A stretch of 64,000 nt of DNA, taken from Deltaproteobacteria bacterium. Lineage in GTDB: Bacteria; Desulfobacterota; Desulfobacteria; Desulfobacterales; Desulfobacteraceae. Of this stretch, positions 1 through 64,000 are shown piece after piece (the stretch's first letter is position 1; each line of letters begins with the position of its first letter). The DNA is taken from the NCBI GenBank assembly GCA_013151635.1, contig JAADHV010000086.1, forward strand, positions 1 to 64,000. The letters are read 5' to 3'. The notes under the pieces are model-generated. The model saw only the letters and a program-made list of their open reading frames with translations, did not search any database and was not told the DNA's origin. Position numbers and translations under genes: made by a program.

Positions 1-105
1 ATTGTCAACATGGGTAAAAACCGCAGCAATGTTGAAATTATTTTTCAACAGGATTTTAATTCCGATACAGCCTATATCATGATAGGCAAAAACAATTGTT
101 TCCAT
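1..105 (-). CDS. arnA: ArnA N-terminus (partial, cut by window edge)
   Basis: ArnA is the bifunctional UDP-glucuronate decarboxylase/UDP-L-Ara4N formyltransferase of lipid A aminoarabinose modification. Only the first 35 codons are inside the window, read from the ATG at 105 to base 1 without a stop. The peptide starts [19 protein letters not shown] and continues to a THVDN motif, which matches the start of the ArnA formyltransferase domain (family pattern VFAYHD-GC-GI, then FTH-DN). It lies 47 bases downstream of arnC in the same direction, the expected neighbour. Identification from such a short piece rests on the motif plus context; a formyltransferase without the decarboxylase domain cannot be excluded. 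Confidence 0.8.
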
Positions 106-152
106 AATTTTTTAAACTCTCTGTTCTTTTAAATTAAATAATATAAGATATC

Positions 153-1160
153 TCAACATCCGCATCCGGTTTTATTTATTATTTTGGGATCCGTGTCTTT
201 TGCCGTTGATTGTTTTTCTTCTTTGCCAATAATATGATGAATATAATAGCGCGGTCTTGCTCTGACATCATTGTAAACACGACCCAGGTATTCTCCCAGA
301 AGTCCCAGGGCAATGAATTGTGCACCGATCAGAATAAAGAGAACGGCAAACAGGGTAAATACACCGTTAGCAGCCCACACAGATCCGAATACGATCCGCA
401 TTGCCACCAGAAAAATACCGAACCCGACACCGAAGAAAGAAATTATCCCGCCTATAAGACTTAAGAGTCTTAAAGGAAAAGTCGTCATGCAGGTAAGAAG
501 ATCAAACTGAAGCGAGATCAGTTTCAAAAGACTGTATTTTGAATCGCCGCCATGGCGTTCCTCATGCTTTACTATGATTTCTGTTGTCGACTTTGCAAAA
601 TTGTTTGCTAAAACAGGAATAAAGGTGCTTCTTTCCGGACAATTGAGCACAGCATCTATGATATGTTTTTTGTATGCCCTCAACATGCAACCATAATCAT
701 TCATCATCACTCCGGTAACTTTCTGAATGGTTTTATTGATGATAAAGGATGATATTTTTCTGAAAAGAGTGTCCTGCCTGTTTTCCCTGACGCTGCCAAC
801 CACATCATAGCCCAGTTTTATCTGCTCAACCAGGTTCGGGATTTCTTCAGGCGGGTTCTGCAGATCCGCATCAAGGGTAACGATAACATCGCCTTTTGCC
901 TGCTCAAAACCTGCCATTATGGCTGAATGTTGACCATAGTTTTTATTCAGAAACACCCCTTTTAGGGTGCCCGGATTCATCCTGACAGCAGCAACTATTT
1001 TATCCTCAGATGAGTCAGTGCTGCCATCATCAACCATTATAATTTCACATGGATTATCCATGCTCTCACAGGCTTTAAGACACCTTCCAATAAGTTCGGT
1101 AAGATTTTCAGCTTCATTAAACACCGGTATAACAATCGATACCGACAACTCGCCTTTCAT
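153..1160 (-). CDS. arnC: ArnC-type glycosyltransferase, family 2
   Basis: Predicted undecaprenyl-phosphate 4-deoxy-4-formamido-L-arabinose transferase, loading the sugar onto the lipid carrier at the inner membrane. It has a GT-A fold start ([13 protein letters not shown] at about residue 8), the nucleotide-sugar DAD motif at residues 97-99, a QNPPEE loop, and two C-terminal membrane segments (roughly residues 235-257 and 268-292), the usual ArnC/DPMS arrangement. The ATG at 1160 is chosen because it overlaps the arnB stop (ATGA) and begins the family core; a longer frame to 1259 would add 33 unrelated residues inside arnB. Length 335 residues is usual. The protein ends in GCGC, an unusual Cys tail. 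Dolichol-phosphate-mannose-synthase-like activity is the alternative, but the arnB and arnA neighbours favour ArnC. Confidence 0.88.
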
Positions 1161-2308
1161 TTTTTTAATACCTTTTTTATAACGTTCACCACACGGCCGG
1201 CATCTTTGTGTGTCATATCCGGAAAAAGCGGCAGGGACAGGATTCTTTTGGAATTCCATTCCGTATTTATCAATGAGCCGGGGGCGATATTCAGATTGTT
1301 TTTATAGTATCGATGAAGATGGACCGCTTTAAAATGAAGTCCTGTCCCAATATTATTTTTCTTCAGGTCTTCCATGAACTGGTCCCTTGACATCCCGGCC
1401 TTGCCAATATCAAGTCTGACAACAAACAGATGCCATGAATGTTTTGCATCCTCTTCAGGAAGTTTAAGGGGGATAATTTCCTCAACCTCATTTAACAGCT
1501 CAAGATAATGCAGGGCAAGGGCTTCCCGTTTTTTGTTAAACGTATTGATCCGGCTTAACTGGGAAATACCAAGTGCCGCCAGAATATCCGGAAAATTATA
1601 TTTATAACCCGGTTCAAGGACCTCTGCCTGTGGCAGTCTCCCATGGCTGATCCTGTCGAAAGAATCCATGCCCAGGCCGTGGAATTTAAGTCTTTGTATT
1701 TTTTCAATAAGGGTATCATCATCTGAACACAGCATCCCTCCTTCCCCGGTGGTGATATTTTTTATGGGATGAAAGGAAAAAATACTGGTCCCCTGTGATC
1801 CTATTTTTATGTTTTTGTACTGGGTGCCGAGTGCGTGGGCAGCATCTTCCACAATGGCAATCTTATGTTTTTCAGCAATTTTCTGCAAAGAATCCATTTG
1901 AGCCGGAGCACCGGCAAAATGAACGGGAATGATCATCTTCACCTTTTCAGACAGGCATTTTTCCACGCTTTCCCTGTTCATCATGAGAGTATCTTTGTCA
2001 ATATCTGCAAACACAGGCGTTGCCCCTGCCATGGTAATAAGATTTACGGTTGATACCCATGTCATGGAAGGGGTAATGACCTCGTCACCCTGCCCAATAC
2101 CAAAAGCTTTTAATACAAGATGCATCCCGGCTGTTGCAGATGTAAGAGCCACCGCATTTGGGCTGTCGGTATAGTCACAAAATTTTTTTTCAAATTCAGC
2201 ACTTTTGGAGCCTGTGGTGATCCAGCCGGATCGCAAAACTTCATTCACGGCATGGATATCATCCGGGTTGATTGAAGGCTTTGAGAACGGTAAAAAAGTA
2301 TCACCCAT
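1157..2308 (-). CDS. arnB: ArnB-type UDP-Ara4O aminotransferase
   Basis: PLP-dependent DegT/DnrJ/EryC1-family aminotransferase, predicted to form UDP-4-amino-4-deoxy-L-arabinose. It opens with FLPFSKPSI and SGWITTG, as ArnB proteins do, has the substrate motif SATAGMH, and carries the PLP lysine in [14 protein letters not shown] (K183 from this start). The ATG at 2308 matches the family start. An in-frame ATG at 2359 has a better Shine-Dalgarno (AGGG, six bases ahead) but adds 17 residues that do not look like the family, so the start is uncertain. It is first in arnB-arnC-arnA and overlaps arnC by four bases, suggesting translational coupling. PglE/WecE-like sugar aminotransferases are the alternative family members. 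Confidence 0.87.
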
Positions 2309-2710
2309 GATTGATTCAGCCAAGGTGCGACCTTTTCCAGAACAATACACATTCATCATAAATAACCCTGGATTTGTTCATGTTTAAAGCAAGGACCGGT
2401 TCCAGGATAAATCCACTGGAAAATTTTCACATTGAAACCCGTTGCCATCATTCCTCCTCCCTTTTCTTCAGAGGTATTTTTGAAACGTGTGATGCTGTGT
2501 TCAGATGATGATACCTCTTATCTTGAAATGGTTTTTGGCACTCATTCCGGAAAGACTGTCAATGCCTTTCTAAAATCAAGATAACAGGCCACCATGAAGA
2601 TAGCATGAAGTTGGGGACCGTGTGCTGAATTTTTTTTCGTGGGCCGTCCTTGGCAAGTCAAAAAAAGATTAAGTCGCCGCCTGGACTTTGGGATTGATTA
2701 GAGATATGAA

Positions 2711-2770
2711 ATGAGAATATTAATTGTTGATGATGAGCAGACATTATTTGGATCAACTATAGACAATTGA
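2711..2770 (+). pseudogene. response-regulator receiver fragment
   Basis: Twenty codons from an ATG to TGA reading MRILIVDDEQTLFGSTIDN. The hydrophobic strand followed by VDDE is the beginning of a CheY-like receiver domain, but the reading stops before any further receiver motif. It abuts the IS4-like transposase remnant, so it is probably the 5' stump of a regulator cut by insertion and deletion. The match is short, hence moderate confidence. Confidence 0.5.
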
Positions 2771-3126
2771 CCTCACAGCATGCCGGATGGAGCATGCCAT
2801 GAACAAGCAAACCTTTAAAAAGTTCTCGCCCCTTTTTTTATCAATATCCTTGGACTCAATGACTGCATCCACTGTCATTTTATTAAGAGGATCAAACATC
2901 TGGGAAACTCTGGCCATGGGACATTCCCCTGCCTTGGATTCCAAGCCCCGAAATGCTCAGATATGGCCTCTATCCTGGGTAATTGAACTGTCGTTCCATC
3001 TATGGAGAGAGGATTAAATCCATTCCATTTTAAAGAAAGGAATTCTATCAGTCTGGTACATATGTTGAAAAGCAGGTTCTGTGCCAACCCTATAAGATTT
3101 GTTAATAAATTTATCTTTAAATTCAA
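2753..3126 (-). mobile_element. IS4-like transposase remnant, frameshifted and truncated
   Basis: Two overlapping minus-strand frames together give one decayed transposase. The first (3126 to about 2930) contains LSIDGTTVQLPRIEAISEHFG and NPRQGN. The second continues with PMARVSQMFDPLNKMTVDAV. This matches the DDE-core region of IS4-family transposases (ID-ST-KLP, then HFG, then ARVS-MFD). The N-terminus, the second half of the catalytic domain and the terminal inverted repeats are missing, so it cannot be active. It sits between the response-regulator fragment and the integrase-like fragment. Confidence 0.7.
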
Positions 3127-3403
3127 TAGGTTAATCTTATTTTATACTCTTAAGTTAATGACATTATGATATGCATAGATCTAATATTCAATACGCAGGA
3201 AGACTCAAAAGGTTCCCTTTGTTATATGTCAGCCCAACATTTCGGCATTGACTCTCTATAAAGCCTGTTCAATATCTGGCAACAGGGGGCAGAAATTGGG
3301 GTCACCCATTAACCCGCTCTCTTGACCAGGACGGCAGAGGGCACAGATTTATTTATAGGTCGTCCCGGCATATTGTCGGGACTATGGAACCTCAATAAGT
3401 GTT

Positions 3404-3589
3404 TGGTGCAGACAGGTTTTGCACCAGCGTTTCGAAATTAAGTCAGGACACAAGCATTCTTATCGGTTGTTTATTGATAAGCTTCGTTCAAAACACCGGA
3501 ATAAAATTCAGCAAAAACAGGCAGGGGCTGCTGTTCATCTAATCAGTTTAAGCATTAATGGTACCGCCGTCATGGTATCTTATGGTTGA
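3404..3589 (+). pseudogene. tyrosine-recombinase N-terminal domain fragment (tentative)
   Basis: An open stretch with no start codon reading WCRQVLHQRFEIKS, then YRLFIDKLRSK, then IQQKQAGAAVHLI, and ending at TGA (3587-3589). The pattern of an aromatic/Arg helix, FI-KL-SK and QQ-QA--AV resembles the SAM-like core-binding domain of integron-type and XerC/D-type integrases. No catalytic R..HxxR..Y part follows. Upstream are only an inverted repeat GTCCCG/CGGGAC (about 3364-3382) and unassigned sequence. I infer a relic of an integrase; the family assignment is from memory of the motif only. Confidence 0.4.
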
Positions 3590-3750
3590 TCACAGGTTTT
3601 TTTCAGTCAGGGAGTCCAACGTCTCTTTGGTGATACATTTTTCTCCGATAACATTTTGCAAAAAATAAACAATATTTTCGGGTCCTGACTCCCTTTAACC
3701 TTACAGCTTATCGCGTTTCACTGAGAATTGCTGTTTTTTTAATACTCCTC

Positions 3751-3780
3751 TTGACAAGAAGGAACTTCCTATCCTATACA
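3751..3780 (+). promoter_or_regulatory. sigma-70-type promoter with palindromic spacer
   Basis: TTGACA at 3751-3756 and TATACA at 3775-3780, 18 bases apart, upstream of the cytochrome operon (start 3947, leader of about 160 bases). The spacer holds the palindrome AGGAACTTCCT (3760-3770), placed where a repressor would block RNA polymerase. Seen in sequence; function is inferred. Confidence 0.4.
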
Positions 3781-3946
3781 TAATGCTTGCTTGTTCCTAT
3801 TGCCTTGCTAGTTTTTCACTTCTCCCGCGACGAGTAGATTTTTGCAAATGATAGACCCTGACTATAGATAGTTTGTAGATAGATTTATTTTTTAAAAAAG
3901 GCTGGATTCAACAGCCAGGGACCTGAATTATTATTGGAGAGGCGCT

Positions 3947-5032
3947 TTGAAAATATCAAATAGACGTATCATATTTTGGTTGCTATGGATTGGAATCAGT
4001 GCTCAACTCTTTAGCGTATCATTTGCAAAAGCAGCGGATAAAGAAAATTGTCTCATGTGTCATAAGTATCGATCCAATGCCAGAATTGATGAAACCGGTA
4101 AAAAAAGGAATTTCCATGTAAATGAAAAGCTTTATAACCGCAGCGTCCACAGAAATATCTCCTGCCGGGACTGCCACACTTATATTACCAAAATCCCCCA
4201 TGATCCCGTGACTCAAAAAGTTAATTGTGCGAACCAATGCCATATAAGACCGCCGTTTGCCCAGGAAAAGTTCTCCCATAAAAAAATAATTGATTTATAC
4301 AATGAGAGTGCTCACGGTGTTAAACCGGATGATCCCCAAGTACTTAAAGATGCTCTGCCAAACTGCAAATTCTGTCACCTGAACCCCTTATACACAAAAA
4401 TCTCCGAAAAACGCGTGGCTTATAAGGAAACCCTGGCTCGCTGTTATAACTGCCACCCGGAAAGTGGTGTTATAATGGCTTATAAGCACATTACACACCG
4501 GCTTCGGAAAAGGACATCCCGTTCTTCCCGGAAAATCGTTAAATTGTGCACAAAATGTCATGGAGACAACGTGTTGATGAAAAAACTGAATGTTTCCAAA
4601 AAGGCCTTGCGGGCTGTTGATACCTACAACCGGTCAGTTCATGGGAAATTAGTGAGGTTAGGATCCCAGAAGGCAGCTAACTGTATTAATTGCCACGCAT
4701 CAAGCGCCCTGCATGATATCAATAAAAGGGATAACAAAAAAGCGACTATTAATAAAGACAATATCATGCAGGTATGCCGTCAATGCCATAAGAATGCGGA
4801 TCAAATGTTTATAAATATTGCCGTTCACCCTGAAGCCGTCCATTCTGGAAATCCCATTATTAAACTGGTAAGCATCAGTCTTGGCTTGGGCATGTACGGC
4901 TCTGTTCTGGCACTTGTGGGGCTTTTATTGCTTGAGACGCTGGGCCGGCGTAAAGATGGTGCCCGCCTGTTACTGAAAAGAGGAACAATCTGGTATGGGA
5001 AGCAAAAGTCTAAATCCCCAAAAAACAAATAG
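3947..5032 (+). CDS. octahaem cytochrome c, membrane-anchored
   Basis: Predicted periplasmic electron-transfer cytochrome. A signal peptide covers about residues 1-29 (cleavage near AKA). There are seven CxxCH sites (C35, C73, C140, C166, C201, C246, C277) and one wider CANQCH (CX3CH) at C94-H99, giving up to eight haems. A C-terminal membrane helix at about 305-330 anchors it. A YN-R/E-S-V/A-H module occurs three times (near 63, 119 and 227) ahead of haem sites, as in multihaem proteins with distal His ligands. The start is TTG, supported by GGAGAGG five bases ahead. It is the first gene of a three-gene set with cytochrome b and a trihaem cytochrome. Octahaem (Ohc-like) complexes of sulfate reducers or Geobacter Cbc-type complexes are possible relatives. 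Confidence 0.85.
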   Translation: MKISNRRIIFWLLWIGISAQLFSVSFAKAADKENCLMCHKYRSNARIDETGKKRNFHVNEKLYNRSVHRNISCRDCHTYITKIPHDPVTQKVNCANQCHIRPPFAQEKFSHKKIIDLYNESAHGVKPDDPQVLKDALPNCKFCHLNPLYTKISEKRVAYKETLARCYNCHPESGVIMAYKHITHRLRKRTSRSSRKIVKLCTKCHGDNVLMKKLNVSKKALRAVDTYNRSVHGKLVRLGSQKAANCINCHASSALHDINKRDNKKATINKDNIMQVCRQCHKNADQMFINIAVHPEAVHSGNPIIKLVSISLGLGMYGSVLALVGLLLLETLGRRKDGARLLLKRGTIWYGKQKSKSPKNK

Positions 5033-5040
5033 GAGGCCAT

Positions 5041-6030
5041 ATGGCAACAACCTTTGAAACAGCTCTAAAACCCTTCCCTCTTCCGGCTGAAACAGAGGAT
5101 GAAGGATATTATACCTATGTGGAAGAGGTGGGATTTATTCCCAGAGATATCTTTAAGTATGTAGCATCAGATCCAATGGGTGATCTGCAGCGTTTTTCAA
5201 CTCATATTGTGATACAGCACACATTATTTTTCATCAGCTTCCTTGTCCTGGCCTCGACCGGGTTGCCGATATATTTCAGTGATGTTTTCTGGGCTCCGTA
5301 TGTTATCTCATTTTATGGGGGTATCGACATTGCCCGGCTCATTCATAAAATTGGTGCGATCACGATGGTGATCACTTCTATGTACCACCTTCTCACTATC
5401 ATGGGAGGTACAGCAATCAAAATATTCAGAAAAGAATTCGATTTAAAAAGGACACAGATACCCCGGTTAAAAGATCTTTATGATTTGATCCATGACATCA
5501 AATATTTTATAGGACTTGAACCTTACCGGCCAAAAATGGAAAAATTCATGTACAAGCAGAAATTCCATTATATAGCGGTTACGTATGGCACTTTTGTATT
5601 GACCGCAGCAGGCTCTGCCCTTTTATTTCCGGATATAGCGGCAAAATTACTGCCTCAGACCATCGGTAAAATCCTTCCGCCGTCCATGGTCGGTGCCCAG
5701 TCATTTGCTGCCTTTTTCCAGGACCTTGCCCGGTTAATGCATGCAGATGAAGCCATTTTAGCGTTGATCGTACTTGCTTTCTGGCATTGGATCAACGTAC
5801 ACTTTGTCCCTGGCAGGTTTCCTTTACAATGGGCTTTTTTAACAGGCAAAATTACCAGGGAGCATCAGATAGAAGAGCATTTTTTAGAATACCTGAATAA
5901 CCTGAAGGAGATACCTGAGGAGCGTGAGTATATGACCAGGCTGCTGAAGGAGAAGGGGCTTGGCCCTCTGGAGGAGAAGCCCTCTAAACAAAAAAAATGC
6001 ACACTATCAGACTTCCCGCGTATCAATTAA
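5041..6030 (+). CDS. integral membrane cytochrome b subunit
   Basis: Predicted di-haem cytochrome b561/formate-dehydrogenase-gamma-like protein that would oxidise or reduce menaquinone for the neighbouring cytochromes c. Four main membrane helices are visible (about residues 57-80, 98-122, 178-200, 236-256) with His residues in suitable positions: IQHTLFF, LIHKIG, MYHLL and FWHWINVHF. The motif HFVPGRFPLQW after the last helix is typical of this family. The tail is Lys-rich and cytoplasmic in appearance. It starts eight bases after the octahaem gene behind AGGAGG, so the two are surely co-transcribed. No Cys-based haem or Fe-S site is present. Confidence 0.85.
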   Translation: MATTFETALKPFPLPAETEDEGYYTYVEEVGFIPRDIFKYVASDPMGDLQRFSTHIVIQHTLFFISFLVLASTGLPIYFSDVFWAPYVISFYGGIDIARLIHKIGAITMVITSMYHLLTIMGGTAIKIFRKEFDLKRTQIPRLKDLYDLIHDIKYFIGLEPYRPKMEKFMYKQKFHYIAVTYGTFVLTAAGSALLFPDIAAKLLPQTIGKILPPSMVGAQSFAAFFQDLARLMHADEAILALIVLAFWHWINVHFVPGRFPLQWAFLTGKITREHQIEEHFLEYLNNLKEIPEEREYMTRLLKEKGLGPLEEKPSKQKKCTLSDFPRIN

Positions 6031-6086
6031 ATGAGAATATTAAAAGACAAGCTGTTTTGAAAATGATATAAGGAGAAAATAAAAAA

Positions 6087-6989
6087 ATGCCTGGCACCAA
6101 GAAAAGATTGAGTCATCCTTTGTTGTCATATTTAATCGGATCATTTTTTATGGTGCTTTCGCTTATTATACTTATCGGCGTAATGTATCATATTTCCTTC
6201 TCCCGGAACGGACCTGAACTGCTCGGGGCTTTGGTTAAAAAATACGAGGCACAAACTAAATCTCCAATCATGGATGAAGCCCAGCGGCTTTTGGAAATGG
6301 AAAAACATAATCATTTCCATAATTTTCCTGTTGAATATCCCAAGCTCCCTGATAAGATGAAACCGGTCTGTTTTATATGCCACTCGGACTTTCCCCATAC
6401 TAAAAACAAACGTATCCGGTCTCTGATGAATATGCACACTCAATTTTTCGCATGCGAAACATGTCATATCAAGGAAAAGCCTAATCATAAAATTGTTTAT
6501 AAATGGTATAATCCCCTGGATAAGAATAGCAAAGGACCTTTTTTCGGAACTTCTTATGATCCGCAAACCGGAAGCCTTTTGGAAGGTGATGATCATATTG
6601 CTAAAATAACCCCTTTTTTCAGACGTGTTCCTGAAAATAAAAATAACCCGGGGTCTCAAAATCCGGACAATCTCTTATCAGTGATCCAGTTGCAGGATAC
6701 ACCATTTGCCAAAGATTATGTTAAAATCAGGAACAGGCTCAGCCCGGAAGAAAGAGAAGGCATTAAGAATAAATTTCATAAGAACATTAAACCCAAAGGA
6801 CATGATTGCAAGGACTGCCATACTAAAAACAGTATTCTGGATTTTAAGCGTTTAGGATTTTCCGAACATAGGATCAAATATTTGAAGACACTTGAAATTA
6901 TTGGGATGTTGTCACACTATGAGGATTTTTATCTGCCCAAACTGTTTCCTAATTCCAAATCGTCGGCTGATAACAAAAAAAAGCAGTAA
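6087..6989 (+). CDS. membrane-anchored trihaem cytochrome c
   Basis: A single N-terminal membrane helix (about residues 13-37) is followed by a periplasmic domain with three CxxCH sites: CFICH, CETCH and CKDCH. The second is flanked by HTQFFACETCH, which resembles the haem-binding helix of NapC/NirT-like quinol dehydrogenases, but the protein has fewer haems and a long central region without Cys. RBS AAGGAG lies ahead of the ATG. It completes the operon after octahaem cytochrome and cytochrome b, with a 56-base gap. I infer the exit or entry haem module of the complex; the electron acceptor is unknown. Confidence 0.78.
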   Translation: MPGTKKRLSHPLLSYLIGSFFMVLSLIILIGVMYHISFSRNGPELLGALVKKYEAQTKSPIMDEAQRLLEMEKHNHFHNFPVEYPKLPDKMKPVCFICHSDFPHTKNKRIRSLMNMHTQFFACETCHIKEKPNHKIVYKWYNPLDKNSKGPFFGTSYDPQTGSLLEGDDHIAKITPFFRRVPENKNNPGSQNPDNLLSVIQLQDTPFAKDYVKIRNRLSPEEREGIKNKFHKNIKPKGHDCKDCHTKNSILDFKRLGFSEHRIKYLKTLEIIGMLSHYEDFYLPKLFPNSKSSADNKKKQ

Positions 6990-7188
6990 AAAAATATTTA
7001 TATTATTTGAAAATCATTTTTCATCTATGCCTGTCTTCCGGGGTAAAGAAATGGATACTGCTATGCAAATGTTCTTTGTTATACTAATTAATAAAACGAT
7101 TGGCCCAAACCCCGCGGTTAGCTCAGAAAAGGAGATTATCTATGCTGGGAATCAAGATAGAACATTTGAAATCGGGCAGGTATTATAA

Positions 7189-7530
7189 CTAATGATGCTC
7201 AAAAATCACCTTCCCCAGCCGCCGGGCACCTTCAGCCAGTATCTTATCATCATAAAAAGCAAAGGAAAGGCGCATATAATTTTTTAATTCTTTTTTGTGG
7301 GAAAAAAGGCTGCCCGGATAAAAACCCACATTCTGTTTCCGGGCCGGCATGCAGCCATCCCAGTCTCAGCCCCGGTGCCAGAATTTTTGAAAAGGAACCC
7401 GGGGAGACCAGGGGGCAGCAGCTTTTTCCATTTCTTTTACAGGGAGCAAATGACTGCTCGGCTGCCCCAATCCCAGATGGATCATGTCCGGGGGAGGGTC
7501 AATCTGCGGAAGACCCCGGTTAAGTGTCAT
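7189..7530 (-). pseudogene. class I/II aminotransferase remnant with internal deletion
   Basis: From an ATG at 7530 the minus strand reads MTLNRGLPQIDPPPDMIHLG followed by LGQPSSHLLPV, the N-terminus of a PLP-dependent 2-aminoadipate/valine-pyruvate-type transaminase. It then jumps to the PLP-lysine region (GSFSKILAPGLRLGW in another frame) and to the C-terminal end (YMRLSFAFYDD, then EGARRLG), ending at TAG 7189. About 114 codons remain of the roughly 400 expected, with at least two frame changes. It overlaps the end of the M23 gene by 11 bases, so it was once the last gene of that operon. Confidence 0.75.
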
Positions 7531-8209
7531 GGCATACCCTGAACAGGGGCAAAGGCGACGGGCATATGGAATCCATTACTGAAAGATCCCTGGCAGCGCA
7601 ATATCCCTTGGAAAGATACCCCTGGTCAAGTCCTTTCCGGGTAATGACCTGGAGGTGGGTATGATAAAACCAGTTCCCGTTTTCATGAAAATCCCCGATA
7701 CAGGCAAAGGCCTCCCCGGCCATAAGTTTTGTACCAGTGGCAGGAAGCTTTGCTTTGTTTAAATGGCCGTAAAAACTGTAAAATGTTTCAAAATCCGGAC
7801 TTTCATGCATTAACAGCACGTGGGCACCGTAATTTCCCTGGCCCTGTTCATACCCGCTTTCCATGACCCTGGCAGGAAGCGGCGCATGCAAAGGGGTATC
7901 AAGGGGAACTATCACATCCAGGCCCAGATGGAAAAACCGCTTTTCTTCAACCATCTGGGGATACCGGGACAGGACAATTCCCCGGTTTTCAAGATAGGAG
8001 GCGACTCCCCACGTGTATTGATCTTTCATCAACTCGTCCAGAAACTTTTGGAATGCTTTTTGATCATGAATATCCACGGCATTAAAAATATTGGAGTGAA
8101 CTGACAGATCCACCACCAGGGGGTCCCCTGTCAAGTCCTTAAATACAGGTTGAATATCAACCTTGTTACTGTATGCAATATAAGGGTATTTCAACATTTT
8201 CAGCATCAC
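7520..8209 (-). CDS. M23 (LytM-type) metallopeptidase-like protein
   Basis: Resembles peptidoglycan endopeptidases of family M23: HLGLDV supplies the first zinc His and Asp, YGHL a further His, and HTHLQV the HxH pair, all in the expected order from about residue 90 to 185. There is no signal peptide or membrane segment, so it is either cytoplasmic or exported by another route, which is unusual for a cell-wall enzyme. It follows the aminomutase-like gene with one base between them, so co-expression is likely. The substrate in this setting is unknown; the fold alone does not prove wall hydrolysis. Confidence 0.65.
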   Translation of the reverse strand: MMLKMLKYPYIAYSNKVDIQPVFKDLTGDPLVVDLSVHSNIFNAVDIHDQKAFQKFLDELMKDQYTWGVASYLENRGIVLSRYPQMVEEKRFFHLGLDVIVPLDTPLHAPLPARVMESGYEQGQGNYGAHVLLMHESPDFETFYSFYGHLNKAKLPATGTKLMAGEAFACIGDFHENGNWFYHTHLQVITRKGLDQGYLSKGYCAARDLSVMDSICPSPLPLFRVCHDT

Positions 8210-8210
8210 C

Positions 8211-10679
8211 TCACGAAACTGGAAAATTATTTGTTTTTACAAGTCCCGGAACCTGGACCACGGGAAAACCGTCATCCCGGGCAAAAATGCCTTTGGGAAA
8301 CTCAAAGTTTTTATCCATTCCTTTATAATAGGATAAATCATAACAGCCAAGCTTTATTTTTGTTCCTTTGTTATCATGAACAAAAGAGGAGGTCAGGCCG
8401 TAATCCACATCACCAAGCTTTGTTGAAATCATATACCTGGGGATTTCCCTTCCTGATCCTTCCCTTCTGACTTTTGTGGCAATATCAATTACATCGTAAG
8501 AATCCACCGGGTGATCAATATTCCATTCGTGCTGGACTGGAAGCCCTGCAACATAGAGGTGGTGGAATTCCATTCCGGATTTGCGTATGGCATGGGCAAG
8601 GGAATGGATGTGCCCGTCACTGTCGTTCACTCCTCCTAAAAGAGCGGTATTGCAATACACGGTTATTCCCTTATTGTTCAGTCTTGCTGCAAGTTTTGCA
8701 TGAGTGCCGGTGATCTCGCGGGCCAGGGTAAACCAGGTCTCGATTTCCAGTCTCAAGGGGTTCACCACACAAAGTGTATTCAAGTCCCCGAGGGTATTGA
8801 TCACAGCCCTTGTATAGGCTTGAGGATCATAGTTAAACTTCATGCTCAACAGCCGGATGGCATTTACATGGGGAATACCCTTTAACTTTTTAATAAGCGG
8901 CCTGATATAATAAAGATCGTCTATGGCATCTGTTTGCGAAGATATGATGACATCCGTAATCCTGTCATCTGCCCGGATGTAATCGATCTGGCCTTTATCC
9001 GCCCGGGCATTGATTTCAACCCTTGTTTCGTGGAGCCTCAATAGCTCTTCATGACCGGTGTCCACAATGGACGGCCCTGTTTGCCGTTCATTGATCAACA
9101 AGGATGTAAGCCTTTCAATATCATAACTTGATGCAGGTTTTTTTTCCATGGCCCCTCTTTCTGGCCGGGGGCCATGAAGAAAAGATTCATCCCCGATTTG
9201 CGCCATATACTGGATATCAATGGTGCCTTCACCATTCACCCTTATATTGGCAAGGCTATTGGCAAGGGGGGCAAAGGCCTTAAAATAATCCGGGGTATAA
9301 GGGGTCCTGATCCAGATAAAATTTTCATTCTCTTTTACTTTTTCCACTGCCCAGCCGCTGCTATACCAGTCCATTTTTCCTATGGGGGTTGCCGTACAGA
9401 TTCTCGGGATGACCCTGTCGGACAGGTGGGCCCGGAGGTAGCTGGCAATCCGTATTCCTTCGGACAGGGGACTCCAGTAGATGCTGTTCCCGTGAATGGG
9501 GCTGCAGGGAATATAAATATAATGAAGTTCAGCACCTGCCCCCCGCAACAGTGAAAAAAGCCTGACAAGCTCGGGGCCTTTATCATTGCAGTCGCGAAGA
9601 AACGGGGTCTGGACATACACGGCAATCCCGTTGTTGACAAGATCGGATATAATCTCAAGGCTTTCAGGTGATATTTCATCCGGATGAATAAAATGGGTGG
9701 CCACTTCCATCCGTTTACCATGCTGCTGAAGCTCAAAGTTCTTTTGTTTAAGGTATTTCAGATAAGCGGATTCATTTTCAAGAAAAAGATCCGGGTAATA
9801 GGCAATAGACCGGGTGGCAAGGCGGATGGTCTGGACATGGTCCACCTGCATCAGCCCGTCCAGGGTTGCTGCCATGTTGACCCTGTTCATGAAAGGATCA
9901 CCCCCGGTCACTACAATTTCTTTTATAGACGGTGAATCCTTGACATGCCGGACTGCTTTTTTAACATCCGCCACGGCCGGGTTCTTCTCATTCCTGGAAT
10001 CTTTATGCTTTCTGAAACAAAACCGGCAGTAAACAGGACAACTCATGTTTAAAAGAAAGATGACCCTGTTCTGGTACATCTGCTCCAGCAGGCCGTCGTG
10101 AAACTGGCCAATCCAGGTGTTGGTATGACCGCCTGCATCCAGTTCTTCAATAAACGGCAGGTATTGATAAGCCACATCCTTTGACACCAGCATCTGCCGA
10201 ATGGTGTGGCGGGACAACCGGACCGGATAAGTCTCAATCACCTTTTGGAGCTGCTCCCGGTCCTTTTCAGGAACGCCAAGGTGAGTAACTTTCTCAAGCT
10301 GCCAGGTATCTTTAACGGAAATATATCCATGCCCCGGGAGGACCTTTTCAAGGATTGCCATGAGCATGAGATGGGGAATCTCAATCTGGCCGGGCTTTAT
10401 TTTTTTTATTTTACCGCTGCCAACGGCCGATAAAATCTCAGTGAAAAAACCTTCCGGGTCATCGGGATATCCTGTTTTTTTTAAAAGTTCTGAGAACCGT
10501 TCCCTTCCATTGCCCTTTTTTGTGATATTGCACAATTGTTTTCCTGCCAGCGGTATTGTCCCGTAAATATCAAAAAATTCAATCACAGCATCTGTCAAAC
10601 CGGATAGACTGACATCTATTGTCATTCCTGAATATTTGAATTCTACTGTTATTGAACGATCGTAACTTTCCATGGTCAT
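8211..10679 (-). CDS. double-length lysine 2,3-aminomutase-like radical SAM protein
   Basis: The first part resembles KamA: the radical SAM motif CPVYCRFC (C214, C218, C221), a TGGDPF motif just after it, and the ATRS segment. Such enzymes move the alpha-amino group of lysine or glutamate to the beta carbon using a [4Fe-4S] cluster, SAM and PLP. KamA enzymes are about 400-470 residues; this one has 822. Residues from about 555 onward look like a second barrel of the same kind (ITDVIISSQTDAIDD, then IRLLSMKFNYDP, then GVNDS, which corresponds to the LLKGVND element), but have no CxxxCxxC. So it is an apparent catalytic domain plus a cluster-less homologous half. Neighbours are a small unknown gene upstream and the M23 gene downstream. 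The substrate is not evident. Confidence 0.78.
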   Translation of the reverse strand: MTMESYDRSITVEFKYSGMTIDVSLSGLTDAVIEFFDIYGTIPLAGKQLCNITKKGNGRERFSELLKKTGYPDDPEGFFTEILSAVGSGKIKKIKPGQIEIPHLMLMAILEKVLPGHGYISVKDTWQLEKVTHLGVPEKDREQLQKVIETYPVRLSRHTIRQMLVSKDVAYQYLPFIEELDAGGHTNTWIGQFHDGLLEQMYQNRVIFLLNMSCPVYCRFCFRKHKDSRNEKNPAVADVKKAVRHVKDSPSIKEIVVTGGDPFMNRVNMAATLDGLMQVDHVQTIRLATRSIAYYPDLFLENESAYLKYLKQKNFELQQHGKRMEVATHFIHPDEISPESLEIISDLVNNGIAVYVQTPFLRDCNDKGPELVRLFSLLRGAGAELHYIYIPCSPIHGNSIYWSPLSEGIRIASYLRAHLSDRVIPRICTATPIGKMDWYSSGWAVEKVKENENFIWIRTPYTPDYFKAFAPLANSLANIRVNGEGTIDIQYMAQIGDESFLHGPRPERGAMEKKPASSYDIERLTSLLINERQTGPSIVDTGHEELLRLHETRVEINARADKGQIDYIRADDRITDVIISSQTDAIDDLYYIRPLIKKLKGIPHVNAIRLLSMKFNYDPQAYTRAVINTLGDLNTLCVVNPLRLEIETWFTLAREITGTHAKLAARLNNKGITVYCNTALLGGVNDSDGHIHSLAHAIRKSGMEFHHLYVAGLPVQHEWNIDHPVDSYDVIDIATKVRREGSGREIPRYMISTKLGDVDYGLTSSFVHDNKGTKIKLGCYDLSYYKGMDKNFEFPKGIFARDDGFPVVQVPGLVKTNNFPVS

Positions 10680-10684
10680 ATTCC

Positions 10685-11014
10685 TTATACTTTTTTTTTA
10701 GCCTTGTACAAATAGGATACAATGTCTTTGGCAAATCCGTATCCCATTATTTTTCCCAATGTTTCATCTTCATTTCCCGGGCCAATCTGTATGACCAGGT
10801 ATTCTTTTGAACAATCTGTGTCGTAAACTTTTTTCCATATATAACTTTCCTTTTCCAGGTATTGATATGCGATAAAAGAGTCTGAAAAAATAGAATCCGC
10901 CTGTTTATTTAAATCGTTTTCAAAAATTATATAGCTCCTTAAAGGGTCAAGGTTTTCCTTAATCCAGCCAAAGCTTTTTAAATTTTTTTTATGGTCTGAT
11001 AAATGCTTGAACAT
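10685..11014 (-). CDS. conserved-looking small protein of unknown function
   Basis: I do not recognise this 109-residue protein. It is soluble, with a balance of Lys/Glu and several aromatic residues (SYIIFEND, AYQYLEKESYIWKKVY), and no signal peptide, membrane segment or clear motif. It ends in KAKKKV. It lies two bases after the potA-like gene and five bases ahead of the aminomutase-like gene, so it is part of the same transcript. It may be an accessory of either neighbour; nothing in the sequence decides. Confidence 0.6.
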   Translation of the reverse strand: MFKHLSDHKKNLKSFGWIKENLDPLRSYIIFENDLNKQADSIFSDSFIAYQYLEKESYIWKKVYDTDCSKEYLVIQIGPGNEDETLGKIMGYGFAKDIVSYLYKAKKKV

Positions 11015-11016
11015 TC

Positions 11017-12114
11017 CTAGAGTTTAAGCAGCCGGCAGTGCTCAGGGGCAACTTTCATGAACACTTCATCCCCCCGCCTGTATGGAGATCGTTTAACAAA
11101 ATTGATCGCATGCAGCACAAGTTTGTTATCAAGTTCTATAAAATAACTGACTTCTCCTCCCATATAACTGCGGTCCACTATTTTCCCGAAAAAAACATTC
11201 ATGCCTTCTTCCGGGACATGGTCGGTTCTGTACCCCAGTTTGAATTTTTGTGCCCGGATAACAATTTCCGCCTTATCCCCTGTGTTAAGTACTCCTGCCG
11301 GAACGGCAAAAAAGGTATGATCATCCTCCAGGGTTACACTCAGGAAATCACCTGTCTTTTCCTTGACAACGGAATTAATAAAATTGGAATGACCTAAAAA
11401 ATCGGCAACAAAATGGTTGATTGAATTGTTGTAAACTTCTTCAGGGGTGCCCTCCTGCTGGATAAACCCGTCTTTCATGACCACCACTTTATCTGACATG
11501 GATAAAGCCTCTCTTTGATCATGGGTGACAAAAATAGTTGTCACGCCCAATGCCTGTTGAAGGTTGTCAATTTCTCTTCTCATATCTTCCCTTAAATTTT
11601 CATCCAGGGCAGATAAAGGTTCATCCATCAACAGCACATCCGGCTCAATCACAATGGCCCTGGCAAGGGCAATCCGCTGCTGCTGGCCACCGGAAAGCTG
11701 GGACGGCATCCTTTCCCCGACCCCTGGAAGCCGGACGGTTTCCAGGGCTTTTTCAACCTTGTCTTTTATAACGGATTTTGAAATATTCCTGTATTTAAGC
11801 CCGAATGCCACATTATCAAAAATGGTTTTATGGGGGAAAAGCGCATAATTTTGAAATATCATTCCCAGGTTTCTTTTATGTATAGGCGTATCATTCATTC
11901 GCCTGCCCTTGATATAAATATCTCCCCGGGTCGGTGATTCCAGACCTGCAAGCATTCTTAAAAGGGTTGTCTTCCCGCATCCTGACGGCCCCAGAAGGGT
12001 TACCAGGGAGCCTTCCGGAATTTCAAGATCCATTCTTTTAACTGCAAGCACTTTGCCAAAACGTTTTTCAATCCCTGTAAATTTTACAAATTCAGGGTCT
12101 TTTTCCTGTTTCAA
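11017..12114 (-). CDS. potA: PotA-type ABC transporter ATPase
   Basis: ATP-binding subunit of a polyamine/opine-type importer. Walker A GPSGCGKTTLL (about residue 42), the LSGGQQQR signature (about 138), Walker B VLLMDEPLSALD and a switch HDQREALS are intact. A C-terminal TOBE-like domain follows (about 285-360), as in PotA/FbpC. The start is TTG at 12114 with GGGAGA upstream. It lies after the binding-protein gene, separated by a strong hairpin (12150-12180). Polyamine specificity is a family default; the neighbouring racemase and amidohydrolase suggest an amino-acid-derived or betaine-like substrate instead. Confidence 0.85.
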   Translation of the reverse strand: MKQEKDPEFVKFTGIEKRFGKVLAVKRMDLEIPEGSLVTLLGPSGCGKTTLLRMLAGLESPTRGDIYIKGRRMNDTPIHKRNLGMIFQNYALFPHKTIFDNVAFGLKYRNISKSVIKDKVEKALETVRLPGVGERMPSQLSGGQQQRIALARAIVIEPDVLLMDEPLSALDENLREDMRREIDNLQQALGVTTIFVTHDQREALSMSDKVVVMKDGFIQQEGTPEEVYNNSINHFVADFLGHSNFINSVVKEKTGDFLSVTLEDDHTFFAVPAGVLNTGDKAEIVIRAQKFKLGYRTDHVPEEGMNVFFGKIVDRSYMGGEVSYFIELDNKLVLHAINFVKRSPYRRGDEVFMKVAPEHCRLLKL

Positions 12115-12149
12115 AACCGCTGTCTCCCAATTGATCTGAAAAAATGATT

Positions 12150-12180
12150 CTTCAAAGCCGGAACAGTTCCGGCTTTGAAG
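12150..12180 (-). terminator. 14-bp hairpin between potD and potA
   Basis: Perfect inverted repeat CTTCAAAGCCGGAA / TTCCGGCTTTGAAG with a three-base loop, followed on the minus strand by ATTTTTT. It sits just after the binding-protein stop and before potA. This is a partial terminator or a 3'-end stabiliser, a known way to make much more binding protein than ATPase. Structure seen; effect inferred. Confidence 0.65.
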
Positions 12181-12195
12181 ACAATTGTGATACCT

Positions 12196-13359
12196 TTACC
12201 TGCCGGCCATGATCCGGTCCCATTTTTCCGCCCACTCAATTTGATGCTTATTCCAGTAAACCGGATCAGCAAATAAGTATCCATCAAGCTTTCCTGTCGG
12301 ATCAAATGCAGGAAGTTTTTTAACTTCATCCGGCATGGCAATTTTTGTCGGATCAAGGCTTGGCGGATAATTCTGCCCCTTTGCAACAGCAATGGCAGCA
12401 CTGGGTTCCAGCATGAAATTTAACAATTTCTGCGCCACATCAAGGTCTGTGCCTTTGATCACATACATATATTCCATCCAGGAATAGGTGCCATCAGGCG
12501 CAAGGTATCCAACGGGATGCCCCTGTTTCTGAAGCGCAGCCACCCTGCCGGACCAGGCCACTGTTGCGTAAATATCATTATTTGCCAGAAGACTCATCAG
12601 TTCGGAACCAGAGGCCCAGTATTTTTTTATCAGGCCCCGCTGCTCTTTCAAAGCATTCCATATCGCACCAAGATCTTTCATATTATTGGGGCTCTGGCCG
12701 GTGTGGAGTGCGGCATACCACATATTGGTCCTGAAATCACCGCCCCAGGACCCGAGTTTTCCTTTAAGACTCTTGTCAAACAAAATCGAGGCTCCCAGCT
12801 CTTCGGCCTTTGCCCTGGATATTTTATCCGTATTATACGCAATCCCGGTCTGGCCCAGATCATAAGGCACTGCAGAAAGGGTCCCTTTTGTAATGGCCCT
12901 CAAGGTGTCTGTCATCTTTGTCATTACATTTTTAAGATTTGGAATCTTGGTTTCATCCAGGACAACGCCAAATCCCAGATCCGTATACCGGGCATAATCA
13001 TAGACAGCGCTTAAATGGGCGATATTAAATTCTCCTCCGGGTGGGAAAGATGCCTTTACCTGGGTTAAGAATGCATCCATGCCCGTGAATGCCGCATCAA
13101 TGACCTCAATCCCGGTAGCCTTGGTAAAAGGGTCAAAAGCAAATTTTCTTAAGGCTTCTGAAGTCGAACCGCCCCAGGAATGACAGGTAATGGAATTTTT
13201 TTTGGCCAATGCGTTTCGCACCAGCCCGAACGGGCCGCCTATCAGCCCTGCGGCAGCACCGAATATACCAATAAATTTTACAAAATCACGTCTTGAGATA
13301 CGTCCTTTGTTATAATTTTCAACCACATCATCCAATTGCTTTTCCAGATCTTTTTTCAC
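12196..13359 (-). CDS. potD: PotD-type periplasmic substrate-binding protein (Tat signal)
   Basis: Extracellular solute-binding protein, family 1. The N-terminus has the twin-arginine motif SRRDFVKF at about residue 22, a hydrophobic stretch (FIGIFGAAAGLIGGPFGLV) and an AxA-like site near ALA, so it is probably exported folded by Tat. The mature part shows the family pattern (ITCHSWGG near the start, AVPYDLGQTGIAYNTDKI in the middle). The start is GTG with AAAAGGAG ahead. 387 residues is a usual length. It lies between potC and potA in one operon. The ligand is not readable from sequence; polyamine is the default name only. Confidence 0.82.
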   Translation of the reverse strand: MKKDLEKQLDDVVENYNKGRISRRDFVKFIGIFGAAAGLIGGPFGLVRNALAKKNSITCHSWGGSTSEALRKFAFDPFTKATGIEVIDAAFTGMDAFLTQVKASFPPGGEFNIAHLSAVYDYARYTDLGFGVVLDETKIPNLKNVMTKMTDTLRAITKGTLSAVPYDLGQTGIAYNTDKISRAKAEELGASILFDKSLKGKLGSWGGDFRTNMWYAALHTGQSPNNMKDLGAIWNALKEQRGLIKKYWASGSELMSLLANNDIYATVAWSGRVAALQKQGHPVGYLAPDGTYSWMEYMYVIKGTDLDVAQKLLNFMLEPSAAIAVAKGQNYPPSLDPTKIAMPDEVKKLPAFDPTGKLDGYLFADPVYWNKHQIEWAEKWDRIMAGR

Positions 13360-13434
13360 TTTTTTCTCCTTTTATCAAAAATTTTAAAAGTTGAACCGCC
13401 CAAAAAGACTCATGCCATGGGCTTATATATCCCT

Positions 13435-14262
13435 TTATGTCTTATGCCTCCCCCGTACAAACCGCCGGGACACAAATCCTGCCAGCAAGGGTATGGACAC
13501 GGTTAACACAATCATGACCGCACCCAGGGCATTAATTTCAGGACTGATGGAGTTTCGCAGCATACCGAATATTTTCACGGGAACGGTCTGGTTCCTTGCA
13601 GTGGCCCAGAAAAGCGTTGCCGTTACATCATCAAAGGAAATGGTAAAACTGAACAGCATTCCGGCCAGTATGGCAGGTGCCAGCAAAGGAAAAGTAATTT
13701 CCATAAATGTTTGAAACGGGTTTGCCCCAAGGGACAATGCAGCCTCCTCATATTCTTTCTTAATTCCGACCAGCCTTGCCTGGACAATGAGAAGAACATA
13801 GGGCAGGGTCAAGACCACGTGGCCGATGAGCAGCAGGGTAAAACTCTTTGGTTGCTGCAGCCACCTGATGAAGAGCAGCAGGGCAACCCCCAGCACGACC
13901 TCCGGAACCATGATGGGGGCGATTAATAAGGTGTTTAAAAATTCTTTGCCCCGAAAATCATACCGGATAAAAGCCATTGCAGCCGGCACGCCAAAAGCCG
14001 TAGACAATACCGCCGTAAAAGAGCCCAGCACCAGGGAATTTTTAAAAGCATCCAGGATGGTTGAATTATGCGAAAGCTTTATAAACCATTTAAAACTTAC
14101 GCCCTCCATGGGGAATGATCCAAACTGCTGGGGGTTGAACGCCAAAAGGATAACGGCGATAATCGGGGTGAACATCCAGATATAAACCAGGAGTGTATAC
14201 AATTTTATCAATGACCAGCCTGAAATCACTTTTTTCATATCCATTCCCTTGTCAGGATTCAT
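13435..14262 (-). CDS. potC: PotC-type ABC permease
   Basis: Inner-membrane permease with about six helices and the EAA loop (EEAALSLGANPFQTFMEITF at about 160-180) that docks on the ATPase. N-terminal helix YTLLVYIWMFTPIIAVILLAF. 275 residues is typical for PotC. It overlaps the upstream permease gene by 11 bases (start ATG 14262), with internal Met codons at residues 7 and 9 possible as well. Pairs with the PotB-type permease to form the channel. Confidence 0.85.
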   Translation of the reverse strand: MNPDKGMDMKKVISGWSLIKLYTLLVYIWMFTPIIAVILLAFNPQQFGSFPMEGVSFKWFIKLSHNSTILDAFKNSLVLGSFTAVLSTAFGVPAAMAFIRYDFRGKEFLNTLLIAPIMVPEVVLGVALLLFIRWLQQPKSFTLLLIGHVVLTLPYVLLIVQARLVGIKKEYEEAALSLGANPFQTFMEITFPLLAPAILAGMLFSFTISFDDVTATLFWATARNQTVPVKIFGMLRNSISPEINALGAVMIVLTVSIPLLAGFVSRRFVRGRHKT

Positions 14263-15121
14263 TACTTAAGGTTTTAAATATCTGGCTGATTCCCATATAC
14301 CGGTTATAGGTATAGACAATGGTCATCAAAAGCACCATCAAAACAGTACTGATGGCCGAGCCAAAGGGCCAGTCAAGGGTGCCGATCACCCGCTTGAAGA
14401 TCAGGTTGGCAATCATTTCATTTCCAGGGCCGCCTAAAATCATCGGGGGCAGGTATGTTCCGCAGGTCAACACAAAAACCAGCAGGCAGCCAGCGCTTAC
14501 ACCCGGCAGGCTCAGAGGGAGTGTCACTTCTTTAAACGCTTGCCACTCAGTGCATCCAAGGCTTTTTGCCGCTTCAGCCAGGCTCTTGTCAATGCCGTCA
14601 AGGCTGACGTAGATATTTAAAATCATAAAAGGCAGAAGATATTGCAGAAGGCCCATGATAACAGCTCCTTCATTATACAGCATGGGCATAGGAGCGTTGA
14701 TGATATTAAACTTGAGCAGCAAATGGTTGATCAAGCCTGAATCCCCCAGGATATTTATCCAGCTTAAGGTCCGGATGATAAAGCTGATCCAGAACGGAAG
14801 CATGACCAATACCATGAGAAAGGGCTTGAGCCGGGATTCTGTCCTATAAAAAAAATACGCTGGAATGTAGCCTAAAACCAGGCATAAAAAAACTGTTTCA
14901 AGAGCAACTCGAAGGGTACTTAAAAGAATGGAAGGGTAAAAAAAATCTTTAAAAAACTTGGCATAATTGCCAAATTGAAAAGCCGGGATGTCCTGGCCGC
15001 TTGGGCCTCTGAGCCAGAAGCTATAAACAATCACAAAACAGACAGGGATGACCAGAAGAAAGAAAACAGCTGTCAAAGAAGGGGCCAGTAACACCCAGGG
15101 TTTCCACGGTTTGTTTTTCAT
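14252..15121 (-). CDS. potB: PotB-type ABC permease
   Basis: Permease of the same importer, six predicted helices, with an EAA-type loop (LAEAAKSLGCTEWQAFKEVT) at about residue 190. The ATG at 15121 is preferred, with AGGATG nine bases ahead; an in-frame GTG at 15127 would add two residues. It is the first gene after the -24/-12 promoter at 15165-15180, so the transporter operon runs potB-potC-potD-potA and probably on into the three following genes. Confidence 0.85.
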   Translation of the reverse strand: MKNKPWKPWVLLAPSLTAVFFLLVIPVCFVIVYSFWLRGPSGQDIPAFQFGNYAKFFKDFFYPSILLSTLRVALETVFLCLVLGYIPAYFFYRTESRLKPFLMVLVMLPFWISFIIRTLSWINILGDSGLINHLLLKFNIINAPMPMLYNEGAVIMGLLQYLLPFMILNIYVSLDGIDKSLAEAAKSLGCTEWQAFKEVTLPLSLPGVSAGCLLVFVLTCGTYLPPMILGGPGNEMIANLIFKRVIGTLDWPFGSAISTVLMVLLMTIVYTYNRYMGISQIFKTLSNES

Positions 15122-15164
15122 TAACACATCCTGATTAAGTTTATGTCTCTATAATGATTTAAAC

Positions 15165-15180
15165 AGCAATCTTTATGCCA
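15165..15180 (-). promoter_or_regulatory. sigma-54 (-24/-12) promoter ahead of potB
   Basis: On the minus strand TGGCAT, five bases, TTGCT: an exact fit to the RpoN consensus with GG and GC elements ten bases apart. The expected start lies about 30 bases ahead of potB. The gene just upstream encodes a PAS/AAA+ sigma-54 activator, the natural partner. Confidence 0.75.
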
Positions 15181-15305
15181 TTACGAATAATATTTTATCA
15201 AGTACTTGAGAATAAAGGTAAAATTTGCTTATGAAGGCAATATTAAAAACAGCGTGGAATTAAATTTGATTCATCTTTAAATCACTAAAATCACTCAATT
15301 ATTTA

Positions 15306-15331
15306 AAATCATTGCGCATTCACTATGATTT
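15306..15331. promoter_or_regulatory. candidate activator-binding inverted repeat
   Basis: AAATCAT and ATGATTT, 12 bases apart, about 140 bases upstream of the -24 element. This is the usual position of an enhancer site for a sigma-54 activator. The region also holds a repeated ATCACT (around 15280-15297). Function is inferred. Confidence 0.4.
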
Positions 15332-15411
15332 AAAAACGGATCAAGCAACTTTTTGCTGAAAGCTTTAATAACATGGTCTTTTAGTATATTTGATACAAAA
15401 ATGAATCAGTA

Positions 15412-16818
15412 TTACCTTTTTGTAATAGCAATGCCGTGGCTTTTAAATTTCCTGACCACAGAGGGCTGGCTGATGCCTAAAAACCGGGCTGCTTCCCGGG
15501 TGGTACGACATTTTATGGCCGCCTGCATCAGCATCTGGTTTTCCACTGTCCATATTTTATCCGCCAGGGTTGCGTCCTCTTTTTGGGGAAGGGCCTTTGT
15601 TTTAAAAGGCCTGGTCCTGTTTAATGCCTTTACCAGGTAATCATCCAGGGACTGCCGGTCACACATGACAATGGCCTGTTTGATAATATTGACCAGCTCC
15701 CGGACATTCCCCGGAAAATCATAGGTTTGAAGCCTTTCAAAGGCCTTGTACCCGATCCGCGCCCTGCGGTTATACTGTCTGTTATATTTTTTAAGGGTAA
15801 TCCGGACCAGTTCGAGAATATCCTCGGGCCGGTTTCTCAATGGCGGGATTGAAAGCAAAAATGTATTAAGCCTGTGCAAAAGATCCAGCCTGAACTTCTT
15901 ATTGACTGTCCGGGTATCAAGGTCCCGGTTTGTGGCGGCAATAATCGAACAATCAATAGTCTTTGGGCTGGTCCCGCCAATGGGCATGATTTCGTGATCG
16001 TCCAGGCATTTTAAGAGCTTGGCCTGTACTCCGAGGGGCATTTCTCCGATTTCATCAAGGAAAAGCGTTCCCCCGCAAGCCAGTTCAAACAGCCCTATCT
16101 TTCCATTTTCACTGGCCCCGGTAAACGCCCCTTTGGTATACCCGAATAATTCAGCCTCTAAAAGGTTTTCAGGCAGGGCCGCGCAATTGATCTGGATAAA
16201 CGGCTTTTTGTTCCCGGCGCTGTGCTGATGAATAAATTTTGCCAGCAACCCCTTGCCAGTCCCGGATTCCCCCTGGATCAGGATATTGGACGCATTAATG
16301 GAAGACAGTTTCAAGGCCAGTCGAAGTGTCTGCTTCATTGATTCACTCTGGGCCACAATATGGTTCTGTTTCAGTTCAAGCAGGGTTAATTCGGTCAAGG
16401 TGTCCTTTATTTTTTCAGATTCCTGCCTTGCAAAAGCAAGCTCCTTTCTCATGCCTTCTATAAGGGAAATATCGCGTTCATTTACCACCACAAAAGCAAT
16501 ATGATGCCGGTCGTCAAAAACAGGGGTCCCGGTAACCAGCAACGTGTATTCCGACCGCGGTGTTGTCTGGATCACACTGACCTGACGTTTTGTCTCAAGA
16601 ACTTCCTGGGTGGCGGATCTGTCAATCTGCCCTTCCTTTACAAGGGTTCGAACATCTTTGCCCAGTACCTCAGATGCCTTTACCCCGTTTAAAATCTCAG
16701 CTGCTTTATTGAGCTTAAGGATTACCCCTTTAGAATCACAAATCATCAAGCCGTCAGCCGACCGGTCAAAAATCGCCTGTAGGTATGCCAGGGTCTCTTG
16801 CGGTGATTCATCGTTCAT
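15412..16818 (-). CDS. PAS-containing sigma-54-dependent transcriptional activator
   Basis: Three parts: an N-terminal PAS domain (about residues 8-115) that should sense a small ligand, an AAA+ domain with Walker A GESGTGKG, the sigma-54 contact loop GAFTGA and Walker B GGTLFLDEIGE, and a Fis-type helix-turn-helix near the end (TREAARFLGISQPSVVRKF). There is no receiver domain, so it is not a two-component regulator. The ATG at 16818 is chosen, overlapping the amidohydrolase end by 11 bases; a longer frame to 16902 lies inside that gene. RocR/PrdR-like regulators of amino-acid catabolism have this layout. It most likely drives the promoter at 15165-15180. Confidence 0.88.
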   Translation of the reverse strand: MNDESPQETLAYLQAIFDRSADGLMICDSKGVILKLNKAAEILNGVKASEVLGKDVRTLVKEGQIDRSATQEVLETKRQVSVIQTTPRSEYTLLVTGTPVFDDRHHIAFVVVNERDISLIEGMRKELAFARQESEKIKDTLTELTLLELKQNHIVAQSESMKQTLRLALKLSSINASNILIQGESGTGKGLLAKFIHQHSAGNKKPFIQINCAALPENLLEAELFGYTKGAFTGASENGKIGLFELACGGTLFLDEIGEMPLGVQAKLLKCLDDHEIMPIGGTSPKTIDCSIIAATNRDLDTRTVNKKFRLDLLHRLNTFLLSIPPLRNRPEDILELVRITLKKYNRQYNRRARIGYKAFERLQTYDFPGNVRELVNIIKQAIVMCDRQSLDDYLVKALNRTRPFKTKALPQKEDATLADKIWTVENQMLMQAAIKCRTTREAARFLGISQPSVVRKFKSHGIAITKR

Positions 16819-18418
16819 GAACAATCCTTCCGTTAAAAATAGTGATATCGACTCTGGTATCAGGAATCCTGTCAGAATCAATCTTAAAGATGTCCTGGTC
16901 AAGAACGATCATATCCGCAAGCTTCCCCTCTGAAACAGAGCCCAGACGATCCCCTGTCCCAGATACTACAGCCGGCGTGATCGTAAGACCTTTAACCGCC
17001 TGCTCAACACTGAGTGCCTGGCCCGCATACCACCCCTGTTCCGGGGTATGGTTCATTCTTTTTCTCGTAACAGCGGAATAAATCCCTGCCAGGGGATTAG
17101 GGTCCGCCACAGGCGCATCAGAACTTAGCATCAGGGGAACCCCTGTTTTTAAGATACTTTTCAGGTTATAGGCATATTTTCCTCTGGGCCCCACACAGGA
17201 ATCAATCATGGAAATATCAAGGCTTAAATTATTTGGCTGGCAGGAGACGGCAATGTTCTTTAATGCTGCAAGCTTTTCAAGATCCTCCGGCAGGATCATC
17301 TGGATATGCTCTATTCGATGGGGAATCACACACCGGCTTTCACACCTGGCTTCAACTCTTTTGAACATGCCTATGATTTCTTTACTGGCCCGGTCGCCAA
17401 TGGCATGGACCATAACGCTTAACCCGGCCCGGTCTGCCTTTAACACAGCACTTTCAATGTCCTCTGCCGGGGTCAAGGGCATCCCGTACCCGGCATCCAG
17501 ATATTTTTCAGTCATCCAGGCTGTTCTTGCACCCATGCCACCATCAGAAAAAAACTTCAAATAACCGATTTTCAGCAAATCATCCCCAAACCCGGTACAA
17601 AGCCCCAGGTCAATTGCCTGGTCTGTCATTTCACCGGGAAGCGCCACATGACAACGGATATGAAGTTTATTTTCCCTTTTGAGAGCCTGCCACGCCGTTA
17701 AGGCATCTCTTCCGTCAAGCCCGCCCATGAGCCGGATATCATGGACGGATGTAATCCCTAACCCATGGGCGTCCTGCACGGCTTTCTGCATGTTTTCAAG
17801 CACTTTGGACCTGGAAAGCCCTGGCAATACATTCCGGATCAGGTTTGCGGCAAGCTCTCTTAAAACGCCGGTGGGGTTTCCCGAAGCATCTTTTGCAATC
17901 GCCCCGTCCTTGGGATCAGGGGTTTTGGAACTGATGCCGGCAAGACGTAATGCCATGGAATTGGCAACCGCCAGATGGAGGTCGCACCGCCAGATACACA
18001 CCGGGTTATGGGGTGCAATCCTGTCAAGGTCTTTCCGGTCAGGCATTTTTTTTTCAGGCCAGTCCGACTCATTAAACCCCTGGCCCAGCACCCAGCTGTC
18101 ATGGCCAAGGGCCAGGGCCTTTTTTGAAACAGTCTTCTGCATTTCTTTAAAGGAGCAAACCCGTGAAAAATCAATGCTGTCATAGTTTAATGCCCATTCA
18201 TAAAAATGAAAATGAGTATCAATAAATCCCGGCAGTACCAGCCTGTCATCAAGGTCAATCACCTGTGTATGTTTTGATGCCAGCGATAAAATTTTTCTGT
18301 CAGGTCCGGTGCTCAAAATCCTGTTGCCGGAAATGGCAACCGCCCGGGTCATTGGACAGGCAGCATCCTGGGTTTGAATATTGCCATTGTATAAAATAAT
18401 ATCCGGACAGACTTTCAT
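16808..18418 (-). CDS. YtcJ-like metal-dependent amidohydrolase
   Basis: Amidohydrolase superfamily enzyme. It has the metal-binding HFHFYEW segment after LPGFIDT (about residue 63), GDDLLKIGYLKFFSDG in the middle (carboxylated-Lys region), VMVHAIGD and HRIEHIQM for further His ligands, and SSDAPV for the catalytic Asp. 536 residues fits the YtcJ/AepA group (Amidohydro_3), whose substrates are mostly unknown. The start codon overlaps the epimerase stop by one base, so the two are coupled. It may hydrolyse an amide, lactam or hydantoin linked to the racemase substrate; this is inference from context. Confidence 0.8.
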   Translation of the reverse strand: MKVCPDIILYNGNIQTQDAACPMTRAVAISGNRILSTGPDRKILSLASKHTQVIDLDDRLVLPGFIDTHFHFYEWALNYDSIDFSRVCSFKEMQKTVSKKALALGHDSWVLGQGFNESDWPEKKMPDRKDLDRIAPHNPVCIWRCDLHLAVANSMALRLAGISSKTPDPKDGAIAKDASGNPTGVLRELAANLIRNVLPGLSRSKVLENMQKAVQDAHGLGITSVHDIRLMGGLDGRDALTAWQALKRENKLHIRCHVALPGEMTDQAIDLGLCTGFGDDLLKIGYLKFFSDGGMGARTAWMTEKYLDAGYGMPLTPAEDIESAVLKADRAGLSVMVHAIGDRASKEIIGMFKRVEARCESRCVIPHRIEHIQMILPEDLEKLAALKNIAVSCQPNNLSLDISMIDSCVGPRGKYAYNLKSILKTGVPLMLSSDAPVADPNPLAGIYSAVTRKRMNHTPEQGWYAGQALSVEQAVKGLTITPAVVSGTGDRLGSVSEGKLADMIVLDQDIFKIDSDRIPDTRVDITIFNGRIVHER

Positions 18419-19458
18419 TACATGATAAATCCTTGTTGAAAGGGGTCATTATCTTCAACCACAAAATGATGGACACCGGTTAAATAGGCCATGCCTTTAA
18501 TCTGAACGATGAATCCATCCACAGGCCCGACTTTTTCCTTTTTTACAAGCATGGCTTCAAAAGATGTATCCAGGGGACTGTAATTGATATATTTCTGGTT
18601 CATTTTAATTTTTCCGTAATGATGAAGCAGGGTCAATTTGGCTGCCGTGCCCGTACCGCAAGGAGACCGGTCTGCATGGGATTGTCCGTAAATGACCATG
18701 CCCCGGCCAAAGGCCTGGTCCTGGTCATGGTGGGAATCATAAAACTCTGTGACATCAATGGTTTTGACATCCGGCCTGACAGGATGGGATACCATAAGCT
18801 GTTCATTGGCAGCATCAATAATCTTCATGCCCAGGTCTGTTAAAATTTCCTTGTTTTCCAGAACCGGCTCCATGCGAATCTGGCTTGAATCCACCATGGC
18901 AAAAAAACCGCCTGTACAGACAAGGTCCACTTTTATGGTTCCAAACCCTTTCACCTCAATTTCCCGGCCTGTATCATAAACAAAAGAGGGCACCATATTG
19001 ATAGCCACAGCAACAAGCTTGCCCTCATAAACAAACATCCTGGCCTCCACAGGCCCTGACGGGGTATCCACAAATAATGAATTTTCCCCTTGTTCAAGTT
19101 CAAGAAAGCCTGTTCCTGCAAGGGTTGCGACAGCCCCGATGGTCGCATGCCCGCAAAGGTAAGGATACCGCTTTGCATCCATGTATATCAATCCGAACTT
19201 TGCATTTTTTGTGACATTCCCGGTCACCAGGGCGGCCAGGATTTCTTTTGACCCCCTGGGTTCTTTTGTTAAAAGACACCTGATATGGTCATAGCGGGAT
19301 TTGAACCATTCAAGCTTATCCATCATGGTCCTGCCTTTCATATCCCCCAAACCATTGACAATCAGGCGGGTGGCTTCCCCTTCCGTATGGGAATCAATGG
19401 TGGTGATGCAATGGCCGATTCCCTTTGAAAACTTTGAAAAATCATTGAAAAATTCCAT
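18418..19458 (-). CDS. proline racemase / 4-hydroxyproline epimerase family enzyme
   Basis: Cofactor-independent racemase family. Both catalytic cysteines are present: C102 in YLCGHATIG and C266 in DRSPCGTGTAA. Enzymes with Thr at the second site are trans-3-hydroxyproline dehydratases, so this one should racemise or epimerise proline, 4-hydroxyproline or a betaine derivative. Other family elements: IDSHTEGEATRLI at the N-terminus. 346 residues is usual. It is the first gene of a run with the amidohydrolase and the sigma-54 activator. No -24/-12 site was found ahead of it. The exact substrate is open. Confidence 0.85.
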   Translation of the reverse strand: MEFFNDFSKFSKGIGHCITTIDSHTEGEATRLIVNGLGDMKGRTMMDKLEWFKSRYDHIRCLLTKEPRGSKEILAALVTGNVTKNAKFGLIYMDAKRYPYLCGHATIGAVATLAGTGFLELEQGENSLFVDTPSGPVEARMFVYEGKLVAVAINMVPSFVYDTGREIEVKGFGTIKVDLVCTGGFFAMVDSSQIRMEPVLENKEILTDLGMKIIDAANEQLMVSHPVRPDVKTIDVTEFYDSHHDQDQAFGRGMVIYGQSHADRSPCGTGTAAKLTLLHHYGKIKMNQKYINYSPLDTSFEAMLVKKEKVGPVDGFIVQIKGMAYLTGVHHFVVEDNDPFQQGFIM

Positions 19459-19997
19459 TAAAAAAATCCTTTAAAAACCTCAAAGGTCATCTTTTCTGCC
19501 GCCGCATGCCGGCTGCAATACAAAATTAAAAAAATCTTTTCATTAAAAAAACAGTTTTCCAAAACAAAGGCAAGATTTTTTATTCTTTAAATAAGTTGCC
19601 TGCAAAAGATATTTACTTATCACAGACAGCCTGAAATGCCTTTTTTTGAATGGATAATAAAATCCTGCAGTATTGATCCTGATTTCTGGAAACAGGCGGT
19701 AAAAGCCCATGATAAATGGATTGAACGGCTCCGCAACCTGCCTGTTTTTTCTACCACATAGGTGGACTCCCCATTATTTCAGGAATTTTTATGCCGCCGG
19801 TCAGGGCAAGACAGCCCGTCATCCATCCTGGCTATTATCTGATTCCCAGAAAACTGTGAAAACTATTTTGGTTGACAATTTTTATATATTTGAACAGGAT
19901 TATTAAAAAGGGATTATATCCTGCCAGTCAAATGAACTGTAATTGAAAGCGACAGCCATGCTAATTTTTAAACAATTTAGCAAAAAGGAGAGATGGA
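19459..19997. other. divergent intergenic region
   Basis: This 539-base region separates the racemase gene (minus) from the CBS genes (plus). It contains a 41-codon plus-strand frame at 19636-19761 (MPFFEWIIKSC, then WKQAVKAHDKWIERL) that I cannot identify; it may be a gene fragment. TTGACA at about 19871-19876 is a possible -35 for the CBS operon but lacks a clear -10. I see no RNA gene or repeat. Confidence 0.4.
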
Positions 19998-20459
19998 ATG
20001 AAGACGACTGCCAAAGATGTTATGGCAACCAGCTTTAAAACATTGCGCCCTGATTCTCCCATATCCGAAGCATTAGAGATTTTTAAAACATCAAAGCTGG
20101 ATGGAAAAACAATTTTCGGTATTATGGTAACCGATAAAGGTGGCTCCATTGAAGGTATGATATCCATGTATGATGTTCTTTTATTCCTTCTGCCCAAGCA
20201 TGTTAAAATCTGGGGCAACATCAGTGACATTGAGATAGAGGGGATCATTGATCGCATCGCCGGCAAACTGAAAAATCTTTTTGTCGGCGATATTATGACA
20301 CCGAAAGTCATATCTGTCACTCCTGACACGCACTTGATGATGGTACTGGATATCATGATAAAAAAACATGTTCGAAGACTGCCGGTTGTTTCCAATGGTG
20401 AAGCAGTCGGTATGGTCTATATTTCAGATCTCTTTAACCATCTTCTTGAAAGGGCGTGA
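19998..20459 (+). CDS. CBS-domain pair protein
   Basis: Two CBS motifs make one Bateman module of 153 residues: the first begins AKDVMATSFKTLRPDSPISEAL, interrupted here at residue 20 by the limit on quoting, and the second begins VGDIMTPKVISVTPDTH. The G-G-I/V-S-DLF ending (GMVYISDLFNHL) is typical. Such modules bind adenosine nucleotides and act as sensors. RBS AAAGGAGAG is six bases ahead. The end overlaps the next gene (GTGA). No effector domain is attached, so it probably regulates a partner protein. Confidence 0.82.
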   Translation: MKTTAKDVMATSFKTLRPDSPISEALEIFKTSKLDGKTIFGIMVTDKGGSIEGMISMYDVLLFLLPKHVKIWGNISDIEIEGIIDRIAGKLKNLFVGDIMTPKVISVTPDTHLMMVLDIMIKKHVRRLPVVSNGEAVGMVYISDLFNHLLERA

Positions 20460-21346
20460 AAGTGGGAAAAGATACATTAACCGAGTTAAAAGTCAGACAT
20501 GCCATGAGAAAGCAGTTGATTGTGCTTGGGCCTGATGACACCATTGACTGCTGTATACAGTACTTAATCAAATATAAGGTTAATGCTATCCTGGCAGGCA
20601 GATATGGAGAGAAACCATTGGGAGTTGTTTCAAAAACAGATATAATGGGGGCTTGGTATTCGGAACTTCCTTTATCAACACCTGTTGAAATGATAATGAA
20701 TTCTCCTCCACTTTTCTGCAGGCCTGACGATACGCTTGATTCAGCATTGAATACCATGAAATCCAATAAGATTTACCGGTTATATGCATTGGAAGAAGGT
20801 TCCAATGCAGTCATCGGTGCCATCGCATACCCTGATATTGTGGGCTTGCTTTACCATTATTGCAGTCATTGTGATCAGGGTCTCTTTAATAAACGAAAAG
20901 AGATGGAGCAAGACAGGGTCAAAAGATATAAAGTTCATGAAATCATGACAAAAAAGGTTGAGTCCTGCCAGGAAGACATCGCCCTTGAGTCTGTGGTGGA
21001 GATCCTTTCTGCCTCGAGATTCGGTGCTATTTTGATTGTCGATAATGATAACTATCCAAGAGGGGTTATTTCAAAAACAGATATTACCCTCTGTTACAGA
21101 CATGGGCAGGATCTGTCTGTCCCTGCAAAAACAATTATGTCTTCACCGGTAGCTCTCTGTTATGAACAGAACCCTGTAGAGAGTGCGATCAAATCAATGA
21201 TTATAGAAGATTTGCATCGCCTTTTTGTCATCCCGGAGAACCGTCAGGCAGTTTCAGGTGTTATCTCTCTTACTGATGCCGCCCGCTTAAGATCAGGCAG
21301 TTGCCATGCCTGTATCAGCAGCAGAATAAGAGTCGATAAAAATTGA
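20456..21346 (+). CDS. tandem CBS-domain protein (four CBS motifs)
   Basis: Two Bateman modules in 296 residues: VRHAMRKQLIVLGPDDTID and MIMNSPPLFCRPDDTL in the first half, VHEIMTKKVESCQEDI and IMSSPVALCYEQNP in the second. Between the modules is YHYCSHCDQGLF and near the end GSCHACISS, two CxxC pairs that could bind a metal or form a redox pair. The start is GTG at 20456, overlapping the previous stop, or GTG at 20462. It is co-transcribed with the smaller CBS protein and probably forms a nucleotide-responsive assembly with it. Partner unknown. Confidence 0.8.
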   Translation: MKVGKDTLTELKVRHAMRKQLIVLGPDDTIDCCIQYLIKYKVNAILAGRYGEKPLGVVSKTDIMGAWYSELPLSTPVEMIMNSPPLFCRPDDTLDSALNTMKSNKIYRLYALEEGSNAVIGAIAYPDIVGLLYHYCSHCDQGLFNKRKEMEQDRVKRYKVHEIMTKKVESCQEDIALESVVEILSASRFGAILIVDNDNYPRGVISKTDITLCYRHGQDLSVPAKTIMSSPVALCYEQNPVESAIKSMIIEDLHRLFVIPENRQAVSGVISLTDAARLRSGSCHACISSRIRVDKN

Positions 21347-21358
21347 TCGGATATCAAG

Positions 21359-21422
21359 CCATCCTGTTAAATGCAGGTATTACATCTCTTACAGTCAATC
21401 ATAGGACAGGATGGGGATTTTT
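21359..21422 (+). terminator. possible terminator of the CBS operon
   Basis: CCATCCTGT (21359-21367) pairs with ACAGGATGG (21406-21414) around a 38-base loop, followed by GGATTTTT. The large loop weakens the case. Confidence 0.4.
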
Positions 21423-21544
21423 CTCATTTCTCAATCCTTTCAGGCTTGTTGTACCCGCCAAGTATAAATATTGATGAAAATTCAGTGCCCTTATATCAAA
21501 TATCCAGTCTTACATTACACCGGGTCCTGGATTGATCCACTCAA

Positions 21545-23245
21545 CTAAAAAGTCTCATCATCAAAGGGAATTACCTGGTCAGGCTTTACTTCCTTATTAT
21601 GAAGAAGACTGTTTTGAGGCCTGCCTGCCAATCTTTTTTTATTTTCCTTGATATGATCAACTCCAATCTTTTTTTTGAGTTTGCTAACATCGCCTCCACC
21701 TGAAATGATTTGACCTAAATCTCTTACAAAGTTCGACATTGTCTCTGCCTGGGCATTGAGTTCTTCCGCAGCACTGGCAGATTCTTCAGCAGTTGCCGCA
21801 TTTTGCTGGGTGACTTTATCAACATCAGCTATGCTCTGGTTTACCTGTTCAATCCCCATTGACTGCTCTTTTGAAGATTGGGCAATCTCACTTACCAGGG
21901 TACTTACTTTAGAAGAGGATTCCAAAACTTCTGCAAAAGCTTTATTAGTCATATTAACAATTTTAGTCCCTTCCTCAGTCCGGACTAAATTGCTCTGAAT
22001 TATATTTGTTGTGTTTTTTGCAGCATCTGCAGTGCGCAAGGCAAGGCTCCTTACTTCTTCGGCCACAACAGCAAACCCGTCTCCAGCTTCTCCTGCCCTT
22101 GCAGCTTCGACAGCAGCATTCAAGGCAAGCAGGTTTGTTTGAAAAGCGATCTCGTCAATGGTTTTAATTATTTTGGATGTCTCTTCACTTGCCCGGGTGA
22201 TTTTATCCATTGAATCTATAAGCCTGCTCATTGAATTATTGGCGTTATTTACAATATTATTCGCTTCTTTCATGAGATTGTCAGCATTATTGGCATTATC
22301 GGCATTGAGCTTAGTCATGGATGAAATCTCTTCCAAAGCAGATGATATCTGTTCCACAGCCGCTGCCTGGGTGGATGACCCATCGGCAAGATACTGGCTG
22401 GAACCTGAAACATTGTTTGAAGCCTCAGCAACCTGGGACGAACCATCATTAAGCCCGTTTGTGATTGCTTTAATAGGGTTGACTACATTTTTGCTTACAA
22501 TTAAATAAAAGGTCATAAGAGCCAGTAGAATGCCAGCCAAAGAGATTCCCCCGGCTTTCAAAATATCACTTTGAAGTATCTTGTCTGCTTCATCCAGGTA
22601 TTGAATAACCTCAAAGGCGCCATGAATTTCACCTATTTTCCAGTTTTCCATTTTGCTGCCGGTGGGATCATATCCATTGTCTAATCCCCAGAGCTCTTTG
22701 GAAGTTGCCGGATCTCCGTGACAGTTCATACAGTTCTTGCTGAGTTTGACCGGAAGAAAATACCTGACAGCATTAATTTTTTTATCAACAACAAAATATT
22801 CATCAAGATTTTCAGCTTTCATCTTTTCAAGAGCCAATCCCTCTACCTTTGATTTTTCACCATAATCAGGCGCATTCTCAGATCTTCTCGGCTTGAATTT
22901 AGGAACTTTGAACTCATATTCCCCCTGCTTGGCCTTCCTCATGGCAGCATTCCAGGCAGAAACAACAGGCACTGTTGAAAGGATTTTCTCTAGTTCTCCT
23001 TTTTTAGCAAAACCCTTAAGCATCTGCGTTGTAAAAAGTCCTTGTTCCCATTTGGTTTCCATTTCCTGCCGGGTTGATTCAGCTATAAGGGTCACCGCTC
23101 TTGCCTTTTCCACATAAGAACTGATGGTTTTCTGTTTTGAGTTAAAACTATAAAGAATGAACAGGATAATAATCAAAGCAGATAATGATATGGCAGCTAC
23201 AGTTAGAATTTTCGCAACAAGAGAGAGTCTGTTTAGTCTTGTCAT
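21545..23245 (-). CDS. methyl-accepting chemotaxis protein with haem-c DUF3365 sensor
   Basis: Membrane chemoreceptor: TM1 at about residues 10-33, a periplasmic DUF3365/Tll0287-like domain (about 45-225), TM2 at about 232-252, then a cytoplasmic signalling hairpin with the conserved tip ([20 protein letters not shown], then [10 protein letters not shown]). The sensor domain carries one haem-binding site, CMNCH (C172-H176), within [14 protein letters not shown], so it probably senses redox state or a haem ligand. No obvious HAMP domain separates TM2 from the helices, and the C-terminus lacks an NWETF-type pentapeptide. Convergent with the CBS operon. Confidence 0.88.
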
Positions 23246-23630
23246 GGTAGATCTCCTTATATTGGGGTTCCTTATATAAGAATCTTTAAATTAACGGTAA
23301 GTTAATAAAAAGAGAGGTTCCTTTTTCCCTGGTTGTTTTCATTGTTGGACGAAGCCGCTATGAGGCAGAAAAAGATCAAAATAAGTGTATAACTCCCATG
23401 GCTGTCCAATTTCGGGGGCTTTCTAAAAAGGAGTATACCATGAATCCAACTGAAGTAAATCGTTTTCTTGTCGTCTGAAGGCACTTAATGCTATTCGTCG
23501 TTGCCGCACACCTGTTTCCGGTGAACTTTATCAGTGTACTGTGTTCCTTCGGTGAGCATGCGTGAATCAGGTTTATAAAATGGTATTATCGGTTCTATAA
23601 ATAATCCAAATTCAATAGGAGAAAGAACCG
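23246..23630. other. region ahead of IS66 remnant
   Basis: No intact gene. A good Shine-Dalgarno (AAGGAG near 23430) precedes the 13-residue frame MNPTEVNRFLVV and a stop; in another frame there is a further short open stretch. This looks like a broken small gene of unknown type. ATCGGTTCT (23588-23596) pairs with AGAACCGAT (23624-23632), forming a hairpin that holds the tnpA ribosome site in its loop and the tnpA ATG in its stem. Confidence 0.4.
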
Positions 23631-24413
23631 ATGACCACAATGCAAAGCTCACTATCCCTTGATAATGTTAAACTAAAATTTAAAGCTTGGCGTAAGACAA
23701 GAACACGAGGCACCAGGATTCCGGAAGAGCTATGGCAGGCAGCGATAAATGTTTTTCATTCTGAAGATTTAACTCTGCATAAAATTGCCAGAGTATTGCA
23801 CCTGTGACCAGGCTGATCTTAAAAGGCATATTCAACAAGACCTCCCCATAATCAAAGAGCCATTATCTCCTGCATTTATAGAGGTGGGTTGTGAGACTCA
23901 GCCTGATTTCATTTCAGACGGTGGTGGGTCGAAAATGAAAATGTGTTTCAGGGGTAAAACCGATTTTGATCTCCTTGAGCTTGGTAAATTCTTTTGGAGC
24001 AGACAGGCACCCCCCAGATGACGATACTCCTGGCTGTTGAACCCGTTGATTTCAGAAAAAGTATAGAAGGTTTGGCTATGCTGTGCAAAACAGTTTGCAG
24101 GATAGGCACCTCAGAATATTTACATGCGTTGGCCCTGGTCCAGGATAAATTCGATGTTGCTATCTTCACAGAAATCTGCTACCCAATGCAGGAAGAACAT
24201 GCATTCGACGGCAACGACCAGATCATCAAGATATGGTTTGATCTCCTTCATGAGTGCATCAGAAGAGGTTTTAATGTTTTGCGGAATTTAACCTGCCCTT
24301 TGGAATCCAGGACACAGGGGGCTTTTGATGAATTGGAAGATGCTATACAAAAAGAAAATGAAATCACTGTAAAATTTAGCAACGCAACTGACAGGAAGCT
24401 CCAAAACGAATAA
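23631..24413 (+). mobile_element. IS66-family remnant (tnpA frameshifted, tnpB truncated)
   Basis: The first frame starts MTTMQSSLSLDNVKLKFKAW and reaches RVLHL, then a stop. The sequence resumes in another frame with KRHIQQDLPI, a metal-binding-like GGGSKMKMCF, and GKTDFDLLELGKFFWS, the typical C-terminus of IS66 TnpA. TnpB follows at 23994 with GTPQMTILLAVEPVDFRKSI and EGLAMLCKTV. After this (from about 24098) the reading no longer resembles TnpB and runs to a stop at 24413 as unrecognised sequence. TnpC, the transposase proper, and the terminal repeats are absent, so the element is dead. Confidence 0.75.
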
Positions 24414-24719
24414 ACACTGCTTAAATAAAAAATGGAGATTGCGCAGGACAACGAATACAATACTCTTTCATTCGGATGTCAAAAAGTTGTGTGGCTGAAG
24501 AAGCAGCATTGCATTTCAAGATACAACTTAAATATTATTATGGTAAAAAAGAAAAATTTATTACCCTTAGCCTTAGCTATACGTCCTGTTTAAAAGGTGG
24601 ATACATTGAGTGTTGAATGGCTTATTCTCAAGATAGTATTGATTGGGGTGATGCTGGCGTTCACGGCGGCTGCACAGCGATTCAGCATGCTTTACTATGA
24701 ACGATAAAGGATCTTAGTC
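24414..24719. other. gap with a small hydrophobic frame
   Basis: No recognised gene. A TTG-started 33-codon frame at 24606-24707 encodes a hydrophobic peptide (VEWLILKIVLIGVMLAFTAA) ending SMLYYER. It could be a membrane-protein tail left by rearrangement. No RBS supports it and I do not count it as a gene. Confidence 0.3.
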
Positions 24720-25217
24720 ATGAGCTGCTCAAATCAAGTTGAAATAGATGTATTTTCGTCAAAATATCAAGAAGGTATACTTAATCTGATTGTGAACATA
24801 CAACAAGAAGAATTTGGAATTGCTATTACAGCCAAAGACCAACCTGATCTATGCAATATTCAAAGCTTTTACCAAAAGGACAAGGGTAATTTTTGGGTTG
24901 CTGTACTCAATGAAAAGGCGATCGGCACAATATCATTACTTGATATTGGGAATGAACAAGCCGCATTAAGAAAAATGTTTGTCAGTAAAGAATATAGGGG
25001 CGGGACATATCATGTTGCCTCCATGCTGTTAGAAAAATTATTCAAATGGGCAAGGTTAAACAAGGTAAAAGAAATTTTTCTAGGGACAACATCAAATTTT
25101 TTGGCGGTCCATAGATTTTATGAGAAAAATGGTTTCAATGAAATCGTAATAGGAACTTTACCAAGCGCTTTCCCGATTATGAAGGTAGATACTAAATTTT
25201 ATAAATTCGAATTATGA
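24720..25217 (+). CDS. GNAT-family N-acetyltransferase
   Basis: 165 residues with the GNAT core: a beta strand GNFWVAVLNEKAIGTISLLD, the RKMFVSKEYRG acetyl-CoA-loop region (about residue 92), and the late LAVHRFYEKNGF motif. It is presumably cytosolic; the substrate is not predictable. Codon use appears more AT-rich than in flanking operons, and the gene opens a run of small accessory genes between an IS66 remnant and a group II intron remnant, so it was probably acquired. Confidence 0.82.
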   Translation: MSCSNQVEIDVFSSKYQEGILNLIVNIQQEEFGIAITAKDQPDLCNIQSFYQKDKGNFWVAVLNEKAIGTISLLDIGNEQAALRKMFVSKEYRGGTYHVASMLLEKLFKWARLNKVKEIFLGTTSNFLAVHRFYEKNGFNEIVIGTLPSAFPIMKVDTKFYKFEL

Positions 25218-25248
25218 TTTATCAATAATATATTTTAAGGAGCAGAAA

Positions 25249-25622
25249 ATGCCATTTGTTAATGTGAAAGCCGTGAAAGACCAGATCAGCACTGAAATTA
25301 AAAAGTAGATTCGAGGGCTTAAGTGACTTGACAGTCCAAATAATGAACAGAGAAAAGACCTTAACAACTGTAGGAATTGACTATACATCATGGGCAATTG
25401 GAGGAAAAGAAATTAATTTTGTTTCTTTTGTAAATATCAAAGTCTCTAAAGGGGCTGAATTCAAAGGAAATGGCTGTTATAATGCAAGAAACCAAAAAAC
25501 TCATGTCCAACATATTAGATCATATTGCTGAAAACTATTTTGTCATTGATGAACTAAATCCATCTGGTTGGGGGTTTGATGGGTTATCAATGGCAGAAAG
25601 AACAAAATTCGAATCTGTGTAG
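25249..25622 (+). pseudogene. broken tandem tautomerase (4-oxalocrotonate type)
   Basis: After AAGGAG the ATG opens MPFVNVKAVKDQISTEIKK, then TAG. A shifted frame continues with SDLTVQIMNREKTLTTVGID and WAIGGKEI, the second half of a tautomerase unit. Directly after comes FVNIKVSKGAEF, then in yet another frame KEMAVIMQETKKLM, then FVIDELNPSGWGFDG and a stop, a second tautomerase unit. The family's catalytic proline follows the initiator Met (P2) in the first unit. So a two-unit gene is broken by one stop and at least two frameshifts. Confidence 0.72.
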
Positions 25623-25631
25623 GAATAAACA

Positions 25632-26159
25632 ATGGAAGAAAAGATCATACAAGCCAGCTCTGATCACGTAGTTCTTATAGCAGCACTTGTTAGCGATGCA
25701 AATAAAGATGTGGCGTCACAATTTAACCTAACAAATGAAAATGCTCCCAAACACCCATCTTTCTGCACATCGGACTGGATTAAAGAAGACTTTGATCGAG
25801 GGGTTATTTATTTTATTTTTGAACGGAGCAACAAACCCGTGGGATGTGTCGCTTTTGAAGCACCCATCCAAAATGTAGCATACTTGAACAGACTTTCTGT
25901 TATACCTTCCGCCCGGAATAGAGGAATAGGAAACAAATTAGTACTCCATCATATTCATTATTCAAAAAAAAATGCTATAAGCAAAGTCAGTATCGGTATT
26001 ATTGCACAACATACAGAACTTAAGAACTGGTATAAGCGGATAGGCTTTCAATCGGGAGAAACCAAACAATTTGAACATCTTCCATTCGAAGTGTGCTACA
26101 TGAGCTATGTAATAAAAAAATCTCATGGCACGGTTCAGGGCGTGCAAAAATGTCTTTGA
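25632..26159 (+). CDS. GNAT-family N-acetyltransferase
   Basis: 175 residues. The GNAT core is clear: NKPVGCVAFEAPIQNVAYLN (strand 4), RLSVIPSARNRGIGNKL (acetyl-CoA pyrophosphate loop R-x-x-G-x-G/A) and LKNWYKRIGF (last motif). The start ATG follows TAGGAATAAAC. The gene begins 10 bases after the broken tautomerase and overlaps the next gene by ten bases. The substrate is unknown. Part of the accessory island. Confidence 0.85.
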   Translation: MEEKIIQASSDHVVLIAALVSDANKDVASQFNLTNENAPKHPSFCTSDWIKEDFDRGVIYFIFERSNKPVGCVAFEAPIQNVAYLNRLSVIPSARNRGIGNKLVLHHIHYSKKNAISKVSIGIIAQHTELKNWYKRIGFQSGETKQFEHLPFEVCYMSYVIKKSHGTVQGVQKCL

Positions 26160-26611
26160 TTGATTTTATTATAAAAGCAAAATTAGCTAGTTACGCAAGT
26201 GGTGGTGAAGGTCAAAAGAAGAAATTCAATGATGGTTCCGTGGGTTTTGAAATGATGGCGGATGGGTATAGGTATTTGGATCGCTATAATGGATTCAATC
26301 CTTTCGCTGGAACTGAATATATTTATGATTCCAGCACCTCGTTGATTTGGACTATGAACTACTATGGTGAAGTATTGCCAAATTGCTCTGATCCTAAAAC
26401 AATCTATTCATTCTTAAAAGAGGCGATGCTTTTAATTTCTCCTGAATATCCGTTCAGAGGACCACCTGAATTAGAAAGAGAAAATTTAAGGTATGAAAAT
26501 ATGCAGAATGGAAGGTTGGACAGTTTCAATGGTATTGAAAGCATATATGAAGGTAATGAGCGAGTATATTTCCTTCATTACCATGGTGGTAACATGATAA
26601 AGAACATATAA
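26150..26611 (+). CDS. DUF5680-like protein
   Basis: 153 residues beginning MSLIDFIIKAKLASYASGGE. The second half has the pattern FRGP, then YEN, then LDSFNGIESIYEGNERVYFL and HYHGG, which I associate with the DUF5680 family (often fused to HTH regulators or standing alone). The ATG at 26150 lies within the end of the acetyltransferase gene, so the two are coupled. No catalytic residues are known for the family. The assignment is from the recalled motif. Confidence 0.7.
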   Translation: MSLIDFIIKAKLASYASGGEGQKKKFNDGSVGFEMMADGYRYLDRYNGFNPFAGTEYIYDSSTSLIWTMNYYGEVLPNCSDPKTIYSFLKEAMLLISPEYPFRGPPELERENLRYENMQNGRLDSFNGIESIYEGNERVYFLHYHGGNMIKNI

Positions 26612-26689
26612 CAGAGCAGATTAACTCGGATGCAAATTCCGCTGCTCGTATGTCATGACGGAAGACGCGAGTCTTCCCGGCTGTATTAA

Positions 26690-27100
26690 AGGGAGGCCCC
26701 CTCGGGATCGGTCATCAGAGACTGGTACCAAACCGCCCTATGCGGCGTGCATTAGGGAGTGCATGCGGTGAGCGATAGGGAAAAGGCAGAAAGAATCTGT
26801 CAGGTACGTTCTGAAGAGATGAATGCAAATGAACCACTGATGAGGTGTTCGATATGGATAAACGCTGTCAAAACCGGGAAACGAGGTATTTTCGGGATGA
26901 GTTTCGACGCGATCTGGAGACGGGCGAAACAGCAGCTGGTATGGAGGTGGCATGAAGTCAGAACCGGCTTTAATGCGGAACATGAGAACCTGTCGTACTG
27001 ATGTTAAGGGAGAAGCGGCGTGGTAAAACCACAAAATGAGAGTACCAATGCAGGACACAGGGGCGGACTGCCTCGTAGCAGTTTTCCTGAAGCCGTCAAT
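26690..27100 (+). mobile_element. group II intron remnant (ribozyme 5' part, no ORF)
   Basis: No open frame explains this region, but it has the look of a bacterial group II intron RNA: a GC-rich structured 5' part (GTGAGCGATAGGGAAAAGGC near 26765) and, at 27040-27080, GAGTACCAATGCAGG followed by ACAGGGGCGGACTGCCTCGTAG. That last block closely matches the conserved stretch ahead of the maturase gene in many such introns. The reverse transcriptase/maturase and domains V-VI are missing; the homology appears to stop near 27100. Two hairpins lie just upstream: GAGCAG/CTGCTC (26614-26647) and GGAAGAC-GCGA-GTCTTCC (26660-26677). The exact 5' boundary is uncertain. Confidence 0.6.
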
Positions 27101-27153
27101 TCCCGCGGGCTTTCACCCACTGCTTTTTGACAGACAAACAAAGAGAATTTGAT

Positions 27154-27735
27154 ATGCCATTGTCATTCAGAACTGAAAATCATGGAAACATAGCATTTGG
27201 CTTTTTTAACATTGAGTCGGATATGCTGCTGCTGGAAAATTATTTCTTTTTTGCCGACGATTTCTGCAAATGGATGATTGAAATGGCAGAACAGGGCGAT
27301 AAAGGATGCAAAAGCTTTCGATATCCTGTATATTATATTGCTGATCCCAATGATATCGGGGACCTTATGGGTGCCATTCACGGCGTCAGGTTTAAAGGAT
27401 TTATTGGCAGGGTGTATACGCTTTTCCCTTTTCCTGACGATCCGGAAGCTTTTAAACAGAATCCAAAAGGCTATCAGACAAGAAAGATTGTCAGATCCTG
27501 TATTGAAGAAATTTCAGGGACAAAAGATCTCAGGCTATCGTTTTGCAAGGATAATAAGGTTAGTATCGGCCAATATGTATTTGGTGTGAAAGTGTTCCGT
27601 GAATTGATCCGGTATGTCTGGCAGGGAGGGTATCCACGCTGGAAAGATCAAGTCCGGCCTTCCTATGTCATTGAAATGAAAAATCAGGTTTTAAAAAGTC
27701 ACAATGCCTTTTTTAAAGGAGTGTTTTCATCATAA
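27154..27735 (+). CDS. hypothetical protein
   Basis: I do not recognise this 193-residue protein. It is soluble and rich in aromatic residues (NYFFFADDFCKWMIEMAEQ, YPVYYIADPNDIGDLMG, YTLFPFPDDP), with no signal peptide, membrane helix or known motif. The ATG at 27154 is chosen because 27127 lacks a ribosome site. It lies between the intron remnant and an aminotransferase, in the same direction as the latter with a 57-base gap, so it may share its transcript. Codon use looks like the core genome. Confidence 0.6.
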   Translation: MPLSFRTENHGNIAFGFFNIESDMLLLENYFFFADDFCKWMIEMAEQGDKGCKSFRYPVYYIADPNDIGDLMGAIHGVRFKGFIGRVYTLFPFPDDPEAFKQNPKGYQTRKIVRSCIEEISGTKDLRLSFCKDNKVSIGQYVFGVKVFRELIRYVWQGGYPRWKDQVRPSYVIEMKNQVLKSHNAFFKGVFSS

Positions 27736-27792
27736 AGGATTTGATGTATGGTAAGGCAATTTTAAAATTTAAATTTTTGAAAGGAAACTGAT

Positions 27793-28965
27793 ATGCCTAT
27801 TGCAGATAAGATGGTAAAGATGGTTGAAGCCGCATCCATGATCCGGAAGATGTTTGAAGAAGGGATAAGTATGAAAGAAAAGTACGGGGCTGACAATGTA
27901 TTTGATTTTTCCCTTGGGAATCCTGATGTGCCCCCGCCTGCTGTTGTAAAACAAACCCTGATGAACCTGATTAACAGCAAGACCATATCCCACGGGTATA
28001 TGCCGAATCCGGGTTACCCCCATGTCCGGCAGGCAGTAGCCGATTACCTGAATAAGGAATACAATGCAAAAGTCACATCAGACCTGGTTGTGATGACAGC
28101 GGGAGCAGCAGGGGCATTGAATGATACATTGAGAGCCCTGATGAATCCGGGGGAGGACATCCTTGTACCTGCACCTTATTTTGTGGGATATAACCAGTAT
28201 GCTTTTGTTGCAGGTGCAAACTTGAAAACTGTTTCATCGCTTCCTGATTTTCATCTTGACATTGATGCCATAAGTTCTGCCATTACTGGGAATACAAGGG
28301 TCATGCTGATTAATTCGCCTAATAATCCCACAGGTGTCGTGTACACCAGAGAAGAGCTTCTAAGTCTTGGAAGGGTGCTGGATGCGGCAAGCAAAAAATT
28401 CGGGAAACGAATTTACCTTATCTCTGATGAGCCTTATAGAAAAATTGCCTATGGGGTTGATGTACCTTTTATGTTCGATGTTTATCCCCATACCATTGTA
28501 TTGACATCTTATTCAAAGGAACTTTCTCTTGCAGGAGAGAGAATCGGGTACCTTGCAATTAATCCTGAGGCTGAAGATGCAGCAATGATTGCAGGGGCGG
28601 CAGGGGTGACCAACACCATGATGTATGTGAATGCACCTGCCCTTTTCCAGCAGGCGGTAGGCCTCCTCCAGGGCGTTACAGTGGATATAGGTATTTATAA
28701 AAAACGCCGTGACATGTTCTGCGAAGGACTTTATGAGGCAGGATATGAATTTGACGTGCCGGAAGGCGCATTTTATCTTTTCCCCAAAAGCCCCATAGAA
28801 AGCGACCTGGAGTTTGTGAACATATTAAAAGAACAAAATATTCTTGCCGTGCCTGGAACAGGGTTTAGCGGGCCCGGGTTTTTCAGGCTTTCCTATGCTG
28901 TACCTGACAAAACTATTCAAGACTCTTTAAAAGGCTTTAAAAAAGCTTTTGATTATGTAAAATAA
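27793..28965 (+). CDS. PLP-dependent class I/II aminotransferase
   Basis: 390 residues, fold type I. Visible motifs: the substrate-binding LGNPDVPPP near residue 47, NSPNNPTG (about 178), the SDEPYRKI segment, and the PLP lysine in SYSKELSLAGERIGY (about 238). The Arg that binds the alpha-carboxylate is in FRLSYAV near the end. AspC/AlaT-like. RBS AAAGGA is eight bases ahead. It converges on serC. The amino acid it serves is not clear from sequence; alanine, aspartate or aromatic transaminases are all possible. Confidence 0.85.
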   Translation: MPIADKMVKMVEAASMIRKMFEEGISMKEKYGADNVFDFSLGNPDVPPPAVVKQTLMNLINSKTISHGYMPNPGYPHVRQAVADYLNKEYNAKVTSDLVVMTAGAAGALNDTLRALMNPGEDILVPAPYFVGYNQYAFVAGANLKTVSSLPDFHLDIDAISSAITGNTRVMLINSPNNPTGVVYTREELLSLGRVLDAASKKFGKRIYLISDEPYRKIAYGVDVPFMFDVYPHTIVLTSYSKELSLAGERIGYLAINPEAEDAAMIAGAAGVTNTMMYVNAPALFQQAVGLLQGVTVDIGIYKKRRDMFCEGLYEAGYEFDVPEGAFYLFPKSPIESDLEFVNILKEQNILAVPGTGFSGPGFFRLSYAVPDKTIQDSLKGFKKAFDYVK

Positions 28966-28971
28966 AATTTT

Positions 28972-29009
28972 ATGGCTCTGCCGTTCCCGGCAAAGAGCGG
29001 CAGGGCCAT
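28972..29009. terminator. bidirectional terminator between aminotransferase and serC
   Basis: ATGGCTCTGCCG (28972-28983) pairs with CGGCAGGGCCAT (28998-29009) over 12 positions with one G-U wobble, in the gap between two convergent genes. On the minus strand it is followed by AAAATTTTATTTT. Confidence 0.6.
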
Positions 29010-29013
29010 ATCC

Positions 29014-30099
29014 CTATCCTGCATTTTTTTCAAACAATTTCATAAAAGAGACAAGATCATTGATAGCATCAATGCCGGTGGCATTATAGATGGATGCACG
29101 GCATCCCCCTACACTTCTGTGGCCTTTCAGGCCTCCGAGTCCGTTGTCAATGGCTTTTTCCACAAAGCTTTTTTCAAGGCCGGCAGCAGGCAGGCGAAAG
29201 GTGACATTCATTAAAGACCGGGATCCTTTTTCTGCCGTGGCATTGTAGAAGTCTGAGTTATCTATGAAATCATAGAGCAGACTTGCTTTTTTGCGATTCA
29301 ACATGTCCATTTTTTCAAGGCCTCCAATGGTTTCTTCCAGCCATTTCAGGACAAGCGCAATTGTGTAAATAGAAAAACAAGGAGGGGTGTTGAACATGGA
29401 ATTTTTATTGGCAAAGGTGGCATAACTCAACATGGAAGGTATGTTGTCCGGCACAAGATCAAGCAGGTCCTGGCGGATAATGACCATGCACACGCCCGCA
29501 GGCCCGATATTTTTCTGGGCCCCGGCATAGATCATCCCGATATCACCCATGTCAACAGGCCTTGACATGATATCCGAAGACATATCAATAACCATGGGGA
29601 TATGCCCTGTGTCGGGAAGGGATTCAAACTGGGTGCCTTTAATGGTATTGTTTGAAGTTAAATGAACATAAACGGCATCTTTGTTAAAAGGGATGTTTTC
29701 CGGGATATAGCAAAAATTTTTATCCTCGGAAGAAGCAGCAACTTTTATGGGTTTGTTTTGAATCTCAGCTTCTTTAATGGCTTTGGCAGACCATGTTCCT
29801 GTGTTGATATAGTCAGCACTCCTGCCATCGGAAAGAAAATTTAACGGGGCCATGCAAAACTGCATGCTGGCGCCGCCCTGGATAAACAGCACTTTATACC
29901 GGTCATTTAATTTTAAAAGTCTTTTTGTACGTTCGATTGCATCGTTGATGACATCGTCAAACCATTTGGACCTGTGGCTGACCTCGGTGATGGACATGCC
30001 GCTTTCTTTAAAATTTAAAAACGAGTCCTTGATTTCTTCAAGAACGGGCAGGGGGAGAGCGGCAGGCCCGGCATTAAAATTGTGGATTCTTGCATGCAT
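29014..30099 (-). CDS. serC: phosphoserine aminotransferase
   Basis: Converts 3-phosphohydroxypyruvate plus glutamate to O-phosphoserine. It opens with IHNFNAGPAALPLPVLEE, as SerC does, has FIQGGASMQF for phosphate/PLP contact, the Asp of VIDMSSD, and the PLP lysine in YAGAQKNIGPAG (about residue 193). C-terminal GLKGHRSVGGCRASIYNA is the family signature. 361 residues is the usual length. It lies downstream of trpB2a and serA on the same strand but after a strong terminator, so it may have its own promoter. With serA it makes O-phosphoserine; no serB is nearby. Confidence 0.93.
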   Translation of the reverse strand: MHARIHNFNAGPAALPLPVLEEIKDSFLNFKESGMSITEVSHRSKWFDDVINDAIERTKRLLKLNDRYKVLFIQGGASMQFCMAPLNFLSDGRSADYINTGTWSAKAIKEAEIQNKPIKVAASSEDKNFCYIPENIPFNKDAVYVHLTSNNTIKGTQFESLPDTGHIPMVIDMSSDIMSRPVDMGDIGMIYAGAQKNIGPAGVCMVIIRQDLLDLVPDNIPSMLSYATFANKNSMFNTPPCFSIYTIALVLKWLEETIGGLEKMDMLNRKKASLLYDFIDNSDFYNATAEKGSRSLMNVTFRLPAAGLEKSFVEKAIDNGLGGLKGHRSVGGCRASIYNATGIDAINDLVSFMKLFEKNAG

Positions 30100-30129
30100 G
30101 ACATGGATTCCCTTCTTGTTTGTTTTTGT

Positions 30130-30188
30130 TAAAAAAAGGCAAACCCGGACACTGCCTTATAATGATGATGGCAGTTCCAGGTTTGCCT
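30130..30188 (-). terminator. intrinsic terminator after trpB2 (first copy)
   Basis: On the minus strand AGGCAAACC and GGTTTGCCT (9 bp; 30180-30188 with 30137-30145) plus an inner CTGCC/GGCAG stem, followed by seven T. A strong rho-independent terminator between trpB2a and serC. Confidence 0.75.
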
Positions 30189-30201
30189 GGTAAAAATTCA
30201 A

Positions 30202-31575
30202 TCAGGTTGCTTGTTTGGGTTTCGGTAATGGCTCAAGATCTTTTAATGCCGCGTCAATTTGTTCCTGGGGGAGCTCATGATCGGTAAGTTTGCCCCTGAA
30301 ATAAGATTCATAGGCTGCGAGATCGACAAGTCCGTGGCCGCTCCAGTTAAACAGGATGGTTTTTTCCTTGCCTTCTTCTTTGGCCTTAAGGGCTTCGCGG
30401 ATGGTCATGGCAACGGCATGGTTGCATTCAGGTGCGGAAATATAGCCTTCTGACCGGGCAAATGTGAGACCTGCTTTAAAGGTCTCCATCTGGTGCATGG
30501 ATTGCGGTCTTATGATTTCATCCAGGATGAGCTGGCTTACAATTGGTGCCATGCCGTGATATCTTAAGCCTCCTGCATGGATAGGTGCCGGTACAAAATT
30601 ATGGCCAAGAGAATGCATGGGCAGAAGCGGAGTCATCTGTACGGTGTCTCCGAAGTCATAGGCAAAGGGCCCTCTTGTCATTGTGGGGCAGGATGCCGGT
30701 TCCACGGCAATAATGTCAATATCCCGGCCATTGATTTTATCCAGAGCAAATGGCATGGCAAGACCTGCAAAATTACTTCCGCCGCCGGCACTGCCAATGA
30801 TGACATCAGGATAGTCCCCGGCCATTTCCATTTGTTTCTGGGCCTCAAGGCCTATGATGCTCTGATGAATCATGACATGGTTCAATACGCTGCCCAGGGC
30901 ATATTTGGTGTTTTCGTCGGAAACTGCCTCTTCAACCGCTTCGCTGATGGCCATGCCAAGGCTGCCCGGGGAGTCAGGGTCTTTTTCCAGAATGGAACGT
31001 CCCGCCTTGGTTTCATTGCTGGGGCTTGCGGTGCAGTTTGCCCCCCAGGTCTCCATCATCAGGCGGCGGTAAGGTTTCTGGTTATAAGAAATTTTAACCA
31101 TGAACACCTTGCACTCAATTCCAAAGAATGCACAGCTCATGGCAAGGCTGCTGCCCCACTGGCCGGCCCCTGTTTCAGTGGTTATCTTTTTTGTGCCGGC
31201 AACCTTGTTGTAATAGGCCTGGGCAATGGCAGTATTTGGTTTGTGGCTTCCTGCAGGGCTTACGCCTTCATTTTTAAAATAGATTTTTGCAGGGGTGTCA
31301 AGGGCTTTTTCAAGGCTCCTGGCCCGGAACAGGGGAGAAGGGCGCCATATTGCCAGTTTATCCAGAATTTCTTCGGGGATGTCAATCCATCTTTGGGTAC
31401 TCATTTCCTGCTCGATCAGGTTCATGGGGAAAATCGGGGCAAGATCATCAGGCCCGCAGGGCTGCCCTGTTCCGGGGTGAAGGGGGGGCTCCATGGGAGT
31501 TGGCATATCCGCCATGATGTTGTACCATTGTCTGGGCATGTCCTGTTCTGATAACAAAAACTTTTTGGTCCTCAT
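30202..31575 (-). CDS. TrpB2-type tryptophan synthase beta chain (copy a)
   Basis: PLP enzyme of the long TrpB2 group (457 residues against about 400 for TrpB1). It carries the N-terminal RPSPLF segment, the PLP lysine in [11 protein letters not shown] (about residue 110), [10 protein letters not shown], and the phosphate-binding [11 protein letters not shown]. TrpB2 enzymes condense indole with serine, and at least one studied group prefers O-phosphoserine; they usually act without TrpA. RBS GGAGGAG is close ahead of the ATG. It lies 43 bases after serA, in one transcript. A second copy at 35047 differs at about 27 positions by my hand comparison. Confidence 0.9.
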   Translation of the reverse strand: MRTKKFLLSEQDMPRQWYNIMADMPTPMEPPLHPGTGQPCGPDDLAPIFPMNLIEQEMSTQRWIDIPEEILDKLAIWRPSPLFRARSLEKALDTPAKIYFKNEGVSPAGSHKPNTAIAQAYYNKVAGTKKITTETGAGQWGSSLAMSCAFFGIECKVFMVKISYNQKPYRRLMMETWGANCTASPSNETKAGRSILEKDPDSPGSLGMAISEAVEEAVSDENTKYALGSVLNHVMIHQSIIGLEAQKQMEMAGDYPDVIIGSAGGGSNFAGLAMPFALDKINGRDIDIIAVEPASCPTMTRGPFAYDFGDTVQMTPLLPMHSLGHNFVPAPIHAGGLRYHGMAPIVSQLILDEIIRPQSMHQMETFKAGLTFARSEGYISAPECNHAVAMTIREALKAKEEGKEKTILFNWSGHGLVDLAAYESYFRGKLTDHELPQEQIDAALKDLEPLPKPKQAT

Positions 31576-31618
31576 ATCTCCTCCTGTTATTGGGGTTAAT
31601 AAAAATGATTTTTAATAA

Positions 31619-32566
31619 TCATTTTTTTGAATTAACAATATTTGGGGCCTTGCCTGTTAATAGATAATCAACAATCTGGGTTGCCACGTCCCTTGCTACA
31701 TTGTCCTGGGCCTCAAGTGTGGATGCGCCTAAATGGGAAGAGCAGATGAAATTGTCCAGATCCATGAGGTTTATTTTTCCAGGGGGTTCGGTTTCAAAAA
31801 CATCAAGTGCGGCCCCGCCAAGGTGATTGGATTTTAAGGCATCATAAAGATCATCTTCGTTGACTATGCCGCCCCTGGCACAATTGATCAGCATGGCGCC
31901 CTGTTTCATCCTTGACAATGTATCCTTGTTGAAAAGATTGGTGGTTTCTTTTGTTTTGGGTGTGTGAATGGAAATATAATCCGACCGTGTTAAAATTTCG
32001 TCAAAACTGACCAGGCTTATTCCAGCTTTTTTTAAAGCTTCGGGGTCCTGGTAAGGATCGAATCCAATGACCTTCATTTTAAGCCCCATTGCCCTGTCTG
32101 CTACAATACTTCCTACGTTGCCGATTCCGATAAGCCCCAGGGTTTTATTGAATATTTCGCGGCCCCTGAGGTTTTTTTTCTCCCATTTCCCGTCCTTTAA
32201 AGTTGCCGTGGCCCTTGGCAGGTTGCGGGAAAGAGACATTAATAGTGCGATGGTATGTTCTGCAGTTGTAATGGTGTTGCCAAAAGGCGTGTTCATAACG
32301 GCGATGTCGGCCCTTGTGGCTGCCGGGATATCCACATTGTCAAGCCCGATGCCTGCCCTTCCAATGACCTTGAGGTTTTTGGCCCTGGAAAGCATATTGG
32401 CTGTCACCTTTGTTTTACTCCGAATGGAAAGCCCGTGGTAGGCACCAATGATTTTTTCAAGCTCAGGCGCGGATAGATCGGTTTTGACATCAACTTCAAT
32501 GCCTGGTGTGTTTTCAAAGATTTCAATGCCGATGTCGGAAAGGGGATCACTTACGAGTACTTTCAT
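31619..32566 (-). CDS. serA: D-3-phosphoglycerate dehydrogenase (short form)
   Basis: NAD-dependent 2-hydroxyacid dehydrogenase, first step to phosphoserine. It has the GLIGIGNVGSIVAD Rossmann motif (about residue 142), the catalytic Arg in NCARGGIVNEDDL (about 228), the Glu in ETEPP, and the His in SSHLGAST (about 276). 315 residues means only the catalytic core: the C-terminal ASB and ACT domains that give serine feedback are absent. It is first of serA-trpB2a behind a good promoter (32616-32645). Other hydroxyacid dehydrogenases are possible, but serC and trpB2 nearby support SerA. Confidence 0.87.
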   Translation of the reverse strand: MKVLVSDPLSDIGIEIFENTPGIEVDVKTDLSAPELEKIIGAYHGLSIRSKTKVTANMLSRAKNLKVIGRAGIGLDNVDIPAATRADIAVMNTPFGNTITTAEHTIALLMSLSRNLPRATATLKDGKWEKKNLRGREIFNKTLGLIGIGNVGSIVADRAMGLKMKVIGFDPYQDPEALKKAGISLVSFDEILTRSDYISIHTPKTKETTNLFNKDTLSRMKQGAMLINCARGGIVNEDDLYDALKSNHLGGAALDVFETEPPGKINLMDLDNFICSSHLGASTLEAQDNVARDVATQIVDYLLTGKAPNIVNSKK

Positions 32567-32615
32567 GATAGTCCTCCTTTATTAATTGAAATTAATAAAA
32601 AAATCCGGTTCATTT

Positions 32616-32645
32616 TTTATATGACTATTAGAAAGAAGGGGTCAA
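32616..32645 (-). promoter_or_regulatory. sigma-70 promoter of serA-trpB2a
   Basis: On the minus strand TTGACC (32645-32640), 18 bases, TATAAA (32621-32616). Between it and serA is the palindrome ATTAATTGAAATTAAT (32581-32596), a possible operator overlapping the early transcript. Confidence 0.55.
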
Positions 32646-32683
32646 GACTGTAAATTTGGTTAGAAAATGGTTATTAAAAATCA

Positions 32684-33931
32684 CTATTCTTCAAGGGAAA
32701 GCAGGTAGGAGCGAAGATTAATGCTTTTATTTTTTAACCCGAGCTTTGTTCTTATTTTATACCGGTGGGAAGTTATAGTGTTGACAGAGACATTCAGGAC
32801 CTGTGCAATCTCCTTGTTTACGATACCGTCCTTTACAAGTCCTGCGACCTTGATTTCCATTGGTGTCAGGTTAAGGTATGTAGATGAGAGTTTTGCAATT
32901 AAAGGAGATGCGATGTGATTGATGTTTTTTTCAAGCCTGTTAAGAAGCACGCTTTGCCCTTTGGTCAAATCTGTTTCCCCAAGCTGTTTAAGATAGGGTA
33001 TGATTGATTGTCTTATATTTATTAAAAAATTTTCCTTGTCATTTTTTTCTTTTTCTTCCATCTGTTTTAAAATCACTTTTAAAGCAATGTTGGTTTCCTC
33101 GAACTGCCGGTTGGCTTTTTTAAGTTTATCAGTGCGTTTCCGGACAAGTTCCTCAAGATGGGCCTTATGAGTTCTCAACTCATCTTCAAGGCGTTTCCGT
33201 TTAAAAAATTCAGGCACATCAATTTTTGTGTATTGTTCATATTTGATATATGCTTTTTTGCTGTACTTCCTGATATAATCCTTGATTCTGGCCGGGTGGG
33301 CCATGATAAACCGGCAGTGCCTGTCACCTTTTGCCCGGCATTCGACTTCTGCTGTTACAAGAGAGACGCCAAAGCTTTCTTCACACCAGCCTGAAGAATA
33401 TCCAGAGCTCATGACACAGACATGAAAGTTGGCTTTTTCTTTTTTTTCCAGCCATGCCTGGGCTTCAAATGAATAAGGATGATCGTAGATAAGATAAAAA
33501 TTTTTATCCGGTACAGGATTGGATAATGGATGTATTTTTACACAGGCCCAGCCGGTATAGGCAAAATGGACCGGGCCTGCAGAAAGTTTTTCAATGGGGT
33601 CTTTTACTTTCATTTTTTTAAAAAAACTTTTTGCATCGGCTTTTCCTATGGAATGTGCAATATCAAAAAGAAAATTAAAAGAAAGGTTCCTTGCCTCTTC
33701 TTCTCCCCGGTCCTTGTACATCAGTGTCATCATATCAAAGAATTCCTTTGACATGGAGGCCGCCCTGATAAGGATATAGCGTTCATCTGAAAATTTAATC
33801 AAGCCTTTTTCAGGGTCTTTTTGAATATCGGAAAAATAGTTTCTTACATAATTCTGGGCGTTGAGAAAAATTTTGCGAAAATTATCCGGTACGCTTACCG
33901 TATTCAAATTTGTTTCAGTAATATGATTCAT
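32684..33931 (-). CDS. V4R-domain transcriptional regulator with LuxR-type HTH
   Basis: 415 residues. N-terminal part with an XylR-N/V4R-like ligand domain: GYSSGWCEESFG, then EVECRAKGDRHCRF (about residues 175-215), the Cys pattern of V4R. A coiled-coil linker follows (about 240-310: HLEELVRKRTDKLKKANRQF). The C-terminal LuxR-type helix-turn-helix is LTPMEIKVAGLVKDG, then NKEIAQVLNVSVNTITSHR. There is no receiver domain. V4R domains in other regulators bind small aromatic or hydrocarbon ligands. It lies ahead of serA-trpB2a and after the ATPase pair. Indole or an aromatic compound as ligand is a speculation from the neighbours. Confidence 0.82.
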   Translation of the reverse strand: MNHITETNLNTVSVPDNFRKIFLNAQNYVRNYFSDIQKDPEKGLIKFSDERYILIRAASMSKEFFDMMTLMYKDRGEEEARNLSFNFLFDIAHSIGKADAKSFFKKMKVKDPIEKLSAGPVHFAYTGWACVKIHPLSNPVPDKNFYLIYDHPYSFEAQAWLEKKEKANFHVCVMSSGYSSGWCEESFGVSLVTAEVECRAKGDRHCRFIMAHPARIKDYIRKYSKKAYIKYEQYTKIDVPEFFKRKRLEDELRTHKAHLEELVRKRTDKLKKANRQFEETNIALKVILKQMEEKEKNDKENFLINIRQSIIPYLKQLGETDLTKGQSVLLNRLEKNINHIASPLIAKLSSTYLNLTPMEIKVAGLVKDGIVNKEIAQVLNVSVNTITSHRYKIRTKLGLKNKSINLRSYLLSLEE

Positions 33932-33941
33932 TTTAATTTTG

Positions 33942-34667
33942 CTAAACAGGTGTTTTTATGAATTTTTCAGGGTTGTTCATGAAATTTTTATAGAGCTTAT
34001 AATAATCTGTAGCTTCATATTTTATGGGCTCAATTTTTTTTTTGTCAAAGCTTAATATTTCACAATCAGGGCAGGCCAGCAAAAATGGGGAATGGGTGGC
34101 AATGAGGAACTGGGCATGGCCCTGCCGGCTTATTTTGATTAAAAGGTTTAAAAGGTCAATTAAAGAAGAAGGGGACAAGGCTGTCTCAGGCTCATCCAGG
34201 AAGTATAACCCTTTTATGTTATACCGTGATTTAAAATAGGACATGAGCGATTGTCCGTGGGACTGGGTGACAAGGGATTTTCCCCCGAAATAATTGAGCA
34301 TTTCAGCATCATTGACAGCCCATTCCTCAAGGGTTTTTGCAAAATGGGAAAAAATCTGGGAGCCGAAAAATGAACCAGGTACAGGGCTGTTTTCCCATTG
34401 AACAAAAATCGTTTTGTAAAGGTCTTCTTCATAGGGGTTCAGCTCACACCTCAAGTTGAACTCGGGCTGCCAGATATGGATGCCGCATCTGATTGCCATG
34501 GCTTTCAGCAAAGTTGATTTGCCTGCACCGTTTTCCCCGATAAAAAAGGTAATGGCATTGTTAAATTCTATTTTGTCCGTGTTCTGGAAGATTTTAAGGT
34601 TAAAGGGATAAAAATTAAAAACAGGAAATTTTTCTGAATGGATGCTTACCTGCCTTAAATAGATCAA
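33942..34667 (-). CDS. stand-alone AAA/ABC-type ATPase
   Basis: 241 residues: Walker A FFIGENGAGKSTLLKAM (about residue 42), a signature-like region (GGKSLVTQSHGQS, then YF), Walker B GLYFLDEPETALSP (about 155) and a switch His in LIATHSPFLL. This is the AAA_21/SMC-like group with no attached nuclease. Its start overlaps the end of a small Cys-containing protein by four bases, so the two are made together. Such ATPases are found alone in many genomes, and some belong to defence or DNA repair sets; nothing more is visible here. Confidence 0.8.
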   Translation of the reverse strand: MIYLRQVSIHSEKFPVFNFYPFNLKIFQNTDKIEFNNAITFFIGENGAGKSTLLKAMAIRCGIHIWQPEFNLRCELNPYEEDLYKTIFVQWENSPVPGSFFGSQIFSHFAKTLEEWAVNDAEMLNYFGGKSLVTQSHGQSLMSYFKSRYNIKGLYFLDEPETALSPSSLIDLLNLLIKISRQGHAQFLIATHSPFLLACPDCEILSFDKKKIEPIKYEATDYYKLYKNFMNNPEKFIKTPV

Positions 34668-34966
34668 TCTTTTTTCCCTTTTTTTTCCTTGGCTTGTTCA
34701 ATCAAGTCAAAGAGTGACAGGACTTTTGGTTTTCCCTTGTTTAAAAAGGCTTTTTTAAATTCTTCTTTTGTTAATTCCCGGGTTAAATAAGTATGCACGT
34801 CAAAGTAATTATACCAGCAGTCAAGGGTCTTAAAACAGGGGAGCCCATTGTTTTCAGACCGGCAATAGTCAAAATTAATCTGGTGCCCAAGCCGTGGACA
34901 TCTGATACTGAATTCATTTTCCGGGGGCTTGCCCGGAAGAGCAGTGGTGTTTTTATTTTTTAGCAT
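34664..34966 (-). CDS. small Cys-containing protein paired with ATPase
   Basis: I do not recognise this 100-residue protein. Four or five Cys lie in its middle (RCPRLGHQINFDYC, then LPCFKTLDCWYNYF), a spacing that could bind a metal. The C-terminal part is Lys/Glu-rich and helical (TKEEFKKAF, then FDLIEQAKEKKGKKD). No signal peptide. The stop overlaps the ATPase start (ATGA), which implies linked function. It lies directly after the terminator of trpB2b. Confidence 0.65.
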   Translation of the reverse strand: MLKNKNTTALPGKPPENEFSIRCPRLGHQINFDYCRSENNGLPCFKTLDCWYNYFDVHTYLTRELTKEEFKKAFLNKGKPKVLSLFDLIEQAKEKKGKKD

Positions 34967-34991
34967 TTGATTCTCAATTTTTTAAAATTTG

Positions 34992-35032
34992 GCCGTTAAG
35001 GGTCTTTGCCTTATTCAAAGACGCTTAACGGC
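34992..35032 (-). terminator. terminator after trpB2 (second copy)
   Basis: GCCGTTAAG (34992-35000) pairs with CTTAACGGC (35024-35032), with an inner TCTTTG/CAAAGA stem. On the minus strand an AT-rich run follows. It separates trpB2b from the small Cys protein. Confidence 0.65.
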
Positions 35033-35046
35033 TTTTGTTAGTTTGT

Positions 35047-36420
35047 TCAGGTTGCCTGTTTAGGTTTTGGCAGGGCTTCAAGATCTTTTAGCGCAGTATC
35101 AATTTGTTCCTGCGGCAGTTCATGGTCTGAAAGATTGCCTTTAAAATAAGATTCATAGGCTGCAAGATCCACAAGGCCGTGGCCGCTCCAGTTAAACAGG
35201 ATGGTTTTTTCCTTGCCTTCTTCTTTGGCTTTAAGGGCTTCTCTCACTGTCATGGCAATGGCGTGGTTGCACTCGGGTGCGCTGATATATCCTTCTGACC
35301 GGGCAAAAGTGAGACCTGCTTTAAAGGTCTCCATCTGGTGGATGGATTCAGGCCTTATAATTCCGTCTAGAATAAGCTGGCTCACGATTGGTGCCATGCC
35401 GTGGTATCTTAATCCCCCTGCATGGATGGGTGCAGGTACAAAATTATGCCCCAGGGTATGCATTGGTAAAAGCGGTGTCATCTGGACGGTATCCCCGAAG
35501 TCATAGGCAAAGGGCCCTCTTGTCATGGTGGGGCAGGAAGCAGGTTCTACAGCAATAATATCAATATCTTTTCCGTTTATTTTATCCAGGGCAAACGGCA
35601 TGGCAAGGCCTGCAAAATTACTGCCGCCACCTGCACTTCCGATAATCACATCAGGATAATCTCCTGCCATTTCCATTTGTTTCTGGGCCTCAAGGCCTAT
35701 GATGCTCTGGTGGATCATGACATGATTCAATACACTGCCCAAAGCATATTTGGTATTATCATCGGAAACCGCTTCTTCCACAGCCTCGCTTATTGCCATG
35801 CCAAGGCTTCCCGGAGAATCAGGGTCTTTTTCAAGGATGCTGCGGCCGGCCCTTGTCTCACTACTGGGGCTTGCTGTGCAGTTTGCCCCCCAGGTTTCCA
35901 TCATCAGGCGGCGGTAAGGTTTCTGGTTATAAGAAATTTTTACCATGAACACCTTGCACTCAATCCCGAAAAAGGCACAGCACATGGAAAGAGCGCTGCC
36001 CCATTGGCCGGCCCCTGTTTCCGTGGTAATTTTTTTTGTGCCTGCAACCTTGTTATAATAGGCCTGTGCAATAGCTGTATTTGGTTTGTGGCTTCCGGCC
36101 GGGCTGACACCTTCGTTTTTAAAATAAATTTTAGCCGGTGTATCAAGCGCCTTTTCAAGATCGTATGCCCTGAAAAGGGGAGAAGGGCGCCATATGGCGT
36201 ATTTGTCCAGGATTTCTTCAGGGATGTCGATCCATCTTTGGGTACTCATTTCCTGTTCAATAAGGTTCATGGGGAAAATCGGGGCAAGATCATCAGGTCC
36301 GCAGGGCTGTCCGGTTCCGGGGTGAAGCGGTGGTTCCATGGGAGTTGGCATATCCGCCATAATATTATACCATTTTCGCGGCATTTCTTGTTCTGTTAAT
36401 ACGTACTTCTTGGCTCTCAT
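35047..36420 (-). CDS. TrpB2-type tryptophan synthase beta chain (copy b)
   Basis: A near-duplicate of the gene at 30202: the same 457 residues in length, PLP lysine in [22 protein letters not shown] and the same C-terminus PKPKQAT. Differences (about 27 by eye) cluster in the first 20 residues, around residue 75-90 (KYAIW, RAYDL), and near the end. The ATG at 36420 has AAGGAGG six bases ahead, so the 19 extra codons to 36477 are not used. It is transcribed alone, with its own terminator, 36480-36497 palindrome and probable promoter, so it can be regulated separately from serA-trpB2a. Confidence 0.9.
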
Positions 36421-36479
36421 AGGTCCTCCTTGTTCGCGGTTAAGTTTAGGGTTAAAAAAATTTGTAGAAAATATCAATG

Positions 36480-36497
36480 CATATTCTAGTGAATATG
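36480..36497. promoter_or_regulatory. palindrome ahead of trpB2b
   Basis: CATATTC-TAGT-GAATATG, arms of seven bases, centred about 70 bases upstream of the start codon. A likely repressor or activator site. It is not present ahead of serA-trpB2a, so the two copies appear to be under different control. Confidence 0.4.
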
Positions 36498-36618
36498 TAA
36501 TACCTAAAATTGAACAGGTTTGACTCTATCTTAAATTTTTTTATGAGAATAAGACAGGCAAGTCAAGTAATAAATTCATTAACACTACTTGAAGGCCTGA
36601 AACCGGTTTTTTTAAAAA

Positions 36619-38418
36619 TCAATTTGAAATTTTTGGCAGCCTTCCCCTGATCAAACGCAGTCTGAAAATCGAACCCTGGCCTTTTTTTGACAGCACACTG
36701 ATATTGCCGCCATGCTCCTGGATAATTTTCTGGGTCATTAAGAGCCCAAGACCCGTGCCTTCCAGTCCTTTGGTGGTAAAAAATTTACTGAACAGCCTCT
36801 GCCTGTGGTCTTTATCAATACCACACCCGTTATCCTTGACTTCAATGTAAATGGAACCTTCTTCCTCATACACTTTAACCCAGATTTTTTTATCCCTGTC
36901 TTTGTCCACTCCAACAAATGCATCAATGGCATTACTGACAAGGTTGGTTACGCATTCATGAATTTTTTCATAGTCAAGGGGGGCCGGTGCAAGCCCCTGT
37001 TCAACCTGGAGTTTGATCTTAATTTCATTTTCCCGGAGTTTAGCGGCAAAAGATTCAACAACTTCAGAGACAATATCTGCAGGACCAGTCAAGGTCGGTG
37101 TTATTGCCCTGAACCTGGAATAATTTAAGAATGCTTTTGAGAACAGGCGGATACGTTCAATATTCCGGGTCAGGGTTTCAATCCCCTTATGGATTCTTTT
37201 AATATCCCCTTTGCCTATTCCGGATTTAAGAAAATACATCCCGCCATCCAGGGCATTGATCAGGTTTTTAATCCCATGGGCCAGCCCTGCGACTGTCTGT
37301 CCTACAATGGCCATACGCTCAGCTTCTATTTTTTCTTTTTCAAGCTTTTTTACCTGGCTTATGTCGTGAACTGAAAATGCCATGCCGATTGCTTTTTCAC
37401 GATCCCTGAGTTTGTTCCCGGTTAAACGGCCAAAAAACTTTTTTCCATTGCTCCGTTTAAGTTCTGTTTCAGGCATATAGACATGCCCCGTTCCCCCGGA
37501 TACCCGGGCAAGAAAGCCCCTGGGGAGCATGGTGTTGATATCCTCCAGGGAGACAATCTGCCCCTGATCAATATCAAACAGGCTTCTGGCGGCAGAGTTA
37601 AACACTTCCACCTTGCCTCTCCTGCTGATCCCCACAATACCGTCCATGGAAGTATTAATCAATGATTCAAGATAATTATGGGCGGCTTCCAGGCTGTCCT
37701 GCAGTTTTACGGTTTTAGAAATATCCACAGCCATCTCCATGACCAGATCATATTTCTCATTTTCATTTTTCAATGGGATGGTAATGACGTGCATATTTAA
37801 GGTTCTGCCGCCGGTAAGCTCCCAGACATGATGGCCGGTATGCTGCATGCCATCTTCAAAGGTCTGCCTTGCCGTACATTCGATACATTTTTCTTTTCTG
37901 CCTTTCAGTGCTGTGTAACAATATTCCCCTTTAAGGTTTTTAATCGTATCCTCAGCTCTCTTATTGGCCCGGACGATTTTAAAATTCCTGTCTATTATCA
38001 TGACATGACAGGGTACCTGCTCAAATAAAAGCTTGTATTCTTCTTCCGTTTTTTTGAACCGGGTCGTTTCCGTACTGATTTCAACCAGGTAGTTCACATG
38101 GTTGTCTTTATCAATAACAGGCACCGTGTATTTGATATAATAAATTAGTTTCCCGTTTTTGTCATACCCTGTCTGTTCGCTTACACTGGTTTTACCATTT
38201 GAAAAAGCAAACCGGCTGGTACAGTCCTCACAAATGGAATCACGGCCTTTATATGCATTAAAACATTTTTTGTCTTCCCAGTCTCCAAACCTGCTTTTAA
38301 ATGCTTCATTGGCATATACAATATTCAATTTTCTATCCAGGGCAGCAATAAAAACAGGGACAGCATGGAAAAATTCTTTTTCAATCCAGGCTTTCAAATC
38401 CTGTGCAGGGTCTTTCAT
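36619..38418 (-). CDS. multi-PAS histidine kinase
   Basis: 599 residues with no membrane segment, hence cytosolic. Three PAS-like domains at roughly 15-125, 128-240 and 250-360. The first two contain Cys groups (CFNAYKGRDSICEDC; CYTALKGRKEKCIEC) common in PAS domains of anaerobes. The HisKA-like segment GLAHGIKNLINALDGGMYFL holds the probable phosphoaccepting His. HATPase motifs are complete: NLVSNAID, DNGCGID and GTGLGL. No receiver is fused; the stand-alone receiver at 41093 is a possible partner. It is divergent from the Rrf2 gene at 38641. Confidence 0.87.
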   Translation of the reverse strand: MKDPAQDLKAWIEKEFFHAVPVFIAALDRKLNIVYANEAFKSRFGDWEDKKCFNAYKGRDSICEDCTSRFAFSNGKTSVSEQTGYDKNGKLIYYIKYTVPVIDKDNHVNYLVEISTETTRFKKTEEEYKLLFEQVPCHVMIIDRNFKIVRANKRAEDTIKNLKGEYCYTALKGRKEKCIECTARQTFEDGMQHTGHHVWELTGGRTLNMHVITIPLKNENEKYDLVMEMAVDISKTVKLQDSLEAAHNYLESLINTSMDGIVGISRRGKVEVFNSAARSLFDIDQGQIVSLEDINTMLPRGFLARVSGGTGHVYMPETELKRSNGKKFFGRLTGNKLRDREKAIGMAFSVHDISQVKKLEKEKIEAERMAIVGQTVAGLAHGIKNLINALDGGMYFLKSGIGKGDIKRIHKGIETLTRNIERIRLFSKAFLNYSRFRAITPTLTGPADIVSEVVESFAAKLRENEIKIKLQVEQGLAPAPLDYEKIHECVTNLVSNAIDAFVGVDKDRDKKIWVKVYEEEGSIYIEVKDNGCGIDKDHRQRLFSKFFTTKGLEGTGLGLLMTQKIIQEHGGNISVLSKKGQGSIFRLRLIRGRLPKISN

Positions 38419-38640
38419 CTTTATTTCCCTTTTTCATCAAGATTGGTTCAAATGGAATTAAAAAATAATGTTTAAAAAATACTTTAATTCCAGAATGTTA
38501 GCTTATGTATTCAAAAAAAGCAGAGATTTTTTTTATTTTCCCTCTTGACAATATATTTAATTTTATTTAATTCATACTAAATTGATATAGATTATATTAG
38601 TAGAGAATACAAACACAATAATTATTTTACTTTTATCATT

Positions 38641-39087
38641 ATGAAACTTGTAACTCAAGTCAGATATGGAACCAGGATACTGCTTGACCTGGCCATGCAC
38701 CAAAGCAAGGGGATAGTGCAGATGGGCGATATTGCCTCCCGTCAGAACATCTCTCTTAAATATCTTGAACAGCTGATCATGCCAATTAAAAATGCAGGCC
38801 TGGTGACCAGTAAAAGGGGCCCAAAAGGAGGCCACCGTCTGGCCAAAAGCCCGGATCAAATTACCCTGGCCCAGATTATCCGCATATTTGAGAAAGAATA
38901 CGTCCCCAAAGAAATTTCCGATGATACGTCAACATATTCAGAACATCAGGATTCTCTTATACGGGAGGCGTGGGACGAAGCCCTTGAAGCGTTTTACAAC
39001 CGGCTGGAAAAAGTCACCCTTGCAGACCTGTCAATCGGGACAACCAAAAAACTCTGGGAAAGCTCGGGTTTATTGATTTTTACGTAG
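38641..39087 (+). CDS. Rrf2-family transcriptional regulator without Cys triad
   Basis: 148 residues with the winged helix of Rrf2/IscR proteins: YGTRILLDLAMHQ, then ISLKYLEQLIMPIKNAGLV and SKRGPKGGHRLAK. IscR-type members bind a [2Fe-2S] cluster with three Cys in the region after this; here that region (VPKEISDDTSTYSEHQD) has none, so it senses something else or acts without a cluster. TTGACA at 38545-38550 is a possible -35 ahead. It precedes the SQR gene by 45 bases in the same direction and probably controls it. Confidence 0.85.
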   Translation: MKLVTQVRYGTRILLDLAMHQSKGIVQMGDIASRQNISLKYLEQLIMPIKNAGLVTSKRGPKGGHRLAKSPDQITLAQIIRIFEKEYVPKEISDDTSTYSEHQDSLIREAWDEALEAFYNRLEKVTLADLSIGTTKKLWESSGLLIFT

Positions 39088-39132
39088 TGCAAAAAAGAAC
39101 GATTGTTATTAATTCTTAACAAGGAGAGGTAA

Positions 39133-40380
39133 ATGAAAAAGATTGTAATACTTGGATCTGGTGCCGGTGGAACCATGTGCGCCGCCAAACTGAGAAGGGA
39201 ACTGGGCCGGGACTGGGAAATCACAATTATTGACAATGATGAAAAGCATCATTATCAACCAGGCTGGCTTTTTATTCCATTTGGAATTTATACGGCAGAC
39301 GACTGCATGAAGCCCAAGCGTGATTTCATCCCCCCTGGCGTAAATTTTGTGCTGGATGAGGTTGTCGGCGTGAACCCTGACAAAAAAGAGGTTGAATGTC
39401 AGAAAGGCAAATATGACTATGACTACCTGATAGTTGCCACAGGATGTCATCCTGCACCAGAGGAAGTGGACGGGCTTGAAAACTGGAAGCCTGATCCCAA
39501 AGCAAATGAACAAACTTTTTTCACCCTTGAAAGTGCTTGCGCACTTTACAAGAGGATGAAGTATTTTGAAAAGGGTAAAATGATTTTCAACATTGCCGAG
39601 ATGCCCCATAAATGCCCGGTTGTTCCCATGGAATTCATCTTTATGGCAGACTGGTTTTTTGCCAAAAACGGTTGCAGGGACAATATTGAAATTGAATTTG
39701 TTACCCCCAACACCGGTATTTTTACAAAACCCATCGCAACCAAGGTCATGACAGCGACTGCTGAAGAAAAACAAATCCTGGTGACCCCGAACTTTGACCT
39801 TGAAACCGTAAATACAGAAGAAAAATACATTGAATCTGCAAGAGGGGATAAAATTGAATATGATCTTTTTATCTCCACCATGCCGAACCTGGGTGCGGAT
39901 TATATTGAAAACTCAGGGATGGGTGATGGTATGGGCTATGTCCTGACAGACCACCACACGCTCCAGGCTGAAAAATATGAAAATATTTATGTTGTGGGTG
40001 ATGCAACCAATGTCCCGACATCAAAAGCCGGCTCTGTTGCTCATTACGAGGCAGATATTATTGTTGAAAACCTGCTGCTTGAAATTGACGGCAAAGAGCC
40101 TAAACCTTCTTTCGACGGCCATTCAACCTGCTTTATTGTTTCCGGTTATGACAAAGCCTTCCTGTTTGACTTTAACTACAAAACAGAACCGCTTCCAGGC
40201 AAATTCCCGTTCCCGGGTATCGGGCCTTTTGAGCTTGTTGGCGAAAGCAGCATGAACTACTGGGGTAAAATGATGTTTAAATGGGTATACTGGAACCTTC
40301 TATTACCCGGACAGGAAATGCCGCTTGAGCCTCAGATGGCGATGGCTGGAAAACATTGGCCCAAAGTTGAAACAGAATAG
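39133..40380 (+). CDS. sqr: sulfide:quinone oxidoreductase-like flavoprotein
   Basis: 415 residues of the SQR/FCC family. FAD-binding GSGAGGTMCAAKLRRE at the start, an HYQPGWLFIPFG segment typical of SQR, and a second FAD motif with YENIYVVGDATNVP (about 283-296). Three Cys fit the SQR redox positions: C105 (ATGCHPAP), C161 (PHKCPVVP) and C333 (STCFIVSG). The enzyme would oxidise sulfide to sulfane sulfur or polysulfide and pass electrons to quinone at the membrane surface; in a sulfate reducer it may also serve reverse or detoxifying roles. RBS AAGGAGAGG. It is followed by a DUF1641 gene nine bases on. Confidence 0.85.
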   Translation: MKKIVILGSGAGGTMCAAKLRRELGRDWEITIIDNDEKHHYQPGWLFIPFGIYTADDCMKPKRDFIPPGVNFVLDEVVGVNPDKKEVECQKGKYDYDYLIVATGCHPAPEEVDGLENWKPDPKANEQTFFTLESACALYKRMKYFEKGKMIFNIAEMPHKCPVVPMEFIFMADWFFAKNGCRDNIEIEFVTPNTGIFTKPIATKVMTATAEEKQILVTPNFDLETVNTEEKYIESARGDKIEYDLFISTMPNLGADYIENSGMGDGMGYVLTDHHTLQAEKYENIYVVGDATNVPTSKAGSVAHYEADIIVENLLLEIDGKEPKPSFDGHSTCFIVSGYDKAFLFDFNYKTEPLPGKFPFPGIGPFELVGESSMNYWGKMMFKWVYWNLLLPGQEMPLEPQMAMAGKHWPKVETE

Positions 40381-40389
40381 GAGGCTGAT

Positions 40390-41046
40390 ATGACTAATGA
40401 AGAGTTGATACTGGAAAAGCTTGAGCATCTTGAAGCCCAGATACAGCCTTTGATTAAGACCAGTAAAAAATTTACGGAATTAAAAAATGATTTGATTCCC
40501 ATAGGCAACCATGCCACTGGACTTTTAATCAATGAGCTGACTGAGGTGGAAGCCGGCTTCCAGCTTGAAGATTTTATGTCCTTGATCAAAGAGGCCATGA
40601 GGAACACACAGAACTTTATATTTGCCTTAAAGCAGATGGCCAGTATTATAGAGTTTGTGAAAGACCTTGAGCCCCTGCTTAAGTCTGCTGTTCCCCAGAT
40701 TATCCATTACCTGGACGGACTGGAACAAAAAGGAGTATTCAGGATTATAAATGCTACGGTTGATTTGCGGACTAAGGTTGCTGCCGCCTATACTGCTGAA
40801 GATATTGAAATCATGGGTGACGGACTTGTTGCGCTTCTTGGGCTGGCCAAGAGCCTTTCAGATCCCAAAGCCATTAAGCTTTTAGAAAAATTGTCCAGGA
40901 TTCCTTCCAATGTTGACCTTGAAAATGCAAAAAGTGTCGGCGTTTTCGGGCTTGCATCTGCAGGGTTCAATCCTGAAATAAGTAAAGGACTTGGAGTCCT
41001 CATGGAGCTTACAAAGGCTATGGGTAAAATTTCACCTGAAGCATAA
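40390..41046 (+). CDS. DUF1641 protein
   Basis: 218 residues, largely helical, beginning with ELILEKLEHLEAQIQPLIK. It contains GVFRIINATVDLRTKVAAAY and a Gly-rich end (GVFGLASAGFNPEISKGLGV), which I associate with DUF1641. This family often lies next to SQR or formate dehydrogenase genes and may be a membrane-docking or assembly partner; its biochemical role is unknown. RBS AGGAGG is close ahead, and the gap to sqr is nine bases, so they form a pair. Confidence 0.75.
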   Translation: MTNEELILEKLEHLEAQIQPLIKTSKKFTELKNDLIPIGNHATGLLINELTEVEAGFQLEDFMSLIKEAMRNTQNFIFALKQMASIIEFVKDLEPLLKSAVPQIIHYLDGLEQKGVFRIINATVDLRTKVAAAYTAEDIEIMGDGLVALLGLAKSLSDPKAIKLLEKLSRIPSNVDLENAKSVGVFGLASAGFNPEISKGLGVLMELTKAMGKISPEA

Positions 41047-41092
41047 AATGGCAGACTATCAGTACAACAACTAATTATAAAAGGAAGAATCT

Positions 41093-41620
41093 ATGGTAAA
41101 AGCTTCTGAAAAAAAGATACTTGTAGTGGATGATGAGCCTGACATCAGGAATTTTTTAACCACTTGTATTCAGGATGCCGGATTCACGGTAGATTCAGCT
41201 GTTGACGGGCAGGATGCGTTAGAGAAGATCGAAAAAGAACCCCCGGACCTCATGACCCTTGACATGGTCATGCCCAGAAAATCCGGGATTGAACTGATCC
41301 GGACATTAAGAAAAAATGACAAATGGTCAAAGCTGCCTGTCATTGTTATTACAGCCCATGCCCGAAATGAATTTGCAAGTGAAGACATAAAAAGCTTTGA
41401 TGCTTTCACATCCGGGCTCAAACCAAGACGGACAATAGAAAAGCCGGTTACTCCGGAAGTTCTGGTAAATACTATCTGTCAGATCCTTGACGTTGAACCT
41501 GAAACTGATGCTGTGACAGATGAAGGGTTCTCGTCTGATCAGGAAAATCTTGTGAAGATGATACAGAACACCGATTCAAAAACACTTCAGCAGATTAAAA
41601 ACCTTCTCGGGGCTGGTTAG
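41093..41620 (+). CDS. stand-alone receiver-domain response regulator
   Basis: Receiver domain at about residues 6-125: acidic VVDDEPD, phosphoacceptor Asp in LMTLDMVMPRKSG (about residue 55), Thr in VITAHA, and Lys in EKPVTPE. A 50-residue C-terminal tail (DEGFSSDQENLVKMIQ and on) has no DNA-binding motif, so it acts by protein contact. Compared with CheY there is an insertion before the Lys (SGLKPRRTI). It lies 46 bases after DUF1641 and probably shares the transcript. The orphan kinase at 36619 is the nearest candidate partner. Confidence 0.83.
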   Translation: MVKASEKKILVVDDEPDIRNFLTTCIQDAGFTVDSAVDGQDALEKIEKEPPDLMTLDMVMPRKSGIELIRTLRKNDKWSKLPVIVITAHARNEFASEDIKSFDAFTSGLKPRRTIEKPVTPEVLVNTICQILDVEPETDAVTDEGFSSDQENLVKMIQNTDSKTLQQIKNLLGAG

Positions 41621-41638
41621 ATCAGATTCCCGATTACC

Positions 41639-41683
41639 AGGATACATGCATCCGGCACATTGCCTGTCGGAGGCATGTATCCT
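41639..41683. terminator. terminator between receiver gene and Rrf2 gene
   Basis: AGGATACATGC (41639-41649) pairs with GCATGTATCCT (41673-41683), 11 bp without mismatch, plus an inner CCG/CGG. It lies between two convergent genes and can serve both. Confidence 0.65.
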
Positions 41684-41715
41684 TTCTGTTCGTGTTCCAG
41701 GTTTGACAGGTTTGC

Positions 41716-42150
41716 TTAGACATGCATGCAGCCAGGTTGTTTTTTACCATCGCTGCGTATCAAATCAGCAATACTGATACTGTCAAGTTTTTTGTACAAA
41801 ACAGAGGTGGCTTCATACCAAGCATTTCGAATAAGGCATTCTGCAGCCATTTCACACTTTTCAGGAGAACTGATACATTCTACAAGATCTGTCTGCCCTT
41901 CAAAAAGCCGGACGATCTCTCCAAGGAAAATTTCGTTGGGTTCTTTTGCCAGCAGGTGCCCACCTTTCGGCCCTCTCACGCTTTTTACGATACCTGCTTT
42001 TTTTAAACTGCGCAAAAGCTGTTCAAGGTATTTTACCGGTATTTTTTGATTAAGGGATATTTTACTGACCTGGATCGCACCCTGATTGATCTGCAATGCA
42101 AGTTCAATCAAAATCCTTGCTCCATAGCGTGTCTTTGTTGAAAGCTTCAT
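41716..42150 (-). CDS. Rrf2/IscR-type regulator with Cys triad
   Basis: 144 residues: YGARILIELALQINQ, then PVKYLEQLLRSLKKAGIV and SVRGPKGGHLLAKEPNE give the winged helix. Three Cys follow (ECISSPEKCEMAAEC, at about 92-106), the position used by IscR and NsrR for an Fe-S cluster. So this regulator probably senses Fe-S status, oxygen or NO. It is divergent from the MOSC-YcaO pair, with a clear inverted repeat at 42337-42357 in between, which it may bind. A short Cys/His tail (PGCMHV) ends the protein. Confidence 0.87.
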   Translation of the reverse strand: MKLSTKTRYGARILIELALQINQGAIQVSKISLNQKIPVKYLEQLLRSLKKAGIVKSVRGPKGGHLLAKEPNEIFLGEIVRLFEGQTDLVECISSPEKCEMAAECLIRNAWYEATSVLYKKLDSISIADLIRSDGKKQPGCMHV

Positions 42151-42336
42151 TTAGACCACTCGTTGATTATCTGTAAATTCAAAACACATTGAATATATCA
42201 TTAAAGTTGATGGGAGTCATTGCATTTTTTTAATCTGCCTGTCAAGCAGGGAAAGGCTATCCCTGCACGCATGCTCCCCATACCAGATGAAAAATTTCAG
42301 GCAGGCCAGAGTGTTTTTCCCCTGCATTGTTTTTAT

Positions 42337-42357
42337 ATTGTATTTTTATACTACAAT
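42337..42357. promoter_or_regulatory. inverted repeat, probable Rrf2 operator
   Basis: ATTGTA and TACAAT with nine bases between them, in an AT-rich promoter-like region (TTATATTG...GATATAA) between the divergent rrf2 and MOSC genes. A natural site for the Cys-triad regulator. Confidence 0.5.
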
Positions 42358-42415
42358 GTGATATAAACATTTCTGGATTTTTTTATGGACATAAATTATT
42401 TTCAGGAGAAGGCGA

Positions 42416-42850
42416 GTGAAGATTGTCTCCATAGCCATCAGCAGGAAAAAAGGCACAACCAAAAAATGTATTGAAACGGCAGAATTGATTGAAAACCATG
42501 GAATCAAGGATGATGCCCATGCAGGTGACTGGCACAGGCAACTGAGTTTCCTGGCTTCGGAAAGTATTGAGAAGGCAAGCAGTGAAGAGTTTAAATTAAA
42601 CTTTGGAGATTTTGCTGAAAATATAGCCACAACCGGGATTGACTGGAAGAATCAACCCATCGGCCAGATTTTCAAACTTGGAAAAGAAGCACTTGTGGAA
42701 ATTACCCAGATTGGAAAAGAGTGCCATAAAAAATGTGCTATTTATTACCGGACAGGGGATTGCATTATGCCAAAAGAAGGGGTATTTGCTAAGATTCTCA
42801 AAGGCGGGACAATTAAGGTCGGAGATAAGATAGACCGTATTAACAAGTAG
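42416..42850 (+). CDS. MOSC-domain protein
   Basis: 144 residues, a single MOSC domain (the sulfur-carrier-like domain shared with molybdenum cofactor sulfurase C-termini and YiiM). It opens MKIVSIAISRKKGTTK, then GIKDDAHAGDWHRQLSFLA, FGDFAENIATTGID and a Cys pair in GKECHKKCAIYYRTGDC. The last Cys group (C-x3-C, then C) is where a persulfide may form. The start is GTG with AGGAG eight bases ahead. It is followed after 26 bases by the YcaO-TPR gene, a pairing that suggests sulfur delivery to that enzyme; this is inference. Confidence 0.85.
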   Translation: MKIVSIAISRKKGTTKKCIETAELIENHGIKDDAHAGDWHRQLSFLASESIEKASSEEFKLNFGDFAENIATTGIDWKNQPIGQIFKLGKEALVEITQIGKECHKKCAIYYRTGDCIMPKEGVFAKILKGGTIKVGDKIDRINK

Positions 42851-42876
42851 ATAATGATTTATTTCAAGGACCATTC

Positions 42877-44625
42877 ATGAACTATACAATTGAGTTAGCA
42901 GATGCCCTTAAAGGTTATACCTATGACCAGGACAAAATCATGTCACCAGAAGAGACTGTGGCAAAATTTAAAGAAAAAACATCCAAGCTTAATCTTGATA
43001 TTTTAAGCCGGACCCGGAGGATTGATAACGGCCGGCTGGATATACCTGTTTTTTTCAGTGAATGCGGCACAGATGCTAAAAATGTAGTTGGCACTAAAAA
43101 ACAAATGGGCAAAGGCGGAACTCCTGCCCAGTCAGAAGCCAGTGCAGTTATGGAGCTTGCAGAACGGTTCAGCTTTTTTTCTTTTGTAAAAAATGAAGAT
43201 AATTTTTTTTATTCAACTCCAAAGGAATTGGGAGAAAAAGCACTTTCCTACGAACAAATCATTAAATCCGTTCATGATAATAAAGAAGAGGCATTAAAAG
43301 TTAAACATATTTTTGATGAACTCCCCTTAAAATGGACAACAGGATACAACCTGACAAAAAAACAAGAGGTTCTGATCCCGTTTAACTGGTTTTACATGAT
43401 TAATGAATTTAATGGGCCCAGTGCAGGAAATTGTACGGAAGAGGCATTAAGCCAGGGAATTTGTGAACTGGTCGAACGTCATACCTCTTCCATGGTCAGC
43501 CATGAAAATCTGAATATTCCCGGAATCAACCTTGATTCTTTTACTGATCCCCTGGTCATTGAAATGCTCAATAAATATAAAAAAGAGGGGATAAAAGTCT
43601 ATGCTTCTGATTTTTCCCTGGACACCGGAATACCCACCATTGGCATTCTGGCCTGGGACCCTGTTACATTTCCTGATATGAGCGAAATTGTCTGGACAGC
43701 AGGTACCTCACCTGATCCCCAGAAAGCCATGAGCCGTGCCCTTACGGAAACTGCCCAGCTTGCCGGCGACTTTAATTCAGGCTCAAATTATGTAGCCAGC
43801 GGTCTGCCTAAATTTACCAATATTAAAGATGCCGGATTTATCACCCATCCTGAAAAAATGATTAACATGGATGTATTGCCAGACCTTTCAAATAATAATA
43901 TTAAAATTGAAGTGGAAAAACTGATCCAGGCACTGGATAAAAAAGACTACCAGGCCCTTGTCATCAACACCAGGCATGAAGCACTTGGGATTTCTGCATT
44001 TTATACGATCATTCCAGGGGCACATTTCAGGGAAAGAGCGGTTGCTGCAAGTGTAGGCATGTTCTCCGCCAGGTTAATTACAGAAAGTTTTGATCCTGTC
44101 CAGGCACTGTCAAGACTGGATGATCTGGAAAAGACCCTGCCTGGTAAATACTACACAAGTTTTTATAAAGGCCTGATGCACAACGCTGTTTATGACCGGA
44201 AAGCTGCTTTAAAAGAATTTGAAACCGCACTTGACAGGGATCCTGTAAAACTTAACATGCCTGACATATATTCCCATACTGGGGCATGCTTAAAAGATCT
44301 CGAACAATATGAAAGAGCCATTGAAATTTGCAAACAAGGCCTTAAAATTGATGAGCAGCGGCCGGATATGTTTAATACCATGGGATTTTGTCATTTCATG
44401 CTGAAAAATCATGAAACTGCCATTACATGTTTTGAAAATGCACTTGAGGTTGATCCATCCCTTGCTATCAACTACGCCAATATAGGTTCAAACTACAGGG
44501 AGCTTGGTGACACCAGGCTTGCCATTAAGTACTATGAGATGGCCCTGAAAATTGACCCATCCATTACTTTTGCCAAAGATAATATTGAAAAACTGAAAAA
44601 CAAACACAAAACCGGCAAGGTTTAG
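42877..44625 (+). CDS. YcaO-domain protein with C-terminal TPR repeats
   Basis: 582 residues. The YcaO part (about 30-400) has the ATP-binding patterns MGKGGTPAQSEASAVMEL followed by AERF, NCTEEALSQGICELVERH and SRALTETAQL. YcaO enzymes use ATP to activate a peptide amide for attack, giving azolines, thioamides or amidines. The last part (about 425-575) contains about four TPR units (YKGLMHNAVYDRKAALKEFE, YSHTGACLKDLEQYERAIEI, FNTMGFCHFMLKNHETAITC, YANIGSNYRELGDTRLAIKY) for partner binding. No precursor peptide or dehydrogenase is next to it. E. coli YcaO (linked to ribosomal S12 methylthiolation) and thioamidating YcaOs are the closest ideas. The MOSC neighbour may supply sulfur. Confidence 0.87.
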   Translation: MNYTIELADALKGYTYDQDKIMSPEETVAKFKEKTSKLNLDILSRTRRIDNGRLDIPVFFSECGTDAKNVVGTKKQMGKGGTPAQSEASAVMELAERFSFFSFVKNEDNFFYSTPKELGEKALSYEQIIKSVHDNKEEALKVKHIFDELPLKWTTGYNLTKKQEVLIPFNWFYMINEFNGPSAGNCTEEALSQGICELVERHTSSMVSHENLNIPGINLDSFTDPLVIEMLNKYKKEGIKVYASDFSLDTGIPTIGILAWDPVTFPDMSEIVWTAGTSPDPQKAMSRALTETAQLAGDFNSGSNYVASGLPKFTNIKDAGFITHPEKMINMDVLPDLSNNNIKIEVEKLIQALDKKDYQALVINTRHEALGISAFYTIIPGAHFRERAVAASVGMFSARLITESFDPVQALSRLDDLEKTLPGKYYTSFYKGLMHNAVYDRKAALKEFETALDRDPVKLNMPDIYSHTGACLKDLEQYERAIEICKQGLKIDEQRPDMFNTMGFCHFMLKNHETAITCFENALEVDPSLAINYANIGSNYRELGDTRLAIKYYEMALKIDPSITFAKDNIEKLKNKHKTGKV

Positions 44626-44653
44626 TTAATCCTAATTATTTTTGTCCGGCTGA

Positions 44654-46186
44654 TTAAACCAATGTTACTTTAATTTTTAGTTTTCCTGAGTTATTACCAT
44701 AATAACCGTCCAGGTCATTGGCAAATGCACAGAATTCTCCGGATTGGGTCGCGACATAATTTTCACACAGGTTCCCGATAACAAAAGCCGTATTATTATC
44801 ATCCCCAATACTTCCACAAAGTGAAAACCATTTTGCACCGTCCGCAGTGACACGCCGGAAAGGCTCCATTGACGCGATGGCAATTTCCTTTAACCCCAAT
44901 TGCACAGTGTCGCGGTCCCATCCTTTTCCATCAAGCTCTTTGATCCCCCCGTCATTCCATTTATCATCCCCTATGACCTGGATCTTATAGGATTTGCCCT
45001 TTTCAAAAAGAATCCCTGTATGATTAAATTTTTTATAGGCAAAAACCTGTGTCTCTACACCATCTGCCGCGTCAGGGATACGGAAATTACGTTTATACAT
45101 CTGTTTGTGCTCTGAATATCCGGTAAAGCTTTTGGTCTGGCCATCCGGGTATAAAATTTTATGTGCAAGGTTCTCAAGTGATTTGGGCCTGTAATTGCGG
45201 TCCCCTGAGATACGCTCTGCTGCGGACCAGTGTATTAAGGGTTTTTCACCTTCATTGACCCTGTCATTTTGAATCACACAGCATCGGCGATTGGTCAGTG
45301 TTGCCAAAGCGACAATAGCATTTCTCTGCTGCTGGTGGTTTATACCAAACGAGCTGGGATCAATCTGGACATCATCCGGACCGATGCTGTATTTTGCATC
45401 TGCGTCAACCAGGGCGTCATATCGGATGGTTTTTGAAGTTAAAAATTTTATGCCCAGGCCAAGGTCTTCAAACCAATCCATAAAAAATCTGAGACTTGTA
45501 TCAGATAATCCGTCATAAAAATATCCGCCACCAACATCTGAATGGGCGCCGGGGAACCACACCTCCAGCACACGGCCGTCTTTATTCATCAGTGTGGGCT
45601 GGAAAGCGCGCCGTTTATCGTCCAACGATAATAGATGAAGGGCTTTATGGACATTAGAAGGCAATGTGCATCCATTTTCAAATAATACATCGGATTTTGG
45701 TCGGTCAGAAGAGCTTAAATTCGGTAGGCCAATGGAAGCCACTGTATCGAAAATTCCTTCAATAATACTGTTTTTAAAAACCTTGTCATTGATTAAAGAT
45801 GCAAACCGTCTGGCAATGGCAGCACCACGGCTAAACCCTGTAACAACTATTTTCTCAAAGCCGCCTTGATCTTCATAATATGTTTTGAAATCTGCCATGG
45901 CATGATTAATAATTCTGGCAACATCCCACTGATCCGGGGCCAGACCCGCATTGATTTTCCTTTCGAAAAAATTACCATAGGTGCCCACGCCATTGTAATA
46001 GAAACAACGGCTGCCATTTTCCAACGCCGTGTTATCTTTTTTTAAATCACCGCCAATTAATAGATGAAATTTTAAGATATTGGTGATGCTTTCGTCTTCT
46101 ATTCCACCGCCTTTTTTTACATCTTGAACCGCATCCTGCGGTTCATTATCTGTCCCGTCAAAATTAAAAATCAGAAGTTTTGGCAT
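44654..46186 (-). CDS. DUF2235 (Tle1-like) hydrolase with PA-IL-like lectin tail
   Basis: 510 residues. N-terminal DUF2235 alpha/beta hydrolase: LLIFNFDGTDNEP at the start and the nucleophile motif GFSRGAA (S119), followed by PGAHSDVGGGY with the likely Asp. Proteins of this kind are phospholipase effectors of type VI secretion in other bacteria. From about residue 400 the protein changes character; the C-terminus reads FCAFANDLDGYYGNNSGKL, very like the calcium- and sugar-binding ND-PG-YGNNSG end of the LecA (PA-IL) lectin. The ATG at 46186 is chosen for its AAGGAG; 15 further codons upstream are unlikely. No VgrG, PAAR or immunity gene is in view, and there is no signal peptide. Confidence 0.82.
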   Translation of the reverse strand: MPKLLIFNFDGTDNEPQDAVQDVKKGGGIEDESITNILKFHLLIGGDLKKDNTALENGSRCFYYNGVGTYGNFFERKINAGLAPDQWDVARIINHAMADFKTYYEDQGGFEKIVVTGFSRGAAIARRFASLINDKVFKNSIIEGIFDTVASIGLPNLSSSDRPKSDVLFENGCTLPSNVHKALHLLSLDDKRRAFQPTLMNKDGRVLEVWFPGAHSDVGGGYFYDGLSDTSLRFFMDWFEDLGLGIKFLTSKTIRYDALVDADAKYSIGPDDVQIDPSSFGINHQQQRNAIVALATLTNRRCCVIQNDRVNEGEKPLIHWSAAERISGDRNYRPKSLENLAHKILYPDGQTKSFTGYSEHKQMYKRNFRIPDAADGVETQVFAYKKFNHTGILFEKGKSYKIQVIGDDKWNDGGIKELDGKGWDRDTVQLGLKEIAIASMEPFRRVTADGAKWFSLCGSIGDDNNTAFVIGNLCENYVATQSGEFCAFANDLDGYYGNNSGKLKIKVTLV

Positions 46187-46449
46187 GATGTTTCTCCTTA
46201 ATAAAGAAAAAGATTCTTTTATGTTATACAAAGAGATGTTAATAAACGCAATCAGGGAAACCCTTAATTTTTAAAAAAGTTTAAGATTAAGAAGGCATGA
46301 TACCAGGCCAAAAAATAGGAAAGATGTGTTTAAACCCCAAAATAAAATCATTGATTATTCATTGGCGTGCAGATACTATATTAACCATTCCATTCTTGAA
46401 TACAGGTTTATTCAAATATTTTTATAAACATTTTATTTAGAAAGGAGGG

Positions 46450-46905
46450 ATGATGGAAGCACGGGAAATCAAAGAAAGTGAACTTGACCAATTACTGGAA
46501 TTTTATCTGCTGCACCTTTTTGATGTAAAAGACGACCCCTTGGCTGACCAGAAAGTTGTCAACCGGATATGGAACACGATTCAGACCAGTGAAAATTTTG
46601 CTGCTTTGGGTGTTTTTGATAAGAACATACTGATGGCTTCCTGCTCAATTACCATTGTTCCCAATTTGACCAGGGGATGCCGCCCTTATGCGCTGATTGA
46701 AAATATTGCCACCCACAGGCAATACCGCAGGCAAGGATATGGCATGGCTAATTTGCTGTACGCGACTGATTATGCAAAGGAGCGCGGCTGCTATAAAGCC
46801 ATGTTCATGACCGGTCACCTGAATAAAAAAGTGGAAAAATTCTGCAAGGCTTCCGGGTTTAACAGCGGAGAAAAAAAGGCCTACATCAAAAGATGGGAAT
46901 ATTAA
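46450..46905 (+). CDS. GNAT-family N-acetyltransferase
   Basis: 151 residues with a clear GNAT core: FAALGVFDKNILMASCSITI, NIATHRQYRRQGYGMANLLY (acetyl-CoA loop with R-R-Q-G-Y-G) and a final VEKFCKASGFN. The ATG at 46450 or 46453 is preceded by AAAGGAGGG. It converges on hdrA with 14 bases between the ends. The substrate cannot be predicted. Confidence 0.85.
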   Translation: MMEAREIKESELDQLLEFYLLHLFDVKDDPLADQKVVNRIWNTIQTSENFAALGVFDKNILMASCSITIVPNLTRGCRPYALIENIATHRQYRRQGYGMANLLYATDYAKERGCYKAMFMTGHLNKKVEKFCKASGFNSGEKKAYIKRWEY

Positions 46906-46919
46906 CCCGGCAGCTTGTC

Positions 46920-49900
46920 CTATAAAATAGACTTGATCATATCCATAATTTGCGGAGTTTCAAAACCGTTCAGGTTGATTGCCCCTGACCGGCAGGATGC
47001 CACGCAGAGCCCGCATCCCTTGCACAATGTATGTTGGATTCGGGCTTTTTGGGTTTTAAGATCAAACATGGGGGCATAATAGGGGCAGATTGAAACGCAG
47101 ATACCGCACTGGCTGCAGAAGGCCGGATTGACATAGGCCACTGTCCCCTGCAATGAAACCGACTTCTGGGACAGTACAGTCACAGCCCTTGCTGCGGCAG
47201 CCTGGGCCTGGGCAATGGATTCTCCAACTGTCTTGGGACCGTGTGCAAGGCCGCATAAAAACATGCCGTCCGTGGCGAAATCATTGGGCCGCAGCTTTAC
47301 ATGGGCTTCTGTAAAAAAATTATCCTCATTTCGGGACACCTTGAAAAGTTTTGCCAGAGGGTTCCTTTCCGGGGCAATAACCGCAGCTGCAAGTACCAGG
47401 AGATCCGCTTTGATAACCATTTCCCGTCTAAGAACAATATCTGTGAATCCAAGTTTTATCCCTCCTGTGTCCCGGGTCACATCCAGGGGCTTGTCATAAT
47501 TGTACCGGATAAAATGAATTCCCATATCCCTGGCAGTTTTGTACAGGTCCTCCCGCATACCATAAGTCCGTATATCCCGGTACAGGATATAGATTTCCTT
47601 TTGCTCGTCCATCTGCTTCAATAAAACAGCATTTTTAATAGACTGTGTGCAGCAGACCTTGGAACAATAGGGATGTTGCTCATTTCGTGATCCCACGCAT
47701 TGAACAAAGGCAATGGTTTTGTAAGATTCAAAGTCTGATTTTTTATTAAATGCCTGTTCCAGCTCAAGACTGGTCATGACCCGGCTGGTTTGACCGTACA
47801 GGTATTCTCCGGGTTTGTATTGAGATGCACCAGAGGCAATAATTACCACTCCATGGTTAAGGATTCGTTTCTGGCCATTGGTGAGAATGGTGGTCTTAAA
47901 ATTGCCGATTGAGCCCTCCACTTCCAGGATTTCGGCATTCAACCAGAATAAAAGATGGGATTCATCGTTGATATCGTCCATGAGTTGGTCGATATAATCA
48001 TTGATGAACTCGCCTTTCCAGGTTTTGTAAAGCTTTTTGGTTTGCCCGCCAAGCTTGGCGGATTTTTCAATGACATAGGTCACATACCCCTGGCGGGACA
48101 GGTTTTTTGCCGCTTCCAATCCTGCAATGCCGCCGCCCACAACCAGAACCTGCTGGTTAACCGTCATTTCAGGTTCCACAAGGGGCTTGTACAGGGTGGC
48201 TTTTGCCGCAGCCATTTTTACCAGGTCTTTTGCCTTGGCTGTGGCTGAGCTCATATCAGACCTATGTACCCAGGAGCACTGGTTACGGATATTGGCCATC
48301 TCAAACAAGTATTTATTCAGCCCGGCTTTGGCAACGGTTTTCTGGAAAAGCGGTTCATGGGTTTTTGGAGTACACGCTGACACAACCACACGGTTGAGCT
48401 TTTGCTCCCGGATAATCCTGGTTATTTCATCCTGGGTGTCCTGAGAACAGGAAAACATATTCTGCTGGGCAAAAACCACATAGGGTAAAGTTTTTGCATA
48501 CTCCACCACAGCAGGCACATCCACGTAGGCTGCGATATTGGTTCCGCAGCAGCAGACAAAAACACCTATTCTGGGCGGTTCCCCTCTGATATCTCTCTGG
48601 GGGACAACTTCAAGGGTTTTGGTGTCCGTCCACCTTGATTCTGTCAGCAGGCTGCCCACCATCCCGGAGGCTGCACTGGCATCAATAACAGCCGTGGGAA
48701 TGGTTTTAGGGCTGTGAAAGGTGCCGCAGACATATACCCCGGACCTTGAGGTTTCCACAGGCAGAAAGCTTGTGGTCTTTGCAAAACCATAGCGGTTGAT
48801 ATCAACACCGAGAACACGGGCAAATGATCTTGATTTTTCAGGAATGGTCAAGCCCACGGACAAAACCACCATGTCAAACTCTTCTTCTATTCTTTGCCCG
48901 GAAGCGTCAATATAGCGAAGCAGATGGTTCCCTGATTTATTGAGGGGCTCAATGGCAGTAATCTTGGATTTGATAAACCTGACCTTAAGGTCTTTTCTGG
49001 CATAATTATAATACCGCTCAAGATCTTTTCCATAGGTTCGTATATCAATATAAAAAATGGCTGCGTCCAGGGTTCTAATGTGTTCTTTAGCTAAAATGGC
49101 CCCTTTTACGGAATTGGTGCAGCAGACCCCGGAACAATATCCGTGGGCTCCGATATGTTCGTCCCTGGACCCGATACACTGAAGCCATGCAATCTTTTTG
49201 GGTGCCTTTTTGTCAAGAGGCCGGACCAGGTGACCCTCAAAGGGCCCGGATGCAGACAATATTCTTTCAAACTCAAGGCTTGTGACGATATTTTTTGATT
49301 TTCCATATCCGTATGTATCCCATTTCCCAGGGTCATAGGCCTCACTTCCTATGGTCAGGATGACCGCACCCACACGCAGCAGGCTTTGGGTTGCCTTTTC
49401 TTCAAAATTTATCGCCCCTGTCGGGCAGATTTTTTCACAAAGTTTGCACCTTTTTTTCTTTATATAAATGCACTGGTCCGGATCAATACTGTATTTTAAG
49501 GGTACGGCCTGGGCATAATCAATATAAATGGCTTTACGCTTGCTCAATCCTTCATCATAGGCATTGGCCACTTTTTTCGGGCATTTTTCGGAACAAAGGC
49601 CGCAGGCAATACATTTTTCCTGGGATACCCTTCTTGGATGACGGGTAAGGGTGGCCGTGAAATCACCGGCCCTGCCGTCCAGCCGGATGACCTCTGACAA
49701 GGTGATAAGTTCAATATTAATGTTCCGGCCGACCTCGACCAGTTTGGGAGAAATAATTCACATGGCACAATCATTGGTAGGGAACGTTTTGTTCAGTTTG
49801 GACATCATGCCGCCGATGGAAGGAGAAGAATCCACAAGATACACATAAAATCCCGAGGTCGCAAGATCAATGGCTGCCTGCATTCCGCTGATTCCACCTC

Positions 49901-49937
49901 CAATGACAAGTACCGAACCTATGTTGTTCTCAGACAT
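46920..49937 (-). CDS. hdrA: HdrA-like flavoprotein, selenocysteine-containing (UGA at codon 60)
   Basis: Electron-bifurcating/transferring HdrA-type subunit, 1005 residues if UGA is read through. From the ATG at 49937 (GGGAGA ahead) the frame reads [20 protein letters not shown], then TFPTNDCAM, then TGA (49758-49760), then [12 protein letters not shown]. HdrA homologues have Cys at exactly this place (C-x-x-C-I-L-x-P-K), so the stop is selenocysteine U60. A fitting SECIS hairpin follows. Downstream: two 4Fe-4S groups (from C109), a CCCGTN region, a second FAD module ([17 protein letters not shown]), and two C-terminal ferredoxin clusters ([23 protein letters not shown]). It is last in hdrC-hdrB-hdrA, 30 bases after hdrB. 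A gene caller without Sec handling would start it wrongly near 49700. Confidence 0.9.
49725..49742 (-). promoter_or_regulatory. SECIS-like stem-loop after the hdrA UGA
   Basis: Fifteen bases after the UGA the mRNA can form CUGGUC / GGCCGG (6 bp with two G-U pairs) with the loop GAGGUC. The AGGUC in the loop is the feature of the E. coli fdhF SECIS (loop AGGUCU) that SelB recognises, and the distance is in the bacterial range. It lies inside the coding region, as bacterial SECIS elements do. Confidence 0.7.
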
Positions 49938-49967
49938 GTAATATCTCCCATAATATCTTTTTTTGCA

Positions 49968-50846
49968 TTATGCCTCAGGTGATAAATACGATTCCAATGA
50001 TGTAATATCAATCTGATTGCGTTGAATTCCCAGGATGCTTGAGTCAATACCCAGGGTTAATCCCAGAAGCTGGGGATATAAAATTGCGCCCAGGGTTTGA
50101 AAATCATTGCTCTCCTTTGCCACTCTGGATTGAAAACTGTCAAACTGCAAGAATGAATAAGGACAGGCCACGGCAATAAAGTGGGCTCCGGCCTGCCTTG
50201 CATTGGACAGCTTTTTTTCCATGATGTTTTTTGATAATGCATCGTTAATACCCAGCAGGGGGGCTCCGCAGCATTCAGACTTTTTTGACCAGTTTACGCT
50301 TTTGGCACCGGTCAGATCCACCAGATCATCAAAAAGCGTGGGCAAAGCAGGGTTGTCAAACCTTGTGATACCGGCCGGGCGAAGGGCATGGCACCCAACA
50401 CTTGCTGCAATCTTAAGGTTTTTATATTTTATTTTTACATGGTCTTTCAGCTTTACAAGTCCCACATCCTCATGCAGCACAGACAAAAAATGCTTGATTC
50501 CTGCTAAACCCTTAAAAACCAGGTTCTCTTTTGCAAGCACAAGATTGACCTTTTCAAGGATAACAGGGTCCTCTTTTAAGCGGAACATAGCCATTTTCAA
50601 GCTGCCGTAACAGCATTTGCACAACACCATGAGATCCTCACCTCTCTGCTCGGAAAGCGCCAGGTTCCTTGCAGCAGACAGCAGAAAAACAAATTCATCA
50701 ATATTTCGCATGGGATAGCCGCAGCACATAAATTCCTTAATGGGTGTAAGGCCAATATCAAGTTCTTTACAGACAGCCAGTGCCGCATCCTGGTATTGTT
50801 GAACCCGTGCCGGGATATTGCATCCTAAAAAAAGTGTATAGTTCAT
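49968..50846 (-). CDS. hdrB: HdrB-like CCG-domain protein
   Basis: 292 residues with two CCG-type cysteine motifs: CGYPMRN preceded by FMCC, then CKCCYGS, and SVGCHAL then SECCGAPLLG. In methanogen HdrB these hold two non-cubane [4Fe-4S] clusters that reduce the heterodisulfide; sulfate reducers use similar subunits with unknown disulfide or thiol partners. It starts YTLFLGCNIPARVQQYQDAA, the family start. Its ATG overlaps the hdrC/cytochrome gene stop by four bases, and hdrA follows. Cytoplasmic, part of the Hdr complex. Confidence 0.88.
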   Translation of the reverse strand: MNYTLFLGCNIPARVQQYQDAALAVCKELDIGLTPIKEFMCCGYPMRNIDEFVFLLSAARNLALSEQRGEDLMVLCKCCYGSLKMAMFRLKEDPVILEKVNLVLAKENLVFKGLAGIKHFLSVLHEDVGLVKLKDHVKIKYKNLKIAASVGCHALRPAGITRFDNPALPTLFDDLVDLTGAKSVNWSKKSECCGAPLLGINDALSKNIMEKKLSNARQAGAHFIAVACPYSFLQFDSFQSRVAKESNDFQTLGAILYPQLLGLTLGIDSSILGIQRNQIDITSLESYLSPEA

Positions 50847-52576
50847 GCGTCGACATCCTGATTGTTTTGAAATGCATTGTTTTTTAATTGAAACAGAATA
50901 TCAGTAACCGTTACATTTTGCGGACAGTGTTCCTGGCACTGATAGCAGCTCAGACAGTTCCAGATCATGGCAGACCCTTTTGCCATGTCAACAAGGCCCA
51001 GTCCCAAGCTGTACATAATCTGATGCGGCAGCAGGGTAAGTGCTTCTTCAGGGCTCTGGAAATTTGCGACCACAGGGCATATGGTGGAACAGTTCTGGCA
51101 TCCGAAACAGTGTGAAAAGGTATCAACAGGGGGAAGATTAATGGTAAGCCCCGGCCCTTTTGTCCGGTCGTCTATTTTCAGCGGCCCGGTTTTTTTAAAA
51201 ACCGGTAGGGCTTTTTCAAATGCTGCAGCCAAAGGCCTGTCATAGGTTTCGATATCCATGGGATTTAGTCCGCGGGCAAAAGAAAATGTCGAAAGAATAA
51301 AAGGTTCTGCCGGGTCCTTTTGGATAAGATTTTCCCTTACACTGAGCCACAATGATTTTAAATTGATCCCGGAAGGGCAGACCACGGTACACCGGTCACA
51401 ATTGGTGCAGAGGTAAACCCCCTGGAAAAGTGCCTTAAATTCGTTTGAACCTAATTGATCTTTTAAGGCTGCCTTTTTAAGGGCCTGTATCTTTTCCGAG
51501 GGCAGGATATAGTTATTTTTAACAGATTCGTACATCATTCCTGCAGAACAATTCAAATTACATGTGCTGCAATGGGTGCAGGCATCCAGTTCCATAACCT
51601 GCTTTGTCAACAGGTTTCCAGCTTTCAGGTTGTCCTTGTTTTGAACGGCATTGGCCATAAGACTGATGGGGGTGGCAATAATATGAAACATCTTGGTGAA
51701 TGGCAAAAGTGCCAGGGCCGCAAAGCAGGCCAGGATATGGACATAATAAAAAAAGGTGACATAGTGGCTTTTATCCATAAAAACAGCAGCCGGTGATATG
51801 AGCTTTGCCGCGGCATATCCCATAAAAGCTGATTTGTTCGAGCTGTGACAATCCATGCAGTTTGCTTCATGTGTTTTAAGGCCCAGCTCCAGAACGTCTT
51901 TGTTAAAGGGTGCAGTCACACGGGGCGTGACAAGGGCGAATTCTTTAACCCAGTAAGTTTCAAGGGCCAGGGTTTCTTTGTCTCCATAATCCAGGTCTGT
52001 ATACTCCTCAACCATGGAGGTAAACTTGGAGACAGAAGCCATTTTCATGCCTTCCAGCAATGCCCCGGACAGAATAATAATTAAAAGGATCATGATGGCA
52101 AAAAGATCGGCTCGGGAATTTTTCAGCCTTGCCTGGTTTATAAAATATCTTCTGTACACAGCAATACCAAGGCCTGCCAGCACCATCAACCCGAACAGGT
52201 CCCTTAGGAAAAAAAACGGATTAAGGGTGGAGTAATAATAGGAAAACAGATTTTCAGTAAACACCTTGTCAAAAGCATGCATGAAGAGCAGTGCTGAAAA
52301 TCCCGAAAAAATAAGAAAATGCATGGTCCAGCGGAGTATACTGGTCTTTAAGATACGTCCCTGGAAAAGAACATCAAGGAAAAATGACCGGACCATGTAA
52401 AAGATATTAAAACTGAACATGGTTGAGGCCAAACCCTTGACCATGTCTGAAAAACGATGGGGAAAAAAGGAATGCTTGTGATATCCGACGGATTTTTTTG
52501 TCCAGATGAACACTTTACAGCCTATCCCGATGGTACAGATGGAAAGGGAAAAATAAAAAAGAGTATCAAAAATCAT
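50843..52576 (-). CDS. NarI-like cytochrome b fused to c-haem site and HdrC-like domains
   Basis: 577 residues. About five membrane helices in residues 1-295 resemble NarI/HdrE cytochromes b. A large loop before the last helix contains HEANCMDCHSS, a CxxCH haem-c site (C240-H244), so that loop should be periplasmic. The soluble C-terminal half has four C-x2-C-x2-C-x3-C groups: CTHCSTCNLNC, CTNCDRCTVVCP, CFGCQNCSTICP and CLSCYQCQEHCP, so up to four [4Fe-4S] clusters where HdrC has two. It would link the quinone pool, or periplasmic cytochromes, to HdrB and HdrA. The ATG at 52576 is chosen over 52606 because it begins the first helix. First gene of the operon. Confidence 0.85.
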   Translation of the reverse strand: MIFDTLFYFSLSICTIGIGCKVFIWTKKSVGYHKHSFFPHRFSDMVKGLASTMFSFNIFYMVRSFFLDVLFQGRILKTSILRWTMHFLIFSGFSALLFMHAFDKVFTENLFSYYYSTLNPFFFLRDLFGLMVLAGLGIAVYRRYFINQARLKNSRADLFAIMILLIIILSGALLEGMKMASVSKFTSMVEEYTDLDYGDKETLALETYWVKEFALVTPRVTAPFNKDVLELGLKTHEANCMDCHSSNKSAFMGYAAAKLISPAAVFMDKSHYVTFFYYVHILACFAALALLPFTKMFHIIATPISLMANAVQNKDNLKAGNLLTKQVMELDACTHCSTCNLNCSAGMMYESVKNNYILPSEKIQALKKAALKDQLGSNEFKALFQGVYLCTNCDRCTVVCPSGINLKSLWLSVRENLIQKDPAEPFILSTFSFARGLNPMDIETYDRPLAAAFEKALPVFKKTGPLKIDDRTKGPGLTINLPPVDTFSHCFGCQNCSTICPVVANFQSPEEALTLLPHQIMYSLGLGLVDMAKGSAMIWNCLSCYQCQEHCPQNVTVTDILFQLKNNAFQNNQDVDA

Positions 52577-53072
52577 AAAACAGCCCCGGTACATAAATAA
52601 AATCAAGTAATCTAAAAAAACTAATTCCTTATAAAGATCAGGCCTTTTGTTTAGGATGAGTTACAAGTCAAGCCGGAAGCCATATGCTGATTTCAATTCA
52701 ATTTTTGAACAGTTATAAGCGCTTGAATTAAATGCTGATCCCCATTAAGGGAATCTTTAACACAAAATACTGAAAGGTGAAAGGTGAAATTTATTTTTTC
52801 GTCCGAAAGTACATGATGAAAAGATAAATTCTTGCTTATATACTCAAAACCTTATATAAACTCTACCATATTTATATGAAAGCCTTTGCAATCCAAATCA
52901 GGACTTTCATGTTTTGTTGTGGGCAAACTCTGGTGAAATACCAAGTCTGCCTGTGGCAGTTAGTATAGTTTACCAATCTCCTGCTCCTGCTGTGCCGTTT
53001 TTTTTGACAGGTATGAATCTTCTGCTTAAATTTTTTAATGCATTAAAATTCTTCAAAAAAAGAGGGGGCTGC
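52577..53072. other. divergent region between Hdr operon and FrhB-like gene
   Basis: 496 bases. For the plus strand there is TTGCTT (52832-52837), 17 bases, TATAAA (52855-52860), a likely promoter with a leader of about 200 bases. In the leader ATGAAAG (52876-52882) pairs with CTTTCAT (52904-52910), followed by GTTTTGTT, a weak attenuator-like hairpin. A direct repeat AAAGGTGAAAGGTGAAA lies near 52780. I see no clear promoter for the Hdr side and no gene; the frame that continues upstream of the FrhB-like start has no homology. Confidence 0.45.
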
Positions 53073-54179
53073 ATGAAGACTTTTTTAAATCTCATTCAGG
53101 AAATCCAGGACCAGGGCCGGTGCAACCTGTGCGGCGGGTGTGTAACATTCTGTTCTGCCATAAATTATGAAGCGCTTGCCATAGACAGTGACGGGTGGCC
53201 GTATTTCAAAGAGATTGATAAATGCATTGAATGCGGCCTGTGTTACAGTATCTGCTCCCAGACCGGGGAACTTGATAATGAAATCAAGGAAAGTGTCCAG
53301 TGGAAAGAACCCTTTGGAAAAGTTATGGAAGTCTCTGTGGCCCGGGCAAAAGATAAAAATATGAGAAGCAGGGGTGCTGACGGCGGAGTTGTTTCATCCA
53401 TCCTGGTCCATCTGTTTGATACCCGGAGAATTGACGGGGCAATTGTTTCAAAAAATACTCTGGGTGGCAGGGTTTCCTTTCTTGCAAAATCAAGGGAGGA
53501 TATCCTGGCTTCAACAGGGATACATTTAAAAAAATCCCATGGTATGGTAGATTTTGCCCGTGAATATTCGACCTTTTCTCCATCAGCCAGTGAACTTAAA
53601 GAGCTGAAAAAGCATTCCCTTGAAAGGGTCGCTTTTGTGGGCGTGCCCTGCCAGGTAAACACCATTAGAAAAATGCAGTCCCTTGGTCTTGTGCCTTCGG
53701 ATATCATCCACTACTGCTTCGGTGTTTTCTGCTCAGGTAATTATTATTTCACCGAAAGCTTTTTAAGGGGGCTTGAGGCAAAATACCGGTTCAGGTATGA
53801 AGAGATTGAGAGAATAAATGTAAAGGATGATTTTATAATTTCCCTGTCCACAGGTGAACACCTGTTGATCCCCCTTTATGAACTGGAGAAAGTCAGACGT
53901 CTTGCCTGTAATTTCTGTGATGATTTTTCAGCAGGGTATGCAGATATTTCATTTGGGGGGACAGGTGCCCAATCCGGATGGATCACTGCCATCACAAGGA
54001 CGGATAATGGAAGATCTGTTTTCAGGGATGCCCTGGAAAACAGACTTGAAACATTCAGGTTTAAAGACAACCCCAAATACATTACCATGGCAGAAGAAAA
54101 AATTGAGTTAATGGCTGAATTTAAAAAGAAAAAAGCAGATCAGAGCAAAAAAGCCTTGAAAAGTATGGCATCAGGGTGA
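53073..54179 (+). CDS. FrhB/FdhB-family (coenzyme F420 hydrogenase/dehydrogenase beta-like) protein
   Basis: 368 residues. N-terminal ferredoxin part with CNLCGGCVTFC and CIECGLCYSIC (two [4Fe-4S] clusters), then the FrhB domain: SRGADGGVVSSIL (about 100), the VGVPCQVNTIRKM motif (about 190) and late Cys in ACNFCDDFSAGYADISFGG. Family members are flavoproteins passing electrons between F420, NAD(P)H, or ferredoxin and Fe-S partners; in bacteria without F420 they act with Hdr- or formate dehydrogenase-type complexes. The ATG at 53073 has AGAGGGGG ahead; the 53 preceding in-frame codons are unlikely to be coding. It faces away from the Hdr operon and may exchange electrons with it. Confidence 0.87.
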   Translation: MKTFLNLIQEIQDQGRCNLCGGCVTFCSAINYEALAIDSDGWPYFKEIDKCIECGLCYSICSQTGELDNEIKESVQWKEPFGKVMEVSVARAKDKNMRSRGADGGVVSSILVHLFDTRRIDGAIVSKNTLGGRVSFLAKSREDILASTGIHLKKSHGMVDFAREYSTFSPSASELKELKKHSLERVAFVGVPCQVNTIRKMQSLGLVPSDIIHYCFGVFCSGNYYFTESFLRGLEAKYRFRYEEIERINVKDDFIISLSTGEHLLIPLYELEKVRRLACNFCDDFSAGYADISFGGTGAQSGWITAITRTDNGRSVFRDALENRLETFRFKDNPKYITMAEEKIELMAEFKKKKADQSKKALKSMASG

Positions 54180-54216
54180 TTCGCTGGCATCACCCATGAG
54201 ATCCAAACTCTGTTTT

Positions 54217-55416
54217 TCATAAATGGATTGAATTTGGCAGGCTTGTTTTTATTTTTTTTGGATCCATCTCCTGGTAAAGCGTGATTGAAAAACAGGTCCC
54301 TTCTCCAGGCGTGGAATCCACATAAATTTTTCCCCCGTGTTCCTGGATGATTCCATATACAACAGAAAGTCCCAGGCCTACACCCTTGCCTTTTTTCTTT
54401 GTAGTGAAAAACGGTTCGAAAATTTTTGATACGATTTCTTTTGGGATGCCGGCCCCGGTATCTTTAACTTGCAGGCCAATGGCTTTCTGATCTTTTTTGC
54501 TGAATGTTTTAATGGTCAGGCGCTTTGTTCTGGAGCTTGACATGCTTTCCACGGCATTGGAAACAAGATTCATGATCACCTGCTTTAACTGGTCTCCGGA
54601 TCCCATGACCAAAGGCAGGTTATGTTCAAGGTATTCTATGACACGGATGCTGTTTATTTTTAAGAGATTGGAATTCAGCATCAAGGTCTGTTCAATCAAC
54701 TCATTGATATCAAATTTGATCAGTTCAATTTTCGATTGACGTGCAAATACCAGAAGATTGCTGACAATACGACTGATTCTCCGTGTTTCAGTCTCCATCA
54801 GTTCCAGGTATTGTGAAAAAAGATCAATCGTTTTCTGGTCTATGGCATCTTCTTTTAATATCCGCTTGCTGAGCATCACAAGATTTAATATGCCGGCAAC
54901 GGGGTTGTTGATTTCATGTACAACTGATGAGGATAATTTGCCCAGAGATGCCATTTTATCCTGGTGAAGAAGCCTTTCATGGGTTTCTTTTAACTGGCGG
55001 GTTCTTTCTTCCACCATTTTGACAAGATAGTCTTCGTCCAGTTTGCGCTGGGTAATATCCCGGCTGATTTCAATAAATTTGGAAATCTTTCCTTTTTTTT
55101 CCCAGATGGGGAATATGGTCAGCTCTGTGTACCGGGGTTTATCATTGCTGTCCAGCCTTGTCAGCTCAACCTGGCAATGCCTTTTATTTTTAATGGCCTC
55201 TTCAAGTGGGCAAATGCTGTGACAATTGCTGGGTTCTCTTTTATCCTCCTTTAGCACTTCAAAACATTTGCGGCCGATGACATCCTTTCTGGAACATCCC
55301 ATATGCTTTAAAAAAGCTGCGTTTGTCTCTATAATCTCCTTTTCCGGGGATATGATTAATACAAAATCCTTGATACCACTGAGAATGGTTTGTATCTCTT
55401 TTTCAGGCAGCTTCAC
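54217..55416 (-). CDS. PAS histidine kinase
   Basis: 399 residues, soluble. PAS domain at about 10-120 with a Cys-containing loop (CFEVLKEDKREPSNCHSIC), a PAC segment (TELTIFPIWEKKG), a coiled coil, HisKA with the phosphoacceptor in SSVVHEINNPVAGI (about residue 165), and HATPase motifs NLVSNAVESM, DTGAGIPKEI and GVGLGLSVV. No receiver attached. It is divergent from the GcvH-like pair and probably signals to the NtrC-type regulator at 58224, which has a matching receiver and no other kinase nearby. Convergent with the FrhB-like gene, 37 bases apart. Confidence 0.87.
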   Translation of the reverse strand: MKLPEKEIQTILSGIKDFVLIISPEKEIIETNAAFLKHMGCSRKDVIGRKCFEVLKEDKREPSNCHSICPLEEAIKNKRHCQVELTRLDSNDKPRYTELTIFPIWEKKGKISKFIEISRDITQRKLDEDYLVKMVEERTRQLKETHERLLHQDKMASLGKLSSSVVHEINNPVAGILNLVMLSKRILKEDAIDQKTIDLFSQYLELMETETRRISRIVSNLLVFARQSKIELIKFDINELIEQTLMLNSNLLKINSIRVIEYLEHNLPLVMGSGDQLKQVIMNLVSNAVESMSSSRTKRLTIKTFSKKDQKAIGLQVKDTGAGIPKEIVSKIFEPFFTTKKKGKGVGLGLSVVYGIIQEHGGKIYVDSTPGEGTCFSITLYQEMDPKKIKTSLPNSIHL

Positions 55417-55591
55417 AATTACATCCCCTAAAAAGTTTTATAAGCAATCGGAAATATTATTAATTTTTAACATAGTATGAATCACGAATGCAAGGTTCTT
55501 ATGGAAAATAAAGTGTTGGAATAATAGAATGACCTGCCGGAAAATCCAACAGCACTGAATATGTGTGCCAATAAAGACATTCTGTGATTTG

Positions 55592-55603
55592 GGTTTGCAA
55601 ACC
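55592..55603. promoter_or_regulatory. perfect palindrome, candidate activator site
   Basis: GGTTTGCAAACC, a 12-base perfect palindrome about 140 bases ahead of the -24 element at 55733, the right place for an NtrC-type enhancer. Only one copy is seen. Confidence 0.4.
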
Positions 55604-55732
55604 GCCCCGGGTACTGTGGTAAACTCCTGCAATTTGAAATTCCGGGCATGTATTGCACAGGCCCTGGCAGTATATCTCAAATCCCGCACCCTACAGGGGG
55701 TCTCAATATTAAGTTTGTCTTTTTTCCCGGAC

Positions 55733-55748
55733 TGGTATCCTTTTTGCT
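55733..55748 (+). promoter_or_regulatory. sigma-54-like (-24/-12) promoter of the GcvH-like pair
   Basis: TGGTAT, five bases, TTGCT: one base off the RpoN consensus (C to T after GG), with GG and GC ten bases apart. It lies 54 bases before the first gene. An NtrC-type activator is encoded 2.5 kb away in the same block. Confidence 0.6.
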
Positions 55749-55801
55749 CTTAAATTTAGACAAAGGGGAAAATAATAATTTATGAATAAGGAGAAAAGAC
55801 A

Positions 55802-56707
55802 ATGAGACAATTAATGAGAACCGTAAAATCCGAAAATATCTGGAAAGCTAAAAAAGACAAAACCGATCATCCCTGCATATGGATGCAGGCAGGTGTTGCA
55901 AAGAAAAAAAACTGCAACAACTTTTATGACTGCACCAATTGCAAGTATGACGATTCCATGGATAAAATGGCAAAAGCCGGCAAACATATCTCATGGCAGG
56001 ATGCCTTGAGAAACAGGGACAGCAGGGACAGAACATGCAGACATGCATTGACCAACAGGACCGAACACCGGACCTGCCCTATGAACTACAACTGCCGGCA
56101 CTGTGAGTTTGATCAATGTTTTGAAGACACCATTTCACCTAAAACCGGCCATTCCATGGTATATATGAAAGATGTCAAAGGCTTTAACATAGCTGACGGA
56201 TACTATTTTCACAGCGGCCACACATGGGCCAGCATTGACAGCGGCGGTCTTATCCGTATCGGGCTTGATGATTTTTCATTCAAGGTACTGGGCGGCCCGG
56301 ATGCCTTTGATCTGCCCTTGACCGGCCAGGAACTGAATAAAGACAAGGTGGGCTGGGGTTTGAAAAGAAAAGAAAACCTGGCCGATATTCTCTCTCCTGT
56401 AAACGGGGTAATCACCGAGGTCAACCACAATATCAGAAAGTCATCGGATATTGCAAAAAACGACCCTTATGGTGACGGATGGCTTTTTACCATTCACAAC
56501 CCGGACATAAAAGGAACTGTTCAAGATCTCATGGCTGACAATGACAGTGAAGAATGGCTGGGACAGGAAGTGGCCACACTTGAAAATATGATTGAAAAAG
56601 TTACCGGCCCCTTAAGTGCCGACGGAGGCCTGTTAAAGACGGATGTATATGGAAACCTGCCCACCCTTGGCTGGCACAACCTGACCCGCACCTTTCTCAG
56701 GACTTAA
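55802..56707 (+). CDS. Cys-rich GcvH-like protein without lipoyl lysine (first paralogue)
   Basis: 301 residues, two parts. Residues 20-110 hold two copies of C-x12-C-x5-C-x2-C (C25, C38, C44, C47 and C79, C92, C98, C101), each ending CxxC-x(Y/F)D, likely metal or Fe-S sites; the first starts HPCIWMQAG. Residues about 130-270 resemble glycine-cleavage H protein: FHSGHTWASID, IRIGLDDFSFKVLG, SPVNGVITEVN, then DPYGDGWLF. In GcvH the lipoyl lysine lies in ESVKAASD-(Y)-SP; here the place reads KRKENLADILSPV with Glu at the lysine position, so lipoylation is unlikely. RBS AAGGAG. First gene after the -24/-12 promoter. No signal peptide; function unknown. Confidence 0.82.
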   Translation: MRQLMRTVKSENIWKAKKDKTDHPCIWMQAGVAKKKNCNNFYDCTNCKYDDSMDKMAKAGKHISWQDALRNRDSRDRTCRHALTNRTEHRTCPMNYNCRHCEFDQCFEDTISPKTGHSMVYMKDVKGFNIADGYYFHSGHTWASIDSGGLIRIGLDDFSFKVLGGPDAFDLPLTGQELNKDKVGWGLKRKENLADILSPVNGVITEVNHNIRKSSDIAKNDPYGDGWLFTIHNPDIKGTVQDLMADNDSEEWLGQEVATLENMIEKVTGPLSADGGLLKTDVYGNLPTLGWHNLTRTFLRT

Positions 56708-56749
56708 ACTTAAGTTCTGTGGTCACATTTTAAGATAAGGATGCAGCAA

Positions 56750-57667
56750 ATGGGAACAAAATTGCAAAAAAAAGCTCCTGCCTGTCTCTGGATGCAGGCA
56801 GGAGTGGTAAATAAAAAAATATGTCACAAAGATTTTGCCTGTACAACCTGCCGGTTTGACCGGGCTTTAAAAAAAGTTTGTCATGAAAACAAAGACCTGC
56901 AAAATCAGGACACGGCCCTGAAGGGGAAACGGGCTCGTCTTGTTTTCTGGAAGGAACGGCTTAAAAAACAGCCCCTGGCCAGAAGGCCGTGCATCCACCA
57001 CATGAAGGGCCATATCGATTTTAAAACCTGCTCCAAAGCCTATAATTGTGTTGATTGTGAATTTGACCAGTATTTCCATGACCAGTTCAGGGTATATACG
57101 ATCTTAAAGCCGGTAAAATTTAATGATATCAGCGGCGTTACCCTGCCTGTAGGATATTATCTTCATTCCGGACATACATGGGTGAAAATTGAGGATCGCA
57201 ACAATGTCCGTGTCGGTATTGACGACTTTGCTTCAAGGGTTCTTGGAAAATTTACCGCCATTAAAACCCCTTTAATGGGAAAACAGGTTTTCCAGGGAAA
57301 AGATGCCATGCATATATTCAGGAACGGGCATACAGCATCTTTTTTTTCACCTGTAAACGGTGTAATCACAGAAGTCAACTCCCGGTTAAGTCAAAATCCG
57401 GGCCTGATTAATCATGATCCGTACATAGACGGATGGGTATTAAGTCTTTATTGCCCGAACCTGAAACAAGACTTGAAAAAGCTTATGTTCATGGACTCAA
57501 GCAAATTGTTCATGAACAGGGAGGTGGACAGGCTGTATGATTTTTTAGAAGGCGAAACCCAGTTGATGGCTGCTGATGGAGGAAGGCTTGGATCTGATCT
57601 TTTCGGAAATCTGCCCGGTCTTTCCTGGGACAGGCTCAAAAAGCTCTTTATCCGCAAAGATCCCTGA
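56750..57667 (+). CDS. Cys-rich GcvH-like protein without lipoyl lysine (second paralogue)
   Basis: 305 residues, a diverged copy of the preceding gene with the same plan. The Cys repeats keep the spacing exactly (C12, C25, C31, C34 and C81, C94, C100, C103) and the first again contains CLWMQAGV. The H-protein part reads HSGHTWVKIEDRNNVRVGID, then FFSPVNGVITEVN and DPYIDGWVLSL. The lipoyl position is Gly (FRNGHTASFFSPV). The ATG at 56750 suits AAGG nine bases ahead; 56741 overlaps that site. It lies 42 bases after the first copy. Its last 20 bases overlap the end of the convergent archaemetzincin gene. Confidence 0.82.
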   Translation: MGTKLQKKAPACLWMQAGVVNKKICHKDFACTTCRFDRALKKVCHENKDLQNQDTALKGKRARLVFWKERLKKQPLARRPCIHHMKGHIDFKTCSKAYNCVDCEFDQYFHDQFRVYTILKPVKFNDISGVTLPVGYYLHSGHTWVKIEDRNNVRVGIDDFASRVLGKFTAIKTPLMGKQVFQGKDAMHIFRNGHTASFFSPVNGVITEVNSRLSQNPGLINHDPYIDGWVLSLYCPNLKQDLKKLMFMDSSKLFMNREVDRLYDFLEGETQLMAADGGRLGSDLFGNLPGLSWDRLKKLFIRKDP

Positions 57668-58196
57668 TATTATCGTTTAAAAAGATATTGCAGTACCGGC
57701 AAAACTGGCTTGATTTCCTGTCAACGTCATCAAGCCTTCTGCAATAGTACATAATGCACCTTTGATCTTCACAATGGCGAAGATCAAAGGTATGGCCGAG
57801 TTCATGGATGGCTTCCTTGACAATCCTCCTGCCCCCCTTGTTAATCATCTCGACTTCCAGGTCTGCAACCAATCTTGCTATGGATATGATGCAGGCTTTT
57901 CCCCCAAGCTGGGCCTCACCATAAACATGGGTAAGAATTGGAATAAAAAGGTCTTCCTTGGTCACTGCAATAATCTTGATACTGTCATCTGGTGCATTTT
58001 GCGCAAGTTTTTCAAGGATTTTAGTTGAATGATACTGGTTGCGCTCTAGATCATATGCAAACAGGATATCATCCAGAACCTTCTCTACCCTTGTGCTGAA
58101 TCCGAAAAACGACCCCACGTCCCTCGCTATGGTATCAGTTATCCAGGGTGGTATATCCCCAATCGGGGCAACAATAATGGTATCAGTGTTATTCAT
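57648..58196 (-). CDS. amzA: archaemetzincin-type zinc metalloprotease
   Basis: 182 residues. The signature HELGHTFDLRHC (H131, E132, H135, H141) is followed by C147-x-M149 and, 16 residues later, CRYC (C166, C169), matching the archaemetzincin zinc motif HExxHxxGxxHC-x4-CxM...CxxC. The first zinc is catalytic; the Cys bind a second. The usual Gly is Asp here (HTFDLRH). The single domain, N-terminal strand and lack of signal fit a cytosolic protease of unknown target. It is 27 bases after the NtrC-type gene in the same transcript and converges with the GcvH-like pair, overlapping it by 20 bases. Confidence 0.88.
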   Translation of the reverse strand: MNNTDTIIVAPIGDIPPWITDTIARDVGSFFGFSTRVEKVLDDILFAYDLERNQYHSTKILEKLAQNAPDDSIKIIAVTKEDLFIPILTHVYGEAQLGGKACIISIARLVADLEVEMINKGGRRIVKEAIHELGHTFDLRHCEDQRCIMYYCRRLDDVDRKSSQFCRYCNIFLNDNIRDLCG

Positions 58197-58223
58197 TTGC
58201 CGGTGCTTAAAAGACCTCAGCTT

Positions 58224-59573
58224 TCAGGTACGACTGTTTTTCAAGTCATATCGTTTGATCTTATTGTAGAGGGTTGATCTGTCAATGCCAAGGATGGCGG
58301 AACTCTTGGAAATATTCCAATTGGTCTGGTCTAAAATTTTGGAAATATGATGTTTTTCCACATCATTCAAAGAAAAATACTTTTTTTTCAATTCGTTTTC
58401 CAGTTCCTTTACAATGGGAAGATCCAATGGGGTTATGGTCCTGGTTTTGCAGACCACTACCGCTCTTTCAATGGCATTGGAAAGTTCCCTTACATTTCCC
58501 GGCCACTCATACAGCATGAGTTCATCCATGGCATCCCTGCTGATTCTTTCCACCCCCCTGTTGACTTCCTGGGTGGTCTTCATCAGAAAATGCTCAGCCA
58601 GCAGAGGGATATCCTCTTTGTGTTCCCGTAAAGGCGGCATGGTAAAAGTAATGACATTCAGGCGGTAATACAGATCTTCTCTAAATGTTCGATCCTTAAT
58701 GGCCTGCTCAATGTTTGCATTGGTTGCGGCAATCACCCTGAAATCGGCTGTAATGGGCTGGGTCCCGCCAACCTTGTAAAAAATTTTATCTTCCAGGACC
58801 TGGAGAAGATCAATCTGCATCCGCATACTGATTTCCCCGATTTCATCCAGGAATAATGTCCCTCCGCCAGCCAGCTCCAGGCGGCCTTTCCTGGTTTCCT
58901 TGGCATCTGTAAAGGCTCCTTTCTGATGACCGAAGAGTTCACTTTCCATGATATGCTTTGGAATAGCACCGCAATTCACACTGACAAACGGGCCGTTGGA
59001 AACCGGGCTGTTGGAGTGGATGGCCTTTGCGGCAAGACCTTTTCCTGTGCCGGTCTCTCCTGTGATAAGAACCGTGGTGTCCGTGTCTCTGATATCCTCA
59101 ATCAGGTTGAAAATTTCCTGCATGGGCCTGGACTGACCGATCATGCTTTCAAACCGGGCTCTTTGCTCGTACTCTTCTTTTAAAAACAGGTTCTCTTTTA
59201 TCCTGGCCCGGTGATCGATCAATTTTTGTATGAGCACCACAAGTTCATCCGGATCAAAGGGTTTTAAAAGATAATCAAAGGCATGGGATTTCATGGCCTG
59301 GACAGCGGAGGGAATGGAACCAAATGCCGTGATCATGATCACGTCAATATCAGGATAATGTTCCTTTACATGCGAAAGAACGTCCATTCCGCTGATACCG
59401 TCCATCTGAATGTCCAGCAGCAGGATGTCAAAACTATTGACTTTTAATATTTCAAGGGCGTCTTCACCGCTTGGCACGCTTTGTACATGATAACCGTCTC
59501 TTCTCAGCCAGCCGGCAAGAGATTCGCGAATAACCAATTCATCATCAACCACCAGAATCCTTGTCTGTTCCAT
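58224..59573 (-). CDS. NtrC-type sigma-54 response regulator
   Basis: 449 residues. Receiver domain (VVDDE at 8, phosphoacceptor in LLLDIQMDGISG at about 55, Lys in LLKPFDPDEL), AAA+ domain (Walker A GETGTGKG, Walker B GGTLFLDEIGE) and a Fis-type HTH at the C-terminus (NISKSSAILGIDRSTLYNKI). The sigma-54 contact loop reads GAFTDA instead of GAFTGA, a variant that other NtrC-like proteins also carry. It is the first gene of an operon with archaemetzincin. Likely target: the -24/-12 promoter at 55733; likely kinase: the gene at 54217. Confidence 0.9.
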   Translation of the reverse strand: MEQTRILVVDDELVIRESLAGWLRRDGYHVQSVPSGEDALEILKVNSFDILLLDIQMDGISGMDVLSHVKEHYPDIDVIMITAFGSIPSAVQAMKSHAFDYLLKPFDPDELVVLIQKLIDHRARIKENLFLKEEYEQRARFESMIGQSRPMQEIFNLIEDIRDTDTTVLITGETGTGKGLAAKAIHSNSPVSNGPFVSVNCGAIPKHIMESELFGHQKGAFTDAKETRKGRLELAGGGTLFLDEIGEISMRMQIDLLQVLEDKIFYKVGGTQPITADFRVIAATNANIEQAIKDRTFREDLYYRLNVITFTMPPLREHKEDIPLLAEHFLMKTTQEVNRGVERISRDAMDELMLYEWPGNVRELSNAIERAVVVCKTRTITPLDLPIVKELENELKKKYFSLNDVEKHHISKILDQTNWNISKSSAILGIDRSTLYNKIKRYDLKNSRT

Positions 59574-59766
59574 CCTGGGTCCCCTTCACTGTTGATACGA
59601 TTCGAAGATAAAGATAAATTTTTAAAGGAAAGTATATGAATATTAAATACTTGTTGTCAAACAAATTCCACGCTTCATCTTATTGGCTTTCTTTCCTTGC
59701 AGATTGTGGATATATAATTCCAGGCATACCATTTTGACTGTTTTTAAAATCTTTTTTTTGTTTTGC

Positions 59767-60744
59767 TTATGCCGCTGCTCTCTTATGTGAAACAAAATGA
59801 CACCAGGCCCAGTGGTCCCTGCCTATATGCCTTTTTTCAGGGATTATTTGTGAACAAATTGTTCCGGCCTGTGAACACCGGGGATGAAAGCTGCAGCCGC
59901 AGGAAGGCTGCAACGGGCTTGGAATTTCACCTCTCAGCATATTTTTTTTAGGCCGGGCCAGAGGATTGATACTCGGTACCGCCGACAGCAGAGCCTGTGT
60001 ATATGGATGAGCAGGACTATTGAATATATCCTTTGTTTTACCAGTTTCAACAAACCTGCCCAGGTACATCACTGCTACTGTGTCCGCCATCCTCCGGATT
60101 ATGGGCAGATTATGGGATATGTAAAGATAACTGATTCCACGTTCTGATTGAAGTCGCTTAAGCAGATCCATCATCTGCGCCTGTACCAGCAGGTCCAGAG
60201 AGGCGGCTGCTTCATCGGCAACGATAAACCCAGGATTTATGCTGATTGCCCGGGCAATCCCGATCCGTTGCCGTTGTCCGCCCGACAATTCATGGGGATA
60301 GCGGTCCATCAGGTCAGCTGAAAGATTTACCAGTTTCATCAGGTCTGCGGCTGTTTCCTTTATCTGGCCATTCAGCAGTTTGTGTACTCTCAGTGGCTCA
60401 AGAAGCTGGTCAATCACCTTTATCCTTGGATTCATGGAACCATCGGCATCCTGAAATATTATCTGCATTTGCTTTCTTAAATTTCTGTGGTCACCTTTTG
60501 TCGCCAATATGTCCTTTCCCTGGAAATAGATTTCTCCGCAAGTCGGTTCTATTAGACGGAGAATGCATCTGCCTACCGTGGATTTGCCACTCCCGCTTTC
60601 TCCAACCATGCCTAATGTTTTTCCGCTGGGTATACAGAACGAAATTCCATCTACAGCCTTTACGCATGTCTTATGGAATAAACCGCTGGAGAAGTGCTTT
60701 TTAAGATTTTTGACTTTAATCAGGTTTTTTTTTGTATGTGACAC
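59767..60744 (-). CDS. OppF/DppF-type ABC transporter ATPase
   Basis: ATPase of a peptide/nickel-type importer. Walker A GESGSGKSTVGRCI (about residue 50), signature ELSGGQRQRIGIARAI, Walker B FIVADEAAASLD, and the C-terminal Cys-rich FHPRCSQAGTIC of the OppD/F family, which may hold a cluster. The GTG at 60744 is taken as start, with GGGGG ahead; a longer frame to 60822 runs deep into the oppD gene. The reading overlaps oppD by about 25 bases. Last gene of the five-gene transporter operon. Confidence 0.87.
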   Translation of the reverse strand: MSHTKKNLIKVKNLKKHFSSGLFHKTCVKAVDGISFCIPSGKTLGMVGESGSGKSTVGRCILRLIEPTCGEIYFQGKDILATKGDHRNLRKQMQIIFQDADGSMNPRIKVIDQLLEPLRVHKLLNGQIKETAADLMKLVNLSADLMDRYPHELSGGQRQRIGIARAISINPGFIVADEAAASLDLLVQAQMMDLLKRLQSERGISYLYISHNLPIIRRMADTVAVMYLGRFVETGKTKDIFNSPAHPYTQALLSAVPSINPLARPKKNMLRGEIPSPLQPSCGCSFHPRCSQAGTICSQIIPEKRHIGRDHWAWCHFVSHKRAAA

Positions 60745-61652
60745 TTGACCCCCTTTTTCATTTGCGGCATTATTTTGCGGCAAATATCCTGGGATAATTC
60801 GCACCGGGGATGGAATCGGCATCCGTCCGGCAGGCGGGTAAGCTCTGGAACCGATCCTTTGACAGATGCCGGCTCTTTTCCCGACGCTGCCTTGAGAAGC
60901 GCCTGGGTGTAAGGGTGTCCAGGGTTTTTGAAAACATCACTCATCCTTCCTTTTTCTATGATTCCGCCGGCATACATGACCACAACACTGTCACACATCT
61001 GGGCAGCCACACCAAGGTCATGTGTTATCAGAAGAAGAGATGTGTTGAACTGGGAGACTAAATTTTTGAGAAGTTCAATTATCTGTGCCTGAATAGTAAC
61101 ATCTAAAGACGTTGTAGGTTCATCTGCGATCAGCAAAGAGGGGTGTGATGCCAGTGCCATGGCGATCATCACCCGTTGTGCCATTCCCCCGCTGAACTCA
61201 TAAGGATATTGACTATACCTTTTACAAGGACAAGGAATCCCCACAAGTGCCATCAGGTCGACAGCCCTTTGCCTGGAGATTTTCCCGGAACAGTTTTCAT
61301 GGATTTTCACGGCCTCGGCTATTTGGTTGCCCACACTCAGGACAGGGTTAAGACATCCCGCAGGCTGCTCAAAAATCATTGCAATGTCCCGTCCCCTCAT
61401 TTTCCTCATGGCCTTTTTGTGGAGTGATAATAGATCCCTGCCGTTAAAAAATATTTTACCGCTGATCCGGGCATTTCCGGGTAGCAACCGCATGATGCCA
61501 AGTGCCACGATGGACTTGCCGCAACCCGATTCTCCAATCAAGCAGAGAGCTTCTCCTTTCCTTATCTTAAAGGATACTTCATCCGATGCCTGCACGACGC
61601 CCGCCCTGGTGGCAAAACTTATGTTTAAATTAACGATATCAAGTAAGCTCAC
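60720..61652 (-). CDS. OppD/DppD-type ABC transporter ATPase
   Basis: 310 residues: Walker A GESGCGKSIVALGI, signature FSGGMAQRVMIAMALA, Walker B LLIADEPTTSLDV, and the oligopeptide-transporter C-terminus CRFHPRCELSQDIC. The start is GTG at 61652, one base after the permease stop. Partner of the OppF-type ATPase. Confidence 0.88.
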   Translation of the reverse strand: MSLLDIVNLNISFATRAGVVQASDEVSFKIRKGEALCLIGESGCGKSIVALGIMRLLPGNARISGKIFFNGRDLLSLHKKAMRKMRGRDIAMIFEQPAGCLNPVLSVGNQIAEAVKIHENCSGKISRQRAVDLMALVGIPCPCKRYSQYPYEFSGGMAQRVMIAMALASHPSLLIADEPTTSLDVTIQAQIIELLKNLVSQFNTSLLLITHDLGVAAQMCDSVVVMYAGGIIEKGRMSDVFKNPGHPYTQALLKAASGKEPASVKGSVPELTRLPDGCRFHPRCELSQDICRKIMPQMKKGVKCHIQKKT

Positions 61653-61653
61653 T

Positions 61654-62493
61654 TTAATACTCTACAATATCATTTATTCGCATATCCAGTATGTCTCTAA
61701 GCCCGTCTCCAAGAAAATTAAAGGCCAGAACTGTGATCATGATCATCAGTCCGGGGAAGATCATGAGATGGGGAGCGCTCTCCATGAAAGGTTTCCCTTC
61801 ATTGAGCATGATACCCCACTCAGGTGTTGGCGGTTGAACACCCAGCCCGAGAAAGCTAAGCCCGGCAATGGAGATGATAATAGTACCCATATTCAGTGTT
61901 GCCAGTACAATGACAGGGGAAATGATATTCGGCAGGATGTGGCGGCTTGCTATACGCAGGTTGCTGCATCCGATTGCTCTGGCAGATTCGATGAAGCCTT
62001 CCTTTTTAATGGATAAGATGGAACCGCGTACCACCCTTGCATATCTGACCCATCCTACAGAGGTAAGGGCAATTATCAAATTCATTATTGATGAGCCAAG
62101 CAAGCCTGCAATAACCAGGGCCAGGATTATACCGGGAAAGGCTAGAAGGATATCGGCAAGTCTCATTATGATCTCATCGACAGCCCTCCCGAAATAGCCT
62201 GCAGCCGTACCCACGACCACACCAAAAAATACCTCTATGATGACCACGATTACTGCAATCATCAAAGAGATTCTGGTTCCATAAATAATTCTGCTCAATA
62301 TATCCCTGCCCACTGAATCAGTCCCCAGTAAATGTTTAATACTCGGAGATAATAGCCGTTGTGTTAAGTTCAGCTCCACTGGATCATACGGAGCTATATA
62401 CGGTGCCAGGATCGCAATGAAGGTCAATAACAATAATATAATCATTCCAAGGACAGCCAATCTGTCTTTTTTATTTGTAATATGCAGCAGCAT
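61654..62493 (-). CDS. OppC/DppC-type ABC permease
   Basis: 279 residues with about six helices and the EAA-like loop ARAIGCSNLRIASRHILPN (about residue 172). The N-terminal helix (VLGMIILLLLTFIAILAPYI) and LGTDSVGRDILSRIIYGTR are hallmarks of DppC/NikC permeases. It is three bases after the OppB-type gene. Dipeptide or nickel specificity cannot be told from this subunit. Confidence 0.88.
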   Translation of the reverse strand: MLLHITNKKDRLAVLGMIILLLLTFIAILAPYIAPYDPVELNLTQRLLSPSIKHLLGTDSVGRDILSRIIYGTRISLMIAVIVVIIEVFFGVVVGTAAGYFGRAVDEIIMRLADILLAFPGIILALVIAGLLGSSIMNLIIALTSVGWVRYARVVRGSILSIKKEGFIESARAIGCSNLRIASRHILPNIISPVIVLATLNMGTIIISIAGLSFLGLGVQPPTPEWGIMLNEGKPFMESAPHLMIFPGLMIMITVLAFNFLGDGLRDILDMRINDIVEY

Positions 62494-62496
62494 CTG

Positions 62497-63438
62497 TCAC
62501 TGTGTCCTTCCATACCGTATCCTCGGGTCAAGGAAAGCATAAAGTATATCCACAATAAGATTAGAGAGAACAAAGAAAAAGGCTATTATCAAAACAAATC
62601 CTTGAATTACCGGATAGTCCCTGGCATTGATCGAATCGACCAGGAAATGGCCGATGCCCGGCCAGGCAAAGACCTGCTCCACAATCACAACACCGGACAG
62701 CAAATGCGCGAACTGCATGCCAATGATAGTAACAACTGGAATCAAAGTATTTTTAAAAGCGTGTTTTCCAATCACCAATACTTCGTGCAGACCCTTGGCC
62801 CTTGCTGTCCTGATATAGTTTTCATTTAAAACTTCCAGCATGCTTGCACGCTGCAAACGCATCAAGATAGCAGTCATACTCGTTCCCAAGGTAATAGTTG
62901 GAAGAATCAGGTGGACTATACTCCCGGAACCATAAGTGGGAAACCAGCCAAGAATGACTCCGAAACACAGGATAAGGAGTAAGCCCAACCAAAAGTTGGG
63001 CATTGAGACGCCCCATAATGCAACAAACCGGATGACATTATCCAGAATTGAATTCTGTTTGACTGCCGAGATAACTCCAAACGGCAACGCAATAATGATA
63101 GCCAGCGCCATGGAGGAGGCAGCTAATTCAAATGTAGCCGGAAATCGTGCCCGGAATTCTTCGGCTACCGGTTCACCGGTCCTGAGAGAAATTCCAAAAT
63201 TGCCCTTGCTCAACATATGGAGCCATTGAGATAAGCGGATCAGCCGGGAGTTGTTCAACCCATGCCTTTCCATAAAGCTCTCCACCTCTGCAAGCTGGGG
63301 GTCATCAGCACGTTCTGCGGACAGGATTGCCTCGGCTGCATTCCCTGGTGCAAGAGTGAGTATGGAAAAAGACAGTATTGCCGATCCGAGCATTATCAGT
63401 ACGGCAAGAGCTAATCTGCCAGCGATAAATTTCACCAT
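62497..63438 (-). CDS. OppB/DppB-type ABC permease
   Basis: 313 residues, six helices, EAA loop RTARAKGLHEVLVIGKHAFK (about residue 205) and GVVIVEQVFAWPGIGHFLVD, typical of DppB/NikB. The ATG at 63438 begins the first helix and has AAGGAAG ahead; a TTG at 63462 in the same frame would add eight residues. It lies about 30 bases after the binding-protein gene. Confidence 0.87.
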   Translation of the reverse strand: MVKFIAGRLALAVLIMLGSAILSFSILTLAPGNAAEAILSAERADDPQLAEVESFMERHGLNNSRLIRLSQWLHMLSKGNFGISLRTGEPVAEEFRARFPATFELAASSMALAIIIALPFGVISAVKQNSILDNVIRFVALWGVSMPNFWLGLLLILCFGVILGWFPTYGSGSIVHLILPTITLGTSMTAILMRLQRASMLEVLNENYIRTARAKGLHEVLVIGKHAFKNTLIPVVTIIGMQFAHLLSGVVIVEQVFAWPGIGHFLVDSINARDYPVIQGFVLIIAFFFVLSNLIVDILYAFLDPRIRYGRTQ

Positions 63439-63463
63439 ATTATCTAAAGTCTTCCTTATCAAA

Positions 63464-63480
63464 GACCCGTTTACCGGGTC
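63464..63480 (-). terminator. small hairpin at the end of the binding-protein gene
   Basis: GACCCG and CGGGTC with a five-base loop, overlapping the stop codon of the binding-protein gene. No T-run follows, so it is more likely an mRNA 3'-end stabiliser or weak attenuator than a full terminator. Confidence 0.35.
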
Positions 63481-64000
63481 ATTACCACTTCTGTTAAATC
63501 CATATCAAACATCGTCGGCCCGTGTTTGAATCCCTGTACTCTCTTATTCATTACCACTGCCTTTATGATGTCATATAGTGGAATACATGGGTTGGCATTG
63601 TGCAATAAGGTCCATATTTCATCGCATCTGGCCCGCATCTGCACTTTATCCAAGGAGGTAAAGGCCGACTCAATCAAGGTATCCAACTTGTCTGAGTGAA
63701 AAGCATATGGCCACCCTTTGGAGTGATACTTTCCCCCTATCCCTATTCCCCCTGGAATTGAGGGCAGACATCCGCTATGGTGCAAAAATAGATCATACTC
63801 CCCTGTTTTCCGTTTGTCCCATGCATTTATAAGCGTTCTGATATTAAGTCTGATTCCCATACTTTTCAGCTGGGATTGAACCACAAGGGCAACCATATCA
63901 GCATTGGCCTCACCCGTGGGAACCAGAAGATCAACCTCAAAGTCTTTTCCATCCTTGTCCAGGATGCCATTGCCGTCCGAATCAACCCATCCGGCCTTTG
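63471..64000 (-). CDS. Opp/Dpp/Nik-type substrate-binding protein (C-terminal part)
   Basis: Partial gene: 176 codons from the window edge to TAA at 63471. It reads AGWVDSDGNGILDKDGKDF, then LVQSQLKSMGIRLNIR after a short gap, then CIPLYDIIKAVVMNKRVQGF and HGPTMFDMDLTEV, the C-terminal lobe of family-5 binding proteins. The DSDGNGILDKDG stretch has the D-x-D-G-x-G pattern of a calcium loop and is common in this family. The tail resembles nickel-type NikA as much as peptide binders. The signal peptide is outside the window. Confidence 0.85.
   Translation of the reverse strand, partial: KAGWVDSDGNGILDKDGKDFEVDLLVPTGEANADMVALVVQSQLKSMGIRLNIRTLINAWDKRKTGEYDLFLHHSGCLPSIPGGIGIGGKYHSKGWPYAFHSDKLDTLIESAFTSLDKVQMRARCDEIWTLLHNANPCIPLYDIIKAVVMNKRVQGFKHGPTMFDMDLTEVVMTR

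Follow-up and report, generated by a model that had tools for sequence, protein, structure and literature searches.

The tandem genes A and B, found in a 64,000-nucleotide stretch of DNA from a deltaproteobacterium of the Desulfobacteraceae (contig JAADHV010000086.1, positions 1 to 64,000; hereafter the window), raise the question of what two Cys-rich proteins resembling the H-protein of glycine cleavage (GcvH) do when neither carries the lipoyl lysine. An earlier note had described them as a new use of the H-protein fold under sigma-54 control, with four copies of one strict Cys spacing over two proteins, and had suggested a profile search with the Cys repeat alone, structure prediction and a neighbourhood survey as checks. 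Both open reading frames were found where the note had placed them, and all four modules have the spacing C-x12-C-x5-C-x2-C (12/5/2) exactly. The H domain said to follow each copy is present, though only once per protein, behind two modules. The features are collected in Table 1. The genome containing the window comprises 4.2 Mb in 136 contigs, and the closest named records matched by an A/B-type protein are from Desulfobacula and related Desulfobacterales.

Table 1 Features of the A-B locus and its surroundings in the window (positions on the forward strand numbering).
Feature	Position	Strand	Description
HdrA-like gene	46923..49700	-	6-9 kb upstream of A; possible functional neighbour only
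HdrB-like gene	49968..50846	-	possible functional neighbour only
Fe-S protein, nitrate-reductase-gamma-like membrane part	50843..52606	-	possible functional neighbour only
PAS histidine kinase	54217..55416	-	divergent from A
Palindrome 1	55535..55551	+	likely regulator-binding, degenerate in the window
Palindrome 2	55615..55631	+	likely regulator-binding, degenerate in the window
Sigma-54-type -24/-12 promoter TGGTATCCTTTTTGCT	55733..55748	+	upstream of A
Gene A	55802..56707	+	301 aa: two Cys modules, linker, H-protein-like domain, conserved tail
A Cys module 1	55874..55942	+	Cys25-38-44-47
A Cys module 2	56036..56104	+	Cys79-92-98-101
A H-protein domain (PF01597)	56204..56560	+	residues 135-253; VIA-align Z 18.4 to 1htp
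A codon at lipoyl-lysine position	56372..56374	+	Glu191
A C-terminal tail, conserved (DGG...W..L...F)	56621..56695	+	
Gene B	56741..57667	+	308 aa: two Cys modules, linker, H-protein-like domain, conserved tail
B Cys module 1	56783..56851	+	Cys15-28-34-37
B Cys module 2	56990..57058	+	Cys84-97-103-106
B H-protein domain (PF01597)	57164..57499	+	residues 142-253
B codon at lipoyl-lysine position	57326..57328	+	Gly196
B C-terminal tail, conserved (DGG...W..L...F)	57575..57649	+	
Archaemetzincin-family (M54) metalloprotease	57648..58196	-	convergent; overlaps B end by 20 bases; NF033823 151.3 bits (cut-off 145)
NtrC-type sigma-54 response regulator	58224..59573	-	GAFTDA loop

The H domain was recognised by Pfam in both proteins (PF01597, E 2.7e-16 for A and 1.6e-22 for B), and GCV_H was matched by all 44 aligned members. 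The AlphaFold models (mean pLDDT 81.5 for A and 84.9 for B) match H-protein structures: A superposes on the H-protein 1htp with an rmsd of 1.6 over 131 residues (VIA-align), and B matches the H-protein 1onl with an E value of 7.3e-12 (Foldseek). The linker between module 2 and the H domain has a pLDDT below 50 (residues 105-117 in A and 108-121 in B), and the structural matches listed, which are H-proteins, other biotinyl/lipoyl-type chains or unrelated chains, all lie outside the Cys region. The position of the lipoyl lysine, seven residues before the S of SPV, is occupied by Glu in A and by Gly in B, just as had been noted, and it is unconstrained among relatives, with Lys in 4 of 67 A proteins and 5 of 70 B proteins (the window's included). 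With TIGR00527 (cut-off 115.85) A and B score 60.0 and 72.9 bits, and with GcvH_rel_desulf (NF045810), a GcvH-related NCBIfam model of 167 positions with a cut-off of 150, they reach 26.3 and 24.2 bits. The comparison with GcvH (PF01597, TIGR00527) thus reveals a common fold and a recognisable sequence, whereas the absence of the lipoyl lysine, the N-terminal Cys modules, the C-terminal tail, the sub-cut-off NCBIfam scores and the location outside a gcv operon set A and B apart. A tree built from 61 H domains places its 14 A and its 14 B sequences in two distinct groups (support 100/95 and 98/91), which would fit a single, ancient A/B duplication before the pair spread.

Elsewhere, the same genome has an ordinary gcvT-gcvH-gcvP locus, in which the lipoyl motif is normal. 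Glycine decarboxylase (PF02347) was detected in just 21 of the 64 module-bearing genomes searched for it (out of 84 such genomes) and was not found in the other 43. A role in glycine cleavage was rejected on these counts, on the missing lysine and on the NCBIfam cut-offs, and the view that A and B are not glycine-cleavage carriers has therefore stood. A second possibility, that they regulate the glycine cleavage system or lipoate metabolism or act as a decoy in either, would agree with the retained H fold and with the separate gcv locus, but it is highly improbable given how few module genomes have glycine decarboxylase. As far as their sequences tell, A and B are proteins of a sulfate reducer that reuse the glycine-cleavage carrier, with its cofactor site lost and Cys modules added. 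LbpA, a lipoate-binding protein of sulfur oxidation, is likewise a GcvH-like protein outside glycine cleavage, has Hdr-like partners and is lipoylated. A and B resemble it in extending the use of GcvH-like proteins beyond glycine cleavage, and differ from it in having no lysine at the lipoyl position. One such protein, LbpA2, is named in PMC10052474. Within 251-3238 of locus L002 (G000:C63), a GcvH-like gene which keeps a lipoyl-type lysine (TIGR00527 117.8 bits, cut-off 115.85) is flanked on one side by an HdrD/TfrB-like Fe-S gene and on the other by a gene for a multihaem-like membrane protein; these genes possibly encode a lipoate-linked Hdr-type membrane complex.

Both Cys modules are exact in 148 of the 149 family-cluster proteins from 80 named loci and the window, the remaining protein having Arg in place of one Cys; this figure is partly ascertained, as one of the two locus-finding patterns includes part of the Cys motif. 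The whole-protein search over 291 class genomes is free of that motif bias, and the gene B that it matched has both modules exact in every one of its 30 best loci (30/30), of which the window is one. Both genes are present in 28 of these 30 (L023 ends at a contig edge and L030 shows one gene), and two modules were counted in 57 of the 58 proteins from the best loci that had at least one. The strict spacing is confined to the tandem pair; in distant lineages there are 1, 2 or 4 modules, and the spacing of the second one varies. Modules 1 and 2 are related to each other in profile comparison (for example A1 with A2, E 7.4e-7), weakly so after masking of the Cys residues. Proteins were sorted into A and B by the distance between modules, so the constancy of this distance within each group is partly by construction. 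Conservation across relatives rules out a chance Cys spacing, and alignments A2 and A3, which hold 69 of 75 and 66 of 71 locus proteins, each plus the window's protein, bear out the earlier suggestion that the Cys residues are kept while the rest of the sequence has diverged.

No Pfam model reaches its cut-off over the Cys module, and no NCBIfam model does so for A and B themselves; the two libraries cover only the H domain confidently, which agrees with the earlier remark that the domain combination was not recognised from any described system. Zinc-domain models run against the 44 aligned members gave matches at chance level, namely zf-CHY in 3 (best E 0.1) and the zinc-ribbon DUF1451 in 1 (E 0.99), and a PDB profile search with the Cys module returned two matches with E about 0.5, also at chance level. 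Each Cys4 module is a probable site for Zn or an Fe-S cluster, and metal binding by A and B, like their biochemical role, is inferred.

The regulation of the pair was examined from the DNA upstream of A. Ahead of A, 67 of 69 loci have a sigma-54 site with a score of 7 or more (of 8.7), compared with 2.8% of shuffles, the weights having been built by ourselves from the consensus and the cut-off of 7 chosen after the scores were seen; at a cut-off of 6, the figures are 68 of 69 loci and 17.5% of shuffles. The loci below the cut-off are L076 (6.4) and L128 (none), and the count skipped loci with fewer than 400 bases upstream or an atypical first protein. The matching sites uphold the sigma-54 control proposed before, and the promoter of the pair is well supported at sequence level. 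Further upstream lie 17-base palindromes of the form TGTnG...CnACA, which are conserved among the closest relatives. The strict palindrome occurs in 26 of 78 loci, four of which have two copies 80 to 110 bases apart (a count without shuffle control); in the window's own genome there are 14 sites against 9 for the reversed control, and hence no regulon is claimed.

Kinase, archaemetzincin and regulator clusters are found in 63, 62 and 62, respectively, of 81 loci (the 80 named ones plus the window), and these counts are lower bounds, as many loci stop at contig ends. L077, L099 and L109 remain among the 81 despite scoring as pairless, the longest-ORF filter having hidden their pair. In many loci the kinase, regulator and protease genes are convergent to A-B, while in the window, as in its nearer relatives, the kinase gene is divergent and lies upstream of A. 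The neighbourhood survey thus brought out a conserved archaemetzincin, regulator and kinase, together with a partial linkage to CODH/ACS, MetF and HdrA genes, all absent from the earlier note, and the gene system around A-B is well supported. The window regulator has receiver, sigma-54 AAA+ and Fis-type HTH domains, and its linkage to the pair suggests that it acts on the A-B promoter. For the sigma-54 contact loop, 60 of 65 regulator proteins have GAFTDA instead of GAFTGA, which the other 5 have.

This linkage also invites the reading that A and B are a sensor or anti-activator, which would register metal, redox state or oxygen by means of the Cys modules and act back on the kinase or the regulator. 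The kinase and regulator are linked to the module genes in distant lineages too, and two cysteines of the kinase PAS domain are kept in 62 and 59 of the 65 aligned kinases, as such a reading would suit. However, A and B appear as the output of the promoter and not upstream of it, and the sensor domains of the kinase vary between lineages, certain distant kinases carrying different ones, so that we judge a sensor to be unlikely. The kinase of the distant locus L149 (460-2046) has CxxCH-type motifs, possibly haem-binding, in its sensor part.

The protease passes the archaemetzincin (M54) model NF033823, and the zinc ligands, catalytic Glu and structural Cys residues within its motif (HExxHxxGxxHCx4CxM plus CxxC), though not the motif Gly, are all kept in the 62 pair-locus proteins (62/62). 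It differs from the known archaemetzincins in its linkage to kinase, regulator and Cys-H genes and in the replaced metzincin-motif Gly, which is mostly Asp, Asn or Lys in 60 of the 62 pair-locus proteases and is kept in many M54 proteins elsewhere. M54 and module are also associated at the level of genomes. The profile search with a single Cys module, carried out as had been suggested, matched 84 of 395 phylum genomes, and M54 is present in 74 of these 84 compared with 70 of the 311 others (p 1.2e-28, uncorrected for shared ancestry). Among 20 divergent-looking loci, 17 have one, two or four modules in the kept open reading frames (L147, L150 and L154 have none), and in these 17 the protease was found 13 times, the regulator 13 times and the kinase 12 times. 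Of 20 regions around M54 in module-less genomes, 16 show the M54 open reading frame by profile, and L178 alone adds an H-domain gene; its H-like protein (6679-7593), encoded beside the M54 gene, has a different Cys-rich N-terminus with two CPxx... modules. A four-module Cys-H protein of 465 aa is encoded in L146 (4365-5759), about 250 bases from an HdrA-like gene.

The genomes that contain the pair tend to contain CODH/ACS as well. In the whole-protein search, 222 of the 291 class genomes were matched at 1e-10 (ordinary GcvH included) and 138 below 1e-30, the threshold taken for presence, which may admit relatives without exact modules. Of these 138 class genomes, which have the pair or something closely related to it, 125 contain CODH/ACS, against 104 of the 153 others (p 1.8e-6, ancestry uncorrected). 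For the family of the window, the corresponding counts are 36 of 37 and 6 of 21 (ancestry uncorrected), and in one genus, the three species out of 15 that carry the pair are also the three with CODH/ACS. The phylum sample gives 75 of 84 module genomes against 192 of 311 without the module (p 4e-7, ancestry uncorrected). The link of the pair to the Wood-Ljungdahl pathway is correlative. In the flanking DNA of the 80 named loci (at most 10 kb on each side and often less), HdrA was seen at 23 loci and not at the other 57; 12 loci have a MetF-like gene, in 7 of them no more than 1 kb from the pair, and 68 show none, while a CODH gene was seen at L119 only. Many of the loci without HdrA or MetF are cut by contig ends. 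This count omits L038-L057, whose genomes are repeated in L058-L137, and L200-L203, which were fetched for CODH/ACS or as kin. The proximity of HdrA in 23 of 80 loci concerns a multi-copy gene and has no background control; 13 HdrA copies are given for D. toluolica in the accessible text of PMC5109826. The MetF-like proteins score under the curated cut-offs. In the window, the HdrA, HdrB and Fe-S/membrane fusion genes lie 3-9 kb upstream of A, and a gene for an F420-hydrogenase/dehydrogenase beta-like Fe-S protein (52914-54179) stands between the Hdr genes and the kinase.

Three further genomes have CODH/ACS and the module on one contig and were chosen because of that linkage. In L200 and L201, the kinase, regulator, protease and Cys-H genes come after AcsB, AcsC and AcsE and share their strand (the Cys-H gene being placed in L201 from a single-module profile match). 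L202 has a similar arrangement, and so does L203 from the same genus. Behind the Cys-H gene of L205 lie HdrA, a MetF-like gene and an ATPase gene; this ATPase, which has no NCBIfam hit, and its counterpart in L202 are what we take to be CooC-like. These two loci, which adjoin CODH/ACS genes, a MrpORP-like carrier gene and the CooC-like genes, could also point to a maturation factor, whose Cys modules would bring Zn, Ni or Fe-S to CODH/ACS, HdrA or MetF, with the linked M54 protein as maturation endopeptidase. The Cys4 modules themselves and the intact zinc and structural Cys residues of the protease would agree with this. On the other hand, the Pfam and NCBIfam searches of A, B and the members gave no metallochaperone or maturase homology, and genomes such as G351 have the system and no CODH/ACS match, which leaves a maturation role rather doubtful.

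A different set of partners was met in three distant loci, where the one-module protein is encoded after HmcB-like, HmcC-like and membrane-anchored H-like genes (L148, L149, L153). On this basis, the pair might work in the cytoplasm with an Hmc-like transmembrane redox complex, as its subunit or partner, yet the arrangement is absent from the other 14 of the 17 distant module loci and from the window, and we find such a function improbable. The H-like proteins of these operons (L148 3827-4510, L149 4623-5318 and L153 3782-4474) have a hydrophobic N-terminus and no lipoyl lysine. NrfD was rejected as a general partner, the neighbours of about 450 aa in L155-L157 looking like transporters by eye.

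The reading we prefer, at a probability of about 0.4, is that A and B form a regulated adaptor which helps in electron transfer or in assembly and serves the methyl branch of the Wood-Ljungdahl pathway together with the MetF-HdrA partner of that branch. It is favoured because of the Cys conservation, the variable lipoyl position and the H fold, because of the linked kinase, protease and regulator, the M54 co-occurrence and the sigma-54 site, and because of the CODH/ACS co-occurrence, the CODH/ACS genes upstream in L200 and L201 and the MetF-like and HdrA neighbours. The architecture, the loss of the lipoyl lysine, the Cys conservation, the gene linkage and the promoter site are established by sequence comparison. 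Against the adaptor stand the 104 class genomes with CODH/ACS and no pair, the module genomes that lack a CODH/ACS match (13 of 138 in the class, 9 of 84 in the phylum sample), and the HmcB/HmcC-like operon partners which L148, L149 and L153 have instead. Were the adaptor reading correct, the kinase would sense a redox, metal or metabolite cue and phosphorylate the NtrC-type regulator, which would bind the palindromes upstream of A and drive A-B from the sigma-54 promoter. Zn or Fe-S would then be held by the Cys4 modules, the H fold together with the tail would dock onto a C1 or electron-transfer (Hdr-type) enzyme, and the co-inherited archaemetzincin would probably process or remove A/B or a partner. 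A more specific form, in which A and B are a pair dedicated to the acetyl-CoA pathway that would connect MetF-HdrA with CODH/ACS as an adaptor with several Fe-S or Zn centres, be induced through sigma-54 and be removed or matured by its own archaemetzincin, seems to us rather unlikely.

The accessible text of the respective sources offers two points of comparison. In acetogens, GcvH-like proteins are encoded near methylene-THF reductase genes, and a lipoyl H-protein was weighed, and disfavoured, as electron donor of that enzyme (PMC8760232). Both these proteins and A/B are of H type and close to MetF-type genes; the acetogen protein is a lipoyl carrier, whereas A and B are lipoate-free and have Cys modules. 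In sulfate reducers, HdrABC adjoins metF (PMC10553843), and the main text of that article, as far as accessible, makes no mention of GcvH, glycine cleavage or a metalloprotease. No description of the A/B pair was recognised among the full-text literature matches listed, a scope from which subscription papers mostly fall. The H fold, archaemetzincins and NtrC-type systems are already known, and within the literature searched it is their combination with the Cys module that is new.

The electron carriers for methylene-THF reduction in the acetyl-CoA pathway are debated, and a conserved, regulated, lipoate-free Cys4 H-protein, correlated with CODH/ACS and at some of the loci located beside MetF-like and HdrA genes, is a concrete candidate. 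On the sequence evidence, A and B are good candidates for a new helper of anaerobic carbon metabolism. If this holds true, the bacterial archaemetzincin would gain a defined setting, and the H-protein fold would be seen to persist after the loss of its cofactor site.
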